From Chitinophagaceae bacterium (GTDB lineage: Bacteria > Bacteroidota > Bacteroidia > Chitinophagales > Chitinophagaceae): a DNA stretch of 46,524 nt. Shown in pieces: positions 1 to 46,524 of this stretch (positions are counted from its first letter, which is position 1; each line of letters begins with the position of its first letter). The notes under the pieces were generated by a model. It was not told the DNA's origin and did not search any database. It was given only the letters and a program-made list of their open reading frames with translations. The position numbers and the translations under genes are program-made. The stretch covers positions 1 to 46,524 of the forward strand of contig JAHEMM010000013.1 in the NCBI GenBank assembly GCA_024643655.1, in the 5' to 3' direction.

Positions 1-170
1 ACTTCAATTTCACTGGCCTGCCCGCAAACAGTACATTCTTTATTCATCATCATGTTTTTCTTGAAATTTATTGTAACAGGATGTTGAAATAATTTTCCTT
101 CACGGCATCTCGGGCATCTGCAAGTTAATGTTGAAGTAATATATCCACGACTCACTTTTTTTTCTGCCAT
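1..170 (-). CDS. DUF983 family protein (partial, N-terminal part)
   Basis: The reading frame starts at an ATG at 170 and runs off the left edge, giving about 56 residues. It begins MAEKKVSRGYITSTLTC and contains the pair CPRCREGKLF and, about 30 residues later, CTVCGQASEIE. Two CxxC pairs in this arrangement followed by acidic residues are typical of DUF983, a small Bacteroidota and alphaproteobacterial family with an N-terminal zinc-ribbon-like part and C-terminal membrane helices that lie outside the window. It is the last visible gene of a minus-strand operon with a thioredoxin and two small membrane proteins; its ATG follows the thioredoxin stop by 2 bases. The function of the family is not known. 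Confidence 0.7.
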   Translation of the reverse strand, partial: MAEKKVSRGYITSTLTCRCPRCREGKLFQHPVTINFKKNMMMNKECTVCGQASEIE

Positions 171-172
171 TA

Positions 173-496
173 TTATAATGAAGTTATATGTTGTTGAATG
201 ATCTTTTCTAATTGTATGGCTGGTAATACACCCGACTGTCGCCAAAGAATTTTACCATTTTGAAATAGTAATAATGTAGGCACACTTTGTACCTGATAAG
301 CATTGGCTGCTGCAGGACTTTGATCAATATCAATCTTAATGATTCTTATTTTGTCAGCCATTCTTTGATGTAGCTCTTCCAGTACCGGCTTCATCATTTT
401 GCATGGTCCACACCAGGTAGCAGTAAAATCAACCAATACAGGAGTAGATCCTTTGATCATTTCTCCAAAGCTTTCTTTTTTATTTGTCGTCTGCAT
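173..496 (-). CDS. Thioredoxin, 107 aa
   Basis: A standard single-domain thioredoxin with the active-site motif WCGPC (Cys29 and Cys32 counted from the chosen start) and the cis-Pro loop SVPTLLLF. Thioredoxins reduce disulfides and can release persulfide sulfur from proteins in the cytoplasm. The frame is open further upstream to 550, but that extension has no thioredoxin homology and lies inside the preceding gene, so the ATG at 496 (MQTTNKKESF) is chosen. It still overlaps the upstream DUF6132 gene by 17 bases, which implies translational coupling. No signal peptide is seen. Its operon has an operator-like palindrome at 991-1004 upstream, linking it to the sulfur genes nearby. Confidence 0.88.
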   Translation of the reverse strand: MQTTNKKESFGEMIKGSTPVLVDFTATWCGPCKMMKPVLEELHQRMADKIRIIKIDIDQSPAAANAYQVQSVPTLLLFQNGKILWRQSGVLPAIQLEKIIQQHITSL

Positions 497-707
497 CTTG
501 TTCTTTATTAACCCTTTTTTCTTTTTTGAACATACTGAATAATAGACCACCCATTAATGCGCCATAGCCTGTGCTATTGTGCCATTTAGAAGTTATCATA
601 CAAGTACCACTGTTGCAACCGATTTGCTGCCAGTAAATATATCCGCCAAGGGAACCAATGATGACACCGGCGATCAATAATTTATTATTTAATATCCAAT
701 TCTTCAT
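480..707 (-). CDS. DUF6132 family small membrane protein, 75 aa
   Basis: The protein starts MKNWILNNKLLIAGVIIG and has a first membrane helix at about 8-25, then IYWQQIGCNSGTC, then a second hydrophobic segment GYGALMGGLLFSMF. The IGCxSGTCxITS core between two short helices is characteristic of DUF6132, a Bacteroidota family often found beside rhodanese and thioredoxin genes. The ORF is open upstream to 821, but the ATG at 707 gives the family-typical start. It overlaps the preceding membrane protein by 23 bases and the following thioredoxin by 17 bases, so the operon is very tightly packed. The role is unknown; the two conserved Cys and the neighbours suggest thiol or sulfur handling at the membrane. 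Confidence 0.72.
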   Translation of the reverse strand: MKNWILNNKLLIAGVIIGSLGGYIYWQQIGCNSGTCMITSKWHNSTGYGALMGGLLFSMFKKEKRVNKEQDADDK

Positions 708-939
708 ATTCAATAGTTTCAAAAGATGAGGAATTATTTTTATTAGAAACTGAGTAGCAACTGCCTCCAACGGAACAAACCCCATCAGAAAGTAAAGAAA
801 TAACTGTAAATAAACTTCCAACTATTATTCCGACAAACTGATTGGATTCAATGGAGGAATACAAAATTAAGCTACCTAAGCCAACTCTTATAAATTTTAA
901 CGTTGTCCAACCAGTTTTAAGTCTATATATCAGGTTCAT
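685..939 (-). CDS. Small membrane protein, DUF2892/YgaP-like, 84 aa
   Basis: This is the first gene of the small operon running towards 1. It has a hydrophobic stretch at about 17-30 and another at about 35-50, followed by DGVCSVGGSC. Small two-helix proteins ending in a Cys-containing stretch resemble the DUF2892 inner-membrane part found fused or adjacent to rhodaneses such as YgaP. The match is by general layout only, so the family name is tentative. An operator-like palindrome (991-1004) and a -7-like GAATTTTG (961-968 on the minus strand) lie upstream. It may sit in the membrane with the DUF6132 partner encoded next. Confidence 0.55.
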   Translation of the reverse strand: MNLIYRLKTGWTTLKFIRVGLGSLILYSSIESNQFVGIIVGSLFTVISLLSDGVCSVGGSCYSVSNKNNSSSFETIEYEELDIK

Positions 940-990
940 TTTTCAGTCTTTTGTCAATCACAAAATTCGGCTTTAAAAGGGAAGAAAAAA

Positions 991-1004
991 GTGACTAATG
1001 TTAC
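991..1004 (-). promoter_or_regulatory. Crp/Fnr-type operator (site A) upstream of the trx/DUF operon
   Basis: The sequence GTGACTAATGTTAC fits GTGA-N6-TCAC with one mismatch. Its near edge is 52 bases from the ATG at 939. A -7-like element GAATTTTG lies on the minus strand at 961-968, exactly the offset seen for the perfect copies elsewhere in the window, which would place the site near -41 relative to transcription start. Confidence 0.5.
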
Positions 1005-1010
1005 ATGAAA

Positions 1011-1035
1011 AAGCGGTTGCTTTTGGCAGCCGCTT
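1011..1035 (-). terminator. Terminator of the sqr transcript
   Basis: A stem of about 10 pairs with one G:U (arms 1011-1020 and 1026-1035, loop TTTTG) is followed on the minus strand by a run of T. It lies directly downstream of the sqr stop at 1055 and just before operator site A, so it separates sqr from the next unit. Confidence 0.7.
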
Positions 1036-1054
1036 AGGTAATCAATAGGCAAAA

Positions 1055-2251
1055 TTACATCTTACCAGGAAGTATCTTATTCCAGTATAGCCATGGTAGT
1101 ACTTTCGTTTTTAATTGATACATGGTCCATCTTTCTTTGCTCTGATCGAAAGGGAAGGTTTCTGTTGGTTGATTATTATAATCAAATTCACAAAGCACCA
1201 ACTTTCCATAACCTGTAACTACAGGACAACTTGTATAACCATTATAACTACCTGTTAATGCTTGTTCATCCATCAATTCCAATAGATTTTTTACTAATAC
1301 AGGTGCTTGTTTACGAATTGCAGCACCGGTTCGGGAAGTAGGTAATGAAGAAGCATCGCCTAATGAAAATATATTTTTGTATTTCAAATGCTGCAATGTG
1401 TTTTTATCGACATCTACCCATCCTGCATCATTAGCTAAAGGACTATTTTTTACAAAATCGGGTGCACTTTGCGGAGGAGTAACATGTATCATGTCAAACT
1501 CAACATCATATACCTTGTCTTTATTCTGTTCTCCGATTCCAATAAACTTTGCTTTTTTATTTGCTCCGTCAATCTCTACAAGTTTAGTAAAAAAGTTCAA
1601 CTGTACTTTATCTCTTTCAGCTACTTTCTTCAATGTTTTTTCATATTTATCTACTCCAAATAAACGGGTGCCACCACTCCAGTATTGAATTTCTGTTTTG
1701 TCAAATATATTTTGCTTTTTAAAATAATCTGCTGCCAGCCACATTATTTTGTGAGGTGCACCGCCACATTTTACAGGAGTATTCGGATTGGTGAATAATG
1801 CTTTTCCACCTTTTAGATTTCTGATACATTCCCAGGTATAGGGTGCCTGATCAAAACTATAATTAGAACATACACCATTTTTCCCCAACGTTTCTTTCAG
1901 CCCTTTAATCTCATTCCAGTTTAATTGAATTCCCGGTGCTACTATCAGGTATTCATAATTTACAATGTCATTATTATCTAAAGTGATCGTATTGTTATCT
2001 GGCTGAAAAGAAACAACTTTTTGCTTTATCCATTTTACTTTTTTTGGCATCACTGATGCTTCGCTGCGTACTGTTTTATTTATTTCAAAAACACCAGCAC
2101 CTACTAATGTCCAGGCCGGTTGATAATAATGTTTTTCAGATGGTTCAATAATAGCTATATCCAGATTTTTATTTTTTCTTAATAATTGTGATGCAGTAGA
2201 AATTCCTGCATTACCGCCGCCTACAATTACTATTTGATGTTCGTTTGCCAT
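1055..2251 (-). CDS. sqr: Sulfide:quinone oxidoreductase (type II-like)
   Basis: A 398-residue FAD enzyme that oxidises sulfide at the inner face of the membrane and passes electrons to quinone, leaving sulfur as a persulfide on an acceptor. The FAD-binding motif VGGGNAGISTA is at about 10-20. Cys162 in VKCGGAPHKIM and Cys342 in YTSCPVVTGYG correspond to the two redox cysteines of mitochondrial SQR (family knowledge), and a third Cys128 lies in NGVCSNY. The C-terminal LPWLYWNKILPG segment is the expected membrane-associating region. It is transcribed divergently from a thioredoxin, with its own operator at 2298-2311. It has its own terminator and appears monocistronic. Confidence 0.93.
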   Translation of the reverse strand: MANEHQIVIVGGGNAGISTASQLLRKNKNLDIAIIEPSEKHYYQPAWTLVGAGVFEINKTVRSEASVMPKKVKWIKQKVVSFQPDNNTITLDNNDIVNYEYLIVAPGIQLNWNEIKGLKETLGKNGVCSNYSFDQAPYTWECIRNLKGGKALFTNPNTPVKCGGAPHKIMWLAADYFKKQNIFDKTEIQYWSGGTRLFGVDKYEKTLKKVAERDKVQLNFFTKLVEIDGANKKAKFIGIGEQNKDKVYDVEFDMIHVTPPQSAPDFVKNSPLANDAGWVDVDKNTLQHLKYKNIFSLGDASSLPTSRTGAAIRKQAPVLVKNLLELMDEQALTGSYNGYTSCPVVTGYGKLVLCEFDYNNQPTETFPFDQSKERWTMYQLKTKVLPWLYWNKILPGKM

Positions 2252-2297
2252 ATTTTATAATTTGACACTAAAGTATTTTAACGTCATGATTTTATTG

Positions 2298-2311
2298 GTG
2301 ACTATTATCAC
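2298..2311 (-). promoter_or_regulatory. Crp/Fnr-type operator (site B1) for sqr
   Basis: GTGACTATTATCAC is a perfect GTGA-N6-TCAC palindrome, with its near edge 47 bases upstream of the sqr ATG. A minus-strand -7-like TACTTTAG is at 2268-2275, so the site would be centred near -41, a class II activator position. Confidence 0.72.
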
Positions 2312-2354
2312 TGGAGTCGGAAACATGAATATGATTGTAGTCATGTTATACGGG

Positions 2355-2370
2355 TGTGATTTTCATCACT
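2355..2370 (+). promoter_or_regulatory. Crp/Fnr-type operator (site B2) for thioredoxin
   Basis: TGTGATTTTCATCACT contains a perfect GTGA-N6-TCAC (2356-2369). Its near edge is 46 bases from the thioredoxin ATG at 2415. A -7-like TAATTTTA is at 2392-2399, the same offset from the palindrome centre as in the other units. Sites B1 and B2 together give a divergent promoter pair with mirrored spacing. Confidence 0.72.
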
Positions 2371-2414
2371 CAGTTTTCATTAATCAGGTGTTAATTTTAC
2401 CGCTAAATATTATT

Positions 2415-2795
2415 ATGGCGACGATTCAAATGACTACACAAGATTTTAAAGACAAAGTATTTAACTACGAAAAGGAAGCTGATTGGAAATACCAGGGGAC
2501 ACTACCTGCAATTATAGATTTTTATGCTGATTGGTGCGGACCTTGTAAAATGGTGGCTCCCATACTGGAAGAGCTATCAAAAGATTATGAAGGGAAAATA
2601 ATTGTTTATAAAGTGGATACTGATGCGGAGCAGGAGCTATCAGCCGTATTTGGAATTCAAAGTATACCTACATTGTTATTTATTGGTGCTGATGGTGAAC
2701 CAATGATGCAACCCGGTGCACTGCCAAAGCATGTTTTGAAACAAGTGATAGAAGAAAAAATGATCAGTAAAGTTAAAAATGAGGATGTTCTTTAA
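2415..2795 (+). CDS. Thioredoxin, 126 aa
   Basis: A cytoplasmic thioredoxin with the active site DWCGPCK (Cys41 and Cys44) and the cis-Pro loop SIPTLLFI. The frame is open back to 2262, but that part overlaps the two operators and promoter of the divergent region, so the ATG at 2415 (MATIQMTTQDF) is chosen; the Met six codons in is a possible alternative. The N-terminus before the core is slightly longer than in a minimal thioredoxin. It is divergent from sqr and has a dedicated operator, which suggests a specific role in reducing or accepting persulfide generated by sulfide oxidation rather than being the general housekeeping thioredoxin (inference). Confidence 0.9.
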   Translation: MATIQMTTQDFKDKVFNYEKEADWKYQGTLPAIIDFYADWCGPCKMVAPILEELSKDYEGKIIVYKVDTDAEQELSAVFGIQSIPTLLFIGADGEPMMQPGALPKHVLKQVIEEKMISKVKNEDVL

Positions 2796-2868
2796 TAGCA
2801 ATAATTTTTTTTGGAAAGCCGGTTACAGTTTTGGCATTTATTAACTTGTTTATAAATCAGTATGTGGT

Positions 2869-3462
2869 ATGAAAGAATTTTGGAATCAGCGATTTTCAAC
2901 AGAGGAATGGATTTATGGTAAGGAGCCCAATAAATATTTTAAACAATTCATAGATTCTCATAAGCCAGGTACCATATTATTGCCTGCAGAGGGACAAGGC
3001 AGAAATGCAGTATATGCTGCATCAAAAGGTTGGGAGGTAGATGCTTTTGATTTTAGTGAAGTAGCTCGGGAAAAGGCATTGGCTTATGCGAAGCAAAAAA
3101 ATGTAGCCATCAATTATGAATTGAAAAGTATTGAAGATTTTAAAGCCGATAAAAAATATAGTGCAGTAGCCTTGTTATATGTACACTTGCCTGGCAAGAT
3201 CAGGCAACAATTTCATCAGGAAGTTTATGACTCCATAAAACCGGGTGGTTACCTGGTATTTGAAGCCTTTTCTAAAGAGCAACTTGAATTTGAAAGTGGA
3301 GGCCCGAAAGATGAAGCACTCTTATATGATGCCCCTTCAATTTGCAGTGATTTCCCATTTATTCATTTACTTACTTGCGGTCAATCTATTGTAGAATTGG
3401 ATGAAGGCCCTTATCATAAAGGGAAGGCTGCTTTATTAAGAATGACTGGTCAACGTTTATAA
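2869..3462 (+). CDS. Class I SAM-dependent methyltransferase, TehB/TPMT-like, 197 aa
   Basis: The start FWNQRFSTEEWIYGKEPN and the SAM-binding motif I LLPAEGQGRNAVYAA, then VDAFDFSEVAREKA and PGGYLVFEAF, mark a small Rossmann-fold methyltransferase of the TehB or thiopurine methyltransferase-like type. Members of this broad group methylate small molecules including chalcogen compounds and thiols; the substrate here cannot be read from sequence. It follows the thioredoxin by 73 bases on the same strand and lies between sqr and the DsrE genes, so a role in sulfide or thiol methylation is possible, but this is inference from position. It converges on the DsrE-like gene with only 9 bases between stops. 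Confidence 0.75.
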   Translation: MKEFWNQRFSTEEWIYGKEPNKYFKQFIDSHKPGTILLPAEGQGRNAVYAASKGWEVDAFDFSEVAREKALAYAKQKNVAINYELKSIEDFKADKKYSAVALLYVHLPGKIRQQFHQEVYDSIKPGGYLVFEAFSKEQLEFESGGPKDEALLYDAPSICSDFPFIHLLTCGQSIVELDEGPYHKGKAALLRMTGQRL

Positions 3463-3471
3463 TTTATATGT

Positions 3472-3888
3472 TTAATTTACCACTTTAATATAACCATAAC
3501 CCTCTTGCTGTTTACTAATAAGTTCATATAGTGCGTCAGGAACAGTTTTTACTCCATTTAATAATTGTTCTTTATTGACATTGTGAGCTTTCATAGCTTG
3601 CTCACATACAGCAAATGTTACATTCTTCTGAGTTGCTAATTTTTTGATGTCGGTTGATCTGGTAGATGTTTCAGATTCAACCATCGTTAAAGACTTACCG
3701 TAAAACACTACTTCTACTTTTGCATCAGGATGTGAAGATAAAATTCCGTTAATCCACCGAATGACCCGATTATGTGTAGTTGTATCCCCGGTAGTAATAT
3801 CAAAAACAATATTATAAGGATTTGTTTGAGAAAATAGCTGGTTATCAATGGATAACAATAGCAAGACAAGTATTATTATGTTTTTCAT
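3472..3888 (-). CDS. Exported DsrE-family protein, 138 aa
   Basis: The N-terminus MKNIIILVLLLLSIDNQLFSQ is a Sec signal peptide. The mature part has the DsrE fold pattern: a first strand NIVFDITTG, EVVFYGKSL, then VTFAVCEQAM with Cys95, and a C-terminal GVKTVPDALYELI. DsrE-type proteins carry sulfane sulfur or act in sulfur relay on a conserved Cys. Cytoplasmic DsrE members work with sulfurtransferases, but this one should be periplasmic. It is transcribed divergently from a Tat-exported paralogue at 3989. I found no GTGA-N6-TCAC operator in the 100 bases between them. Confidence 0.78.
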   Translation of the reverse strand: MKNIIILVLLLLSIDNQLFSQTNPYNIVFDITTGDTTTHNRVIRWINGILSSHPDAKVEVVFYGKSLTMVESETSTRSTDIKKLATQKNVTFAVCEQAMKAHNVNKEQLLNGVKTVPDALYELISKQQEGYGYIKVVN

Positions 3889-3988
3889 TTTAAGAAATTT
3901 TAATTATTTAAAAATAAGATAAATATTAGAAAGACATTTTGTGTAACTTAAATGAATTAATCAGATTAATTAACCAAAATTTTTTATT

Positions 3989-4690
3989 ATGAATTTATCA
4001 GATAAATCGGGTTCTTTCAATCGAAGAAAATTTCTTGGTAAACTTTCCGGAGGTGCAGCAGCTGTTGGATTGTCTACAATGGCTCCAACAATAAGTGCAT
4101 TAGCTACTGATAAGGAAAAGTTCTTAACCTCTTCAGACCCCGAGGATATGTTTAAAAAAATTACTGGTGAACATCGGGTAGTTTTTGATGTTCCAAAACC
4201 AAATCATATTTATCCATTTGCCTGGCCCAGAGTTTTTCTTCTAACAAATATGGCTACTGGTTCAAAAGAAAAAGATTGTAGTGTTGTAGTTGTACTTCGT
4301 CATGATGCTATCGCTTATGCGATGGAAGACAGGTTATGGGAAAAATATAAATTTGGAGAGTTTTTTAAAGCAATTGATCCGGCTACCGAAAAAGCATCAA
4401 TTCGAAATCCTTTCTGGAAACCAAAAAGCGGGGCATTTAATATACCTGGATTTGGAGTTGTTCCAATTGGGATTAATGAATTACAGGAAAGCGGGGTAAT
4501 GTTTTGTGTTTGTGAAGCTGCTTTAACTGTTAACAGTGCTAAAATGGCCGGAGCCACAAAATCTGATGCAGCTGAATATAGAAAGGATTGGGTATCTGGT
4601 TTATTGCCCGGTATTCAAACTGTTCCATCTGGTTTATGGGCTTTGGGAAGAGCACAAAAAAAGGAATGTGCCTACATTTATGCAGGCTAA
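3989..4690 (+). CDS. Tat-exported DsrE-like protein, 233 aa
   Basis: The N-terminus has FNRRKFLGKLSGGAAAVGLS with the twin arginines at 12-13, so the folded protein should be exported by Tat. The C-terminal half matches the divergent DsrE protein: ESGVMFCVCEAALT (Cys173, Cys175) and GIQTVPSGLWALGRA align with FAVCEQAM and GVKTVPDALYELI. A third Cys227 is near the end. Compared with the 138-residue paralogue it has about 60 extra residues, including GEFFKAIDPATEKAS and a Pro/Gly-rich region. Tat export suggests that it folds or receives a cofactor or partner before export. A periplasmic sulfur-carrier role is inferred from the Cys motif and neighbours. Confidence 0.72.
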   Translation: MNLSDKSGSFNRRKFLGKLSGGAAAVGLSTMAPTISALATDKEKFLTSSDPEDMFKKITGEHRVVFDVPKPNHIYPFAWPRVFLLTNMATGSKEKDCSVVVVLRHDAIAYAMEDRLWEKYKFGEFFKAIDPATEKASIRNPFWKPKSGAFNIPGFGVVPIGINELQESGVMFCVCEAALTVNSAKMAGATKSDAAEYRKDWVSGLLPGIQTVPSGLWALGRAQKKECAYIYAG

Positions 4691-4718
4691 TTTTTAAATG
4701 ATGTAGTTAAAAAAATAG

Positions 4719-4750
4719 AAAGTCGGTGATTAATTTCACCGACTTTTTTT
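4719..4750. terminator. Bidirectional terminator
   Basis: An 11-base perfect inverted repeat (4719-4729 and 4736-4746) with a TTAATT loop is followed by T on the plus strand, and preceded by an A-rich stretch that gives T on the minus strand. It lies between the convergent Tat-DsrE gene and the YeeE/YedE pair. Confidence 0.85.
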
Positions 4751-4767
4751 ATTTGCAAAAAATATTT

Positions 4768-5262
4768 TTAGTGTGGTAACTTCTCTCTGAACTTTCCATA
4801 TACCCAGGTGCCTGCAATTGCACTTAATAATGTGATGATAATAACAGTTGCACCAGTCCCAATTTGTGCAAATAATGGACCTGGACAAGCACCGGTTATG
4901 GCCCAGCCTAATCCAAAAATTAATCCGCCATAGATCTGTCCTTTATTAAATTTTTTTGGTTCGATTTTTATCGTTTCCCCTTCTAAAGATTTCGCTTTTA
5001 ATTTTTTAATTAGAAAAACGCTGATGATGCCGACAACAACTGCAGAACCAATCACTCCATACATATGGAAGCTTTTCAGTTTAAACATTTCCTGTATCCG
5101 GAACCATGAGATGACTTCAGACTTTACCAGGAAGATACCAAATATGATTCCTGCAAAAATGTACTTAATGTTTGAAACAAGTGGTTTGTCTAATTCAGAT
5201 TGATTCACACACATGGCATTCTCTGACCGAACTTCAAAATCTGTATTTGTAGGTATTGACAT
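4768..5262 (-). CDS. YeeE/YedE family transporter subunit (PmpB-like), 164 aa
   Basis: Membrane segments are visible at about 32-50, 68-88, 108-125 and 140-158. The signature GWAITGACPGPLFAQIG with Cys126 is the conserved second-half motif of YeeE/YedE proteins, which transport thiosulfate or related sulfur compounds by relaying them between conserved cysteines. The full-length fold is split here into two genes; this is the second half, starting 1 base after the stop of the partner. The first 30 residues are hydrophilic, with Cys18. The pair shares one promoter with operator site D. Confidence 0.85.
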   Translation of the reverse strand: MSIPTNTDFEVRSENAMCVNQSELDKPLVSNIKYIFAGIIFGIFLVKSEVISWFRIQEMFKLKSFHMYGVIGSAVVVGIISVFLIKKLKAKSLEGETIKIEPKKFNKGQIYGGLIFGLGWAITGACPGPLFAQIGTGATVIIITLLSAIAGTWVYGKFREKLPH

Positions 5263-5263
5263 A

Positions 5264-5827
5264 TTATAATTTTAAAATAAAGGGTAAAATAATATTTGCC
5301 ATAATAAATCCGCCAGCCATAAAACAACAAGTAGCAACTAATGATGGCCATTGTAGATTACTAAGTCCCATGATTGCATGGCCGCTGGTACAACCTCCTG
5401 CATAGCGGGTGCCAAAGCCCACAAGAAAGCCACCACCTATCATCATAACTATTCCTTTCAATGTCAGCAAGGCCGGCCAGTTAAATAGATCAGATGGTAC
5501 TAAAGATGTAGTATCGTTGATTCCTATAGAAGAAAGTTCGGCTGCAAGGCCAGCATGAATTTTTATTGGTTCCGGATTTGCCAATAACTGGGCTGCAATA
5601 AACCCACCTGTTAAAACACCAGCAACAAAAAATAAATTCCAGATCTCTTTTTTCCAGTTGTATTGAAAGAAAGGAATTTTAGTTGGTAAACAAGCAGCAC
5701 AAACATGACGTAAGGAAGAAGAGATACCAAATGATTTGTTTCCCAATAATAATAATATAGGTACTGTAAGTCCAATCAAAGGTCCCGCCACATACCAGGG
5801 CCAGGGTTGTTTAAGCCATTCAAGCAT
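5264..5827 (-). CDS. YeeE/YedE family transporter subunit (PmpA-like), 187 aa
   Basis: The first half of the split YeeE/YedE transporter. The membrane protein has about five hydrophobic segments, an N-terminal loop HVCAACLP (Cys43, Cys46), and the family signature [13 protein letters not shown] with Cys146. These cysteines are thought to pass thiosulfate or sulfide-level sulfur through the membrane (family knowledge from YeeE). It is the first gene of a two-gene unit and has a perfect operator palindrome with a -7-like element upstream. It lies directly downstream of tsdA but has its own promoter, consistent with separate control of uptake and extracellular oxidation. Confidence 0.85.
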
Positions 5828-5877
5828 AAGTTATTTTTTTAGTTGTGCAAATTTCTAATTATAATATTTGAATTACC

Positions 5878-5891
5878 GTGATAATTGTCAC
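5878..5891 (-). promoter_or_regulatory. Crp/Fnr-type operator (site D) for the YeeE/YedE pair
   Basis: GTGATAATTGTCAC is a perfect GTGA-N6-TCAC. Its near edge is 51 bases upstream of the ATG at 5827. A minus-strand GAAATTTG at 5848-5855 sits at the same offset as the -7-like elements of the other units, placing the palindrome near -41. Confidence 0.72.
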
Positions 5892-5902
5892 ATGGGTTTA
5901 TG

Positions 5903-6937
5903 TTACTTTTCTTTTTTAAGTGTTTCTATTTTTGCAATAATAGATTTAAATGGTCCAAATTTATGCTGTGTTTCTGAAAATCCATCAGCATATGGACCAA
6001 AGGGATGATCAAATGGTTTTTGGGAAATATCTGGCCAGTCTTTACTTATATCTTTCTTAGGGCGGGGTTGACTATTTACAAACGCAGCAACATCCCAGGC
6101 TTCTTCTGTTGTCAATTTAGGATTACTATGCGTTGCCTGATTAAAAGGCATATTAGTTTTTACATAACCAGCAAAACTACTGATACGAAAAAGACCAGCA
6201 CCGATATTGTAACTATGATCTCCCCACAAAGGAGGGTATTCATAACTTGTTCCAGAAAGCGTTAACTGTCCTTCTCCATTAGTGCCATGGCAACTTAGAC
6301 ATTGAGCTGTATAAACTTGTTTCCCTTTTTCCGGACTAGCTGCTCTGTCGAGAAAAGTAAGTTTATCAATTCCACTTCCTTTTGGTTTCTCTCCTTTCTT
6401 TACATCTTGTCCAATCCATTTAATATACTCGTAGATAGCTTTATATTCTTTACTATTACTATCGGGTGCAGAACCATTCAGGCTTCTTTCAAAACAATCA
6501 CTTACTCTTTTATAAATACCTTCAATTTCTCCGCTTCTTTGCCTGAGTTTTGGATAAGTTGAGTAAACTGCACTGTAATTATTACCCCAGTTCTTTTTAC
6601 CAGCATTCAAGTGGCAGTTCTGACAATTCATGCCATTGGAAATAGGTGCAATTGAACCTGCCGGACCAAAATACCTGGCTGTATTTGCAATAATATCTTC
6701 CCCATAAATTACCATATCCCTTTGTGGACCTGTTAATTCATTATCAGTAAATAAACTAGGAGGAACCCATGTACTATCATTTAGTTGTGTTGATAATGTA
6801 CTGCTGTTATCAATATTACTGGATTTTAATAATTCAAAAAAGAGTACAATAAATATTACAATCACAATAATAACTAATTGCCAATTAGTCCTTAAAGTAT
6901 ACCCAATTGATTTCTTATTCAGCTTATCTGAATTCAT
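5903..6937 (-). CDS. tsdA: TsdA-type diheme cytochrome c (thiosulfate dehydrogenase)
   Basis: A 344-residue protein with an N-terminal membrane anchor (about 19-36) and two c-type heme sites, CQNCH (105-109) and CLSCH (213-217). Between them RVSDCFERSLNG supplies Cys148, the position of the unusual Cys axial ligand known from TsdA and SoxA-type hemes. Met263 in TNMPFN is a likely ligand of the second heme. The C-terminal ETQHKFGPF is also TsdA-like. The enzyme interconverts thiosulfate and tetrathionate in the periplasm. The ATG at 6937 is chosen because it directly precedes the anchor; it overlaps the soxB end by 14 bases, so the two are translationally coupled. It has a membrane anchor where many TsdAs are soluble. 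Confidence 0.87.
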   Translation of the reverse strand: MNSDKLNKKSIGYTLRTNWQLVIIVIVIFIVLFFELLKSSNIDNSSTLSTQLNDSTWVPPSLFTDNELTGPQRDMVIYGEDIIANTARYFGPAGSIAPISNGMNCQNCHLNAGKKNWGNNYSAVYSTYPKLRQRSGEIEGIYKRVSDCFERSLNGSAPDSNSKEYKAIYEYIKWIGQDVKKGEKPKGSGIDKLTFLDRAASPEKGKQVYTAQCLSCHGTNGEGQLTLSGTSYEYPPLWGDHSYNIGAGLFRISSFAGYVKTNMPFNQATHSNPKLTTEEAWDVAAFVNSQPRPKKDISKDWPDISQKPFDHPFGPYADGFSETQHKFGPFKSIIAKIETLKKEK

Positions 6938-8630
6938 ATGTTGTTCCTTGTAATTGTGTAAGTAAAGTATGTGGCTGATCTGTTGCAGTTGCTCGCATTT
7001 CAAGTTTTGGCGAAACTGGAGAATGCAAAGACAGGTATTCTTCTATAACATCATGCATCTGGATACCCAGCATTTTTGGATTTTTTACCTTTTCAATTCT
7101 ACAAAGTGTATCGATCGGGTCACCTTCTCTTTCACATGCAACGATACTGTATTCTTTAGTAAGGTCAATCGGTTCATTATTTATTTTTACCCAATTTACT
7201 CTTTTCCCTAATTCATTTCCGATAGTAAAGTTGACCTGCATTCCTGCAAATCTTACGAACCAGCCACCAAATCTTTTAGAAGGATCTTTTGCAAAAGCAT
7301 TTTGTAATTCCTTTTCAAGCCAATCCATGATTTGTTGACCGGTTACAATACCAGTTCTGGCTTCGCTGTCGACGGGTAACATATTCCATAAAAACTCTTT
7401 GGTAATTTCTGCCTTACCTTTTTTAGGATCTACATTTAGGGGCTGACAAAACCGAAATCCATTACTTAAGGCAATGTCTGGTTTAAACTTCCAATGAATA
7501 GCATCAGTAATCAGATTATCCATCGGTGTTTCCATAACAAAATATCGTACCAATGGGGTAGTAGTAGTTCCAATTACTTTAGACAATTGTGCATTATACG
7601 GTTCTTGTGCTTTCTGGATTTTATTTAATAATTTTTTATCGGCCGGGAATTTTACAGGATCAACATCTAAAAGATGATAAGTATAATTTTTTATTTTTCC
7701 ATTCTCAACTTCAATATCAAGTTTACCCAGAAAAGATCCGAAGGCACCACATTCTACTACTTTACAATAATTGCCCATGATGGGTTCTCTTACTCTTTCA
7801 TGAGTATCTGCCCCCAGAATAAAATCTGCTCCTTCTACCGCAGGGTTATTGGCTAATCCGATTTGTTGTGCCAAACCCATATGCGTTACAATAAAAATGA
7901 TACCACAACCTTCTACTTCTTTTAGCAGTTTGATATATTTTGCTGCATTATGATCTGCATGTTTAAAACCAATCCCTTCGCTATAAGCTGGTGATTGACG
8001 TTTTGGAATTAAATGATCTGTGTAACCAATAAAACCAACTTTTGTCCCGGCTATATATTTTACCCAATACGGGGGATATATTAATTCACCATTATCCGCA
8101 TCATTAGTTTTATGCCACATGTTGGCACAAATTTTTGCAGCGTTCGCATGCCCCATATCATACAGCATTTTCTTTTTCTTATACACTACTTCCCAATTCC
8201 CTGGCAATATAAGGTCATAATTAAAATCATTTAATAAGGGTATTAATGCTTCCCCTTCAGTAAGCGATGCTACGCCACTTCCATGAAAGTAATCGCCACC
8301 GTCAATTAAGATAGTATTATGAGGGTTTTGGTTTCTGTAATAATTGATCATGGTTTTTAAAACAGCCAGTCCACCTCTTTTTTTATAAACAGGATTTCCG
8401 TTTTCCCAGAAAAACTCATCATGTGTATGTAATTGAGCATGTATATCTGAGGTATAAAGAATGGTGAATCTTTCCGGTTTATCGATACTCTTAGCTAGAT
8501 TGGAATTTGGATTTGGTATTGCAGCAGCTACACCTGCCAGCGAAGTTCCAAGACCTGCCAATGTAGTTTTTTTTAAAAAATCCCGACGGGAATTGGTGTT
8601 TTCATCGTTTTGTAAATAAGACATGGGCAA
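6924..8630 (-). CDS. soxB: SoxB-like thiosulfohydrolase (5'-nucleotidase family), Tat-exported
   Basis: A 568-residue metallo-hydrolase with a Tat signal (NSRRDFLKK, then an Ala/Gly-rich stretch to about 40). Metal-site motifs are SDIH (62-64), IDGGD (110-113), GNWE (144-147), THMG (250) and ADTHE (275-277). The W in GNWE is a SoxB feature, where generic 5'-nucleotidases have GNHE. SoxB removes sulfate from a thiosulfate-derived group on the SoxY carrier in the periplasm, yet no soxXA, soxYZ or soxCD genes are in the window. The first His of the usual GHTH motif is Asp275 here. ATGs lie at 8630 and 8624, and the start is not certain. It overlaps tsdA. Operator site E is upstream. Confidence 0.82.
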   Translation of the reverse strand: MPMSYLQNDENTNSRRDFLKKTTLAGLGTSLAGVAAAIPNPNSNLAKSIDKPERFTILYTSDIHAQLHTHDEFFWENGNPVYKKRGGLAVLKTMINYYRNQNPHNTILIDGGDYFHGSGVASLTEGEALIPLLNDFNYDLILPGNWEVVYKKKKMLYDMGHANAAKICANMWHKTNDADNGELIYPPYWVKYIAGTKVGFIGYTDHLIPKRQSPAYSEGIGFKHADHNAAKYIKLLKEVEGCGIIFIVTHMGLAQQIGLANNPAVEGADFILGADTHERVREPIMGNYCKVVECGAFGSFLGKLDIEVENGKIKNYTYHLLDVDPVKFPADKKLLNKIQKAQEPYNAQLSKVIGTTTTPLVRYFVMETPMDNLITDAIHWKFKPDIALSNGFRFCQPLNVDPKKGKAEITKEFLWNMLPVDSEARTGIVTGQQIMDWLEKELQNAFAKDPSKRFGGWFVRFAGMQVNFTIGNELGKRVNWVKINNEPIDLTKEYSIVACEREGDPIDTLCRIEKVKNPKMLGIQMHDVIEEYLSLHSPVSPKLEMRATATDQPHTLLTQLQGTTYEFR

Positions 8631-8686
8631 TCATTTATAAAGTGAAATTAAAAAGTCTAATTTGACCATTTTTTAAAAATTGTTTC

Positions 8687-8700
8687 GTGACAGATATCAC
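8687..8700 (-). promoter_or_regulatory. Crp/Fnr-type operator (site E) for soxB-tsdA
   Basis: GTGACAGATATCAC is a perfect GTGA-N6-TCAC. Its near edge is 57 bases upstream of the ATG at 8630. Unlike the other units, no convincing -7-like element is found at the common offset (8657-8664 reads CAAATTAG on the minus strand), so promoter geometry differs or the site acts from another position. Confidence 0.62.
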
Positions 8701-8722
8701 ATAAAGTAATAAAATATATTAT

Positions 8723-10141
8723 TTAAAACTGATAGTTGATAACTAAATTCCATAGACTCATGTCTACTTTATTTATGATGTATTTATCATTATTAAAAGA
8801 GTTGCCGGTTTTGTTTTTATACCCGAACAAAAGTTGTGTTTCAAGACCTTTGAATAGGCCTGCAAATTTGTAACGGATATCTATATTCAATTGGTTGTAT
8901 GAAGGTAGTCCGTATTTGTTAAGTCTAAAATTGCTTACTTCAGGTAAATTATAATTTCCAAAGGCAACAGAAGTTGTTACACGTATTGAAGGTATTTTAT
9001 AATTTACTTTTGCCATAAAAGCATGAACATCACCAAATCCTTCATTTCTTTCTCTGGGTAGAAATGTAAAAAATGGATCTCTTCCCCATTCTCTTGGCAT
9101 CAGATATTTTCCTTTTGCTGTTATCCGTGTATAATTTAAACTTGTTTCCCATTTATTATTTTTCCATCCTGTGCGGCCACCAAAACTTAATGAGTGCTCA
9201 CCTTTTTTAAAGTATGCTTTTGCATCGTCAAGATTACCACCGGAATTTACTGCATCTTGTCTGATTATTTGTGCAGCTATAAAAAATTTAGATTTATCTT
9301 TTATTGGGAACTCATAGTCGGCCTGCAACATGGTGCTATTAAAAATATTTTCAGTGAATTGATTCCAGAATTGAATTTTTAGTTTTGAGTCTGCTTGATA
9401 ACTAAAGCCAGTCAGGAAAATTCCTTTACTTTTAAGATTTCCGGCATAATCGGCTTTTGTACCGTAGTCATTTACACCAACTGGATAAATCCCAATTGAA
9501 TTATGCACCCTGTACCATTTCACTGTACTACGTGGTGAAATCCCATATAAGTAACCTAATTCAACTTTTAATTTTTTAAACTTATTTATTTCTGCCCAAA
9601 TTCCCTCAACTTCAGTCGGTCGCATACGTCCATCCTGAAGATTTATAAAAGGAGTATTTATTAGTTGCTTTCCAACTGTTATTGTTGCATTTTTAAAATT
9701 GTATTTAAGATATAGTTCTTCCAGTCTGTCAATATGTTTTTTATTGGTTGGATCTTCGATGTCGAAGAGACCAATCTCATATCGATTTATCTGATTTGTT
9801 GTGGGATCAGGTAAAGACAAGTTAGATGACCCAATATTAAAAGTAAAGAAACCGCTGACCCCGAATTGGAATTTTTTGAATTCAGCTGTTTCAAATTTAA
9901 TCCCCCCGCCAATTGCATTTGCATAATAGTCAGTAAGTCCTTTGTCATTTTCTGTTGCCATAAAATAATAGCGAAAATGTCCGCTTACATGACCTTTTCG
10001 AAAAGCTGCAAGGATAGAGGTAGAATCAACATCATTTTCTTTCTCTTTCCATAATCCTGGCTTTTCATTTAATTCCTGATGTTGGGCAAAAAGAATAGTT
10101 GCGATACTGAGTAAAAAAAGTAGTAAAATGTTTTTTTTCAT
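8723..10141 (-). CDS. Outer-membrane beta-barrel porin, OprD-like, 472 aa
   Basis: The signal peptide MKKNILLLFLLSIATILFAQ is followed by a long sequence of alternating hydrophobic and polar strands, with motifs such as GHVSGHFRYYFM, ATITVGKQLINTPF and LKVELGYLYGI, and the chain ends in NLVINYQF with the terminal Phe expected of an outer-membrane barrel. GKQLINTPFINLQDGRM resembles the OprD porin family, which takes up small solutes. It is 4 bases downstream of a secreted rhodanese and clearly co-transcribed with the three rhodaneses. Uptake or release of small sulfur anions such as thiosulfate or tetrathionate is a plausible role inferred only from position. Confidence 0.78.
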   Translation of the reverse strand: MKKNILLLFLLSIATILFAQHQELNEKPGLWKEKENDVDSTSILAAFRKGHVSGHFRYYFMATENDKGLTDYYANAIGGGIKFETAEFKKFQFGVSGFFTFNIGSSNLSLPDPTTNQINRYEIGLFDIEDPTNKKHIDRLEELYLKYNFKNATITVGKQLINTPFINLQDGRMRPTEVEGIWAEINKFKKLKVELGYLYGISPRSTVKWYRVHNSIGIYPVGVNDYGTKADYAGNLKSKGIFLTGFSYQADSKLKIQFWNQFTENIFNSTMLQADYEFPIKDKSKFFIAAQIIRQDAVNSGGNLDDAKAYFKKGEHSLSFGGRTGWKNNKWETSLNYTRITAKGKYLMPREWGRDPFFTFLPRERNEGFGDVHAFMAKVNYKIPSIRVTTSVAFGNYNLPEVSNFRLNKYGLPSYNQLNIDIRYKFAGLFKGLETQLLFGYKNKTGNSFNNDKYIINKVDMSLWNLVINYQF

Positions 10142-10145
10142 GCGG

Positions 10146-10568
10146 TTACTTAACTTCCTTTTTTCCCTTCCATTGACTATATCCGCCCTTTAGATCTTTA
10201 AGTTTTTTGAATCCCATTTCTTTCATAATGAATTTTGCCTTGCTGCTACGTTTACCGCTTTTGCAATACAGAAGATAGCTTTTATTTTTATCTAAATCTG
10301 TAATTTGATTTTTGAAATTTTCCAGTTTTAATACATCTACATGAATAGCACCAGGTATATGACCAGCATTATACTCTGCATCTGTGCGAACATCCAACAT
10401 TACTGTATTTTTCTTTTTTAATAATCGTTGAAATTTGATTTGATTCACAGTTTTACCTGCAATGCTATCTGTTGTTTGTGCGGATAAAGAAGTTGAAATT
10501 CCGATTAAAAATGCAATAGAAATAAAAGTCCAATGCTTTGCATTGAAATATTGTTTTACTTGAATCAT
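10146..10568 (-). CDS. Secreted rhodanese-domain protein, 140 aa
   Basis: An N-terminal hydrophobic signal (about 12-31, ending SLSAQ) precedes one rhodanese domain: VMLDVRTDAEYNAGHIPGA and the active loop YCKSGKRSS with Cys102. The loop length matches single-domain sulfurtransferases that move sulfane sulfur to thiols, sulfite or cyanide. The signal indicates a periplasmic location, unlike the two rhodaneses encoded before it. Its ATG overlaps the stop of the preceding rhodanese by 4 bases, and the OprD-like porin follows after 4 bases, so the four genes form one unit. Confidence 0.86.
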   Translation of the reverse strand: MIQVKQYFNAKHWTFISIAFLIGISTSLSAQTTDSIAGKTVNQIKFQRLLKKKNTVMLDVRTDAEYNAGHIPGAIHVDVLKLENFKNQITDLDKNKSYLLYCKSGKRSSKAKFIMKEMGFKKLKDLKGGYSQWKGKKEVK

Positions 10569-10876
10569 GCTATTTTATTTTTTAAACTTGTCCATGGGCC
10601 ACCGTTATATGTATCAATTCCGGCCGATTTTAAAATTCCCTTTGCCATTCCACTTCTCGTACCACTGCGACATACAGTAATTACGGGCCTATTCAGTTTT
10701 TTTAAATCGGCAACTTTAGAGCGGATATTATCTAATGGATAATTTTTTGAACCAGGAATATGACCAGCCTTATATTCTGATGTAGAACGTACGTCAACAA
10801 TGACAGCACCGTTATTTACCAATTCTTTAAAGTTGACAGATGTTATGCCAAATAATTTTTTTATATAAGTTAACAT
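10565..10876 (-). CDS. Rhodanese-domain protein, 103 aa
   Basis: A single cytoplasmic rhodanese domain: VIVDVRSTSEYKAGHIPGS, active loop TVCRSGTRSGMA with Cys69, and a C-terminal DTYNGGPWTSLKN. No signal peptide or membrane segment is clear, although the first ten residues are somewhat hydrophobic. It lies between a second cytoplasmic rhodanese (6-base gap upstream) and a secreted one (4-base overlap downstream). It is a paralogue of the 93-residue neighbour, sharing the CRSGxRSGMA loop, and probably transfers persulfide sulfur generated by sqr. Confidence 0.87.
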   Translation of the reverse strand: MLTYIKKLFGITSVNFKELVNNGAVIVDVRSTSEYKAGHIPGSKNYPLDNIRSKVADLKKLNRPVITVCRSGTRSGMAKGILKSAGIDTYNGGPWTSLKNKIA

Positions 10877-10882
10877 AGCGGT

Positions 10883-11164
10883 TTAATTTAAAACTGATTG
10901 CATATCGCTTAATCCGCCGCCATTATATACTTCGGATAAGCCATTTTGTTTTAGAATGCTTACGGCCATTCCACTTCTATTTCCACTCCGGCAATATAGT
11001 ACTACGGGGGTATTGTAAGTTTTGAATTCTTCAACTTTGGCAGCTACTTCTTCAAGTGGAATATTTTTTGCTCCGGGAACATGTTCCATTTCAAATTCCC
11101 AAGAACTTCTCACATCTACAATTGTTGTGGATGGATTTTTTATTAATTCTTTAATCGTATTCAT
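10883..11164 (-). CDS. Rhodanese-domain protein, 93 aa
   Basis: A minimal cytoplasmic rhodanese: TIVDVRSSWEFEMEHVPGA, active loop LYCRSGNRSGMA with Cys58, and the ending SEVYNGGGLSDM. The domain occupies the whole protein. It is the first gene after the hairpin at 11190-11209, which separates it from the persulfide dioxygenase gene upstream. I see no operator palindrome in the 98 bases before it, so it may depend on readthrough from the upstream gene or on an unidentified promoter. Confidence 0.87.
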   Translation of the reverse strand: MNTIKELIKNPSTTIVDVRSSWEFEMEHVPGAKNIPLEEVAAKVEEFKTYNTPVVLYCRSGNRSGMAVSILKQNGLSEVYNGGGLSDMQSVLN

Positions 11165-11182
11165 TTTATAATTTTTGTTGTG

Positions 11183-11209
11183 AAAAAAAGCCGGGGTATA
11201 AACCCCGGC
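11183..11209 (-). terminator. Hairpin terminator or attenuator after the persulfide dioxygenase gene
   Basis: A perfect 7-pair GC stem GCCGGGG/CCCCGGC (11190-11196 and 11203-11209) with a TATAAA loop is followed on the minus strand by seven T (11183-11189). It ends the dioxygenase transcript, or partly attenuates it before the rhodanese genes. Confidence 0.82.
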
Positions 11210-11262
11210 CGGATTTTAACCATTAAACCTTAACCTAAAAAAGATAATAACTAATCAACTAT

Positions 11263-12681
11263 TTATAATAATGTAGAGGGGCATACATAATCGCTAACTT
11301 TAAATTTGCCGCTTTCTTTAATTTCTTTAAACCCCCCTTTAACATCAATCAATTTGTCAAAACCTCTTGCTCTAAGAATAGAGTTGAAGATCATTGAACG
11401 ATATCCGCCTGCACAGTGTACATAGTACGTCTTGTTCTTATCAATTTGCGCCATGCTGTCGTTGATAAAATCAAGCGGAGTATTTTCTGCATCAATGATA
11501 TGTTCACTGAGGTATTCACTGTTTTTTCTGACATCCAGTACATTCACTTCTTCTTTTTTCATTATACCAGCAAGTTCATCAGCATTGATTGATATTATAT
11601 GATCAATTTCTTTATCAGCTTTTTGCCATGCAGTAAAACCGTCTTTTAAATAACCAATTGTGTAATCATAGCCAACTCTTGCTAATCTTGTGATTACTTC
11701 TTCTTCACGACCTTCCTCAGTAACTAATAAGATCTCTTGTTTAATATCCGGAATCATAGCGCCAACCCATGGGGCAAAACTTCCGTCAATACCAATATTG
11801 ATAGAATTTGGAACAAATCCTTTTGCAAATGTTTGTGGGTCTCTTGTGTCAAGGATTAATGCACCTGTTTCGTTGGCAGCAGTTTCAAAAGCATCAGGGC
11901 TTAAGGCATGTTGCCCTCTTTCCAATACTTTATCAATACTTTCATATCCCTGAATATTCAACATTACATTCAATGGGAAATAAGCTGGAGGAGCAACTAA
12001 TCCGGTCGTTACTTCTTTTATAAATTCTTCTTTGGTCATATTGGCCCGCAGGGCATAATTCGTTTCCTTCTGGTGACCTAAAGTATCAGTAGTTTCTTTA
12101 CTCATATTCTTGCCACAAGCACTACCAGCACCATGAGCTGGATAAACTGTAATATCATCAGCCAAGGGCATGATTTTATTACGTAGCGAATCAAAAAGAT
12201 ACCCCGCTAATTTATCCTGAGTAAGATCAGCTACAACTTTTTGTGCCAGATCAGGACGACCAACATCTCCAATAAATAAAGTGTCGCCAGAGAATAAACC
12301 TATGTCTTTACCTTTTTCATCTTTTAAAAGATAACAAGTGCTTTCCATAGTATGTCCTGGTGTGTGTAATACTTTAATAGTCAGATTACCTACTTTTAAT
12401 TCTTCACCATCTTTGGCAATATGTGCCTCAAATGATGGATTGGCCGTTGGTCCGTAAACAATAGGAGCTCCGGTTTTTTTACTAAGATCTAAATGGCCTG
12501 AAACAAAATCTGCATGAAAGTGAGTTTCAAGCACATATTTTATTTTGGCACCATTACGTTTTGCTTTTTCAATATAAGGATCCACTTCACGAAGAGGATC
12601 AATAACAATCGCTTCGCCATTACTTTCGATGTAATATGCACCTTGTGCTAAACATCCTGTATAAATTTGTTCTACTATCAT
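11263..12681 (-). CDS. Persulfide dioxygenase-rhodanese fusion (CstB-like), 472 aa
   Basis: The N-terminal metallo-beta-lactamase fold (1-250) has THFHAD (His54, His56, Asp58), TPGH (His110), SGD (Asp133) and PAHG (His183), matching ETHE1-type persulfide dioxygenases that oxidise glutathione or other low-molecular-weight persulfide to sulfite. A first rhodanese-like domain (about 265-355) has LLVTEEGREEE where the active Cys should be, so it is a pseudo-domain. The second (365-460) has VHCAGGYRS with Cys423. The order dioxygenase, dead rhodanese, live rhodanese is that of CstB in Staphylococcus, which makes thiosulfate from persulfide. The likely thiol carrier is bacillithiol, since bshA is present. 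Operator site F is upstream. Confidence 0.92.
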   Translation of the reverse strand: MIVEQIYTGCLAQGAYYIESNGEAIVIDPLREVDPYIEKAKRNGAKIKYVLETHFHADFVSGHLDLSKKTGAPIVYGPTANPSFEAHIAKDGEELKVGNLTIKVLHTPGHTMESTCYLLKDEKGKDIGLFSGDTLFIGDVGRPDLAQKVVADLTQDKLAGYLFDSLRNKIMPLADDITVYPAHGAGSACGKNMSKETTDTLGHQKETNYALRANMTKEEFIKEVTTGLVAPPAYFPLNVMLNIQGYESIDKVLERGQHALSPDAFETAANETGALILDTRDPQTFAKGFVPNSINIGIDGSFAPWVGAMIPDIKQEILLVTEEGREEEVITRLARVGYDYTIGYLKDGFTAWQKADKEIDHIISINADELAGIMKKEEVNVLDVRKNSEYLSEHIIDAENTPLDFINDSMAQIDKNKTYYVHCAGGYRSMIFNSILRARGFDKLIDVKGGFKEIKESGKFKVSDYVCPSTLL

Positions 12682-12743
12682 TTTTTAAAAATTTAAAGTT
12701 TTAATATTTATGTCAAATCTCGATTAATCTGTTTTAATAAATA

Positions 12744-12757
12744 GTGACTTACATCAC
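12744..12757 (-). promoter_or_regulatory. Crp/Fnr-type operator (site F) for the persulfide dioxygenase gene
   Basis: GTGACTTACATCAC is a perfect GTGA-N6-TCAC. The ATG lies 63 bases further at 12681. A minus-strand GAGATTTG at 12714-12721 is at the same offset as the other -7-like elements, placing the palindrome near -41 with a leader of about 28 bases. Confidence 0.72.
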
Positions 12758-12759
12758 AC

Positions 12760-13575
12760 TCAATGACCACCACCTCCTGGGAAAAATAACTCCTTAATAA
12801 TGATATAAATACCCATTACGAGAACGAACCAACCAAATCCTTTTTTTAATTTATTACCATCGATTTTTTTGCTAGCGGCATCGCCAATAAAAATTCCAAC
12901 TATAGCTAGTCCTGTTATTGTTAATAATAGTTTCCAGTCCATTGTATAATTTGATAAATCACCTGTAAATCCTATTAAGGACTTTGCAGCAATGATTAAC
13001 AAAGATGTTCCTACTGCTTGTTTCATTGGCAACTTGCTGAATATGACCAGTGCCGGAATAATTAAAAAACCTCCGCCTGCACCAACAAGACCTGTCAAAA
13101 GACCAACAACCGCACCTTCCAGTAAAATCATCGGATAATTGAATTTTTGTTTTTCAACTAAATCCTCCTGTTCAATTTTCTTTTTATCTCTAATCATGGA
13201 TATAGATGCAAACACCATAAGGATCGCAAATAAGACCATCATCAGGATACTTTTTGTAACGACAAAATCTCCTATGCTGAAGACTTCCTTTGGGATTGCA
13301 GGAACAATGATCTTCCTGGTAATAAACACCGCTGCAATAGCGGGTACACCAAATATTAAAGCTGTTTTTAAGTTGACTAATCCTTGTTTATATTTTGGAA
13401 TTGTACCTACCAGACTCGAAGCTCCCACAATGAATAAAGAATAAGCCGTAGCAAGTACTGGATTTACGCCAAATAAATAAACTAGCACGGGGACAGTAAG
13501 AATTGAGCCCCCGCCTCCGATTAGGCCAAGAGAGATTCCTATAACAAGTGAAGCAAAGTAGCCTATGATTTCCAT
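12760..13575 (-). CDS. TauE/SafE family sulfite/organosulfonate exporter, 271 aa
   Basis: An integral membrane protein of the TSUP family with about eight helices. The two family repeats are visible: GISLGLIGGGGSILTVPVL near the start and GLLTGLVGAGGGFLIIPAL at about 155-175. These proteins export sulfite, sulfoacetate or related anions. In this position it would remove the toxic sulfite made by the neighbouring persulfide dioxygenase. The chain ends FFPGGGGH. It forms its own unit with the best palindrome of the set upstream, and its stop is followed by the promoter of the dioxygenase gene. Confidence 0.9.
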   Translation of the reverse strand: MEIIGYFASLVIGISLGLIGGGGSILTVPVLVYLFGVNPVLATAYSLFIVGASSLVGTIPKYKQGLVNLKTALIFGVPAIAAVFITRKIIVPAIPKEVFSIGDFVVTKSILMMVLFAILMVFASISMIRDKKKIEQEDLVEKQKFNYPMILLEGAVVGLLTGLVGAGGGFLIIPALVIFSKLPMKQAVGTSLLIIAAKSLIGFTGDLSNYTMDWKLLLTITGLAIVGIFIGDAASKKIDGNKLKKGFGWFVLVMGIYIIIKELFFPGGGGH

Positions 13576-13618
13576 TTTAATTATTTATGCAAGAATAAGC
13601 CAAAGGTCAAACTCACAA

Positions 13619-13634
13619 TGTGACAGAAATCACA
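13619..13634 (-). promoter_or_regulatory. Crp/Fnr-type operator (site G) for the TauE exporter
   Basis: TGTGACAGAAATCACA is a full TGTGA-N6-TCACA palindrome, identical to the CRP consensus half-sites. Its GTGA core edge is 45 bases upstream of the ATG at 13575. A minus-strand TATTCTTG at 13590-13597 is the -7-like element at the common offset. Confidence 0.78.
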
Positions 13635-13647
13635 GGATTGCAAATCA

Positions 13648-14265
13648 CTAAATCACCTCGATCATATTACGATGTAGTTTTACAAGATTTCGCTGTTCCA
13701 TTTTTTTTAATAATCTTGAAATAACTTCTCTGGAACTATTTAAATCATCAGCAATTTGCTGGTGAGAAGATTCGATAGTGTTTTTTCCGGAGGTATTTAT
13801 ACAACGTTTTAAATAGAATTCGAGACGCTCATCCATATTATGAAATGCGATATTGTCAATTACAGTGATTAATTCATCAAATCGGCCGCGGTACGTTTGA
13901 ATTACAAATTGATACCAACTTTTATATTGATTCATAAGTTCATCCATCAGCTGAACTGGAATGAGTAATACTTCAGTTTCTTCTTCAGCTATTGCGGTGA
14001 TTTCACTTGTTTCGGATTGAATGGCACAGATCATTGAAACAGCACAAGCCTGACCGGGACCGAGGTAGTACATCAGAAATTCGCCACCATCTTGGTTTTC
14101 TCTATAAATTTTAATCTGCCCTTCTAAAACCAAGGCCGTTGATTTTATATACTGTCCAGTTCGCATGATGACTTCACCAGTTTCAAATCTTTTTTGAACA
14201 GCGTTTTTTTCTATAATTTCAATTAGTTCTGATTCGAATTGAGGGAATAGTTTTTTCCAATCCAT
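13648..14265 (-). CDS. Crp/Fnr family transcriptional regulator, 205 aa
   Basis: An N-terminal cyclic-nucleotide-binding-like beta-barrel (about 10-115), a dimerisation helix (about 118-150) and a C-terminal winged HTH. The recognition helix NSSREVISRLLKKMEQ carries Arg179, Glu180 and Arg184, the R-E-x-x-x-R pattern with which CRP reads TGTGA; Ser183-Arg184 also resembles Fnr. The sensor domain has no Fnr-like N-terminal Cys cluster, but GPGQACAVSMICAIQSE places Cys74 and Cys80 in the effector region. The operators GTGA-N6-TCAC nearby fit its predicted specificity, making it the likely regulator of the sulfur genes. It starts 9 bases after murF and has no operator of its own. Confidence 0.88.
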   Translation of the reverse strand: MDWKKLFPQFESELIEIIEKNAVQKRFETGEVIMRTGQYIKSTALVLEGQIKIYRENQDGGEFLMYYLGPGQACAVSMICAIQSETSEITAIAEEETEVLLIPVQLMDELMNQYKSWYQFVIQTYRGRFDELITVIDNIAFHNMDERLEFYLKRCINTSGKNTIESSHQQIADDLNSSREVISRLLKKMEQRNLVKLHRNMIEVI

Positions 14266-14274
14266 ATGATAAAA

Positions 14275-15555
14275 TTATTGTTCCAGCACTTTTTCCATTT
14301 TAATACTTCTGCTGCCTTTTATAAGAAATTGAGTGTTTTCGAAATGTTGCTCTTTTAACCATTCTTTTGCTTCTGTTGAATTAGTAAAAGAAATATAAGG
14401 ATGTTTTATTTGTAGAAAATCACCACCAACTAACACAACAGCTTTCCATTTGTTTTGATTAATAGTATCAATAATTTCTTTGTGTTCCTCAATACTATCT
14501 GTTCCCAATTCTGCCATTGCACCTAACATCAATATTTTATTTTCTCCATTCAGTTTTGAGAAATTTTCAATTGCCAATTTCAAGCTAGTGGGGTTCGCAT
14601 TATAAGCATCTAGAATTATCTTATTACTACCTTTTTCAATCAATTGTGAACGGCTGTTGGAAGGAGTATAGCTTTCAATAGCCGTTTTAATATTTGCAAC
14701 TGGTATATTAAAATATTTCCCAATCGTTACTGCGGCCAATATATTAGGCAAATTATACTCCCCAACTAATTGAGTATTTATTTTTCCTATCTCAGACCCT
14801 TTCATAATATCTACACTTAAATAAGGGGCACTATTTTCTACCGTTCCTTCTATTGCTGCTTGAGAAGTTCCATATTTAATTATAGAAGAAATGCCAATAC
14901 TCATTTCCTGCAAATAATCGTAATCCCACATTACAAAAGCTACTCCATTATTAGTTCTAAGGTAATCAAAAAGCTCACCTTTACCTTTTCGAACACCTAG
15001 TATCCCTCCAAATCCTTCAAGATGTGCCTTACCGCAATTGGTTATAAGACCATGAGTAGGTAAAGTATATGCGCAATAGGATTCAATTTCTTTCTGGTGA
15101 TTGGCACCCATTTCAATCACAGCTATTTCGGCGTCAGCTTTTATTTTTAGTAGAGTAAGGGGGATTCCAATATGATTATTCAGATTTCCTTCTGTTGTAT
15201 ATGTTTTTAATGAGGAAGAAAGTACAACATGAATCAATTCTTTTGTAGTAGTTTTTCCATTACTTCCTGTAATTGCAATTACAGGGATTGCAAATTGTTT
15301 CCGGTGATATTTGGCTAATTGTTGTAAAGTAATCAGCACATCATCAACCAATATAGTTTTTGGTGATGTGTTAAATTCTTTTTCGTCAATCACAGCATAA
15401 GCGGCACCATTATCTAATGCTTTTTTTGCAAATTCATTACCATTAAAATTGTCGCCTTTCAACGCAAAAAATATATCTCCTGTTTTTAGTTTTCGGGTAT
15501 CGGTTTGTATTGATGGGTGCTGCAGAAATATTTTATAAAGCTCTTCAATTAACAT
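14275..15555 (-). CDS. murF: UDP-N-acetylmuramoyl-tripeptide--D-alanyl-D-alanine ligase
   Basis: The last cytoplasmic step of peptidoglycan precursor synthesis, adding D-Ala-D-Ala. Mur-ligase features in order: an N-terminal uridine-binding part with SIQTDTRKLKTGDIFFALKG, the P-loop AITGSNGKTTTKELI, the metal/ATP motif IEMGANHQKEIE, ITNCGKAHLEGFGG, and the C-terminal domain with LDAYNANPTSLK. The 426-residue length is normal for Bacteroidota MurF. The regulator gene follows at 9 bases, so the two may be co-transcribed. A strong minus-strand terminator (15593-15630) separates it from gldJ upstream, so its promoter must be in the short gap 15556-15592. Confidence 0.93.
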   Translation of the reverse strand: MLIEELYKIFLQHPSIQTDTRKLKTGDIFFALKGDNFNGNEFAKKALDNGAAYAVIDEKEFNTSPKTILVDDVLITLQQLAKYHRKQFAIPVIAITGSNGKTTTKELIHVVLSSSLKTYTTEGNLNNHIGIPLTLLKIKADAEIAVIEMGANHQKEIESYCAYTLPTHGLITNCGKAHLEGFGGILGVRKGKGELFDYLRTNNGVAFVMWDYDYLQEMSIGISSIIKYGTSQAAIEGTVENSAPYLSVDIMKGSEIGKINTQLVGEYNLPNILAAVTIGKYFNIPVANIKTAIESYTPSNSRSQLIEKGSNKIILDAYNANPTSLKLAIENFSKLNGENKILMLGAMAELGTDSIEEHKEIIDTINQNKWKAVVLVGGDFLQIKHPYISFTNSTEAKEWLKEQHFENTQFLIKGSRSIKMEKVLEQ

Positions 15556-15592
15556 AAAGCAAAAATAATTATAAGAAAGTTGTGAAAAAGAA

Positions 15593-15630
15593 AAACCCTC
15601 CTTCTGTTGACTTGCTCAGGAGGAGGGTTT
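15593..15630 (-). terminator. Terminator of gldJ
   Basis: Ten-base arms AAACCCTCCT (15593-15602) and AGGAGGGTTT (15621-15630) form a perfect stem. On the minus strand the stem is followed by T-rich sequence, just downstream of the gldJ stop at 15651. Confidence 0.85.
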
Positions 15631-15650
15631 AGCTATATAAAATAATTCAA

Positions 15651-17213
15651 TTAGCGTTTTTGTCTGCGAGTTTTATAGTGTTGTCCGGTTTTACGACCAT
15701 TCCCTTCTGGGCTTCCCATGCGATTCATTGCACAACGGAAGCCTAGCGTACTTAAAGCCTGATCTTCTTCCAGATAGCGGCGGGCACCTGGTGTAAGCCA
15801 ATATGCTCTGTCATTCCAACTACCACCTTTGTAAACTTTTGATTTATCACTTACTAGAGTTGTTTTGCCATAGCCATACTCAGCTTGAGACAAAGAGTCT
15901 CCATCAAGATAGTTAATTACATTACCTCTTTGATAATTTCTTCTGTCTTTACTTTCTTGGTCTGTTACATTTACCATTTTTACACGGCCTGTGCTATCTA
16001 CTTCATAGCGAGTAGAAGGATCCATAGTCGATGAATCAGCAACATAAAGTTTCTTAAATACATTACCACGGAATGGAGCCGGTTGATCATCAAAATCCAA
16101 TGATGATAAAGGACGGTAAGTGTCTTCAACCCACTCACTTACATTACCTGCCATATTATAAATTCCAAATCCATTTGGATAGAATGATTGAACAGGAGCA
16201 GTATAAAAGGCATTGTCATTTAAGCCTCCAGCTACACCGGCGTTATCGCCAGAGCCTCTTTTGAAGTTAGCTAAAAAAGTTCCTTGCCAGCTTCCACGTC
16301 GGGTATCTCTAAGGCCGTTTACATTCTGTGCCCATGGATATACTTGCTTATTTGATACTAATTCTTCTCCTCTTTTCTTTTTTGTGCTTGGTCTTGGGTT
16401 TTGGTTTACAAGGCCATAAGCTGCATATTCCCATTCAGCCTCAAAAGGAAGTCGGTAATCTGGCAATAAAGCACCTGATTCCATTGTGGCCATTGTTGTT
16501 TTTGGCTCCCCTTTCTTGGTTTTCATCTTACCGGGAGGGGCGGTATAAAGACCTAGTAAATATGATTTTGTAGTAAAGTTGTTTTCACCTTGCTGTGCGC
16601 CGGGCTTTAAATTAGCTTTATTAATATAGCCATCTTTAACTAATGACCCTTCATTTACACGATCGCTTCTCCAAAGGCAAAAATCATGTGCCTGTCTCCA
16701 GGTAACTCCAACTACAGGATAATCATTAAAACCAGGGTGGCGGAAATAAAATTCTACCATCGGTTCATTATAACTTAATTCACTTCTCCAGGCAAGTGTG
16801 TCTGGCAAAGCTCCTTCAAGAATCTTTGTGTTTATTGGATCTGAAGCATCAAATACACGACCTAACCAATGTAAATACTCCCGATAATGAACGTTGGCTA
16901 CTTCAGTGCGGTCAATATAAAAGGAAGGTACTGATACACGGCGTGGAATATTATTCCAGTCGCCCATTACATCTTCCTCTGTTTGTCCCATTGTAAATGT
17001 ACCGCCTTGAACGAATACCAGACCAGGGCCAAGTCCTTGTTCTTTCGACTTAGAAACTTGAAAACCACCTTGATTTTTATCGTTGTAGTTCCAGCCTGTT
17101 ACATCTGATTTGGCTTGTTTTTTCTTAAATAGGCCTCCATTTTTACATGATGCCATAAGCACCATGCAGGATACCAGAATTGCTATGTTTTTCACTGTCA
17201 TTGTTTTTTGCAT
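15651..17213 (-). CDS. gldJ: Gliding motility / type IX secretion lipoprotein GldJ
   Basis: A 520-residue lipoprotein with signal MQKTMTVKNIAILVSC and lipobox VLMASC (Cys23). The body is a formylglycine-generating-enzyme-like (SUMF1) domain: PGLVFVQGGTFTMGQ, YPVVGVTWRQAHDFC, GNVSEWVEDTYR and the C-terminal SKVYKGGSWNDRAYW and TLGFRC. The segments VTGWNYNDKNQGGF and EEDVMGDWNNIPRRVSVPSF are closer to GldJ than to GldK. GldJ stabilises the GldKLMN secretion motor in gliding bacteria. The ORF is open to 17315, but the lipoprotein signal indicates ATG 17213 (or 17201). It is flanked upstream by a long divergent region shared with porV. Confidence 0.86.
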   Translation of the reverse strand: MQKTMTVKNIAILVSCMVLMASCKNGGLFKKKQAKSDVTGWNYNDKNQGGFQVSKSKEQGLGPGLVFVQGGTFTMGQTEEDVMGDWNNIPRRVSVPSFYIDRTEVANVHYREYLHWLGRVFDASDPINTKILEGALPDTLAWRSELSYNEPMVEFYFRHPGFNDYPVVGVTWRQAHDFCLWRSDRVNEGSLVKDGYINKANLKPGAQQGENNFTTKSYLLGLYTAPPGKMKTKKGEPKTTMATMESGALLPDYRLPFEAEWEYAAYGLVNQNPRPSTKKKRGEELVSNKQVYPWAQNVNGLRDTRRGSWQGTFLANFKRGSGDNAGVAGGLNDNAFYTAPVQSFYPNGFGIYNMAGNVSEWVEDTYRPLSSLDFDDQPAPFRGNVFKKLYVADSSTMDPSTRYEVDSTGRVKMVNVTDQESKDRRNYQRGNVINYLDGDSLSQAEYGYGKTTLVSDKSKVYKGGSWNDRAYWLTPGARRYLEEDQALSTLGFRCAMNRMGSPEGNGRKTGQHYKTRRQKR

Positions 17214-17885
17214 AAACCTATGAATTGGAATGTTTTTAACGCCGGATGAAATAAAATATTGCATAATATGCTTTTTTAGATACCGGAAATGCGAATATAG
17301 ATACTTTAGTAACATGAGTAATAGGACTTCTACTCTTTTTAATAGGAAAATATACCTAGTTTGTCGGCCTTCTTAGAGCCTAAAATTGAAGTATATCCAA
17401 TACTTTTTTTAAATATTGACTTCATAACTAGTTTTTCCTAAACTCCAAAAAATAGCGGAAACCTATCCGGTGCTTGATTCATGACTAAAATCAGCTTTTC
17501 AAATAGTTTCTATTTTGATCTGGAAAAGAAGCTCTGAAAAACATATATTTTAATAATAAATAATAAAAAATTGGTAATACTGATTGTCTTATATATTTTA
17601 GCATTTCTGAAAGCCAAATGTTGTTTTCAGAATAGGGGATTCTTTGAAATACAGAATTGACTAAATTGATAAAATTATTCTAAGAAATCAGTTATAGTTG
17701 CAATAAAATTTTAAAACGAACGTTTTCTCCTGAGAAATTAAATGGCTAGAATAAGAATAGGCATTTTAATGTTTGTTTAAAGGTAATTTGTACCAAACTA
17801 TTTTTTGTTTTCAGATAAAATTCTCTATTTTAGTCATGTATTTAATCAAAACCTCTATATTTACACCATTATTAAAAACTTTGTA
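17214..17885. other. Long divergent intergenic region between gldJ and porV
   Basis: About 670 bases without a credible gene, very AT-rich, holding the promoters of both type IX secretion genes. A perfect palindrome AAAACGAACGTTTT is at 17713-17726. A candidate -7 TATATTTA at 17856-17863 lies about 23 bases before the porV ATG. I see no clear -33 element and no RNA structure. Confidence 0.5.
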
Positions 17886-19037
17886 ATGAGACCAACTGCT
17901 TTAAAACTAACTGCCGGACTTCTGCTTTTTTGTGGATTAAACACAAATGTAATAGCACAAGCGGACCCCATTAACGTTGTAACAACTGCTGTTCCTTTTT
18001 TACGTATTTCACCTGATGCCCGTGCCGGCGGTATGGGAGATCTTGGCGTTGCCACTTCTCCTGATACTTATTCTGGACTTTGGAATGGTGCTAAGGTTGC
18101 TTTTAACACTGGAAAAGGTGGTGTAGGTGCTACTTATACTCCTTGGTTAAAAGATGTTGCTAATGACGTCTATCTTGCAACTCTTGCTGGATATTATAAA
18201 TTTGCTGATAATCAGGCTATTCATGGTTCTGTACGTTACTTTAGCCTTGGCGATATCCAATTTACTGATGGATTAGGTAATGATTTACAAAGCTTTAAGC
18301 CTCGTGAGTTCGGTATTGATATCGGATACTCCCGTAAGCTGAATGCCAAAAATGGTGTAGGTGTTACATTAAAGTATATTAATTCAAATCTTGCTGGTAA
18401 TCTAAGCGCTGGAAGTACAACTTTCAAAGCTGGTAACGCAATTGCTGCAGATCTTTCTTATTTCCATACCGGAATTGGTGCTAATGGAAGTGGATGGAAT
18501 TGGGGTGCTGTATTATCAAATCTTGGATCTAAAATATCTTATACAGATAATGCAGATGCTAAAGACTTTATTCCTGCAAACTTAGGATTAGGTGCTACTT
18601 ATACAAAGCAAATGAATGCTCAAAACAAAATAATGTTTGGAGTAGATGTAAATAAGCTTTTAGTACCAACGCCTCCAAGCAATCCTTCTGCAGCAGAATT
18701 AGCTGAATACAGAAATAAAAGTGTAATTGGTAGCTGGTTTAGTTCTTTTGGTGATGCTCCAGGTGGATTCGGTGAAGAAATGAGAGAGTTTCAGGCTTCT
18801 ATAGGTGCAGAATACACTTATAACAACCAGTTCTCTCTTCGTGCTGGATATTTTTATGAGAATAAGGAAAAAGGAAATCGCCGTTATTTTACAGCGGGAC
18901 TTGGCGTAAAATACAATGTATTTGGATTTAACTTTGCATATCTTGTTCCAACAGGAAGCGGAGTTACTCGTAATCCATTATCAAATACTTTACGTTTCTC
19001 TGTATTGTTTGATTTTGATGGCGGAAGTAAAAAATAA
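17886..19037 (+). CDS. porV: Type IX secretion outer-membrane channel protein PorV
   Basis: The protein has the signal peptide MRPTALKLTAGLLLFCGLNTNVIAQ and then a beta-barrel. The early motif VPFLRISPDARAGGMGDLGVATSPD is the PorV signature, followed by glycine- and aromatic-rich strands and a C-terminal NTLRFSVLFDFD. PorV binds cargo at the outer membrane and shuttles it between the SprA translocon and the attachment complex. The frame is open back to 17805, but the ATG at 17886 directly precedes the signal. It is divergent from gldJ, monocistronic, and ends at a strong terminator. Codon use appears less AT-biased than in neighbours, as expected for a highly expressed protein (judged by eye). 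Confidence 0.92.
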   Translation: MRPTALKLTAGLLLFCGLNTNVIAQADPINVVTTAVPFLRISPDARAGGMGDLGVATSPDTYSGLWNGAKVAFNTGKGGVGATYTPWLKDVANDVYLATLAGYYKFADNQAIHGSVRYFSLGDIQFTDGLGNDLQSFKPREFGIDIGYSRKLNAKNGVGVTLKYINSNLAGNLSAGSTTFKAGNAIAADLSYFHTGIGANGSGWNWGAVLSNLGSKISYTDNADAKDFIPANLGLGATYTKQMNAQNKIMFGVDVNKLLVPTPPSNPSAAELAEYRNKSVIGSWFSSFGDAPGGFGEEMREFQASIGAEYTYNNQFSLRAGYFYENKEKGNRRYFTAGLGVKYNVFGFNFAYLVPTGSGVTRNPLSNTLRFSVLFDFDGGSKK

Positions 19038-19056
19038 TTTCAACTTAATTAAATAG

Positions 19057-19090
19057 AAAACGTCCTGTCATTTGGCAGGACGTTTTTATT
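19057..19090 (+). terminator. Terminator of porV
   Basis: An 11-base perfect inverted repeat, AAAACGTCCTG (19057-19067) and CAGGACGTTTT (19076-19086), continues into a T run. It lies 20 bases after the porV stop. Confidence 0.9.
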
Positions 19091-19118
19091 TTATAGGTAA
19101 TTTAAAATTAAAAAAATA

Positions 19119-19598
19119 ATGTCTTTTAGAATCGGTTCAGGAATAGATTTTCATCAATTAGTAGAAGGCCGGGAACTTTGGATTGGCGGTGTAAAAATTC
19201 CCCATCATAAAGGAGCATTGGGCCATAGCGATGCTGATGTTTTATTACATGCAGTTTGTGATGCACTTTTAGGTTCACTGGGATTAGGAGATATTGGGTT
19301 GCATTTCCCCGATACAGATAATACATTTAAAAATATTGATAGTAAAATATTATTAGAAAAAACTGTAGAATTGATTACAGCTGAAGGGTATAAAGTAATA
19401 AATATTGACAGTACGCTGTGTCTCCAATCTCCAAAAATCGGTCCTTATGTAAATGATATGCAAAAGGCTATTGCATCTATTGTAGGGGTTAATGAAAAAG
19501 ATGTTTCAATCAAAGCAACAACTACTGAACAGCTGGGATTTGTAGGAAGGGAAGAGGGATTGATTGCATATGCTACTGTTTTGTTATGTAAAATATAA
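19119..19598 (+). CDS. ispF: 2-C-methyl-D-erythritol 2,4-cyclodiphosphate synthase
   Basis: Fifth-step enzyme of the MEP isoprenoid pathway, forming the cyclic diphosphate with release of CMP. Metal ligands Asp10 and His12 lie in GSGIDFHQL and His44 in HSDADVLLHA. GLGDIGLHFPDTD and the C-terminal ATTTEQLGFVGREEGL complete the family pattern. At 159 residues it is full length. The gene begins 28 bases after the porV terminator and is followed by dut after 51 bases; the pairing may not be functional. Confidence 0.95.
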   Translation: MSFRIGSGIDFHQLVEGRELWIGGVKIPHHKGALGHSDADVLLHAVCDALLGSLGLGDIGLHFPDTDNTFKNIDSKILLEKTVELITAEGYKVINIDSTLCLQSPKIGPYVNDMQKAIASIVGVNEKDVSIKATTTEQLGFVGREEGLIAYATVLLCKI

Positions 19599-19637
19599 TA
19601 GTGATTTCCTAATAGTTAATAAACCTATAGAGGTTAT

Positions 19638-19645
19638 TATCTTTG
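19638..19645 (+). promoter_or_regulatory. Candidate -7 element immediately before dut
   Basis: TATCTTTG fits the Bacteroidota -7 consensus TAnnTTTG and ends 4 bases before the dut ATG at 19650. If used, transcription would begin at or next to the start codon, giving a leaderless message. No clear TTTG is seen at the -33 distance. Confidence 0.42.
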
Positions 19646-19649
19646 TCAG

Positions 19650-20093
19650 ATGCCGACAGTTAGAATAAATATTATAAATAAATCTGGTAACCCTTTACCA
19701 GAGTATGCAACAGCGGGATCATCTGGAATGGATATAAGGGCAAATCTTGAAAGACAAATTACTTTATTGCCGATGCAAAGAAGTTTAATTCCAACCGGTA
19801 TATATATGGAGATCCCCAATGGGTTTGAAGCACAGATAAGGCCTAGGAGTGGATTGGCATTAAAGCAAGGAATTACATGCCTGAATACACCAGGCACAAT
19901 CGACGCAGACTATAGAGGAGAAATTAAGATAATACTAATCAACCTTTCTGCCGAAAATCAAGTCATTGAAAATGGCGACAGAATTGCTCAAATGGTAATT
20001 CAAGAAGTAACAAAGGCAATACTGATTGAAAAAAATCAAATCAGTACAACAGAAAGAAATGAGGGTGGTTTTGGACATACTGGGAAAAATTAA
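19650..20093 (+). CDS. dut: dUTP diphosphatase
   Basis: Trimeric dUTPase, hydrolysing dUTP to dUMP and pyrophosphate to keep uracil out of DNA. The five conserved motifs are all present: [45 protein letters not shown] and the C-terminal arm [13 protein letters not shown]. Length 147 is standard. It precedes a DUF4292 lipoprotein gene by 9 bases, so the two are likely co-transcribed. A -7-like element lies directly before the ATG. Confidence 0.95.
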
Positions 20094-20102
20094 AAAACTG
20101 GA

Positions 20103-20918
20103 ATGAAGAATATTTTTATACTTATCATAGCAATAGTATTTTTTACTTCTTGTAGATCATCAAGGAGTATTCAATCTCCTGTGGTATTTTATGATAGTAC
20201 TATTAAAGCAATAGAAATTACAGATACAATCACAGAGGATACAACCTCAATTTTTGAAGATATTAATGCCCAGCTTCAAAAAAACAAAGTTACTGTGTCG
20301 ACATTTTCGGCAAAAATTGATGTAAAGTATAAAGATGGGGAAGGAAAAAAAAATAATGCTACTGCTCATATCAGAATGCAATCGGATAGTGTGATTTGGG
20401 TTTCTGTAACCGGCTTATTAGGCATTGAAGGTATACGTGGATTGATTACAAAAGATTCAGTTAGGCTAATCGACAAACAAAATAAAGTATACACTGCCCG
20501 AAGTATTGCTTATCTGCAGGATATTGTAAAACTTCCCCTGGATATGGTTTCTTTACAGGATCTTATTCTGGGTAATCCTGTTTTAAGAAGCTCATCTATT
20601 TTATCTTTAAATATTGCTGATGAGAAATTATCGCTACTATCAATAGGAGATTTTTTTAAAAACATACTTACTCTTAGAGCAGATAATAAAACTATAATAA
20701 GCTCTGAGATAGAAGAAACAAATAAAGAAGAAGGGCGAAAAAGTTTTCTTGGATATAGTGAGTATGAGAATAAAAAGGGAATAAATTTTTCAACGAGTAG
20801 ATATATTACAGTCAAAGAAAAAAATGAAATAGAAATTGAGCTTGAATTCAAACAATATAACTTTAATGAAACGTTAAGTTTCCCGTTCACGGTTCCCAAA
20901 AATTATAAAAATAATTAA
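20103..20918 (+). CDS. DUF4292 family lipoprotein, 271 aa
   Basis: The lipoprotein signal MKNIFILIIAIVFFTSC places the lipidated Cys at 17, followed by RSSRS. The mature part has the LolA/LolB-like pattern of DUF4292: KVTVSTFSAKIDVKYK, then SDSVIWVSVTGLLGIEGIRGLIT and KDSVRLIDKQNKVYTARS. Proteins of this shape are thought to carry lipids or lipoproteins across the periplasm, but the family has no established role. It lies between dut and an EnvC-like gene, an order I recall as common in Bacteroidota. Confidence 0.8.
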   Translation: MKNIFILIIAIVFFTSCRSSRSIQSPVVFYDSTIKAIEITDTITEDTTSIFEDINAQLQKNKVTVSTFSAKIDVKYKDGEGKKNNATAHIRMQSDSVIWVSVTGLLGIEGIRGLITKDSVRLIDKQNKVYTARSIAYLQDIVKLPLDMVSLQDLILGNPVLRSSSILSLNIADEKLSLLSIGDFFKNILTLRADNKTIISSEIEETNKEEGRKSFLGYSEYENKKGINFSTSRYITVKEKNEIEIELEFKQYNFNETLSFPFTVPKNYKNN

Positions 20919-20993
20919 GCAAATAAAATTAAATTTGTAATTGTTCGTTGTAAACCAGCATTGCATTTATTTAATACCCATATCCCAATTAGT

Positions 20994-22349
20994 ATGATTA
21001 GAAAAATCCTTTTTTCATTTTTATTTTCTTCCTTTTTAATTCCCTCCTTTGCACAACCTCTAACTGATAAAACTGAACTTGAAAAAGAAAGAAAGGAAAT
21101 TCAGAATGAGATAAAAGAAATACAAGGATTATATAATAAAGTAAAAGGGCAAACTAAATTAACACTTGGGCAATTGGCTGTATTGAATCGCAAAATTAAT
21201 TTGCAGGAACAATATGTCAATAGTATCAGTAAAGAATTAAGAACAATTGATGATGATATCTATTTAAGTGAATTGGAAATTTATAGACTTAATAAACAAA
21301 TTGACACATTAAAAGCACAATATGCAAGAACCGTAGTTTATGCCTATAAAAACAGAAGCAATTATGATTATTTGAATTTTATTTTTTCAGCAAGTGGGTT
21401 TAATGATGCAATCAAAAGAATAGCTTATCTCAAGAGTTATAGGTCATACAGAGAAAAACAAGTAAATGTTATATTAGAAACACAACAACTAATTGCCAAG
21501 CGAAAGCAAGATCAGATAATAAGGAAAGAGTCTAAAAATGTGGCTTTAGAAAATCAGACAAAACAAATTGGCGAACTTGCTGTACAAAAACAAGAAAAAG
21601 CAAGTGTAGTATCACAATTAAAGTCAAAAGAAAAGGATCTAAGCAGTCAAATTGCACAAAAAAGGAAAAGAGACAGGGAATTGAACAATGCAATTGTTGC
21701 AATAGTAAGAAGAGAAATCAAGGCAGCTGAAGATAAGGCCAAAGCAGCAGCTCTTACAAAGAAAAATGCTGATGCTGAGGCAAAACGTAAAGCTGATGAA
21801 ATTGCTAAAAAAAATGCTCCAACAAATCCCGGTACTGTAGAAAAGAAAGTTGTACCTGTTGAAGAAACAAAAATTGTTGAAAAGAAAACTGAGCCGGAAA
21901 AAGCTATTAATTATTTAGATCTTAATGCCAAGGATGTTGCTTTAAATAGTAGTTTTCAGTCTAACAGGGCATTATTGCCCTGGCCGGTTGACAATGGTAT
22001 TGTGACGTTTACTTTTGGAAGAAATAGAATTGATAACCTTGATTTCGATAATCCAGGAATTACAATTGCTACTCCGTCACAAGGAGTAGCTGTAAAAACA
22101 GTATTTGAGGGTATTGTAAGTGGAATTTATAATATGGGTGATGGAATGGCCATAACTGTTAGACATGGTAAATACTTTACTACTTACAGTAATCTCTCTT
22201 CGGTTACGGTTGCAAAAGATCAGACTGTAAAAACGGGACAGCAAATTGGTAGAGCTGGAATGAATGAAGCTGGTAATGGAGGAAGTATTGATTTTATCTT
22301 AATGATAGAAACTAAAAATGTAGATCCTAAACCATGGTTACGACGATAA
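20994..22349 (+). CDS. EnvC-like murein hydrolase activator (M23 domain protein), 451 aa
   Basis: A signal peptide (MIRKILFSFLFSSFLIPSFAQ) is followed by long coiled-coil helices (about 25-270), rich in Glu, Lys and Gln, then a Lys/Ala-rich linker and a C-terminal LytM/M23 domain (about 340-451). In that domain the zinc-ligand motifs are degenerate: SIDFILM stands where HxH is expected, and DFDNPGI where an H...D pair is expected. This matches EnvC, which activates amidases at the division site rather than cutting peptidoglycan itself. ATG 20994 is chosen for the signal peptide; 20961 is upstream and less likely. A -7-like TAAATTTG is at 20930-20937. Confidence 0.86.
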   Translation: MIRKILFSFLFSSFLIPSFAQPLTDKTELEKERKEIQNEIKEIQGLYNKVKGQTKLTLGQLAVLNRKINLQEQYVNSISKELRTIDDDIYLSELEIYRLNKQIDTLKAQYARTVVYAYKNRSNYDYLNFIFSASGFNDAIKRIAYLKSYRSYREKQVNVILETQQLIAKRKQDQIIRKESKNVALENQTKQIGELAVQKQEKASVVSQLKSKEKDLSSQIAQKRKRDRELNNAIVAIVRREIKAAEDKAKAAALTKKNADAEAKRKADEIAKKNAPTNPGTVEKKVVPVEETKIVEKKTEPEKAINYLDLNAKDVALNSSFQSNRALLPWPVDNGIVTFTFGRNRIDNLDFDNPGITIATPSQGVAVKTVFEGIVSGIYNMGDGMAITVRHGKYFTTYSNLSSVTVAKDQTVKTGQQIGRAGMNEAGNGGSIDFILMIETKNVDPKPWLRR

Positions 22350-22360
22350 GAAATAATTGT

Positions 22361-22402
22361 AAAGAATCCCGCTCAGTTTTAGATTGATCGGGATTCTTTT
22401 TT
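22361..22402. terminator. Bidirectional terminator between envC-like gene and bshA
   Basis: Eleven-base arms AAAGAATCCCG (22361-22371) and CGGGATTCTTT (22389-22399) form a perfect stem with a 17-base loop, followed by T on the plus strand. It serves the two convergent genes. Confidence 0.85.
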
Positions 22403-23519
22403 ATAGAAAACGTTCGTATAATTTTTCATACAAAGGAATAATCTTTGAAATGTCAAACTTCTTTGCATGATCGGTCGCATTCTTTTTAAATTGTTTTAAA
22501 ATTTTATCATCCTTTAATATTGCAAGGGCTTGTTTGCTCATTGAATCAACATCACCAACATCGCTCATGTGACCATTTTCGCCATCTGTAATAATTTCGC
22601 TTAAGCCACCAGCATTTGTAGACACTACCGGCACACCTGCTGCCATTGCTTCTAATGCAGCCAGACCAAAACTCTCATATTCGGAAGTAAGAAGAAAGAG
22701 ATCCGCAATAGCCATTATATCTTCCATTTGCTCTTGCTTACCTAAAAATCTAATTTCATCACATACACCTAATTCTCTACCCAGGTCTTCAGCTGTAGAA
22801 CGTTCAGGGCCATCGCCCACAAAAAGAAGTTTTGAAGGAAGTTCTTTGTTTACAGCAGCAAATATTTTTACAACATCCTGTACTCTTTTAATTTTTCTGA
22901 AATTTGACGCATGTAATAAAATTCTTTCTCCATTTGGAGCAATTACTTTTTTAAATGCGTCAATCGGTTTACGGCTGAACCGGCTTACATCTACAAAGTT
23001 GACAATTACCTCAATGTCTTTTGTGATTTCAAAATGCTTGAAAGTTTCTTGCTTGAGATTTTCAGAAACAGCTGTTATAGCGTCGCTTTCATTAATTGAA
23101 AAGGTAACAACAGGGGCATAGGTTTTATCCCTGCCAACTAAAGTAATATCAGTGCCATGTAATGTTGTAATGACAGGTATTTCATATCCTTCTTTTTTCA
23201 AGATTTGCTTGGCCATATAAGCTGCAGATGCATGTGGAATGGCATAGTGAACATGTAAAAGATCTAGTTTATTATTTTTAATTACATCAACCATCGTACT
23301 TGCCAAAGCTGTTTCGTAAGGTGGGTAATCAAACAAGGGATAAGTCGGTACCTGCACTTCATGGTAAAATATATTCGGAATAAAGCCATTTAGCCTTACA
23401 GGTTGTTGATAAGTAATAAAATGTACCATGTGGCCTTTCTGTGCCAACGCTTTACCTAATTCAGTTGCTAAAACGCCGGAGCCTCCAAAAGTTGGGTAAC
23501 AAACAATTCCAATTTTCAT
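22401..23519 (-). CDS. bshA: N-acetyl-alpha-D-glucosaminyl L-malate synthase
   Basis: A GT-B glycosyltransferase (372 residues) that makes GlcNAc-malate, the first step of bacillithiol synthesis. Diagnostic segments are MKIGIVCYPTFGGSGVLATE, HFITYQQPVRL, the donor-site LLFVGDGPERS, and the EX7E region SEYESFGLAALEAMAAGVPV. Bacillithiol is the main low-molecular-weight thiol in Bacteroidota. In this window it offers a likely acceptor for sulfane sulfur from SQR and the substrate carrier for the persulfide dioxygenase (inference). bshB and bshC are not in the window. Confidence 0.92.
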   Translation of the reverse strand: MKIGIVCYPTFGGSGVLATELGKALAQKGHMVHFITYQQPVRLNGFIPNIFYHEVQVPTYPLFDYPPYETALASTMVDVIKNNKLDLLHVHYAIPHASAAYMAKQILKKEGYEIPVITTLHGTDITLVGRDKTYAPVVTFSINESDAITAVSENLKQETFKHFEITKDIEVIVNFVDVSRFSRKPIDAFKKVIAPNGERILLHASNFRKIKRVQDVVKIFAAVNKELPSKLLFVGDGPERSTAEDLGRELGVCDEIRFLGKQEQMEDIMAIADLFLLTSEYESFGLAALEAMAAGVPVVSTNAGGLSEIITDGENGHMSDVGDVDSMSKQALAILKDDKILKQFKKNATDHAKKFDISKIIPLYEKLYERFL

Positions 23520-23637
23520 AAAATCTTCGCTATTAGTGAACTAAGGTAACAGTTTTATATCGTTTTGGTTTGCCGCTTATCTTAAAAACTATGTACTTCA
23601 TTTAAGGTTTATACTAACTTTATCCAAATTCGTAAAT

Positions 23638-25032
23638 ATGCAGAAAATTATTATTGGAGTTACATTGTTTTTTATGTTGGGACAGGTTAAGGCACAAAAT
23701 GCTGATTCTGTTTTTATAAAAAAAATGGCTAATGAAATACTTACAAATGGAAAGGCATACGATAACCTCCGTGACCTTACAAAGAAAATAGGTGGACGAT
23801 TAGCAGGTTCACCTCAAATGGTAAAAGCAGAGCAATGGGGAATGAATGTAATGAAAGAAAGCGGGGCTGAAAATGCATGGATGCAGCAATGTATGGTGCC
23901 GCATTGGGTTAGAGGAGGAGAAGATAAAGCAACTGCAATTTATTCAGTTCCTGCACAAGGGGTAAAAAATATACAGCTGACTAAAAAAGAATTGGATGTT
24001 GTGGCATTAGGCAACTCTATTGGAACCGGGAAAAATGGGCTAAATGCAGATGTAGTTCTGATTAATTCATTCGAAGATCTTGAAACTAAAAAAGAACAAG
24101 TAAAAGGTAAGATCGTTTTTTATAATTATAAATTCAACCCTACTTTTATTCGAACTTTTCAATCCTATGGCGATGCAAATAAATATAGAGGTCAGGGACC
24201 AAGTATGGCAGCTAAATATGGAGCCGTTGGAGTGATTGTAAGAAGCATGAGCCACAGTACAGATAATAATCCACATACTGGTGCTACAAGGTATGATTCT
24301 GCTTATGCAAAAATACCTGCAGTTGCTATTGGTTTAAAAGATGCTGATTGGTTAGCTTCAAATCTTGAAAAGCAAAAAATTGCTGTTTCATTTAAAACGA
24401 ATGGACATTTTCTGCCTGATACAATTGGTCATAATATTATCGGAGAATTAATTGGTACACAATTTCCAAATGAATTTATTACAATAGGTGGACATCTGGA
24501 CAGCTGGGATAATTGCGAAGGAGCTCATGACGACGGAGCTGGTTGTGTGCAAACAATTGAAATTTTAAGAGCATTTAAAGCGCTGGGTTATCGTCCAAAA
24601 CATACCATTCGTTTTGTATTGTTTGCCAATGAAGAAAACGGATTAAGAGGTGGAATGAAATATGGAGAAGAAGCAGTTGCAAAAAAAGAAAAGCATATTC
24701 TGGCAATGGAAAGTGATGCAGGAGGATTTACACCAAGGGCACTGGGTTTTTCAGGAACAGAAGAACAGTTTCAGAAATTTCTAGGTTGGAAAGAATTAAT
24801 TGCACCTTATGGATGTTCAGAATTTACTAGTGGAGGAGGTGGTGCCGATATCGGTCCTTTAGCCAGAGCGCTGAAAACTCCAACGGCTAGTTTAAGTCCC
24901 GATTCTCAGCGGTATTTTGATATTCATCATGCAAGAAGTGATGTGTTTGAAAATGTAAATAAACGAGAACTTGAATTAGGTGCTGTAAATATGGCTGCAC
25001 TTATTTATCTGGTTGATAAATACGGATTATGA
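23638..25032 (+). CDS. M28 family zinc aminopeptidase, secreted, 464 aa
   Basis: The signal peptide MQKIIIGVTLFFMLGQVKAQ shows export. A PA domain is inserted at about 120-240 (VLINSFEDLETKKEQVKGK, YGAVGVIVRSM). The M28 zinc ligands appear as GGHLDSWD, EGAHDDGAG, ANEENGLRGG, ESDAGG and IHHARSDVFENV. These enzymes release N-terminal amino acids from peptides outside the cytoplasm. The gene is monocistronic and convergent with argH, with 31 bases between stops and no terminator seen. It resembles carboxypeptidase Q-like members. Confidence 0.9.
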   Translation: MQKIIIGVTLFFMLGQVKAQNADSVFIKKMANEILTNGKAYDNLRDLTKKIGGRLAGSPQMVKAEQWGMNVMKESGAENAWMQQCMVPHWVRGGEDKATAIYSVPAQGVKNIQLTKKELDVVALGNSIGTGKNGLNADVVLINSFEDLETKKEQVKGKIVFYNYKFNPTFIRTFQSYGDANKYRGQGPSMAAKYGAVGVIVRSMSHSTDNNPHTGATRYDSAYAKIPAVAIGLKDADWLASNLEKQKIAVSFKTNGHFLPDTIGHNIIGELIGTQFPNEFITIGGHLDSWDNCEGAHDDGAGCVQTIEILRAFKALGYRPKHTIRFVLFANEENGLRGGMKYGEEAVAKKEKHILAMESDAGGFTPRALGFSGTEEQFQKFLGWKELIAPYGCSEFTSGGGGADIGPLARALKTPTASLSPDSQRYFDIHHARSDVFENVNKRELELGAVNMAALIYLVDKYGL

Positions 25033-25063
25033 GTCAGATTTATAATAAAGATTGTACCAGTAG

Positions 25064-26398
25064 TTAATCCTTTACCAGATTAGATATAGCACTATTTACT
25101 TTAAAAAAGGGGAAAGCAACTATAGCTTTATTCATTTTTTCTTTAATCTCTTCTGTACAAAGATTTCCAATACTACCTTCATGAGTGTGGTTCACCGTTG
25201 TATCGTATGTGAAATTTCCAGACTCAATATCCATTCCTACTTTTTTATAAGCATCTCTGAAGGGCATTCCGGTATTTACTAATTTATTTACTTCTTCTAC
25301 ACTAAAAAGATATTTGTACTTTTTATCAGTAAGTATATTTTCTTTTATTTCAATATTGGTTAGCATTAATCCTGCTATTTCAATACAATCTTTTAGTGTT
25401 TTAAATGCAGGAAATAAATGCTCTTTCAATAATTGCAGATCACGGTGATAACCCGAAGGAAGATTAGTAGTCATCAGCATTATTTCATTAGGTAGTGCTT
25501 TTATTCGGTTGCAATGACTGCGGATCAATTCAAATACATCCGGATTCTTTTTATGCGGCATAATGCTGCTGCCAGTAGTTAATTCGTCTGGAAAGCTAAT
25601 GAAACTGAAATTCTGATTTAGGAATAAACAAGCATCCATACTCAGCTTCGCCAAAGTATCGGCAACATTTGCTAATGATTGTGCTACAATTCTCTCTGCT
25701 TTGCCTCTTCCCATTTGAGCATACACAACATTATAATTCAGCTCATCAAAACCAAGAAGATTTGTAGTCAATGTTCTATTAATAGGAAATGAGGATCCAT
25801 AACCAGCAGCAGAACCTAAAGGGTTTTTATTGACAATATCGTAAGCAGCTTTTACAGTTATTACATCATCAACCAGACTTTCTGCATATGCTCCAAACCA
25901 TAAACCAAAAGATGAAGGCATGGCTAATTGTAAATGAGTATATCCCGGAAGTAAATGATTTTTATATTTTTCGCTTTGGGATTGTAATAAGTCAAAGAAA
26001 GGTTGAATCGTATTTACCAATTCTTCCAATTCATTCCGCATAAATAGTTTTATATCTACAAGTACCTGGTCGTTCCGGCTTCTTGCACTATGAATTTTTT
26101 TTCCACTGTCTCCCAATTTTTGAGTTAGTAATAACTCAACTTGCGAATGAATGTCCTCAACATTTTCCTGCAAGGTAAATTCACCGCTTTGTATTTGTTT
26201 GTAAATAGATTTTAATTCATGTTGCAGTTGCGTTAACTCTTCTTTTGTCAATAATCCAACTGATTCCAGCATTTCAATATGAGCCAGTGAACCTATTACA
26301 TCAAATGCAGCCAGATACATATCCATTTCTCTGTCTTTGCCGACTGTAAATGTTTCAACTTCTTTTAATGACACTTTATCTTTTTGCCAGAGTTTCAT
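25064..26398 (-). CDS. argH: Argininosuccinate lyase
   Basis: The last enzyme of arginine synthesis, splitting argininosuccinate into arginine and fumarate. The family signature TTGSSIMPHKKNPD is present, with KIHSARSRNDQVLVD and LLPGYTHLQLAMP. Length 444 is within range. It is the last gene of the eight-gene arginine operon; its ATG overlaps the argE stop by 4 bases. Several residues at the start differ from enterobacterial ArgH, but no catalytic motif is missing. Confidence 0.95.
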   Translation of the reverse strand: MKLWQKDKVSLKEVETFTVGKDREMDMYLAAFDVIGSLAHIEMLESVGLLTKEELTQLQHELKSIYKQIQSGEFTLQENVEDIHSQVELLLTQKLGDSGKKIHSARSRNDQVLVDIKLFMRNELEELVNTIQPFFDLLQSQSEKYKNHLLPGYTHLQLAMPSSFGLWFGAYAESLVDDVITVKAAYDIVNKNPLGSAAGYGSSFPINRTLTTNLLGFDELNYNVVYAQMGRGKAERIVAQSLANVADTLAKLSMDACLFLNQNFSFISFPDELTTGSSIMPHKKNPDVFELIRSHCNRIKALPNEIMLMTTNLPSGYHRDLQLLKEHLFPAFKTLKDCIEIAGLMLTNIEIKENILTDKKYKYLFSVEEVNKLVNTGMPFRDAYKKVGMDIESGNFTYDTTVNHTHEGSIGNLCTEEIKEKMNKAIVAFPFFKVNSAISNLVKD

Positions 26399-27465
26399 AC
26401 AATCTTATTTAAAAGCTGAATATATAAATCAATTCCTTCTTTTATTTCCTCTATATAAATATACTCATCTGCCGAATGACTACGGGCAGAGTCTCCAGGG
26501 CCCATTTTTAATGAAGGGAATGGCATTAAAGCTTTGTCAGACGTTGTTGGAGAACCATAATAATTTCTGTCAAGCTGTATACCTGCATTTACCAAAGGGT
26601 GGTCAAGTGGAATGGAAGTAGAACGAAGTCTTGTACTCCTGGGAATTATATCGCATTGTACATTCTTTTTTATTTCCTCTAATACTTCCTCAAAACTATA
26701 TAATTCATTTACCCTTACATCTACTACAAATTTGCATACAGCAGGGACTACATTATGAGCTTTGTTTTCTGTTTCAATAACAGTAACACTCATTTTATTT
26801 GAACCTAACAGCTTCGAAATATTTTGAAACTGATAATTATTGAACCATTCAATATCTTTTATTGCTTTGCTGATGGCATTTTCTCCTTCGTTTCTTGCTG
26901 CATGACCAGCTTTTCCATGGCTGATGCAATCAATCACCAGTAGCCCCCTTTCTGCCACAGCCATTTGCATCAGTGTTGGTTCGCCAACAAGAGCACAATT
27001 AATTTTGGGTAAATAAGGTAACGTATATTCTATTCCACCGGCACCCGAAATTTCTTCTTCAGCAGTGGCGGCAAAAATTACGTTGTATTTCAGATTGGAT
27101 TGCTCATAGAAATATAGAAAAGTGGCAATCAAAGAAACTAGGCAACCGCCAGCATCATTACTGCCAAGTCCATATAACTTACCCTCTTCAACAAAAGGCG
27201 AGAAAGGGTCTTTTGTGTATTGCGGATTTGGCTTTACAGTATCATGATGGGAATTTAATAGAAGAGTCGGTTTGCTTTCAACAAAATGTTTATTCAAAGC
27301 AAACACATTATTCCCAACTCTTGTAGCAGCTATATTTTTTAATGCCAGAAATTTTCCAATGATACTGGCAGTTTGTTCTTCTTCTTTGCTGAAGGAAGGG
27401 GTGGCTATTAATTCTTTTAATAATTCAATAGCTTGATTTTGTAATATGGTTATATCATTAGTCAT
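26395..27465 (-). CDS. argE: M20 family acylornithine deacylase (ArgE-type)
   Basis: A 356-residue M20 metallopeptidase. Metal motifs are LLNSHHDTVKP, GLGSNDAGGC, the catalytic ATAEEEISGAGG and HSADEYI at the end. In the acyl pathway the deacylase acts on acylcitrulline, since ArgF' carbamoylates the still-acylated ornithine. The enzyme should therefore remove an acetyl or succinyl group from citrulline rather than ornithine (inference from pathway logic). It overlaps argB by 8 bases and argH by 4 bases. Confidence 0.88.
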   Translation of the reverse strand: MTNDITILQNQAIELLKELIATPSFSKEEEQTASIIGKFLALKNIAATRVGNNVFALNKHFVESKPTLLLNSHHDTVKPNPQYTKDPFSPFVEEGKLYGLGSNDAGGCLVSLIATFLYFYEQSNLKYNVIFAATAEEEISGAGGIEYTLPYLPKINCALVGEPTLMQMAVAERGLLVIDCISHGKAGHAARNEGENAISKAIKDIEWFNNYQFQNISKLLGSNKMSVTVIETENKAHNVVPAVCKFVVDVRVNELYSFEEVLEEIKKNVQCDIIPRSTRLRSTSIPLDHPLVNAGIQLDRNYYGSPTTSDKALMPFPSLKMGPGDSARSHSADEYIYIEEIKEGIDLYIQLLNKIV

Positions 27466-28243
27466 TTACAATTGCTGTTCCAGAACTCCCTTGTATTAAG
27501 AGCTTAAGATTTTCGGCTTTACCAATTAAAACTTTATTGACGCCGTTTTTTAATGCAGAAAATGCATTGTCTAATTTAGGAATCATGCCGGCAAATATCC
27601 TTTGCTTTTCTTTTAGTTCTTTGTAGTATTCAGGATTGATTTTTGAGATTACTGATTTGTCATCATCAGCATTAAGTAACACACCATTTTTTTCAAATGC
27701 ATATACAAGTTCTACATCAAAAATATTACTCATGCCTTTTGCAATTTCCTGTGCTATCGTATCTGCATTTGTATTTAATAATTGTCCTTTTTGATCATGC
27801 GTAATTGGAGCAAAAACGATTGAAATATTTTTGTTCAATAATGTATAGATAAGGTCCGCATTTATTGCATCCACATCTCCAACAAATCCATAATCGAGGC
27901 CCGGATGTTCTCTTTTATGCGCTAAAATACTGTCACCATCTGCACCCGACAAACCTATTGAATTGCAATCAAATGATTGTAATGTGGCAATGATATTTTT
28001 ATTGATATAGCCGGCATATACCATTGTTACGATCTTCAGCGTTTCAGCATCAGTTATTCTTCTGCCATCCAGCAATTTTTGTTGAATACCTAAATCTTCT
28101 GCTAAACGAGTGGCTAATTTACCACCACCATGAACGAGTATTTTTTTCTCTTCTATTGCAGCAAATTCTTTTAAAAACAAAGAAAGCCTTTCTTTGTCAT
28201 CGATAATATTACCGCCAATTTTTATGACGAATAATTTATCCAT
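27458..28243 (-). CDS. argB: Acetylglutamate kinase
   Basis: Amino acid kinase family, phosphorylating N-acylglutamate. The motifs are VIKIGGNIIDD, LVHGGGKLATRL, the substrate region GLSGADGDSIL, and the C-terminal GMIPKLDNAFSAL. At 261 residues it is the short, arginine-insensitive type lacking the N-terminal helix of feedback-regulated kinases. It overlaps its upstream neighbour argF' by 8 bases and argE by 8 bases. Confidence 0.94.
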   Translation of the reverse strand: MDKLFVIKIGGNIIDDKERLSLFLKEFAAIEEKKILVHGGGKLATRLAEDLGIQQKLLDGRRITDAETLKIVTMVYAGYINKNIIATLQSFDCNSIGLSGADGDSILAHKREHPGLDYGFVGDVDAINADLIYTLLNKNISIVFAPITHDQKGQLLNTNADTIAQEIAKGMSNIFDVELVYAFEKNGVLLNADDDKSVISKINPEYYKELKEKQRIFAGMIPKLDNAFSALKNGVNKVLIGKAENLKLLIQGSSGTAIVND

Positions 28244-29219
28244 TGTTTTTAAGAATTTCGGAAAGAACTGCTTGTGCAGCCCAAACTCTATTTGATGCTT
28301 GTAATGTTACAATACTATTTGGTCCGTCAAGAATTTCATCACTCAATTCTACATTTCTTCGAACCGGTAAGCAATGCATCACTTTAGCATTATTCGTCAA
28401 CTCCAGTTTCTTATTGGTCAGCATCCACTTAGTATCACTCTCATATATTTTCCCATAGTCATTAAAAGTGCTCCAATTTTTTATATAAACAAAGTCGGCA
28501 TCTTTTAGTGCTTCATCCTGGTCATAATTAATTGTAGCTCCCTTTGTAAATTCTTCAGTTAGCTCATAGTCTTCGGGATGTGTAATTACAAAATCAGCTT
28601 TTTCCCAGGCATTAACCCATTGTGCAAAGCTGTTGGCTACACATTGGGGCAGTGGTTTTATATGTGGAGCCCAGGATAAAACAATTTTCGGTTTTTGTCC
28701 TGAGTTTATTGAAGAGTCTCTTTTCATTTTTTCCAACTCTTCTGTGATTGTAATAATATCAGTGAATGACTGCAAAGGGTGTAGTGTAGCACTTTCAAGG
28801 CTTACAACCGGAATGCCAGCATATTTGATAAACTGTTTGATGTAAAGTTCGCTATAATCGTCCTCTTTGTTTTTTAATGAGGGAAATGTGCGAATAGCAA
28901 GAATGTCAAAATATTTTCCAAAAATTGGTGCTGCATCTTTTACATGTTCTACTGATGTGCCACTCATAATGGCTTCTTCTTCGAATTCAAGCATCCAACC
29001 TTCATTGCCTACATTAAAAATGATAGCTTCCATCCCTAAATTTTGCGCAGCAATCTGTGTACTTAATCTGGTACGCATACTTGGGTTTAAAAATAAACAA
29101 CCAATTTTTTTATTTGTACCAATGGTTTTATCAATAAAAGGATTGGCTTTATAGATTAAAGCCTTTTTAACTAAATCATCAATATTTGTAACATCATTAA
29201 CTGAAACAAAATTTTTCAT
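28236..29219 (-). CDS. argF': N-acylornithine carbamoyltransferase (acetyl- or succinyl-type)
   Basis: A 327-residue transcarbamylase of the special Bacteroidota/Xanthomonas group acting on acylated ornithine. The carbamoyl-phosphate motif is NPSMRTRLST (45-54), then LHPLQSFTD and HCLPVRRN. The residue that separates succinyl (Pro90 in B. fragilis) from acetyl (Glu92 in Xanthomonas) specificity aligns with Val90 here, in MSGTSVEHVKDAA, so neither class is matched (alignment from memory). The gene lies 1 base after argD and overlaps argB, in a full acyl-pathway operon. Confidence 0.9.
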   Translation of the reverse strand: MKNFVSVNDVTNIDDLVKKALIYKANPFIDKTIGTNKKIGCLFLNPSMRTRLSTQIAAQNLGMEAIIFNVGNEGWMLEFEEEAIMSGTSVEHVKDAAPIFGKYFDILAIRTFPSLKNKEDDYSELYIKQFIKYAGIPVVSLESATLHPLQSFTDIITITEELEKMKRDSSINSGQKPKIVLSWAPHIKPLPQCVANSFAQWVNAWEKADFVITHPEDYELTEEFTKGATINYDQDEALKDADFVYIKNWSTFNDYGKIYESDTKWMLTNKKLELTNNAKVMHCLPVRRNVELSDEILDGPNSIVTLQASNRVWAAQAVLSEILKNNG

Positions 29220-29220
29220 T

Positions 29221-30381
29221 TTAGTTTGCTGGGGTTGTTGAGGAAATCATAATTTCTATTTCTTCTTTTATTGCATCAATAAATTGTTCTGCATCTCTTT
29301 TTTTTAATGCCAATGAAGGAAGTAAACGAATAACATTTGGTTTTGCCTCACCAGTGAATATTTTCTGATTCCAAAGTAAATTCTTCTTCAGATCTTTTAA
29401 TTCGCCAGGTACATCAAAACCTATCATCAATCCTCTTCCTCTTATATTATTTAATTCAGGGATTGCTTCCAATTCATTTCTCAGGTATTTACCAACCATA
29501 ACTGCATTACCCATTAATTTTTCTTCTTCAATGGTTTCCAATACTGCTAATGCTGCAGCACAGGCAAGATGATTGCCGCCAAATGTTGTTCCTAATTGAA
29601 AATGCTTTGCTTTTATTTTAGGAGATACAATTATTCCACCAATTGGAAATCCATTCCCCATGCCTTTTGCCATTGTATAGATATCAGCATTTACGCCTGC
29701 AAAATCATGACTAAAAAATTTCCCACTTCTACCATAACCACACTGTACACTGTCAGCTATATAAATAGCCCCATATTCATCACACAATGAACGGATTTTT
29801 TGTAAAAATGAATCTTCCGCTATATTAATTCCGCCTACACCTTGAATGCCTTCTATTATCACAGAAGATATTTCATTTCCATTATTATTGAAACAATCTA
29901 TTAATGCAGCTTCATCATTAAAAGGAAGAAAGATTATGTTGTCTGTTTCATTTACCGGAGCGATAATATTTTTATTATCAGTAGTAGCAACAGCTAAGGA
30001 AGTTCTGCCATGAAAGCCTTTACTAAAAGCAATGATCTTTTTTCTGCCATTAAAAAAGCTAGCCAATTTCAATGCATTTTCATTAGCCTCCGCACCGCTA
30101 TTACATAGGAATAGCTGGTAATCTTCTTTACCGGAAACCTTTCCCAGTTTTTCAGCCAGTTGTTGTTGTAATGGAATTTTAATTGAATTGGAATAAAAAG
30201 CAATTTTGTTTAATTGTTCTTCTATTCTTTTTACCCAGTGTGGGTGTGTATGCCCAATACTAATCACAGCATGTCCTCCGTATAGATCAAGGTATTGTTC
30301 ACCTTTATCATCCCACACATATGAGCCTTTTGCTTTTACTATTGTGATTTCGTTTATCGGATATACATCGAATAAATTCAT
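29221..30381 (-). CDS. argD: Acylornithine aminotransferase
   Basis: A PLP class III aminotransferase converting acylglutamate semialdehyde to acylornithine. It shows the PLP phosphate-binding NSGAEANENALKL, FHGRTSLAVATT, the cofactor Asp in YIADSVQCGYGRSG and the Schiff-base Lys in YTMAKGMGNGFPIGG. Length 386 is typical. It lies 9 bases after argC and 1 base before argF'. The C-terminal residues MISSTTPAN are non-conserved tail. Confidence 0.94.
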   Translation of the reverse strand: MNLFDVYPINEITIVKAKGSYVWDDKGEQYLDLYGGHAVISIGHTHPHWVKRIEEQLNKIAFYSNSIKIPLQQQLAEKLGKVSGKEDYQLFLCNSGAEANENALKLASFFNGRKKIIAFSKGFHGRTSLAVATTDNKNIIAPVNETDNIIFLPFNDEAALIDCFNNNGNEISSVIIEGIQGVGGINIAEDSFLQKIRSLCDEYGAIYIADSVQCGYGRSGKFFSHDFAGVNADIYTMAKGMGNGFPIGGIIVSPKIKAKHFQLGTTFGGNHLACAAALAVLETIEEEKLMGNAVMVGKYLRNELEAIPELNNIRGRGLMIGFDVPGELKDLKKNLLWNQKIFTGEAKPNVIRLLPSLALKKRDAEQFIDAIKEEIEIMISSTTPAN

Positions 30382-30390
30382 TAGTATATT

Positions 30391-31374
30391 TTAAAAGTAG
30401 TTTGCTTTTAATTTAAGACCAGTTGTTTCATCCAGCCCAAACATAAGATTCATGTTTTGAACAGCTTGACCGCTGGCGCCTTTCAACAAATTATCTGTAA
30501 TGGAATGAACGACAAGTTTGCTCCCTGCTTTCTCAATTTGGATCATTGCTTTATTAGTATTCACAACCTGCTTTAGAAAAATTGGTTCTTTACTTACATG
30601 AGTAAATGGATGGTTGTTGTAATACTTGTTGAACAAAATAAATATCTCCTCCAATGAAAGATCGCAATACATTGTAGAGCTTATAAAAATGCCCCTCGTA
30701 AAATCTCCTCTCCATGGAACGAAATTGAGATCTATATTTTTCTTGGGTTGTAATTGTAATAAAGACTCGCCTATTTCACCAAGATGTTGATGGTTTAATG
30801 TTTTGTAGGCTTGTATATTATTACTCCTCCAGCTAAAGTGCGAAGTTTGAGTCATGGATTGTCCAGCACCTGTCGATCCGGTAATGCCAGTTGTATAAAT
30901 ATCTTTTAGTAAACCAGCTTTAGCCAATGGTAACAAACCAAGTTGTAATGTGGTAGCAAAGCAGCCTGGATTAGCAACATTCTTTGCGGATTTAATTTTT
31001 TGTCTGTTTAATTCTGGTAAGCCGTAAACAAAATTCCGTTTTCCGAATTTTGAAAATTTTGCCAGGCGAAAATCATTGGCAAGATCAATAATCTTTATAT
31101 GATCTGAAATATTGTTTTCAGTAAGAAATTTTGTTGATTCGCCATGTCCCAGGCAAAGAAAGAGCACATCGATTTCACTATTCAATTCATTGGTAAATTT
31201 CAACTCAGTATCACCCAGCAAATCCTGATGGATTGTATAGACTGCTTTGCCAGCGTTGCTTCTGCTATGAATAAAAGAGATTATAGCACCGGGGTGATTT
31301 AACAAAAGTCTTATTAATTCACCACCTGTGTAACCTGCGCCTCCAATAATACCTATTTTAATTTCTTCTTTCAT
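30391..31374 (-). CDS. argC: N-acyl-gamma-glutamyl-phosphate reductase
   Basis: NADPH-dependent reductase forming the semialdehyde. The Rossmann motif is IIGGAGYTGGELIRLL, and the active Cys is in NVANPGCFATTLQLG. HFSWRSNNIQAYKTLNHQH and FVPWRGDFTRGIF complete the family pattern. At 327 residues it is full length. It is the third gene of the operon, 18 bases after argG. Confidence 0.94.
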   Translation of the reverse strand: MKEEIKIGIIGGAGYTGGELIRLLLNHPGAIISFIHSRSNAGKAVYTIHQDLLGDTELKFTNELNSEIDVLFLCLGHGESTKFLTENNISDHIKIIDLANDFRLAKFSKFGKRNFVYGLPELNRQKIKSAKNVANPGCFATTLQLGLLPLAKAGLLKDIYTTGITGSTGAGQSMTQTSHFSWRSNNIQAYKTLNHQHLGEIGESLLQLQPKKNIDLNFVPWRGDFTRGIFISSTMYCDLSLEEIFILFNKYYNNHPFTHVSKEPIFLKQVVNTNKAMIQIEKAGSKLVVHSITDNLLKGASGQAVQNMNLMFGLDETTGLKLKANYF

Positions 31375-31392
31375 ATTATTAAATATCTGAAA

Positions 31393-32598
31393 TCAACCTT
31401 TGGCTTTTGCATCTTCTTTTACAAGATGATAAATGGCAGTTTGATTTCCAAAAATTTTACTGAATCCTCTTACATCATTGCCAGTAAACCCAGTATTCAT
31501 TTCGCCATATTTTCCAAAACGGCTATTCATAAGGTCGTATTTGGAATCAATACCGATTATTTGAAAACGATAAGGATATAATTGAATAAACACATCGCCA
31601 GTAACATTTCGTTGACTGCTTTGTAAATAGGCTTCAATATCAATCATTACAGGATCTAAAATTTGACCCTCGTGTAACCAATTGCCATAAAATTGTGCTA
31701 ACTGATCTTTCCATTGTAATTGCCATTTGGTCAACACATGTTTTTCAAGTGCATGGTGGGCTTTTAATATCACCATAGGTGCGGCTGCTTCAAAACCAAC
31801 ACGACCTTTTATACCTATTATTGTATCACCTACATGTATATCTCTTCCAATACCATATCCGCCTGCAATGGTTTGTAAGTATTGTATAGCTTCTGAAGGA
31901 TGACCAAATTTTTTATCATTTACTTTTCGTAATTCACCTTTTTCAAAACTAAGTTTTACCTCTTCACTGTCAGTATTTGTTACTTGTGTAGGCCAGGCTT
32001 CTTCTGGCAATACACCTTTGGAAGTTAAAGTTTCAATACCGCCAACACTAGTGCCCCAAAGACCTTTATTGATCGAGTACATTGACTTTTCAAAATTCAT
32101 TTCAACACCTTTCTCTTTTAGAAAAGAAATTTCTTGTTCCCGGCTAAGTTTTAAATCTCTGATTGGAGTAATTATTTCTACGTCAGGTATCATAATATGA
32201 AATACCATATCAAAACGAACCTGATCATTACCTGCACCGGTACTGCCGTGAGCAACTGCATCAGCACCTAATTCTTTCGTATGTTCTGCAATATGTAATG
32301 CCTGACTTAATCTTTCTGCCGATACTGAAAGAGGGTAAGTGTTATTTTTTAAAACATTTCCAAATATCAGGTACTTGACGATACTGTCGTAATAGTTTTC
32401 AACAGCATTTACAGTTTTATGTGATTTTACACCAAGCTTATAAGCATGTTCTTCAATATGACTTAATTCTTCTTTATCAAACCCACCCGTATTTACAATG
32501 ATGCTGTGTACTTCATAGCCTTTTTCTTCTGTAAGATATTTTACACAAAAGGAAGTGTCTAATCCTCCACTAAATCCTAAAACTACTTTTTTTGACAT
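31393..32598 (-). CDS. argG: Argininosuccinate synthase
   Basis: ATP-dependent condensation of citrulline with aspartate. The PP-loop is LGFSGGLDTSFCVKYL; AHGSTGAGNDQVRFD and IKGRVGFEAAAP are also family features. The protein has 401 residues and follows the GNAT gene by 18 bases. The internal order GNAT-argG-argC-argD-argF'-argB-argE-argH is the usual compact Bacteroidota arrangement as I know it. Confidence 0.95.
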   Translation of the reverse strand: MSKKVVLGFSGGLDTSFCVKYLTEEKGYEVHSIIVNTGGFDKEELSHIEEHAYKLGVKSHKTVNAVENYYDSIVKYLIFGNVLKNNTYPLSVSAERLSQALHIAEHTKELGADAVAHGSTGAGNDQVRFDMVFHIMIPDVEIITPIRDLKLSREQEISFLKEKGVEMNFEKSMYSINKGLWGTSVGGIETLTSKGVLPEEAWPTQVTNTDSEEVKLSFEKGELRKVNDKKFGHPSEAIQYLQTIAGGYGIGRDIHVGDTIIGIKGRVGFEAAAPMVILKAHHALEKHVLTKWQLQWKDQLAQFYGNWLHEGQILDPVMIDIEAYLQSSQRNVTGDVFIQLYPYRFQIIGIDSKYDLMNSRFGKYGEMNTGFTGNDVRGFSKIFGNQTAIYHLVKEDAKAKG

Positions 32599-32616
32599 TA
32601 TTTCTAAGTTAGTATA

Positions 32617-33327
32617 TTAAAGATGAAATAAATGATGAAAAAATGATTTTGGTTTACTGCCACTACCATTGGTTTTATCTTTTTTCAGAAATGGTTTTAG
32701 TAATTTCCATTTCTTAAATCGTAACAATCTTTCAAATCCCTTTACATTTTCTTTGAAGTATTGTTTTGTTTCTGCTGGTTCATAATGATCTTTTGGATCA
32801 TATAACATCGCCGTACACATACAGTTTTTCCTGTCTTTGCTCATAAGTATCTCATAGTTTACACAACTTTTACAACCGGCCCAAAAAGCTTCGTCTTGTG
32901 TCAATTCGGAATACGTTACGGGTTCATATCCCAGATCACTATTAATTTTCATAACAGCTAATCCGGTAGTTAATCCAAAAACCTTTGCTTCAGGATATAT
33001 TTTTTTTGAAAGGTCAAATATTTTTTTCTTGATAGATTTCGCTACACCTGTTTTTCTAAAGGCAGGGGCTACAATTAATCCGCTATTAGCAACATATTCA
33101 CCATGGCTCCATGTTTCAATATAACAAAATCCCACCCATTCATTAAGGTCAGTTATTGCGATAACCGCCTTGCCTTCATCTATTTTTTTTTCGATATACT
33201 CTGGTGTTCGCTTTGCAATACCAGTTCCCCTGGCTGAAGCAGATGATTCCATTTCATCAGTAATTGTTGTGGCATAGACTTTATCGGAAGGTAGGGCTAC
33301 CCTTATAACGATATTATTGTTTTGCAA
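32617..33327 (-). CDS. GNAT N-acetyltransferase, first gene of the arginine operon
   Basis: A 236-residue protein with a GNAT domain (about 8-140); the acetyl-CoA loop is PAFRKTGVAKSIKKK (89-103). Residues 150-172 hold GCKSC and CMC (Cys152, 155, 169, 171), a possible metal-binding CxxC...CxC site, and a basic tail follows. Being the first gene of an arginine operon that otherwise lacks an acylglutamate synthase suggests it is the ArgA-equivalent enzyme, acylating glutamate. This is inference: the chain is not related to classic ArgA, which has a kinase-like domain. Confidence 0.78.
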   Translation of the reverse strand: MQNNNIVIRVALPSDKVYATTITDEMESSASARGTGIAKRTPEYIEKKIDEGKAVIAITDLNEWVGFCYIETWSHGEYVANSGLIVAPAFRKTGVAKSIKKKIFDLSKKIYPEAKVFGLTTGLAVMKINSDLGYEPVTYSELTQDEAFWAGCKSCVNYEILMSKDRKNCMCTAMLYDPKDHYEPAETKQYFKENVKGFERLLRFKKWKLLKPFLKKDKTNGSGSKPKSFFHHLFHL

Positions 33328-33627
33328 TTTTGAAAGTATTTAAAAGATGGATTACCAATCCTGAAAATTATTTCCGGGGATTACTTCACTGACAGGGACC
33401 ATGGTGAAGGGTTTGACCTGTCAGAATTCAGGGCGGCGTCGTGGACGGGAAAATACAAACAAATCATATCCTACCGCATACACACCACATGTAATAGGTG
33501 CATGAAAGGCCATTTGTTTTGTATGTGTCAAAATGTTCGGCATGTAATAAAACATGTTGTAAATTGAGAACAAATGTATAATATTAATTGATTTTAAGGC
33601 TAAATATTTTGTTATAAACCAAAAATT
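33328..33627 (-). ncRNA. Candidate structured leader of the arginine operon
   Basis: Between the GNAT gene and a divergent membrane protein are 300 bases without a gene. A minus-strand -7-like TACATTTG at 33571-33578 would start a leader of about 240 bases. Inside it are an 8-base inverted repeat CTGACAGG/CCTGTCAG (33389-33396, 33417-33424), a small hairpin GGATTACCAATCC (33349-33361), a second GGATTAC copy (33378-33384), and a stretch around 33425-33450 much richer in GC than its surroundings. It matches no riboswitch class that I recognise. Confidence 0.38.
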
Positions 33628-34053
33628 ATGGAATCAGAAAAACTGCCTTTAACCGAACAACCGTTAGAAGTAGAAGCTCCTAAAAAGGGAAAAAGGTCTC
33701 GAAAGTTTTTTCGTAATTTTTTTCTCATTGTATCATTGGTTGGCATTTTTTGCATTTACTGGTTTTTTTATAATAGCTATAGCAATGGTGAACGAACCGG
33801 AATTTTAATAAAAATAACACATAAAGGGAACCTGTTTAAAACGGATGAAGGAGAAATGTGGCTTAGCTGTCGACAAATGACTAACCCCGAAAAGTTTTAT
33901 TTTTCTGTTACAAATGATAGCATCTACGTTACCCTAAAAAATTTACAGGATGAATGTGTGCAATTAACTTATACGCAATACAGAGCATCATTACCGTGGA
34001 GAGGCGATACAAAATATATTGTAACCGGGGTTTCACCAATCAATAGGAATTAA
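33628..34053 (+). CDS. Conserved hypothetical small membrane protein, 141 aa
   Basis: I do not recognise a function. A charged N-terminus (1-28, with KKGKRSRKFFRN) precedes one membrane helix (about 29-49). The remaining 90 residues are outside, with strand-like segments TGILIKITHKGNLFKT, EGEMWLSC and FYFSVTND. Two Cys lie at about 87 and 111. Similar short proteins are found in Bacteroidota, sometimes with misleading enzyme names. The stop overlaps the stop of the convergent methylase gene by 4 bases. Confidence 0.7.
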   Translation: MESEKLPLTEQPLEVEAPKKGKRSRKFFRNFFLIVSLVGIFCIYWFFYNSYSNGERTGILIKITHKGNLFKTDEGEMWLSCRQMTNPEKFYFSVTNDSIYVTLKNLQDECVQLTYTQYRASLPWRGDTKYIVTGVSPINRN

Positions 34054-34760
34054 TTTGTTGCAAAGAGCAGAAAAATAGCCGGACGTTTGTGAATATCAGG
34101 TTTGTTTTTGTGCCAATCCATAACAGTCATTGTTTTGATCCATTCATCTTTTCCTGTAATATCTACTGCTATACACAATTTGGTTTTTGAATTACAAGTT
34201 TTAAGTAAAGACTCAATCATTTGATTATTTCTGTATGGTGTTTCAATAAAAATTTGTGTACACTTTTTCTTTATTGATTCTGTCTCTAAATCCTTTATCG
34301 CTTTGGCACGAAGGTTATTATCAATTGGAAGATACCCTGCAAATTGAAATTGCTGTCCGTTCATACCACTTGCCATTAAGGCTAAAAGGATTGAATTGGG
34401 GCCAACTAAAGGCTTTACATGTGCTCCTGTTTCTTGTGCGATTGCAATTAAAGCTTGCCCAGGATCGGCAACACCCGGACAGCCTGCTTCGCTAACGATA
34501 CCAATATTCTTTCCTTCTTTTAAATATTGTTTAAACTTATTCGAAGCTTCATTTTCAATTACATGCCATTCGTAATCATCAATTACAATATCCTCATTTG
34601 GTAAATAGTTTTTCCATAGCTGTTTGAAGAAGCGACGGGTTGTTCTTTCATTTTCTACAAAAAAAACCTGCGTGTCTTTTATCGCAGAAATTACATATTG
34701 CGGAATAGTATTTAAACTGTCTTCTGCCAAAATAGACGGTATCAGATAAACTGTAGGCAC
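34050..34760 (-). CDS. Tetrapyrrole-methylase family, RsmI-like SAM methyltransferase, 236 aa
   Basis: Begins MPTVYLIPSILAED and carries the family glycine motif GIVSEAGCPGVADPGQ and LVGPNSILLALMASG, close to RsmI, which methylates the 2'-hydroxyl of C1402 in 16S rRNA. Bacteroidota often encode a second, shorter RsmI-like protein in addition to the canonical one. The conserved PxxL(V)GPxS core is present, but the usual C-terminal RsmI domain is not, so the substrate is not certain. It lies 6 bases downstream of an EI24 gene. Confidence 0.82.
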   Translation of the reverse strand: MPTVYLIPSILAEDSLNTIPQYVISAIKDTQVFFVENERTTRRFFKQLWKNYLPNEDIVIDDYEWHVIENEASNKFKQYLKEGKNIGIVSEAGCPGVADPGQALIAIAQETGAHVKPLVGPNSILLALMASGMNGQQFQFAGYLPIDNNLRAKAIKDLETESIKKKCTQIFIETPYRNNQMIESLLKTCNSKTKLCIAVDITGKDEWIKTMTVMDWHKNKPDIHKRPAIFLLFATN

Positions 34761-34766
34761 TGTTTT

Positions 34767-35513
34767 TTAATTGTTTTTCACTTTATGAACACTTAATGTT
34801 GCGGCTATGATGGCATAAGCAGGGGCCAGGATAATCGCCAAATGCATCATGTAAAATAAAAGTCCGTTACCGATGGATAAGCCTTTATGCCTGCTTGTAA
34901 ATCCTATACTTTGTGAAAGTGATAAATTAATTCTTGTATAGCTATAATCATGCATCGAAAATCCGAAATAATAACATTCCATCAATAATGCAATAACGGG
35001 AGTTACCCAGCCAATTACAGGAATTAATGATAATAGGATAAGGGCAATCAAATAAATAGATTGCCAGCCACAATTCCTTAAGGCAAGCTTAATATTACGG
35101 AAACAATCTTTTCTGATATCCTTCCAGTTAAATTGATGGTCTTTTCCTTCAATAATAGCTTCAGTCTTTTCACTCAGGTAGGCGAAAACAGGTGACCCGA
35201 TAATTAAAATAAAATACTTAAAAAAAGAAAAATAAAATAGTACTAAAATAAGGTTAAGCATCATTCCAGTCATTACGAATAAAAAACTAAGCCATTCGCT
35301 TCTTTCCTGCTGTAACCAACTTTCAATTCTTAGTTGGCTATTAATCCATGCAATAACTTGACTTGAAGATTGCCAGAAAACAAACATGCCTGCAATAAAT
35401 AATAGCGAATAAATTATTCCTGGACCAATGATCCATTTGGTCAATTTATTTTCTCGAATAAAGCGGCGAGCTTCATCCCATGATTGGAATGCTATAACAA
35501 TTTCTTTCAACAA
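34767..35513 (-). CDS. EI24/CysZ-like integral membrane protein, 248 aa
   Basis: About five or six hydrophobic segments are visible, with the EI24 pattern GPGIIYSLLFIAGM near the start, a central LLSLIPVIGWVTPVIALLMECYYFGFSMHDY and a C-terminal FYMMHLAIILAPAYAII. The EI24 group includes CysZ, a sulfate transporter. In Bacteroidota the function is unproven. A link to the sulfur region 20 kb away is not supported by position. It is co-transcribed with the RsmI-like gene. Confidence 0.75.
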   Translation of the reverse strand: MLKEIVIAFQSWDEARRFIRENKLTKWIIGPGIIYSLLFIAGMFVFWQSSSQVIAWINSQLRIESWLQQERSEWLSFLFVMTGMMLNLILVLFYFSFFKYFILIIGSPVFAYLSEKTEAIIEGKDHQFNWKDIRKDCFRNIKLALRNCGWQSIYLIALILLSLIPVIGWVTPVIALLMECYYFGFSMHDYSYTRINLSLSQSIGFTSRHKGLSIGNGLLFYMMHLAIILAPAYAIIAATLSVHKVKNN

Positions 35514-35577
35514 AGCCTTAATTTGGGTGGTAAATATAGTGAAAGGAGAATAAGGAAAAGGATATAGTACGTTGAAA

Positions 35578-36195
35578 ATGGACCCAATTATGAAGAAAAT
35601 ACCATTGAAATTCTATCGTAGAAGCGATGTCGCACAAGTTGCAAAAGAATTATTAGGAAAGTTATTAGTATCTACAATTGGGAATAAAAAAACAATTGGA
35701 CGTATAGTTGAAGTAGAAGCTTATAACGGAATAGTTGATAAAGCTTCGCATGCTTTTAATGGTAAGCGAACAAAAAGAACATCAATAATGTTTGCTGATG
35801 GAGGCGTTGCTTATATTTATTTATGTTACGGTATTCATCATTTGTTTAATGTAGTAACAAGTAATGAAGGAGATCCAAAAGCTATTCTTATAAGGGCATT
35901 AGAGCCTGTTGCAGGATTTGATGTAATGTTAAAAAGAACTGATAAAAGAAAACAAGATTCTTTTTTAACTAGTGGCCCTGGCAAATTATCAAAAGCTTTG
36001 GGAATTTCTATTTCTCAAAATGGACAGCAACTGAATGGGAATACTATATACCTGGCAGATGATGGAGTTGTATATTCAAAAAATGAGATTTTAAGTTCAC
36101 CCAGAATAGGAATTGATTATGCAGAAGAAGATGCTTTATTGCCTTACAGATTTTACAAAGCAAATTGCAACTATGTTAGCGGTAATTCAAAGTAG
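35578..36195 (+). CDS. DNA-3-methyladenine glycosylase (AAG/MPG family)
   Basis: A base-excision repair enzyme removing alkylated purines. Family motifs are AKELLGKLLVS, the catalytic Glu region IGRIVEVEAYNG, DKASHAFNGKRTKR, YIYLCYGIHHLFNVV and GPGKLSKALGI, then SPRIGIDYAEE. About 205 residues is standard. The frame opens at a TTG at 35572, but the ATG at 35578 (MDPIMKKIP) is preferred; a second ATG at 35590 is possible. An AGGAG at about 35543 is too far away to be a ribosome site. It is convergent with the PorP-like gene, with 6 bases between stops. Confidence 0.9.
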   Translation: MDPIMKKIPLKFYRRSDVAQVAKELLGKLLVSTIGNKKTIGRIVEVEAYNGIVDKASHAFNGKRTKRTSIMFADGGVAYIYLCYGIHHLFNVVTSNEGDPKAILIRALEPVAGFDVMLKRTDKRKQDSFLTSGPGKLSKALGISISQNGQQLNGNTIYLADDGVVYSKNEILSSPRIGIDYAEEDALLPYRFYKANCNYVSGNSK

Positions 36196-36201
36196 CATTT
36201 T

Positions 36202-37227
36202 TTAGAATCGGGGGCAGTTCAATTTTTTTAAACTTGGATCGGAAGGTTTACGAATATAAATTAATGAAATTTCATTACCACCTCTTGTGTTAGATGCTGT
36301 TTTTAAAGAGCTAACATTAATATCGTAAGTATAACCTAGTTGTATAGATTTAAACTCAAGCCCAAAGTAAGGTATGATGGCATCATTGAAACCACTAAAT
36401 CGAGACCAGGCTCCTAGATAAACATTTACAGGATCATCTTCATCTCTATTTACATTGTAAGCAAACGCTCCGCCAGCCATCATATTTTGTGCTTTTGCCT
36501 GCATGCTAAAGTTTGCAGAAAAGTGAACTGCATTGTAGCTGCCAACAGGAATTTTTCCGCCTGCTTGTAAAGTAGTTCTGGGAGATAAAATAAAATCACC
36601 ACCTTGAAAACTTTCTTTAGGTCTGTTGATGTGATACATTGATGCACCAACATAAAAATTGTTATATCCGTTTGTAGTGCCTGAATATAGTATGCCGGCA
36701 TTTATGTCTACATAACTAACGTTGATTTGATTGTTTAGAAAGATTTCGCCTGTAGTGCCTGGAACAAAACCAAGGGGTGTTAACTCATCCTCAAACACAA
36801 CTTTGGTTACATCTAATCTTTTATTTAGGTATGCCCCCTGAAAACCGGCGCTAATTGAATGATATCCATTTTCATCCAAACCTTTGTGATAAGCTAGAGA
36901 TATACCTGCGCCATTTGTTACCAAAACACCATCTCCTGCTCGGTCAGAAAAACCTAATATGCCAACTCCCATTTGGTCTATTTCCGGCAATCGATTTTTT
37001 AAAACACCAAAATCAACAGAAGCAGTTTTAGTTTCAAAAGCTTTCAAAATAGTAGGCCATTGATTACGATAATTACCAGCAACTCTGAAACTGCCATCAA
37101 ATTTTCCTGTTAACGCTGGATTTAGGGTTAAGGGAGAGGCAAAGAATTGCGAAAAATTAGGATCCTGTGCATTTGAAACACAAATCATTACCACAAAAAT
37201 CGCAAGGGTAGAAATTATTTTTTTCAT
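36202..37227 (-). CDS. PorP/SprF family type IX secretion membrane protein, 341 aa
   Basis: After the signal MKKIISTLAIFVVMICVSNAQ comes DPNFSQFFASPLTLNPALTG, the hallmark of PorP/SprF, then glycine-rich beta-barrel strands. Some members belong to the type IX secretion apparatus, while others help to place individual adhesins such as SprB at the surface; which kind this is cannot be told without a neighbouring adhesin gene, and none is present. The monocistronic gene has a perfect 7-base-arm palindrome 20 bases upstream. Confidence 0.88.
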   Translation of the reverse strand: MKKIISTLAIFVVMICVSNAQDPNFSQFFASPLTLNPALTGKFDGSFRVAGNYRNQWPTILKAFETKTASVDFGVLKNRLPEIDQMGVGILGFSDRAGDGVLVTNGAGISLAYHKGLDENGYHSISAGFQGAYLNKRLDVTKVVFEDELTPLGFVPGTTGEIFLNNQINVSYVDINAGILYSGTTNGYNNFYVGASMYHINRPKESFQGGDFILSPRTTLQAGGKIPVGSYNAVHFSANFSMQAKAQNMMAGGAFAYNVNRDEDDPVNVYLGAWSRFSGFNDAIIPYFGLEFKSIQLGYTYDINVSSLKTASNTRGGNEISLIYIRKPSDPSLKKLNCPRF

Positions 37228-37503
37228 CTCAACAATTAATATTTTTTCTGATTTGATAAATCAGTAACCAAAGCCCGGGAAAGTTCAGTTTTTAACGAAT
37301 TTATTTTATTGAAATTGCCCAAACTCGAAAACTACTCATCATAATTAAACGAAATGGAAAAGTACAACTTTTTAAAGACCTTTTTTGTAGAATTATTGCT
37401 GCATGGAAAAGTTATGAACTATTTATGATGAGCTTCTTGAGTAAATCTTAAAACATTGTAAATTAGACTTGTAACTCGCAATATATAGTGTTTTTTCTAC
37501 TTC
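37228..37503. other. Intergenic region between porP-like gene and upp with inverted repeats
   Basis: CTGATTTGATAAATCAG at 37248-37264 is a palindrome with 7-base arms, 21 bases before the PorP/SprF ATG, a possible operator. A second inverted repeat, CTCATCATA (37335-37343) and TATGATGAG (37424-37432), is 80 bases apart. No gene or RNA is recognised. Confidence 0.4.
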
Positions 37504-38154
37504 CTACATCTGTACTTTTGTACCAAAGGCAAGATCTCCGGCATCTCCAAGCCCGGGAACAATGTATCCTTTAGCTGTTAATTCATCATCAATATCACCG
37601 CACCAGATTGTTACAGAAGGTTCTTCTCTTTTTACATATTCAATACCAACAGTACAGGCAATAGCAACAACGATATGAATCGATGATGGTTTCCCTTCTT
37701 CTTTTAAATAGTGAATGGTTTTTACCAGCGAAGAACCAGTTGCTAACATAGGATCAGAAATAATAAGAACTCTATTCTCTAATTCTGGGCAAGAAACATA
37801 ATCAAGGCTTATCTCAAAACTTCCATCCTTATTATGTTTTCTATATGCCGAGATAAAAGCATTGTCGGCCTGGTCAAAATAATTCAATAGGCCATTATGT
37901 AATGGTAAGCCTGCCCTTAAAATGGTAGCAAGAACAGGTTGTTCTTTTAACATCTTATGCGTAGCAATTCCAAGTGGAGTCTGCGTTTCTTTTTCTTCAA
38001 ATGGTAAAACCTTACTTATCTCATAAGCTGCTACCTCTCCAATGCGTTCCAGATTGCGACGAAAACGCATACGATCAGTTTGTATAGCTACATTTCTTAA
38101 TTCACTTACCCAATTACTTACTAAAGAATGTTGTTGACTTAGATTAACGATCAT
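37504..38154 (-). CDS. upp: Uracil phosphoribosyltransferase
   Basis: Pyrimidine salvage enzyme making UMP from uracil and PRPP. The PRPP-binding loop is LIISDPMLATGSSLV, TILRAGLPLHNGLL lies in the first half, and the C-terminal uracil-binding segment is GYIVPGLGDAGDLAFGT. Length 216 is normal. It is divergent from the AnmK-like gene across 111 bases. A minus-strand -7-like TAGATTTG at 38227-38234 could start a leader of about 70 bases containing half of an inverted repeat. Confidence 0.94.
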   Translation of the reverse strand: MIVNLSQQHSLVSNWVSELRNVAIQTDRMRFRRNLERIGEVAAYEISKVLPFEEKETQTPLGIATHKMLKEQPVLATILRAGLPLHNGLLNYFDQADNAFISAYRKHNKDGSFEISLDYVSCPELENRVLIISDPMLATGSSLVKTIHYLKEEGKPSSIHIVVAIACTVGIEYVKREEPSVTIWCGDIDDELTAKGYIVPGLGDAGDLAFGTKVQM

Positions 38155-38168
38155 AGCTATTGATTATT

Positions 38169-38263
38169 TTATATTTTAGATTGAACTTTGACAAACATTC
38201 AAAATCTTTGCAAGAGTGCATTTTGGCAAATCTAAAATGTAAATTCTGCAATCTAAAATATAA
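38169..38263. repeat. 15-base inverted repeat pair in the upp/anmK-like divergent region
   Basis: TTATATTTTAGATTG (38169-38183) and its exact reverse complement CAATCTAAAATATAA (38249-38263) bracket the central promoter region. One arm ends 2 bases before the ATG of the rightward gene, the other lies 14 bases before the ATG of upp. A related copy, AAATCTAAAATGTAAA, is at 38228-38243. Confidence 0.6.
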
Positions 38264-38265
38264 GT

Positions 38266-38862
38266 ATGATTTATCGGGTAATTGGTGTAATAAGTGATAA
38301 TTCGCAGCAAGGAGTAGAAATTTCATTTGTTGAATTTCTGGAGCAGGGAGGTAAATGGAGTTTTGAAGTTGTAAATTCTGAAATATATTCTTTTTCAGAA
38401 GATTGGATTGCTAAACTAAACGAAATTGAAAAATTAACTTCAATAGATTATTTGCAATTGCATTCAGATTTTGGGCATTTTATCGGTCAGTTGATAAATA
38501 CGTTTATTGAACAACATCAACTTCATTATAAAATTGCAGTGATTGGATCACTTGGATACCTGGTTACTGATATCCAAAGCAGGAAAATGATAATGCAAAT
38601 TGGAAATGGGGCTGTTATTGCAGCTCTCACAAGGTTACCTGTTGTTAGTGACTTTTATTCATTAGATGTTGCCCTTGGCGGTAATGAAAGAAACGGGCAT
38701 CTTTTAGAAAATAAATTAAACAGTGATACTGTAAGCAAATCTGTACGATGTGCATTCATGGGTGTGTTAAGGTGGAGAGAGGAATTTAATGTATTTGCTG
38801 CTGAAACTGGGGCATCTCGAAATAGTATTGGCGGTGCTTTATGGTTAGGACAAGATGCGTAA
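38266..38862 (+). CDS. Short AnmK-like protein (internally deleted anhydro-N-acetylmuramic acid kinase relative), 198 aa
   Basis: The N-terminal 145 residues follow the first half of AnmK: VIGVISDNSQQGVEISFVEF stands at the GLMSGTSxDGxD motif but is degenerate, then MQIGNGAVIAALTRLPVVSDF and SLDVALGG match the region holding the catalytic Asp. The chain then jumps to LRWREEFNVFAAETGASRNS, which corresponds to the C-terminal end of the kinase. About 150 middle residues of the usual 350-390 are absent. The frame is open, so it is a reduced relative rather than a fresh pseudogene. The kinase reaction is doubtful; a sugar- or peptidoglycan-fragment-binding role is possible. A PGM1-like ligase gene follows. 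Confidence 0.68.
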   Translation: MIYRVIGVISDNSQQGVEISFVEFLEQGGKWSFEVVNSEIYSFSEDWIAKLNEIEKLTSIDYLQLHSDFGHFIGQLINTFIEQHQLHYKIAVIGSLGYLVTDIQSRKMIMQIGNGAVIAALTRLPVVSDFYSLDVALGGNERNGHLLENKLNSDTVSKSVRCAFMGVLRWREEFNVFAAETGASRNSIGGALWLGQDA

Positions 38863-38945
38863 TCATCTTGTTTAAGTTTTAAAAAATAGATTGCAGATTA
38901 TCAGTATTTTCAAGGCAATCAAATAGAAGATCAAAACTTACTTCA

Positions 38946-40505
38946 ATGGCTACAAGTAAAAAAAATAGTTCAATAAAAAATGGAATTACAGATTTTCCAG
39001 TTCGGGATTCAGTAGCGGAAGCAATGCAGTTTAAAAAAATACAAAAAAGATTTCCTCAACAGTTTGAACATATTTTCCCTGATAATCTTGCTCCCAGGAC
39101 TGTTGTTATTATTCCATCATTAACAATGGATATTGAAATTCTTTCAAAGATCAGTGGCGTAAATCATTATGAGGAAAGGCTGCTTTGTATGCTGATGTTA
39201 TTACGAATGCCTCGTACGAATGTAATCTATATTACCAGTGAAACAATTGATCCGATTATTATTGATTATTACTTGCATTTATTGCCCGGTATCACGGGGT
39301 ATCATGCTAAAAACAGACTCACATTATTGAGTTGCCACGACTCATCACCAAAGCCATTAATAGAAAAAATACTAGAGAGGCCGAGATTAATACAACGGAT
39401 TAAAGATTTTATTCCCCCCGATCATGAAGCACATATGTCTTGTTTTATTGTAACAGAACAAGAAAGATCATTAGCAGTTCAATTACAAATTCCGATTTAT
39501 GGTTGTGATCCGGATTTATATGAATTAGGCAATAAAAGCAATGGCAGAAAAATTTTTAGAGAATGTGGTTTAAATGTAGCTCCTGGTTTTGAAGACCTGC
39601 GCACAGAAGAAGATATTATTGAAGGCTTGTTCAAAATGAAAGAACAAAACCCTTCTTTACGAAAAGGAGTTGTGAAAATAAATGACGGATTTTCTGGTGA
39701 TGGGAATGCCGTATTTAATTATACGGGAGCTGAAAAAACTACTGATTTAAAAGGATGGATAAGAGACAATCTAAAAAATAAATTAAAGTTAGTAGCTGAA
39801 GACCTTACCTATGATAAGTTTATTGGAAAGTATAAAAGTATGGGAGGTATCGTAGAAGAATTTTTGGAAGGGAATGTAAAAGAATCGCCATCTGTACAAT
39901 GTAGGATTACTCCAAATGGGCATGTTGAAATTATTTCTACGCATGATCAGGAATTAGGAGGCGATAGTGGTCAGGTATATATCGGTGCACATTTTCCTGC
40001 CTCTGTTGAGTATGCTGTTGAAGTAAGTAAAATGGGGAAATGTGTAGCAACATCACTCATGAATAAAGGAGTGCTTGGCAGGTTTGCAGTTGATTTTATT
40101 TCTGTAGAAGAAAAAGATGGATGGAAGCATTATCCTATAGAAATAAATCTTCGAAAAGGTGGAACAACACATCCATTTCTTATGTTGCAATTTCTTACAG
40201 GCGGTATATACAAAGAAGACGAAGGGAAATATTACACATCTCAAGGTCATCTTGTTCGCTATTATTTCTGCTCTGATAATTTAAAAAGCGAGAATTACCG
40301 TGGACTTAGTCCACATGATTTGATTGATATAGCCATGATAAATGATTTGCATTATGATGGTACCTCGCAGGAAGGAATAATGTTTCATTTGATTGGAGCA
40401 TTATCGCAATATGGAAAGCTAGGTGTAGTATGCGTAGGCAGTACTCCACAAAGAGCCAGAGAATATTATGCAAAAATAATATCAGTACTTGAAAAGGAGT
40501 GTTGA
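38946..40505 (+). CDS. ATP-grasp peptide ligase, PGM1-related, 519 aa
   Basis: An N-terminal domain of about 190 residues (RTVVIIPSLTMDIEILSKI, LLPGITGYHAKNRL) resembles the pre-ATP-grasp domain of PGM1-type ligases. The ATP-grasp region follows: GRKIFRECGLNVAPGFEDL (200-218), GVVKINDGFSGDGNAVFN (241-258), GIVEEFLEG (301-309), GRFAVDFISV (378-387) and the metal site EINLRKGGTTHPF (399-411). PGM1 in Streptomyces joins an amino-acid-like starter to a peptide during pheganomycin synthesis. Bacteroidota homologues have no known product, and no peptide-precursor gene is visible beside it. It lies 83 bases after the AnmK-like gene on the same strand. Confidence 0.75.
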   Translation: MATSKKNSSIKNGITDFPVRDSVAEAMQFKKIQKRFPQQFEHIFPDNLAPRTVVIIPSLTMDIEILSKISGVNHYEERLLCMLMLLRMPRTNVIYITSETIDPIIIDYYLHLLPGITGYHAKNRLTLLSCHDSSPKPLIEKILERPRLIQRIKDFIPPDHEAHMSCFIVTEQERSLAVQLQIPIYGCDPDLYELGNKSNGRKIFRECGLNVAPGFEDLRTEEDIIEGLFKMKEQNPSLRKGVVKINDGFSGDGNAVFNYTGAEKTTDLKGWIRDNLKNKLKLVAEDLTYDKFIGKYKSMGGIVEEFLEGNVKESPSVQCRITPNGHVEIISTHDQELGGDSGQVYIGAHFPASVEYAVEVSKMGKCVATSLMNKGVLGRFAVDFISVEEKDGWKHYPIEINLRKGGTTHPFLMLQFLTGGIYKEDEGKYYTSQGHLVRYYFCSDNLKSENYRGLSPHDLIDIAMINDLHYDGTSQEGIMFHLIGALSQYGKLGVVCVGSTPQRAREYYAKIISVLEKEC

Positions 40506-40940
40506 GTTATTAATGTCGGCCGTAATGACAATTCCCTATTTCATCTGTATCAATATGGATTAGTAAGTATTTAATATTTTTATTTTTTTGCCCGGGGAAT
40601 TTAATTTTTTAAAGTTTTATAATTACCGGTTCAATGTTGCTGCATCCATATTCATCCAGGTGCCTTCATTAACTGTAAATGAAACTTCTTTTTTAAGAAC
40701 CTTTTGGGTTGTTTACATCCCATTTATTTTTTTCCTGACTAAATACAATGCCAAAAAAAAACTGTAAAAATTACAGCAAAAAATAGTTTTTTTTAATCGC
40801 AATTCGCTTTAAAGTGATTTTGAAACTGCAATGAAGATACTTTATCCAAATCAGTTATAAAACTTGGTTTAAAACGGTGAAAAAATCATAAATTGAACAT
40901 TCCCACTCTATGATATCAATTGGCCATTAAACATTTAATG
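40506..40940 (+). other. Long intergenic region upstream of the FIST array
   Basis: These 435 bases contain no convincing gene. They separate the PGM1-like gene from the first FIST gene and must hold the array's promoter. A weak hairpin made mainly of A and T tracts (40753-40794) encloses a CTGTA...TACAG inner repeat and could terminate the upstream transcript. No clear TAnnTTTG element is seen. Confidence 0.4.
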
Positions 40941-42077
40941 ATGAAAGCTAAATCTATCAAAGGAAAATCAACAGAAGAAATTAAAACTGCATTGGCAGAA
41001 ACTATCGATGATGATTTTAAACCAACTTTGGCGATTGTGTTCCTATCCATTAAACAAGACAGAGAAACTATTACCAAATTATTGGACGAAAAAGGGATTC
41101 AAATTTTTGGAGCCACTACTTCCGGCGAATTTATTGACAGTGAAATAATGGAAGGCGGTACCGTCATCATGCTGCTGGATATTCCGGAAACCCATTTCAA
41201 AATCATTTTTCATGAAGCAAAGGACAATGTTTACGAGAAAGCAAAGCAATTAGGAAAACAGGGCAAAGAATTTTTTACAAATCCTGCATTCATCATTGCC
41301 TCCGGTTGGATGCACATGGATGCGGAACAGATCATAAAAGGAATTGAAGATGGATTTGGTAGAGAAGTCTCCATTTTTGGCGGAGTGGCTGGTGATGACC
41401 TGACTTTGAAAGATCCTAAAGTTTTCAATAATGAACGTATAAGTACAACAGGCCTTGTGGCTCTTATACTGGATACAGATAAAATGGAAGTAACCGGAAT
41501 TGCCACTTGCGGATGGAAACCCATCGGTATTTCAAAAACAATCACCAAAAGTGAAGGCAATGTGGTGTACAAGATAGATGATGAGCCGGCACTAGACCTG
41601 GTGATGAAATACCTTGGTCTGAACCTGGGAGATCAACCGATCAATAACACCGTATTCAATCTGGGTGCTTATTATCCTTTACAGCTCGAAAGAGAGAATG
41701 CTCCGCCTGTGATGAGAACTGCGATGCTTGGAAATGCGGAAGACCGGTCGCTCATTTGTGCCGGTAATATTCCACAAGGCTCTAAAGTTAAATTCTCACT
41801 TCCTCCCGATTTTGATGTGATTGATACGGTGGTTGAAGATTGTAATAGCCTGAAAGAAGAAAATCAAAATGATGCGGATGCAATCATTATGTTCTCCTGT
41901 ATCAGCCGTTATCTGTCTTTCGGCGTAATGACTAAAGAAGAAATTGAGAGAGTGATGAACGTCTGGAATGTCCCCTTCATCGGTTTTTTTACTTACGGAG
42001 AGTTTGGGAAATCCAGGAAAGGTAAACATGAATTTCATAACAACACTTGTTGTGTAGTTGCATTAAAAGAAAAATAG
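40941..42077 (+). CDS. FIST-domain protein 1, 378 aa
   Basis: Stand-alone FIST_N plus FIST_C protein. FIST_N includes PTLAIVFLSIKQDRETITKLL, IQIFGATTSGEFID, VSIFGGVAGDD and GWKPIGISKTITKSEGNVVY. FIST_C ends with FSCISRYLSFG, VPFIGFFTYGEFG and EFHNNTCCVVALKEK. FIST is a predicted small-ligand sensor, usually joined to signalling domains, but there is none here. The frame begins at a TTG at 40920, yet MKAKSIKGKS is the shared start of all paralogues, so ATG 40941 is chosen. It is the first of at least four paralogues. Third codon positions look richer in GC than in flanking genes (judged by eye). Confidence 0.85.
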   Translation: MKAKSIKGKSTEEIKTALAETIDDDFKPTLAIVFLSIKQDRETITKLLDEKGIQIFGATTSGEFIDSEIMEGGTVIMLLDIPETHFKIIFHEAKDNVYEKAKQLGKQGKEFFTNPAFIIASGWMHMDAEQIIKGIEDGFGREVSIFGGVAGDDLTLKDPKVFNNERISTTGLVALILDTDKMEVTGIATCGWKPIGISKTITKSEGNVVYKIDDEPALDLVMKYLGLNLGDQPINNTVFNLGAYYPLQLERENAPPVMRTAMLGNAEDRSLICAGNIPQGSKVKFSLPPDFDVIDTVVEDCNSLKEENQNDADAIIMFSCISRYLSFGVMTKEEIERVMNVWNVPFIGFFTYGEFGKSRKGKHEFHNNTCCVVALKEK

Positions 42078-42108
42078 TAAATCTTTTTTATAACCAAAAA
42101 CAAACAGT

Positions 42109-42432
42109 ATGAAAAAGGGAATGATTAAAGTAAGCGTTATGTATCCCAATATTGATGGGAAAAAATTTGACATGGATTATTATATTTCATCTCATGTACC
42201 GTTGGTTTCAAAAACCCTGGGTGATGTATTACAAGGAGCCAGCTTTGATAAAGGATTAAGTGGCGGAGCTCCTGGTACACCAGCAACTTATGTTGCCATG
42301 GCAAATCTCTTTTTTAATTCAATGGAAGAATTTGGCAATGCTTTTGCCGTTGCTGCACCAATATTTATAGGCGACCTTCCGAATTTTACCGATATCGAAC
42401 CGGTGGTTCAGATAAGCACGGTGGTTATTTAA
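42109..42432 (+). CDS. EthD-like dimeric alpha-beta-barrel protein, 107 aa
   Basis: The chain MIKVSVMYPNIDGKKFDMDY followed by YISSHVPLVSKTLGD, with the YYxxxHxPL pattern, fits the EthD family of ferredoxin-like alpha-beta barrels, and GDLPNFTDIEPVVQIS is the usual ending. EthD proteins are small accessory or degradative proteins, first noted beside an ether-degrading P450; most have no assigned reaction. It lies between FIST1 (31-base gap) and FIST2 (31-base gap) on the same strand, so it is part of the array operon. No signal peptide is present. Confidence 0.78.
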   Translation: MKKGMIKVSVMYPNIDGKKFDMDYYISSHVPLVSKTLGDVLQGASFDKGLSGGAPGTPATYVAMANLFFNSMEEFGNAFAVAAPIFIGDLPNFTDIEPVVQISTVVI

Positions 42433-42463
42433 TTTTTTTAAAGTGTAAAAAAATATTTATTGC

Positions 42464-43627
42464 ATGCAAGCAAAATCGATTCATGGTAATTCTATAGATG
42501 AAATTAAATCTGCTTTGGATATAAGTATGTCAGATGGTTATAAACCTACAGTAGCTATTGTGTTTATCTCAATAAAGCAAGATAGAAAAGCTGTGGCAGA
42601 ATTACTACATCAAAAAGGTATTGATATTTTAGGCGCTACTTCCTGCGGAGAGTTTATTAACGGCCATCAAAGCGAAGGCGAAACAGTTATGATGTTGCTG
42701 GATCTATCAAAAGAAAACTATTCCATTCTTTATGAAGAAATAGGTGAACGAAGTATAGGCGATGCTGCTGATCAATTGGCATGTGATGCATTACAAAAAT
42801 TTAAAAACCCCTCATTAATCGTTTGCAGTACTGGCATGTCTGTAAAAGGAGAATATTTTGACGGGGCATCAATGGTGAAAAGCATTGAAAAAAAAATAGG
42901 TCCGGATAAAATATTTTTTGGTGGTATGGCAGGAGATGATGGAACCTATTCAGGCAGTTACATATTTACACATGGAAAAGAAACTGATTTAGGCATAGCA
43001 GCTATTGTATTAAATGGCGATAAAGTTTTGCTGCAAGGTATGGCTATTACAGGGTGGAAACCGATGGGCATTGCCCGAACGGTAACGAAAAGTGCAGGGA
43101 GCACTATTTACACTATTGATAATATGCCTGCAGCAGATATGTATTTCAAATACCTTGGGAGAGAAGATAAGAAGACAGACCGGGCATTTAATTTAACGGA
43201 TGAACTCGGTTTTTCTTATCCTTTTATTACAGAGAGAGAACCAGGCGGCGAAACAATTTTAATAACACCAAGGGGTATAGATTATAATGAAAATGCCTTA
43301 GTTGTTGACATTCCAACTAAAGAAGGCACAAAACTCTGGTTCTCCATGCCTCCGGATTTTGATATTGTTGAAGAAATTATTGATGAAGCAAACCAATTGA
43401 AAGGTAGCAATCAGTTGGATGCTGATGCTTTATTAATTTTTTCCTGTGCAGGACGACAACCTGTATTAGGTCCATTGACCACGGCGGAAAACGAAGGGTT
43501 ACATGAAGTTTGGAAAACACCGATGGCCGGATTTTTTACCTATGGCGAAATCGGCAGAGCCAAAAAAGGAAAACAGGAATTTCATTCCGGCGCCTGTTGT
43601 TGGGTAACATTAAAAGAAAAAATATGA
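42464..43627 (+). CDS. FIST-domain protein 2, 387 aa
   Basis: The second paralogue, starting MQAKSIHGNS. It keeps PTVAIVFISIKQDRKAVAELL, ILGATSCGEFING, IFFGGMAGDD, GWKPMGIARTVTKSAGSTIY and the ending EFHSGACCWVTLKEKI, with GFFTYGEIGRAKKGKQ. It is the most divergent of the four, and its base composition appears more AT-rich than that of copies 1 and 3. Its stop overlaps the ATG of the amidohydrolase gene by 4 bases (ATGA), showing translational coupling. No output domain or membrane segment is seen, so it is probably cytoplasmic. Confidence 0.85.
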   Translation: MQAKSIHGNSIDEIKSALDISMSDGYKPTVAIVFISIKQDRKAVAELLHQKGIDILGATSCGEFINGHQSEGETVMMLLDLSKENYSILYEEIGERSIGDAADQLACDALQKFKNPSLIVCSTGMSVKGEYFDGASMVKSIEKKIGPDKIFFGGMAGDDGTYSGSYIFTHGKETDLGIAAIVLNGDKVLLQGMAITGWKPMGIARTVTKSAGSTIYTIDNMPAADMYFKYLGREDKKTDRAFNLTDELGFSYPFITEREPGGETILITPRGIDYNENALVVDIPTKEGTKLWFSMPPDFDIVEEIIDEANQLKGSNQLDADALLIFSCAGRQPVLGPLTTAENEGLHEVWKTPMAGFFTYGEIGRAKKGKQEFHSGACCWVTLKEKI

Positions 43628-44535
43628 AAATAAAACTGATCCTTCTTTCTGTACTTTTTTATTCCTGTTCATCTGAGCAGTACAACGGAAAGATCATTGA
43701 CATGCATGTCCACTCTTACACACAGAGTGATTTTGGTGAAAGAGAACCGGCTGCTGATCACTACGGCAATAAGGGTTCATCAAATGCAGATCAACACATG
43801 ATGGCAACTTTCGATGCCTTTAAACATTTGAATGTCAGCAAAGCGGCTGTCAGCGGTAATCCTGAAAGTGTAGAAAATTGGTTCACAAAAGACAGCAGCC
43901 AACTCGTCATCAGAGGAATTTTAATGTTTGCCCCAGATGATTATGGAATGGATTCTGTGAAGTTTGAAAAGATGATACTAGATAAGAAAATTGAAATTTT
44001 TGGAGAACTTGCTCCCTATTATTCCGGCACTACATTAAGTGATTCTGTCTGGCAGCCCTACTTACGCATCTGTGAAAAATATGATATCCCGGTAGCTGTG
44101 CATACTGGAGGTGGTGATCCTGGTGGAACGTATTCCTGGTCGCCAAAAGCAAGACTAAAATTAGGAGACCCTTATTTAATTGAAGATGTTTTAGTAAGAT
44201 ATCCTAAGCTAAGAATATATATGATGCATGCCGGTGGTGAGGACTGGCCGGAGCATGGCATCAGGCTTATGGCTTATTATCCCCAACTCTACGTTGATCT
44301 CGGTGTAATGCTTTGGGTAGAGCCCAATACACAACGGTATATCACGGAGTTTTTACATAATGTAAAACAGGCGGGTTATTTAAACAGGGTCATGTTTGGC
44401 TCCGATCAGATGATATGGCCGGGTGCCATTCAACAATCAATTGATTTCCTCAACAGCCTGGATTTTTTAACCAAAGAAGAAAAAGGAGATATTTTTTATA
44501 ACAACGCAGCAAGATTTTTAAAACTGGAGAAATAA
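43624..44535 (+). CDS. Amidohydrolase family protein with N-terminal export or lipoprotein signal, 303 aa
   Basis: A metal-dependent TIM-barrel amidohydrolase_2 protein: IIDMHVHSY (His28, His30), IFGELAPYYSG, VAVHTGGGDPGG, IYMMHAGGEDWPEH and RVMFGSDQMIWPG carry the metal and proton-transfer residues. The N-terminus MKIKLILLSVLFYSC looks like a lipoprotein signal with Cys15, though the lipobox is imperfect. The family includes hydrolases and decarboxylases of small carboxylic compounds; the substrate is unknown. The open frame continues upstream into FIST2, but the ATG at 43624 precedes the signal. It is coupled to FIST2 by a 4-base overlap and followed by FIST3 after 1 base. Confidence 0.82.
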   Translation: MKIKLILLSVLFYSCSSEQYNGKIIDMHVHSYTQSDFGEREPAADHYGNKGSSNADQHMMATFDAFKHLNVSKAAVSGNPESVENWFTKDSSQLVIRGILMFAPDDYGMDSVKFEKMILDKKIEIFGELAPYYSGTTLSDSVWQPYLRICEKYDIPVAVHTGGGDPGGTYSWSPKARLKLGDPYLIEDVLVRYPKLRIYMMHAGGEDWPEHGIRLMAYYPQLYVDLGVMLWVEPNTQRYITEFLHNVKQAGYLNRVMFGSDQMIWPGAIQQSIDFLNSLDFLTKEEKGDIFYNNAARFLKLEK

Positions 44536-44536
44536 C

Positions 44537-44597
44537 ATGAAAGCAAAATCAATAAAAGGAAAATCAACGGAAGAAATCAGTGCTGCATTAACTGAAA
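44537..44597 (+). repeat. Near-identical 5' ends of FIST genes 1, 3 and 4
   Basis: The first 50-60 bases of the genes at 40941, 44537 and 45689 are nearly identical, with differences mostly at third codon positions. Copy 2 (42464) keeps only the protein-level pattern. Similarity falls off further into the genes, which points to duplication followed by divergence, or to selection on the N-terminal segment. Confidence 0.6.
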
Positions 44598-45679
44598 GTA
44601 TGGCCGACGGATTTCAACCGACACTTGCTCTTGTTTTTATTTCGGTAAAGCAAGATAGGTCTTCCATTATCAGCCTACTTGATAAAAAAAATATTCAGAT
44701 TTTTGGAGCCACAACGGGAGGTGAGATATCAGGTAGCGACATCAGCCACGAAGGAATTTCTGTCTTATTATTGGACATGGACCCGGCCAACTTCAAAATA
44801 TTGTTTGATGATTATGCGGGTAGGGAAGTTGCGGAAGTAACTGAGGTAATGACGAAGCAGGCATTGACGCATTTTTCAAAACCGGCCTTTATATTATGCA
44901 ACAGCATCGAAAAGCCCCAGGATATAGGATTGGGCGAAATAATATTGCAATCCGTTTCCCATGTGGCTGGAAATGATGTTACCATTTGGGGTGGTGGTGC
45001 AGGCGACGACCTGATATACAAAGATACTTTTGTATTCAATAATACCAACAATTCCAATCAGGGAATACTGATGCTGCTGTTGAATGAAGATAAAATATTG
45101 GTGAAAGGTCTGGCTGCTTCAGGCATGAAGCCCATGGGTACTGAAAAGGTCATTACGAAGTCAGAAGGAAGCTGGATTCTTGAAATTGATAACCAGCCTG
45201 CTGCTGACGTTGTGACGAAATATATGGGCGAAAGTCTTTCTCCAGAAGATTTCAAAGATTTCAAAATAAAGAACATTTTTTTAAATCTATTGAGGGAAGA
45301 TAGTAGCAGTATAATCCGCACTACACTTGGCTTTAACATGGACACCAAAGGGATTACTGTATCAGGCAAAATAAAGCCCGGTGATAAATTCAGATTCACT
45401 TTCCTGCCCGATTTTGATGTATTGACCGAAGTCAGCAAAGATGCAAAGCAATTTCAACAAACAGAAATGCCAGAAGCAGATGCCCTTGTTATGTTTTCTT
45501 GTATTGGGCGCATTAATGCATTTGGTCCGATGACTTCCGAAGAATTACAAGGGATACAAACTGTGTACAATGTACCCATGGCCGGGTTCTTTTCTTACGG
45601 CGAATATGGGCGAGCAACCGGTGGCAACAATGAATTTCATAACATGACCTGCTGCTGGGTAGCAATAAAAGAAAAATAA
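44537..45679 (+). CDS. FIST-domain protein 3, 380 aa
   Basis: The third paralogue starts MKAKSIKGKSTEEISAAL, almost identical to copies 1 and 4 at DNA level over the first 50-60 bases. Core motifs PTLALVFISVKQDRSSIISLL, IQIFGATTGGEISG, VTIWGGGAGDD, GMKPMGTEKVITKSEGSWI and the ending EFHNMTCCWVAIKEK are present. The GWKP motif of the others is GMKP here, and FGG is WGG, so its binding site may differ. It follows the amidohydrolase stop by 1 base and precedes FIST4 by 9 bases. Confidence 0.85.
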   Translation: MKAKSIKGKSTEEISAALTESMADGFQPTLALVFISVKQDRSSIISLLDKKNIQIFGATTGGEISGSDISHEGISVLLLDMDPANFKILFDDYAGREVAEVTEVMTKQALTHFSKPAFILCNSIEKPQDIGLGEIILQSVSHVAGNDVTIWGGGAGDDLIYKDTFVFNNTNNSNQGILMLLLNEDKILVKGLAASGMKPMGTEKVITKSEGSWILEIDNQPAADVVTKYMGESLSPEDFKDFKIKNIFLNLLREDSSSIIRTTLGFNMDTKGITVSGKIKPGDKFRFTFLPDFDVLTEVSKDAKQFQQTEMPEADALVMFSCIGRINAFGPMTSEELQGIQTVYNVPMAGFFSYGEYGRATGGNNEFHNMTCCWVAIKEK

Positions 45680-45688
45680 AAAACTAAT

Positions 45689-46524
45689 ATGAAAGCGAAA
45701 TCAATCAAAGGAAAATCAACAGAAGAAATCAGTGCTTCATTAATTGAAAGCATGGTTGACGGATTCAAGCCAACTTTAGCCATTGTATTTATTTCTATTA
45801 AACAGGACAGAGAAGCTATTTGCAATTTACTTGATGAAAAAGGTATTCAGATATTCGGTGCTACTTCTGCAGGTGAATTTATTGATGGTGAAGTTGAAGC
45901 AGGCAGTACGGTCATGCTGTTACTCGACATGGATCCTGCTTATTTTAAAATAGAATTTCTTGAAACAAGCACTGAGATGGCCTTTGAAAATGCAAAGAAG
46001 ATTGGCAGTATCGGAAATGAAGCTTTTGCCAATCCTTCATTAATAATAGCAACCGGTGGAATATTTATCGATGGTGAAAAAATTATAGAAGGTGTCATGC
46101 AAGGATTTGAAGAAGCTGCCTCATCTGCAGAAAGGGAAGTGACCGTTTTTGGAGGAATGGCTGGAGATGATTTACTAGGTGAAAAACCAATTGTTTTTAC
46201 CAACAGAAAAAACAAAGACAATGCAATTATTGCACTTATTATTGACGGAGATAAAATAGAGGTAAGTGGTGTTGCATCTTGTGGCTGGAAAGCTGTTGGT
46301 ACCACTAAAACAGTTACTAAAAGTGAAGGTAATATTATCTATACCATCGATGATAACCCGGCATTAGACATGTTGATAAAATACCTGGGTGTTGAGGTAA
46401 AGCTGGAAGAGAATAAAGAAATCGTATCATTTCAAAGCTCTTGGTATTACCCTTTGCAGTTGGAAAGGGAAAATTTAGATCCTGTCATACGTACAAGTAG
46501 GTTTGCCAATACAAAAGACCGTTC
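45689..46524 (+). CDS. FIST-domain protein 4 (partial, N-terminal 278 aa)
   Basis: The frame opens at the ATG at 45689 and is still open at the right edge, so the C-terminal domain is missing from the window. It reads MKAKSIKGKSTEEISASL, then PTLAIVFISIKQDREAICNLL, IQIFGATSAGEFIDGE, VTVFGGMAGDD and GWKAVGTTKTVTKSEGNIIY, and DDNPALDMLIKYLGVEV. It is closest to copy 1 in the visible part, for example YYPLQLERENLDPVIRTS against YYPLQLERENAPPVMRTA. It shows that the array extends beyond the window. Confidence 0.85.
   Translation, partial: MKAKSIKGKSTEEISASLIESMVDGFKPTLAIVFISIKQDREAICNLLDEKGIQIFGATSAGEFIDGEVEAGSTVMLLLDMDPAYFKIEFLETSTEMAFENAKKIGSIGNEAFANPSLIIATGGIFIDGEKIIEGVMQGFEEAASSAEREVTVFGGMAGDDLLGEKPIVFTNRKNKDNAIIALIIDGDKIEVSGVASCGWKAVGTTKTVTKSEGNIIYTIDDNPALDMLIKYLGVEVKLEENKEIVSFQSSWYYPLQLERENLDPVIRTSRFANTKDR

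Follow-up and report, generated by a model that had tools for sequence, protein, structure and literature searches.

The question raised by this locus is how a set of genes for the oxidation and transport of reduced sulfur may be controlled together, and by which protein. The window, i.e., the whole stretch of DNA analysed here, comprises 46,524 nucleotides of a Chitinophagaceae genome; a first-pass annotation had proposed that a GTGA-N6-TCAC operator is shared by these genes and read by the adjacent Crp/Fnr protein.

Genes and operators

Operator 1 (991..1004, minus strand, reading GTAACATTAGTCAC on that strand with one mismatch; -7 box GAATTTTG at 961-968) lies upstream of ORF 685-939 and the genes of a DUF6132 protein and a thioredoxin (173..939, minus strand). 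Operator 2 (2298..2311, minus strand; -7 box TACTTTAG at 2268-2275) precedes sqr, which encodes a sulfide:quinone oxidoreductase-like flavoprotein (SQR; 1055..2251, minus strand), and operator 3 (2356..2369, plus strand; -7 box TAATTTTA at 2392-2399) precedes a second thioredoxin gene (2412..2795, plus strand, with the start set at 2412). Operator 4 (5878..5891, minus strand; -7 box GAAATTTG at 5848-5855) stands before a YeeE/YedE sulfur-transport pair (5264-5827 and 4768-5262, i.e., 4768..5827, minus strand), and operator 5 (8687..8700, minus strand; -7 box CAAATTAG at 8657-8664) before soxB-tsdA, encoding a SoxB-like thiosulfohydrolase (6924..8630, minus strand) and a TsdA/SoxA-like dihaem cytochrome c (5903..7003, minus strand). 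Operator 6 (12744..12757, minus strand; -7 box GAGATTTG at 12714-12721) is upstream of the gene of a fusion protein in which rhodanese domains are joined to an MBL-fold persulfide-dioxygenase-like part (PDO, named from its domain make-up; 11263..12681, minus strand), and three rhodanese-domain genes (10883-11164, 10565-10876 and 10146-10568) occupy 10146..11164 on the same strand. Operator 7 (13620..13633, minus strand; -7 box TATTCTTG at 13590-13597) precedes tauE, the gene of a TauE/SafE-family exporter (12760..13575, minus strand; PF01925). The earlier names of the downstream genes stand, except that ORF 685-939 (84 aa), the first behind operator 1, yielded no Pfam or NCBIfam match, and that the SoxB-like and SQR-like proteins remain below the curated NCBIfam cut-offs (TIGR04486, 241 bits against 550; type III SQR model, 244 bits against 525).

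All six perfect sites reported previously (2298, 2356, 5878, 8687, 12744 and 13620) and the single-mismatch site at 991 were recovered. Seven perfect copies of GTGA-N6-TCAC occur in the window; shuffled sequences contain 0.36 on average and never more than 3, in line with the earlier estimate of less than one copy by chance. The distance from the end of the site to the start codon was given as 45-63 bases and was measured as 42-62 (51 for the site at 991, from coordinates). The observation of a shared operator is confirmed and is even stronger than had been claimed. The inner letters Y and R, absent from the first description, are selected as well, and the operator is a 14-bp palindrome, GTGAY-N4-RTCAC. 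The remaining perfect copy, at 4726, was weighed as a possible eighth operator but discarded. It makes up the stem of a bidirectional terminator hairpin (4717..4748, assigned to neither strand; z = -6.1, a terminator on both strands) between convergent genes, and no -7 box is found at the correct spacing from it, so that its omission from the first list was right.

We consider it very probable, from the sequence evidence assembled below, that the seven sites are the operators of a reduced-sulfur regulon and that the protein encoded at 13648-14265 binds them and acts as a class II activator. The seven promoters would then be switched on together by the adjacent CRP-like protein, and the activated genes would supply a sulfide-to-sulfite route and, alongside it, the uptake and release of sulfur (SQR, PDO-rhodanese, SoxB/TsdA, YeeE/YedE, TauE and thioredoxins).

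The regulator and its possible signal

The regulator (13648..14265, minus strand; 205 aa) belongs to the CRP/FNR superfamily, as indicated by PF00027 (6e-15), PF13545 (2.7e-8) and fold matches; Pfam returns a cNMP-binding domain and a Crp-type HTH domain only, and neither an ArsR nor a CsoR fold is present. It scores well below the curated model of CRP proper (PRK11753, 42.9 bits against a cut-off of 266) and is not FNR, as the four conserved cluster cysteines are not found and the Fnr model gives 27.6 against 228 bits. The recognition helix, SSREVISR, contains the R-E-x-x-x-R pattern noted before (R179, E180 and R184). Escherichia coli CRP uses GTGA/TCAC half-sites, a 6-base spacer, an R-E-x-x-x-R helix and, at class II promoters, an operator centred at -41.5, all of which the regulator and its predicted promoters would share. 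Unlike E. coli CRP, the system has selected inner Y/R letters, a reduced-sulfur oxidation regulon, a Bacteroidota -7 box and, when compared by segment with the cAMP contacts of CRP, cysteines in the effector pocket.

The effector-pocket segment reads GQACAVSMICA and includes C74; the protein also has C80. C74, which the first-pass annotation had not mentioned, is kept in 126 of 128 aligned homologues, and the two without it are distant (18 and 25% identity). Proteins with the R-E helix have on average 2.2 cysteines, C74 being the only one present in nearly all. C80 is missing in 20 of the 126 homologues, so that a two-cysteine switch cannot be general. The Crp/Fnr protein EUBREC_1222 of Eubacterium rectale (PDB 3dv8) is the closest solved relative in sequence (8.7e-30) and also heads the fold matches (rank 1); at 25% identity, both cysteines align with those of the regulator.

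It is plausible, with the balance about even, that C74 in the effector pocket responds to reactive sulfur, in the form of persulfide or polysulfide derived from sulfide, as the signal. A less likely reading, still to be taken seriously, is that the regulator senses oxygen, NO or the general thiol redox state and that the response of the sulfur genes is a downstream consequence. Sensors of all three kinds occur in the CRP/FNR family, and the operators of one member, HcpR, resemble those described here: TGTGA, as for CRP, in Desulfovibrio, and GTAAC in a second branch (PMC1274295, in the part available). Against this, the targets found are mostly sulfur-handling genes, and C74 is the sole cysteine in 18 of the 20 homologues lacking C80, which would not supply enough protein ligands for a cluster of the FNR type. 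HcpR further resembles the regulator in its CRP/FNR fold (9day, the structure of HcpR from Porphyromonas gingivalis, ranks 7th among the fold matches) and differs in its targets, hcp there and sulfur genes here; no hcp was seen among the scanned genes of the window or noticed downstream of the 32 inspected composites (see below).

Returning to reactive sulfur as the signal, clusters of sqr, pdo, tauE and yeeE are controlled in other phyla by FisR, BigR/SqrR, CstR, YrkD and NreBC (PMC7315123, PMC9774590 and PMC9918477, as excerpted). These systems govern the same kinds of enzymes and transporters, and several sense reactive sulfur via cysteines; in the same excerpts they are a sigma-54 activator, ArsR/CsoR-type repressors and a two-component system, and none is a CRP/FNR activator. 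The predicted operators of the present regulator stand before sqr, PDO and tauE. In the excerpts and abstracts consulted, reactive-sulfur regulators are ArsR, CsoR, MarR, sigma-54 or two-component proteins. Crp of Acinetobacter baumannii is persulfidated at a cysteine opposite the ligand pocket, which was suggested to be possibly regulatory (PMC7315123, in excerpt); that protein is 50% identical to E. coli Crp, and the sulfide genes of its host are run by FisR and BigR instead. RedB represses sulfate assimilation indirectly (PMC9603854, in excerpt), and genes for sulfide and persulfide oxidation are found in many Bacteroidota, type III PDO having been reported from 114 genomes in one sediment survey (PMC12345210, in excerpt). 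Among the literature matches listed, no title or abstract opening named a CRP/FNR regulator of Bacteroidota sulfide oxidation.

Somewhat more tentatively than the signal itself, the regulator might represent a kind of reactive-sulfur sensor not recognised before, namely a CRP/FNR activator whose near-invariant pocket residue C74 is persulfidated or polysulfidated in place of cAMP binding, controlling sulfide oxidation in Chitinophagaceae and perhaps the wider Bacteroidota, with GTGAY and GTAAC operator dialects set by one helix residue. The Chitinophagaceae gain a candidate dedicated activator of these genes, and, if C74 is the sensor, a CRP pocket would be convertible from nucleotide to sulfur sensing.

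Promoter geometry

Exactly 23 bases separate each of the seven named sites from the A of a Bacteroidota -7 box downstream, a rigid spacing that the first-pass annotation lacked. Regarding the 79 aligned sites from 48 genomes, at least four of the five box letters are present at offset 23 in 69 and all five in 46, whereas the next best offset accounts for 8; the first letter of the box is T in only 35%. The distance from site to start codon, unlike the fixed spacing to the box, varies from 34 to 76. A -33 element was found neither in the aligned sites nor in 119 control promoters, and its absence is therefore uninformative. The operator plus 23 bases plus A-NN-TTTG is referred to below as the composite; it permits target prediction from sequence.

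The rigid spacing points to a class II activator. In Flavobacterium the -7 box occupies -12 to -5 (PMC9723704, in excerpt), and with this position, borrowed from another family, the operator centre falls at -41.5. With the start so predicted, the arrangement would be that of a class II CRP-dependent promoter: a regulator dimer would bind each 14-bp palindrome (GTGAY-N4-RTCAC), whose centre would precede the transcription start by 41.5 bp, and activate the sigma-A RNA polymerase. In these promoters no core element is visible apart from a -7 box resembling TAnnTTTG.

Repression is an improbable alternative, in which the protein would block the promoter until sulfide or persulfide releases it; SqrR, BigR and CstR are repressors of this kind (PMC9774590 and PMC7315123, as excerpted). 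The operator overlies the -35 region, from which repression would also be feasible. A repressor, however, needs no fixed register to the -7 box, and this register is kept to the base in 69 of the 79 sites and matches the position from which CRP, in its class II geometry, activates; we infer activation rather than repression.

The probable reader of the operators

Operator letters covary with the recognition helix of the regulator across loci of related genomes. The 86 loci with an R-E helix contain 105 GTGAY sites and 1 GTAAY site and the 21 loci with an R-V helix 0 and 10, respectively, although this count is not an independent test because some of the loci included in it are those from which the GTAAC motif had been identified. 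The covariation supports the adjacent protein as the probable reader, and the pairing of E or V in the helix with G or A in the operator is directly testable. At 30 of the 86 R-E loci no strict site (GTGAY-N4-RTCAC) precedes a window-homologous gene. Exceptions, judged from composites within 3.5 kb of the regulator gene, are an R-E regulator (L306) with a GTAAC composite, an R-V regulator (L222) with a GTGAY composite and an R-A regulator (L301) with a GTGAY composite. The 3.5-kb table, from which identical proteins were dropped, is not an unselected sample, since most of its 20 added loci were picked for a composite near a regulator homologue or in a genome encoding one, the helix then being unknown. 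Three Flavobacterium/Flavobacteriaceae loci (L192-L194) with R-E regulators 61-63% identical to the present one had no strict site in the flanks examined. The GTAAC composite is weak family-wide, with 63 matches where the reversed control has about 41 (visual counts in both cases); the class-wide scan, positive in 119 of 395 genomes, had no control comparison and was not used as evidence. In HcpR, which is involved in nitrosative stress, operators are TGTGA-N6-TCACA or GTAAC-N4-GTTAC and residues 180 and 181 correlate with the operator letters; in HcpR2 the GTAAC dialect accompanies a Pro where Glu would otherwise stand (PMC1274295, in the part available). In the present loci this dialect accompanies Val.

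That another Crp/Fnr protein reads the sites, the neighbouring gene being there by chance, is very improbable. At least two other PF13545 proteins are encoded in the genome, one of them at a distance of about 2 kb from the single strict site that lies beyond the window, and a Crp/Fnr protein missed by PF13545 may exist. Of the three PF13545 proteins found, however, only that encoded at 13648-14265 has R-E-x-x-x-R, the helices of the other two being RQTVTT and TESLIR, and it is with this type of helix that the operator letters covary. Among the orthologues in the matches listed, the composite is also commoner where the regulator is encoded (56 of 72 genomes, the exact composite being absent in the remaining 16) than elsewhere (23 of 123). 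A test of sites upstream of PDO alone gives a modest result (27 of 68 versus 3 of 26; Fisher p 0.012, a value that overstates independence because the genomes are related); in many genomes the site stands before tauE rather than PDO. The comparative evidence thus supports the earlier proposal of a shared operator for reduced-sulfur genes with the adjacent protein as its reader, and binding is predicted.

Distribution in the assembly and in relatives

The assembly (3.17 Mb, 177 contigs, 97.6% complete) was scanned by pattern search. It contains 19 perfect copies of GTGA-N6-TCAC, 12 of them outside the window, and the motif is not restricted to sulfur genes; its density is 0.150 per kb in the window and 0.0038 outside, an approximately 39-fold difference. 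Strict sites number 7, six of them in the window. Allowing one mismatch, the composite occurs 8 times in the 3.17 Mb, compared with 5 for the reversed control pattern, and 7 of the 8 are the named sites. Equal frequency before unrelated genes, which would have spoken against the regulon, is thus not observed. Close downstream of the eighth composite (C43:2249), no forward ORF reaches 60 aa. The strict site at C128:34189, upstream of a YceI-like/cytochrome operon (named by reading), differs from the composite by more than one mismatch and was set aside. Chance or composition, with GTGA-N6-TCAC merely common in AT-rich intergenic DNA, is practically eliminated despite the 12 outside copies and the background-dominated counts of GTGAY-N4-RTCAC alone in 195 genomes (in many not above the reversed control, and not used as evidence), since hardly any sites near starts are obtained when the half-sites are permuted or the spacer is changed, and the fixed -7 register with 7 of 8 composites in this cluster refutes it for the seven sites taken together.

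In relatives, the motif recurs before tauE, PDO, sqr, yeeE, trx and rhodanese genes. Regarding 100 loci (80 picked for homology to PDO and 20 for homology to the regulator), 73 of the 102 strict sites are followed at 30-80 bp by the start of a window-homologous gene, as against 1 for eleven permuted half-sites together, and only the 6-base spacer works. With groups assigned by hand among the matches listed, the fractions are 19/27 where the regulator is at least 73% identical, 51/71 where it is 47-64% identical and 3/4 where there is no such orthologue. In a GTDB set (8 of 46 loci removed as duplicates before counting), 48 of 65 sites in the 38 remaining loci are near starts, distributed over 20 loci. 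A scan of 195 whole genomes, independent of locus choice, yielded 152 composites compared with 9 for the reversed control (counted by eye). Of these 152, 32 composites at 30 loci were inspected; 21 of the 32 precede a sulfur-related gene (translations judged by reading), namely tauE, PDO, SQR, YeeE, thioredoxin or rhodanese genes in 16 cases and OsmC-like or DUF2892-like genes in 5; downstream of the other 11, either a different gene or no gene was found. Among 49 loci with no detected regulator homologue, 15 also carry GTGAY sites near starts (24 sites). In some genomes of those 15 loci, the regulator is encoded elsewhere.

Operator sites in the window

The palindrome GTGA-N6-TCAC occurs seven times without mismatch in the window, against 0.36 times in shuffled sequences. 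The first-pass annotation had taken six perfect copies (2298, 2356, 5878, 8687, 12744 and 13620) and a single-mismatch copy at 991 for the shared operator of a reduced-sulfur regulon. All of these were found again. The genes behind them are SQR-like, thioredoxins, YeeE/YedE, SoxB/TsdA-like, a fusion of a persulfide-dioxygenase-like protein (PDO) with rhodanese, rhodaneses and TauE. Comparative evidence supports and extends the proposal. As read from sequence, this is probably a class II activated reduced-sulfur regulon of a CRP/FNR-family protein (205 aa, encoded at 13648-14265 on the reverse strand). CRP promoters and reactive-sulfur regulators are each known; as far as our searches show, their combination is new within the literature searched.

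The strict site, GTGAY-N4-RTCAC, fits all six perfect operators and occurs seven times in the whole 3.17-Mb assembly. Its sole occurrence outside the window (G000:C128:34189, position 8190 of locus L026) lies upstream of a YceI-like/cytochrome operon (names read from translations); some 2 kb away is a gene whose product joins a response regulator to a Crp-type domain. The seventh perfect palindrome, at 4726, was rejected as an operator; it belongs to the stem of a bidirectional terminator hairpin (4717-4748) between convergent genes, which acts as a decoy when scanning for operators.

Promoter geometry

Downstream of the sites there is a second element, A-NN-TTTG, which matches the Bacteroidota -7 box and begins 23 bases after the palindrome. 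A search of the organism's own genome for the composite, allowing up to one mismatch, gave eight matches (reversed control: five), seven of them the named sites, with 991 included and 4726 excluded. The offset was compared in 79 aligned sites from 48 genomes, those of the window among them; 78 stand upstream of tauE, PDO, sqr, yeeE, trx or rhodanese genes and the remaining one upstream of soxB. Four or more of the five box letters are present at offset 23 in 69 of these sites, and in at most eight at every other offset; the distance to the start codon varies from 34 to 76 despite this fixed offset. Just 35% of the 79 sites have T as the first letter of the box, so the boxes are weak, as those of activator-dependent promoters may be.

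A transcription-start study of Flavobacterium psychrophilum places TAnnTTTG at -12 to -5 (PMC9723704). Taking the box position from that species would put the centre of the operator at -41.5. It is mainly because this is the class II activator position of CRP that the regulator is called an activator.

Conservation in related genomes

Strict sites were counted in 100 loci from the same family. Those located 30-80 bp before the starts of window-homologous genes numbered 19 of 27 where the regulator is at least 73% identical (group A), 51 of 71 at 47-64% identity (group B) and three of four where no such orthologue was among the matches listed (group C); a seeming group C exception, genome G185, encodes a regulator of 36% identity whose helix is of the R-E type. 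Eleven permuted half-sites, pooled, gave one near-start site in these loci, and among spacers of 2-12 tested in groups A and B, 6 gave 70 near starts, 11 gave one and the others none. In 38 further non-duplicate GTDB loci, 48 of 65 sites were near starts, spread over 20 loci; no site was present in 14 loci, two of which are R-V loci and one a Myxococcota outgroup. Three Flavobacterium-type loci (L192, L193, L194) encode a 61-63% identical R-E regulator adjoining tauE, yet have no strict site in the flanks examined.

The exact composite occurs 152 times in 195 whole genomes, against nine for the reversed control (counted by eye), and was found in 56 of 72 orthologue-bearing genomes (absent from 16) versus 23 of 123 others. 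An upstream test restricted to PDO genes was modest (27/68 versus 3/26, p 0.012). The genomes compared throughout are phylogenetically related.

Downstream genes were examined for 32 of the 152 composites, those in 30 loci, with names read from translations: 16 precede tauE, PDO, SQR, YeeE, thioredoxin or rhodanese genes, five precede OsmC-like or DUF2892-like genes, and 11 have other genes downstream, or none found. Composites in loci L225, L231 and L249; L232 and L238; L251 and L252; L229 and L230; and L234 precede OsmC-like, DUF2892-like, TolC-like, kelch-like and copper-ATPase-like genes, respectively, which are possible further targets.

Recognition helix and operator

Among the three PF13545 proteins found in the genome, only the regulator encoded in the window has the R-E-x-x-x-R recognition helix. 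A stronger sign of which protein reads the sites comes from its homologues. Many of those with 33-47% identity, encoded next to similar sets of genes, have R-V instead of R-E, and GTAAC-N4-GTTAC stands at the equivalent position in several of their promoters. Flavobacteriaceae examples (46-47% identical), with the same -7 spacing, are at 10605 and 11595 of locus L201 and at 10591 and 14039 of L203.

In loci fetched by homology alone, some of which had first revealed the GTAAC motif, 86 R-E loci contained 105 GTGAY versus one GTAAY site (30 of them lacking a strict site near the tested genes), and 21 R-V loci contained none versus 10, all from five loci; in the 49 loci where no regulator homologue was found, the counts were 24 versus four. 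After 20 further stretches were added, mostly picked by motif with helices not yet known, composites within 3.5 kb of the regulator stood at 90:1 (GTGAY:GTAAC) for R-E, as the sum of two helix rows, and at 1:15 for R-V. The same logic is reported for HcpR, where residues 180 and 181 correlate with operator letters and GTAAC occurs where Pro replaces Glu (PMC1274295), whereas here GTAAC accompanies R-V.

Cysteines and candidate signal

Of 128 aligned homologues, 126 keep C74 of the regulator; the other two are distant (18 and 25% identity). In the predicted model (mean pLDDT 88; 71-75 for residues 71-90), it stands just ahead of a short helix (75-83), in the segment that forms the effector pocket in the CRP/FNR family. 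In 3dv8, the closest relative with a solved structure, both cysteines, C74 and C80, are aligned. Since sulfide and persulfide are what the regulon handles, we infer that C74 would read reactive sulfur, perhaps as a persulfide. The two-cysteine switch described for SqrR (PMC9774590) was rejected as a general mechanism here, since C80 is absent from 20 of the 126 homologues having C74, which is the sole cysteine in 18 of those 20. Persulfidation has been reported for a Crp relative in Acinetobacter baumannii, on a cysteine that lies opposite the ligand pocket (PMC7315123).

Additional observations

Genome G155, of the same genus and rated 100% complete, has no regulator match at E 0.001, and its one PDO match scores at the level of a 55% paralogue; the sulfur module therefore appears to be accessory. 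The Tat-signal protein encoded at 3989-4690, beside a DsrE gene, has no Pfam match and may be a periplasmic DsrE-like protein. Type IX secretion genes are located elsewhere in the window, namely porV (17805-19037) and a PorP/SprF homologue (36202-37227).
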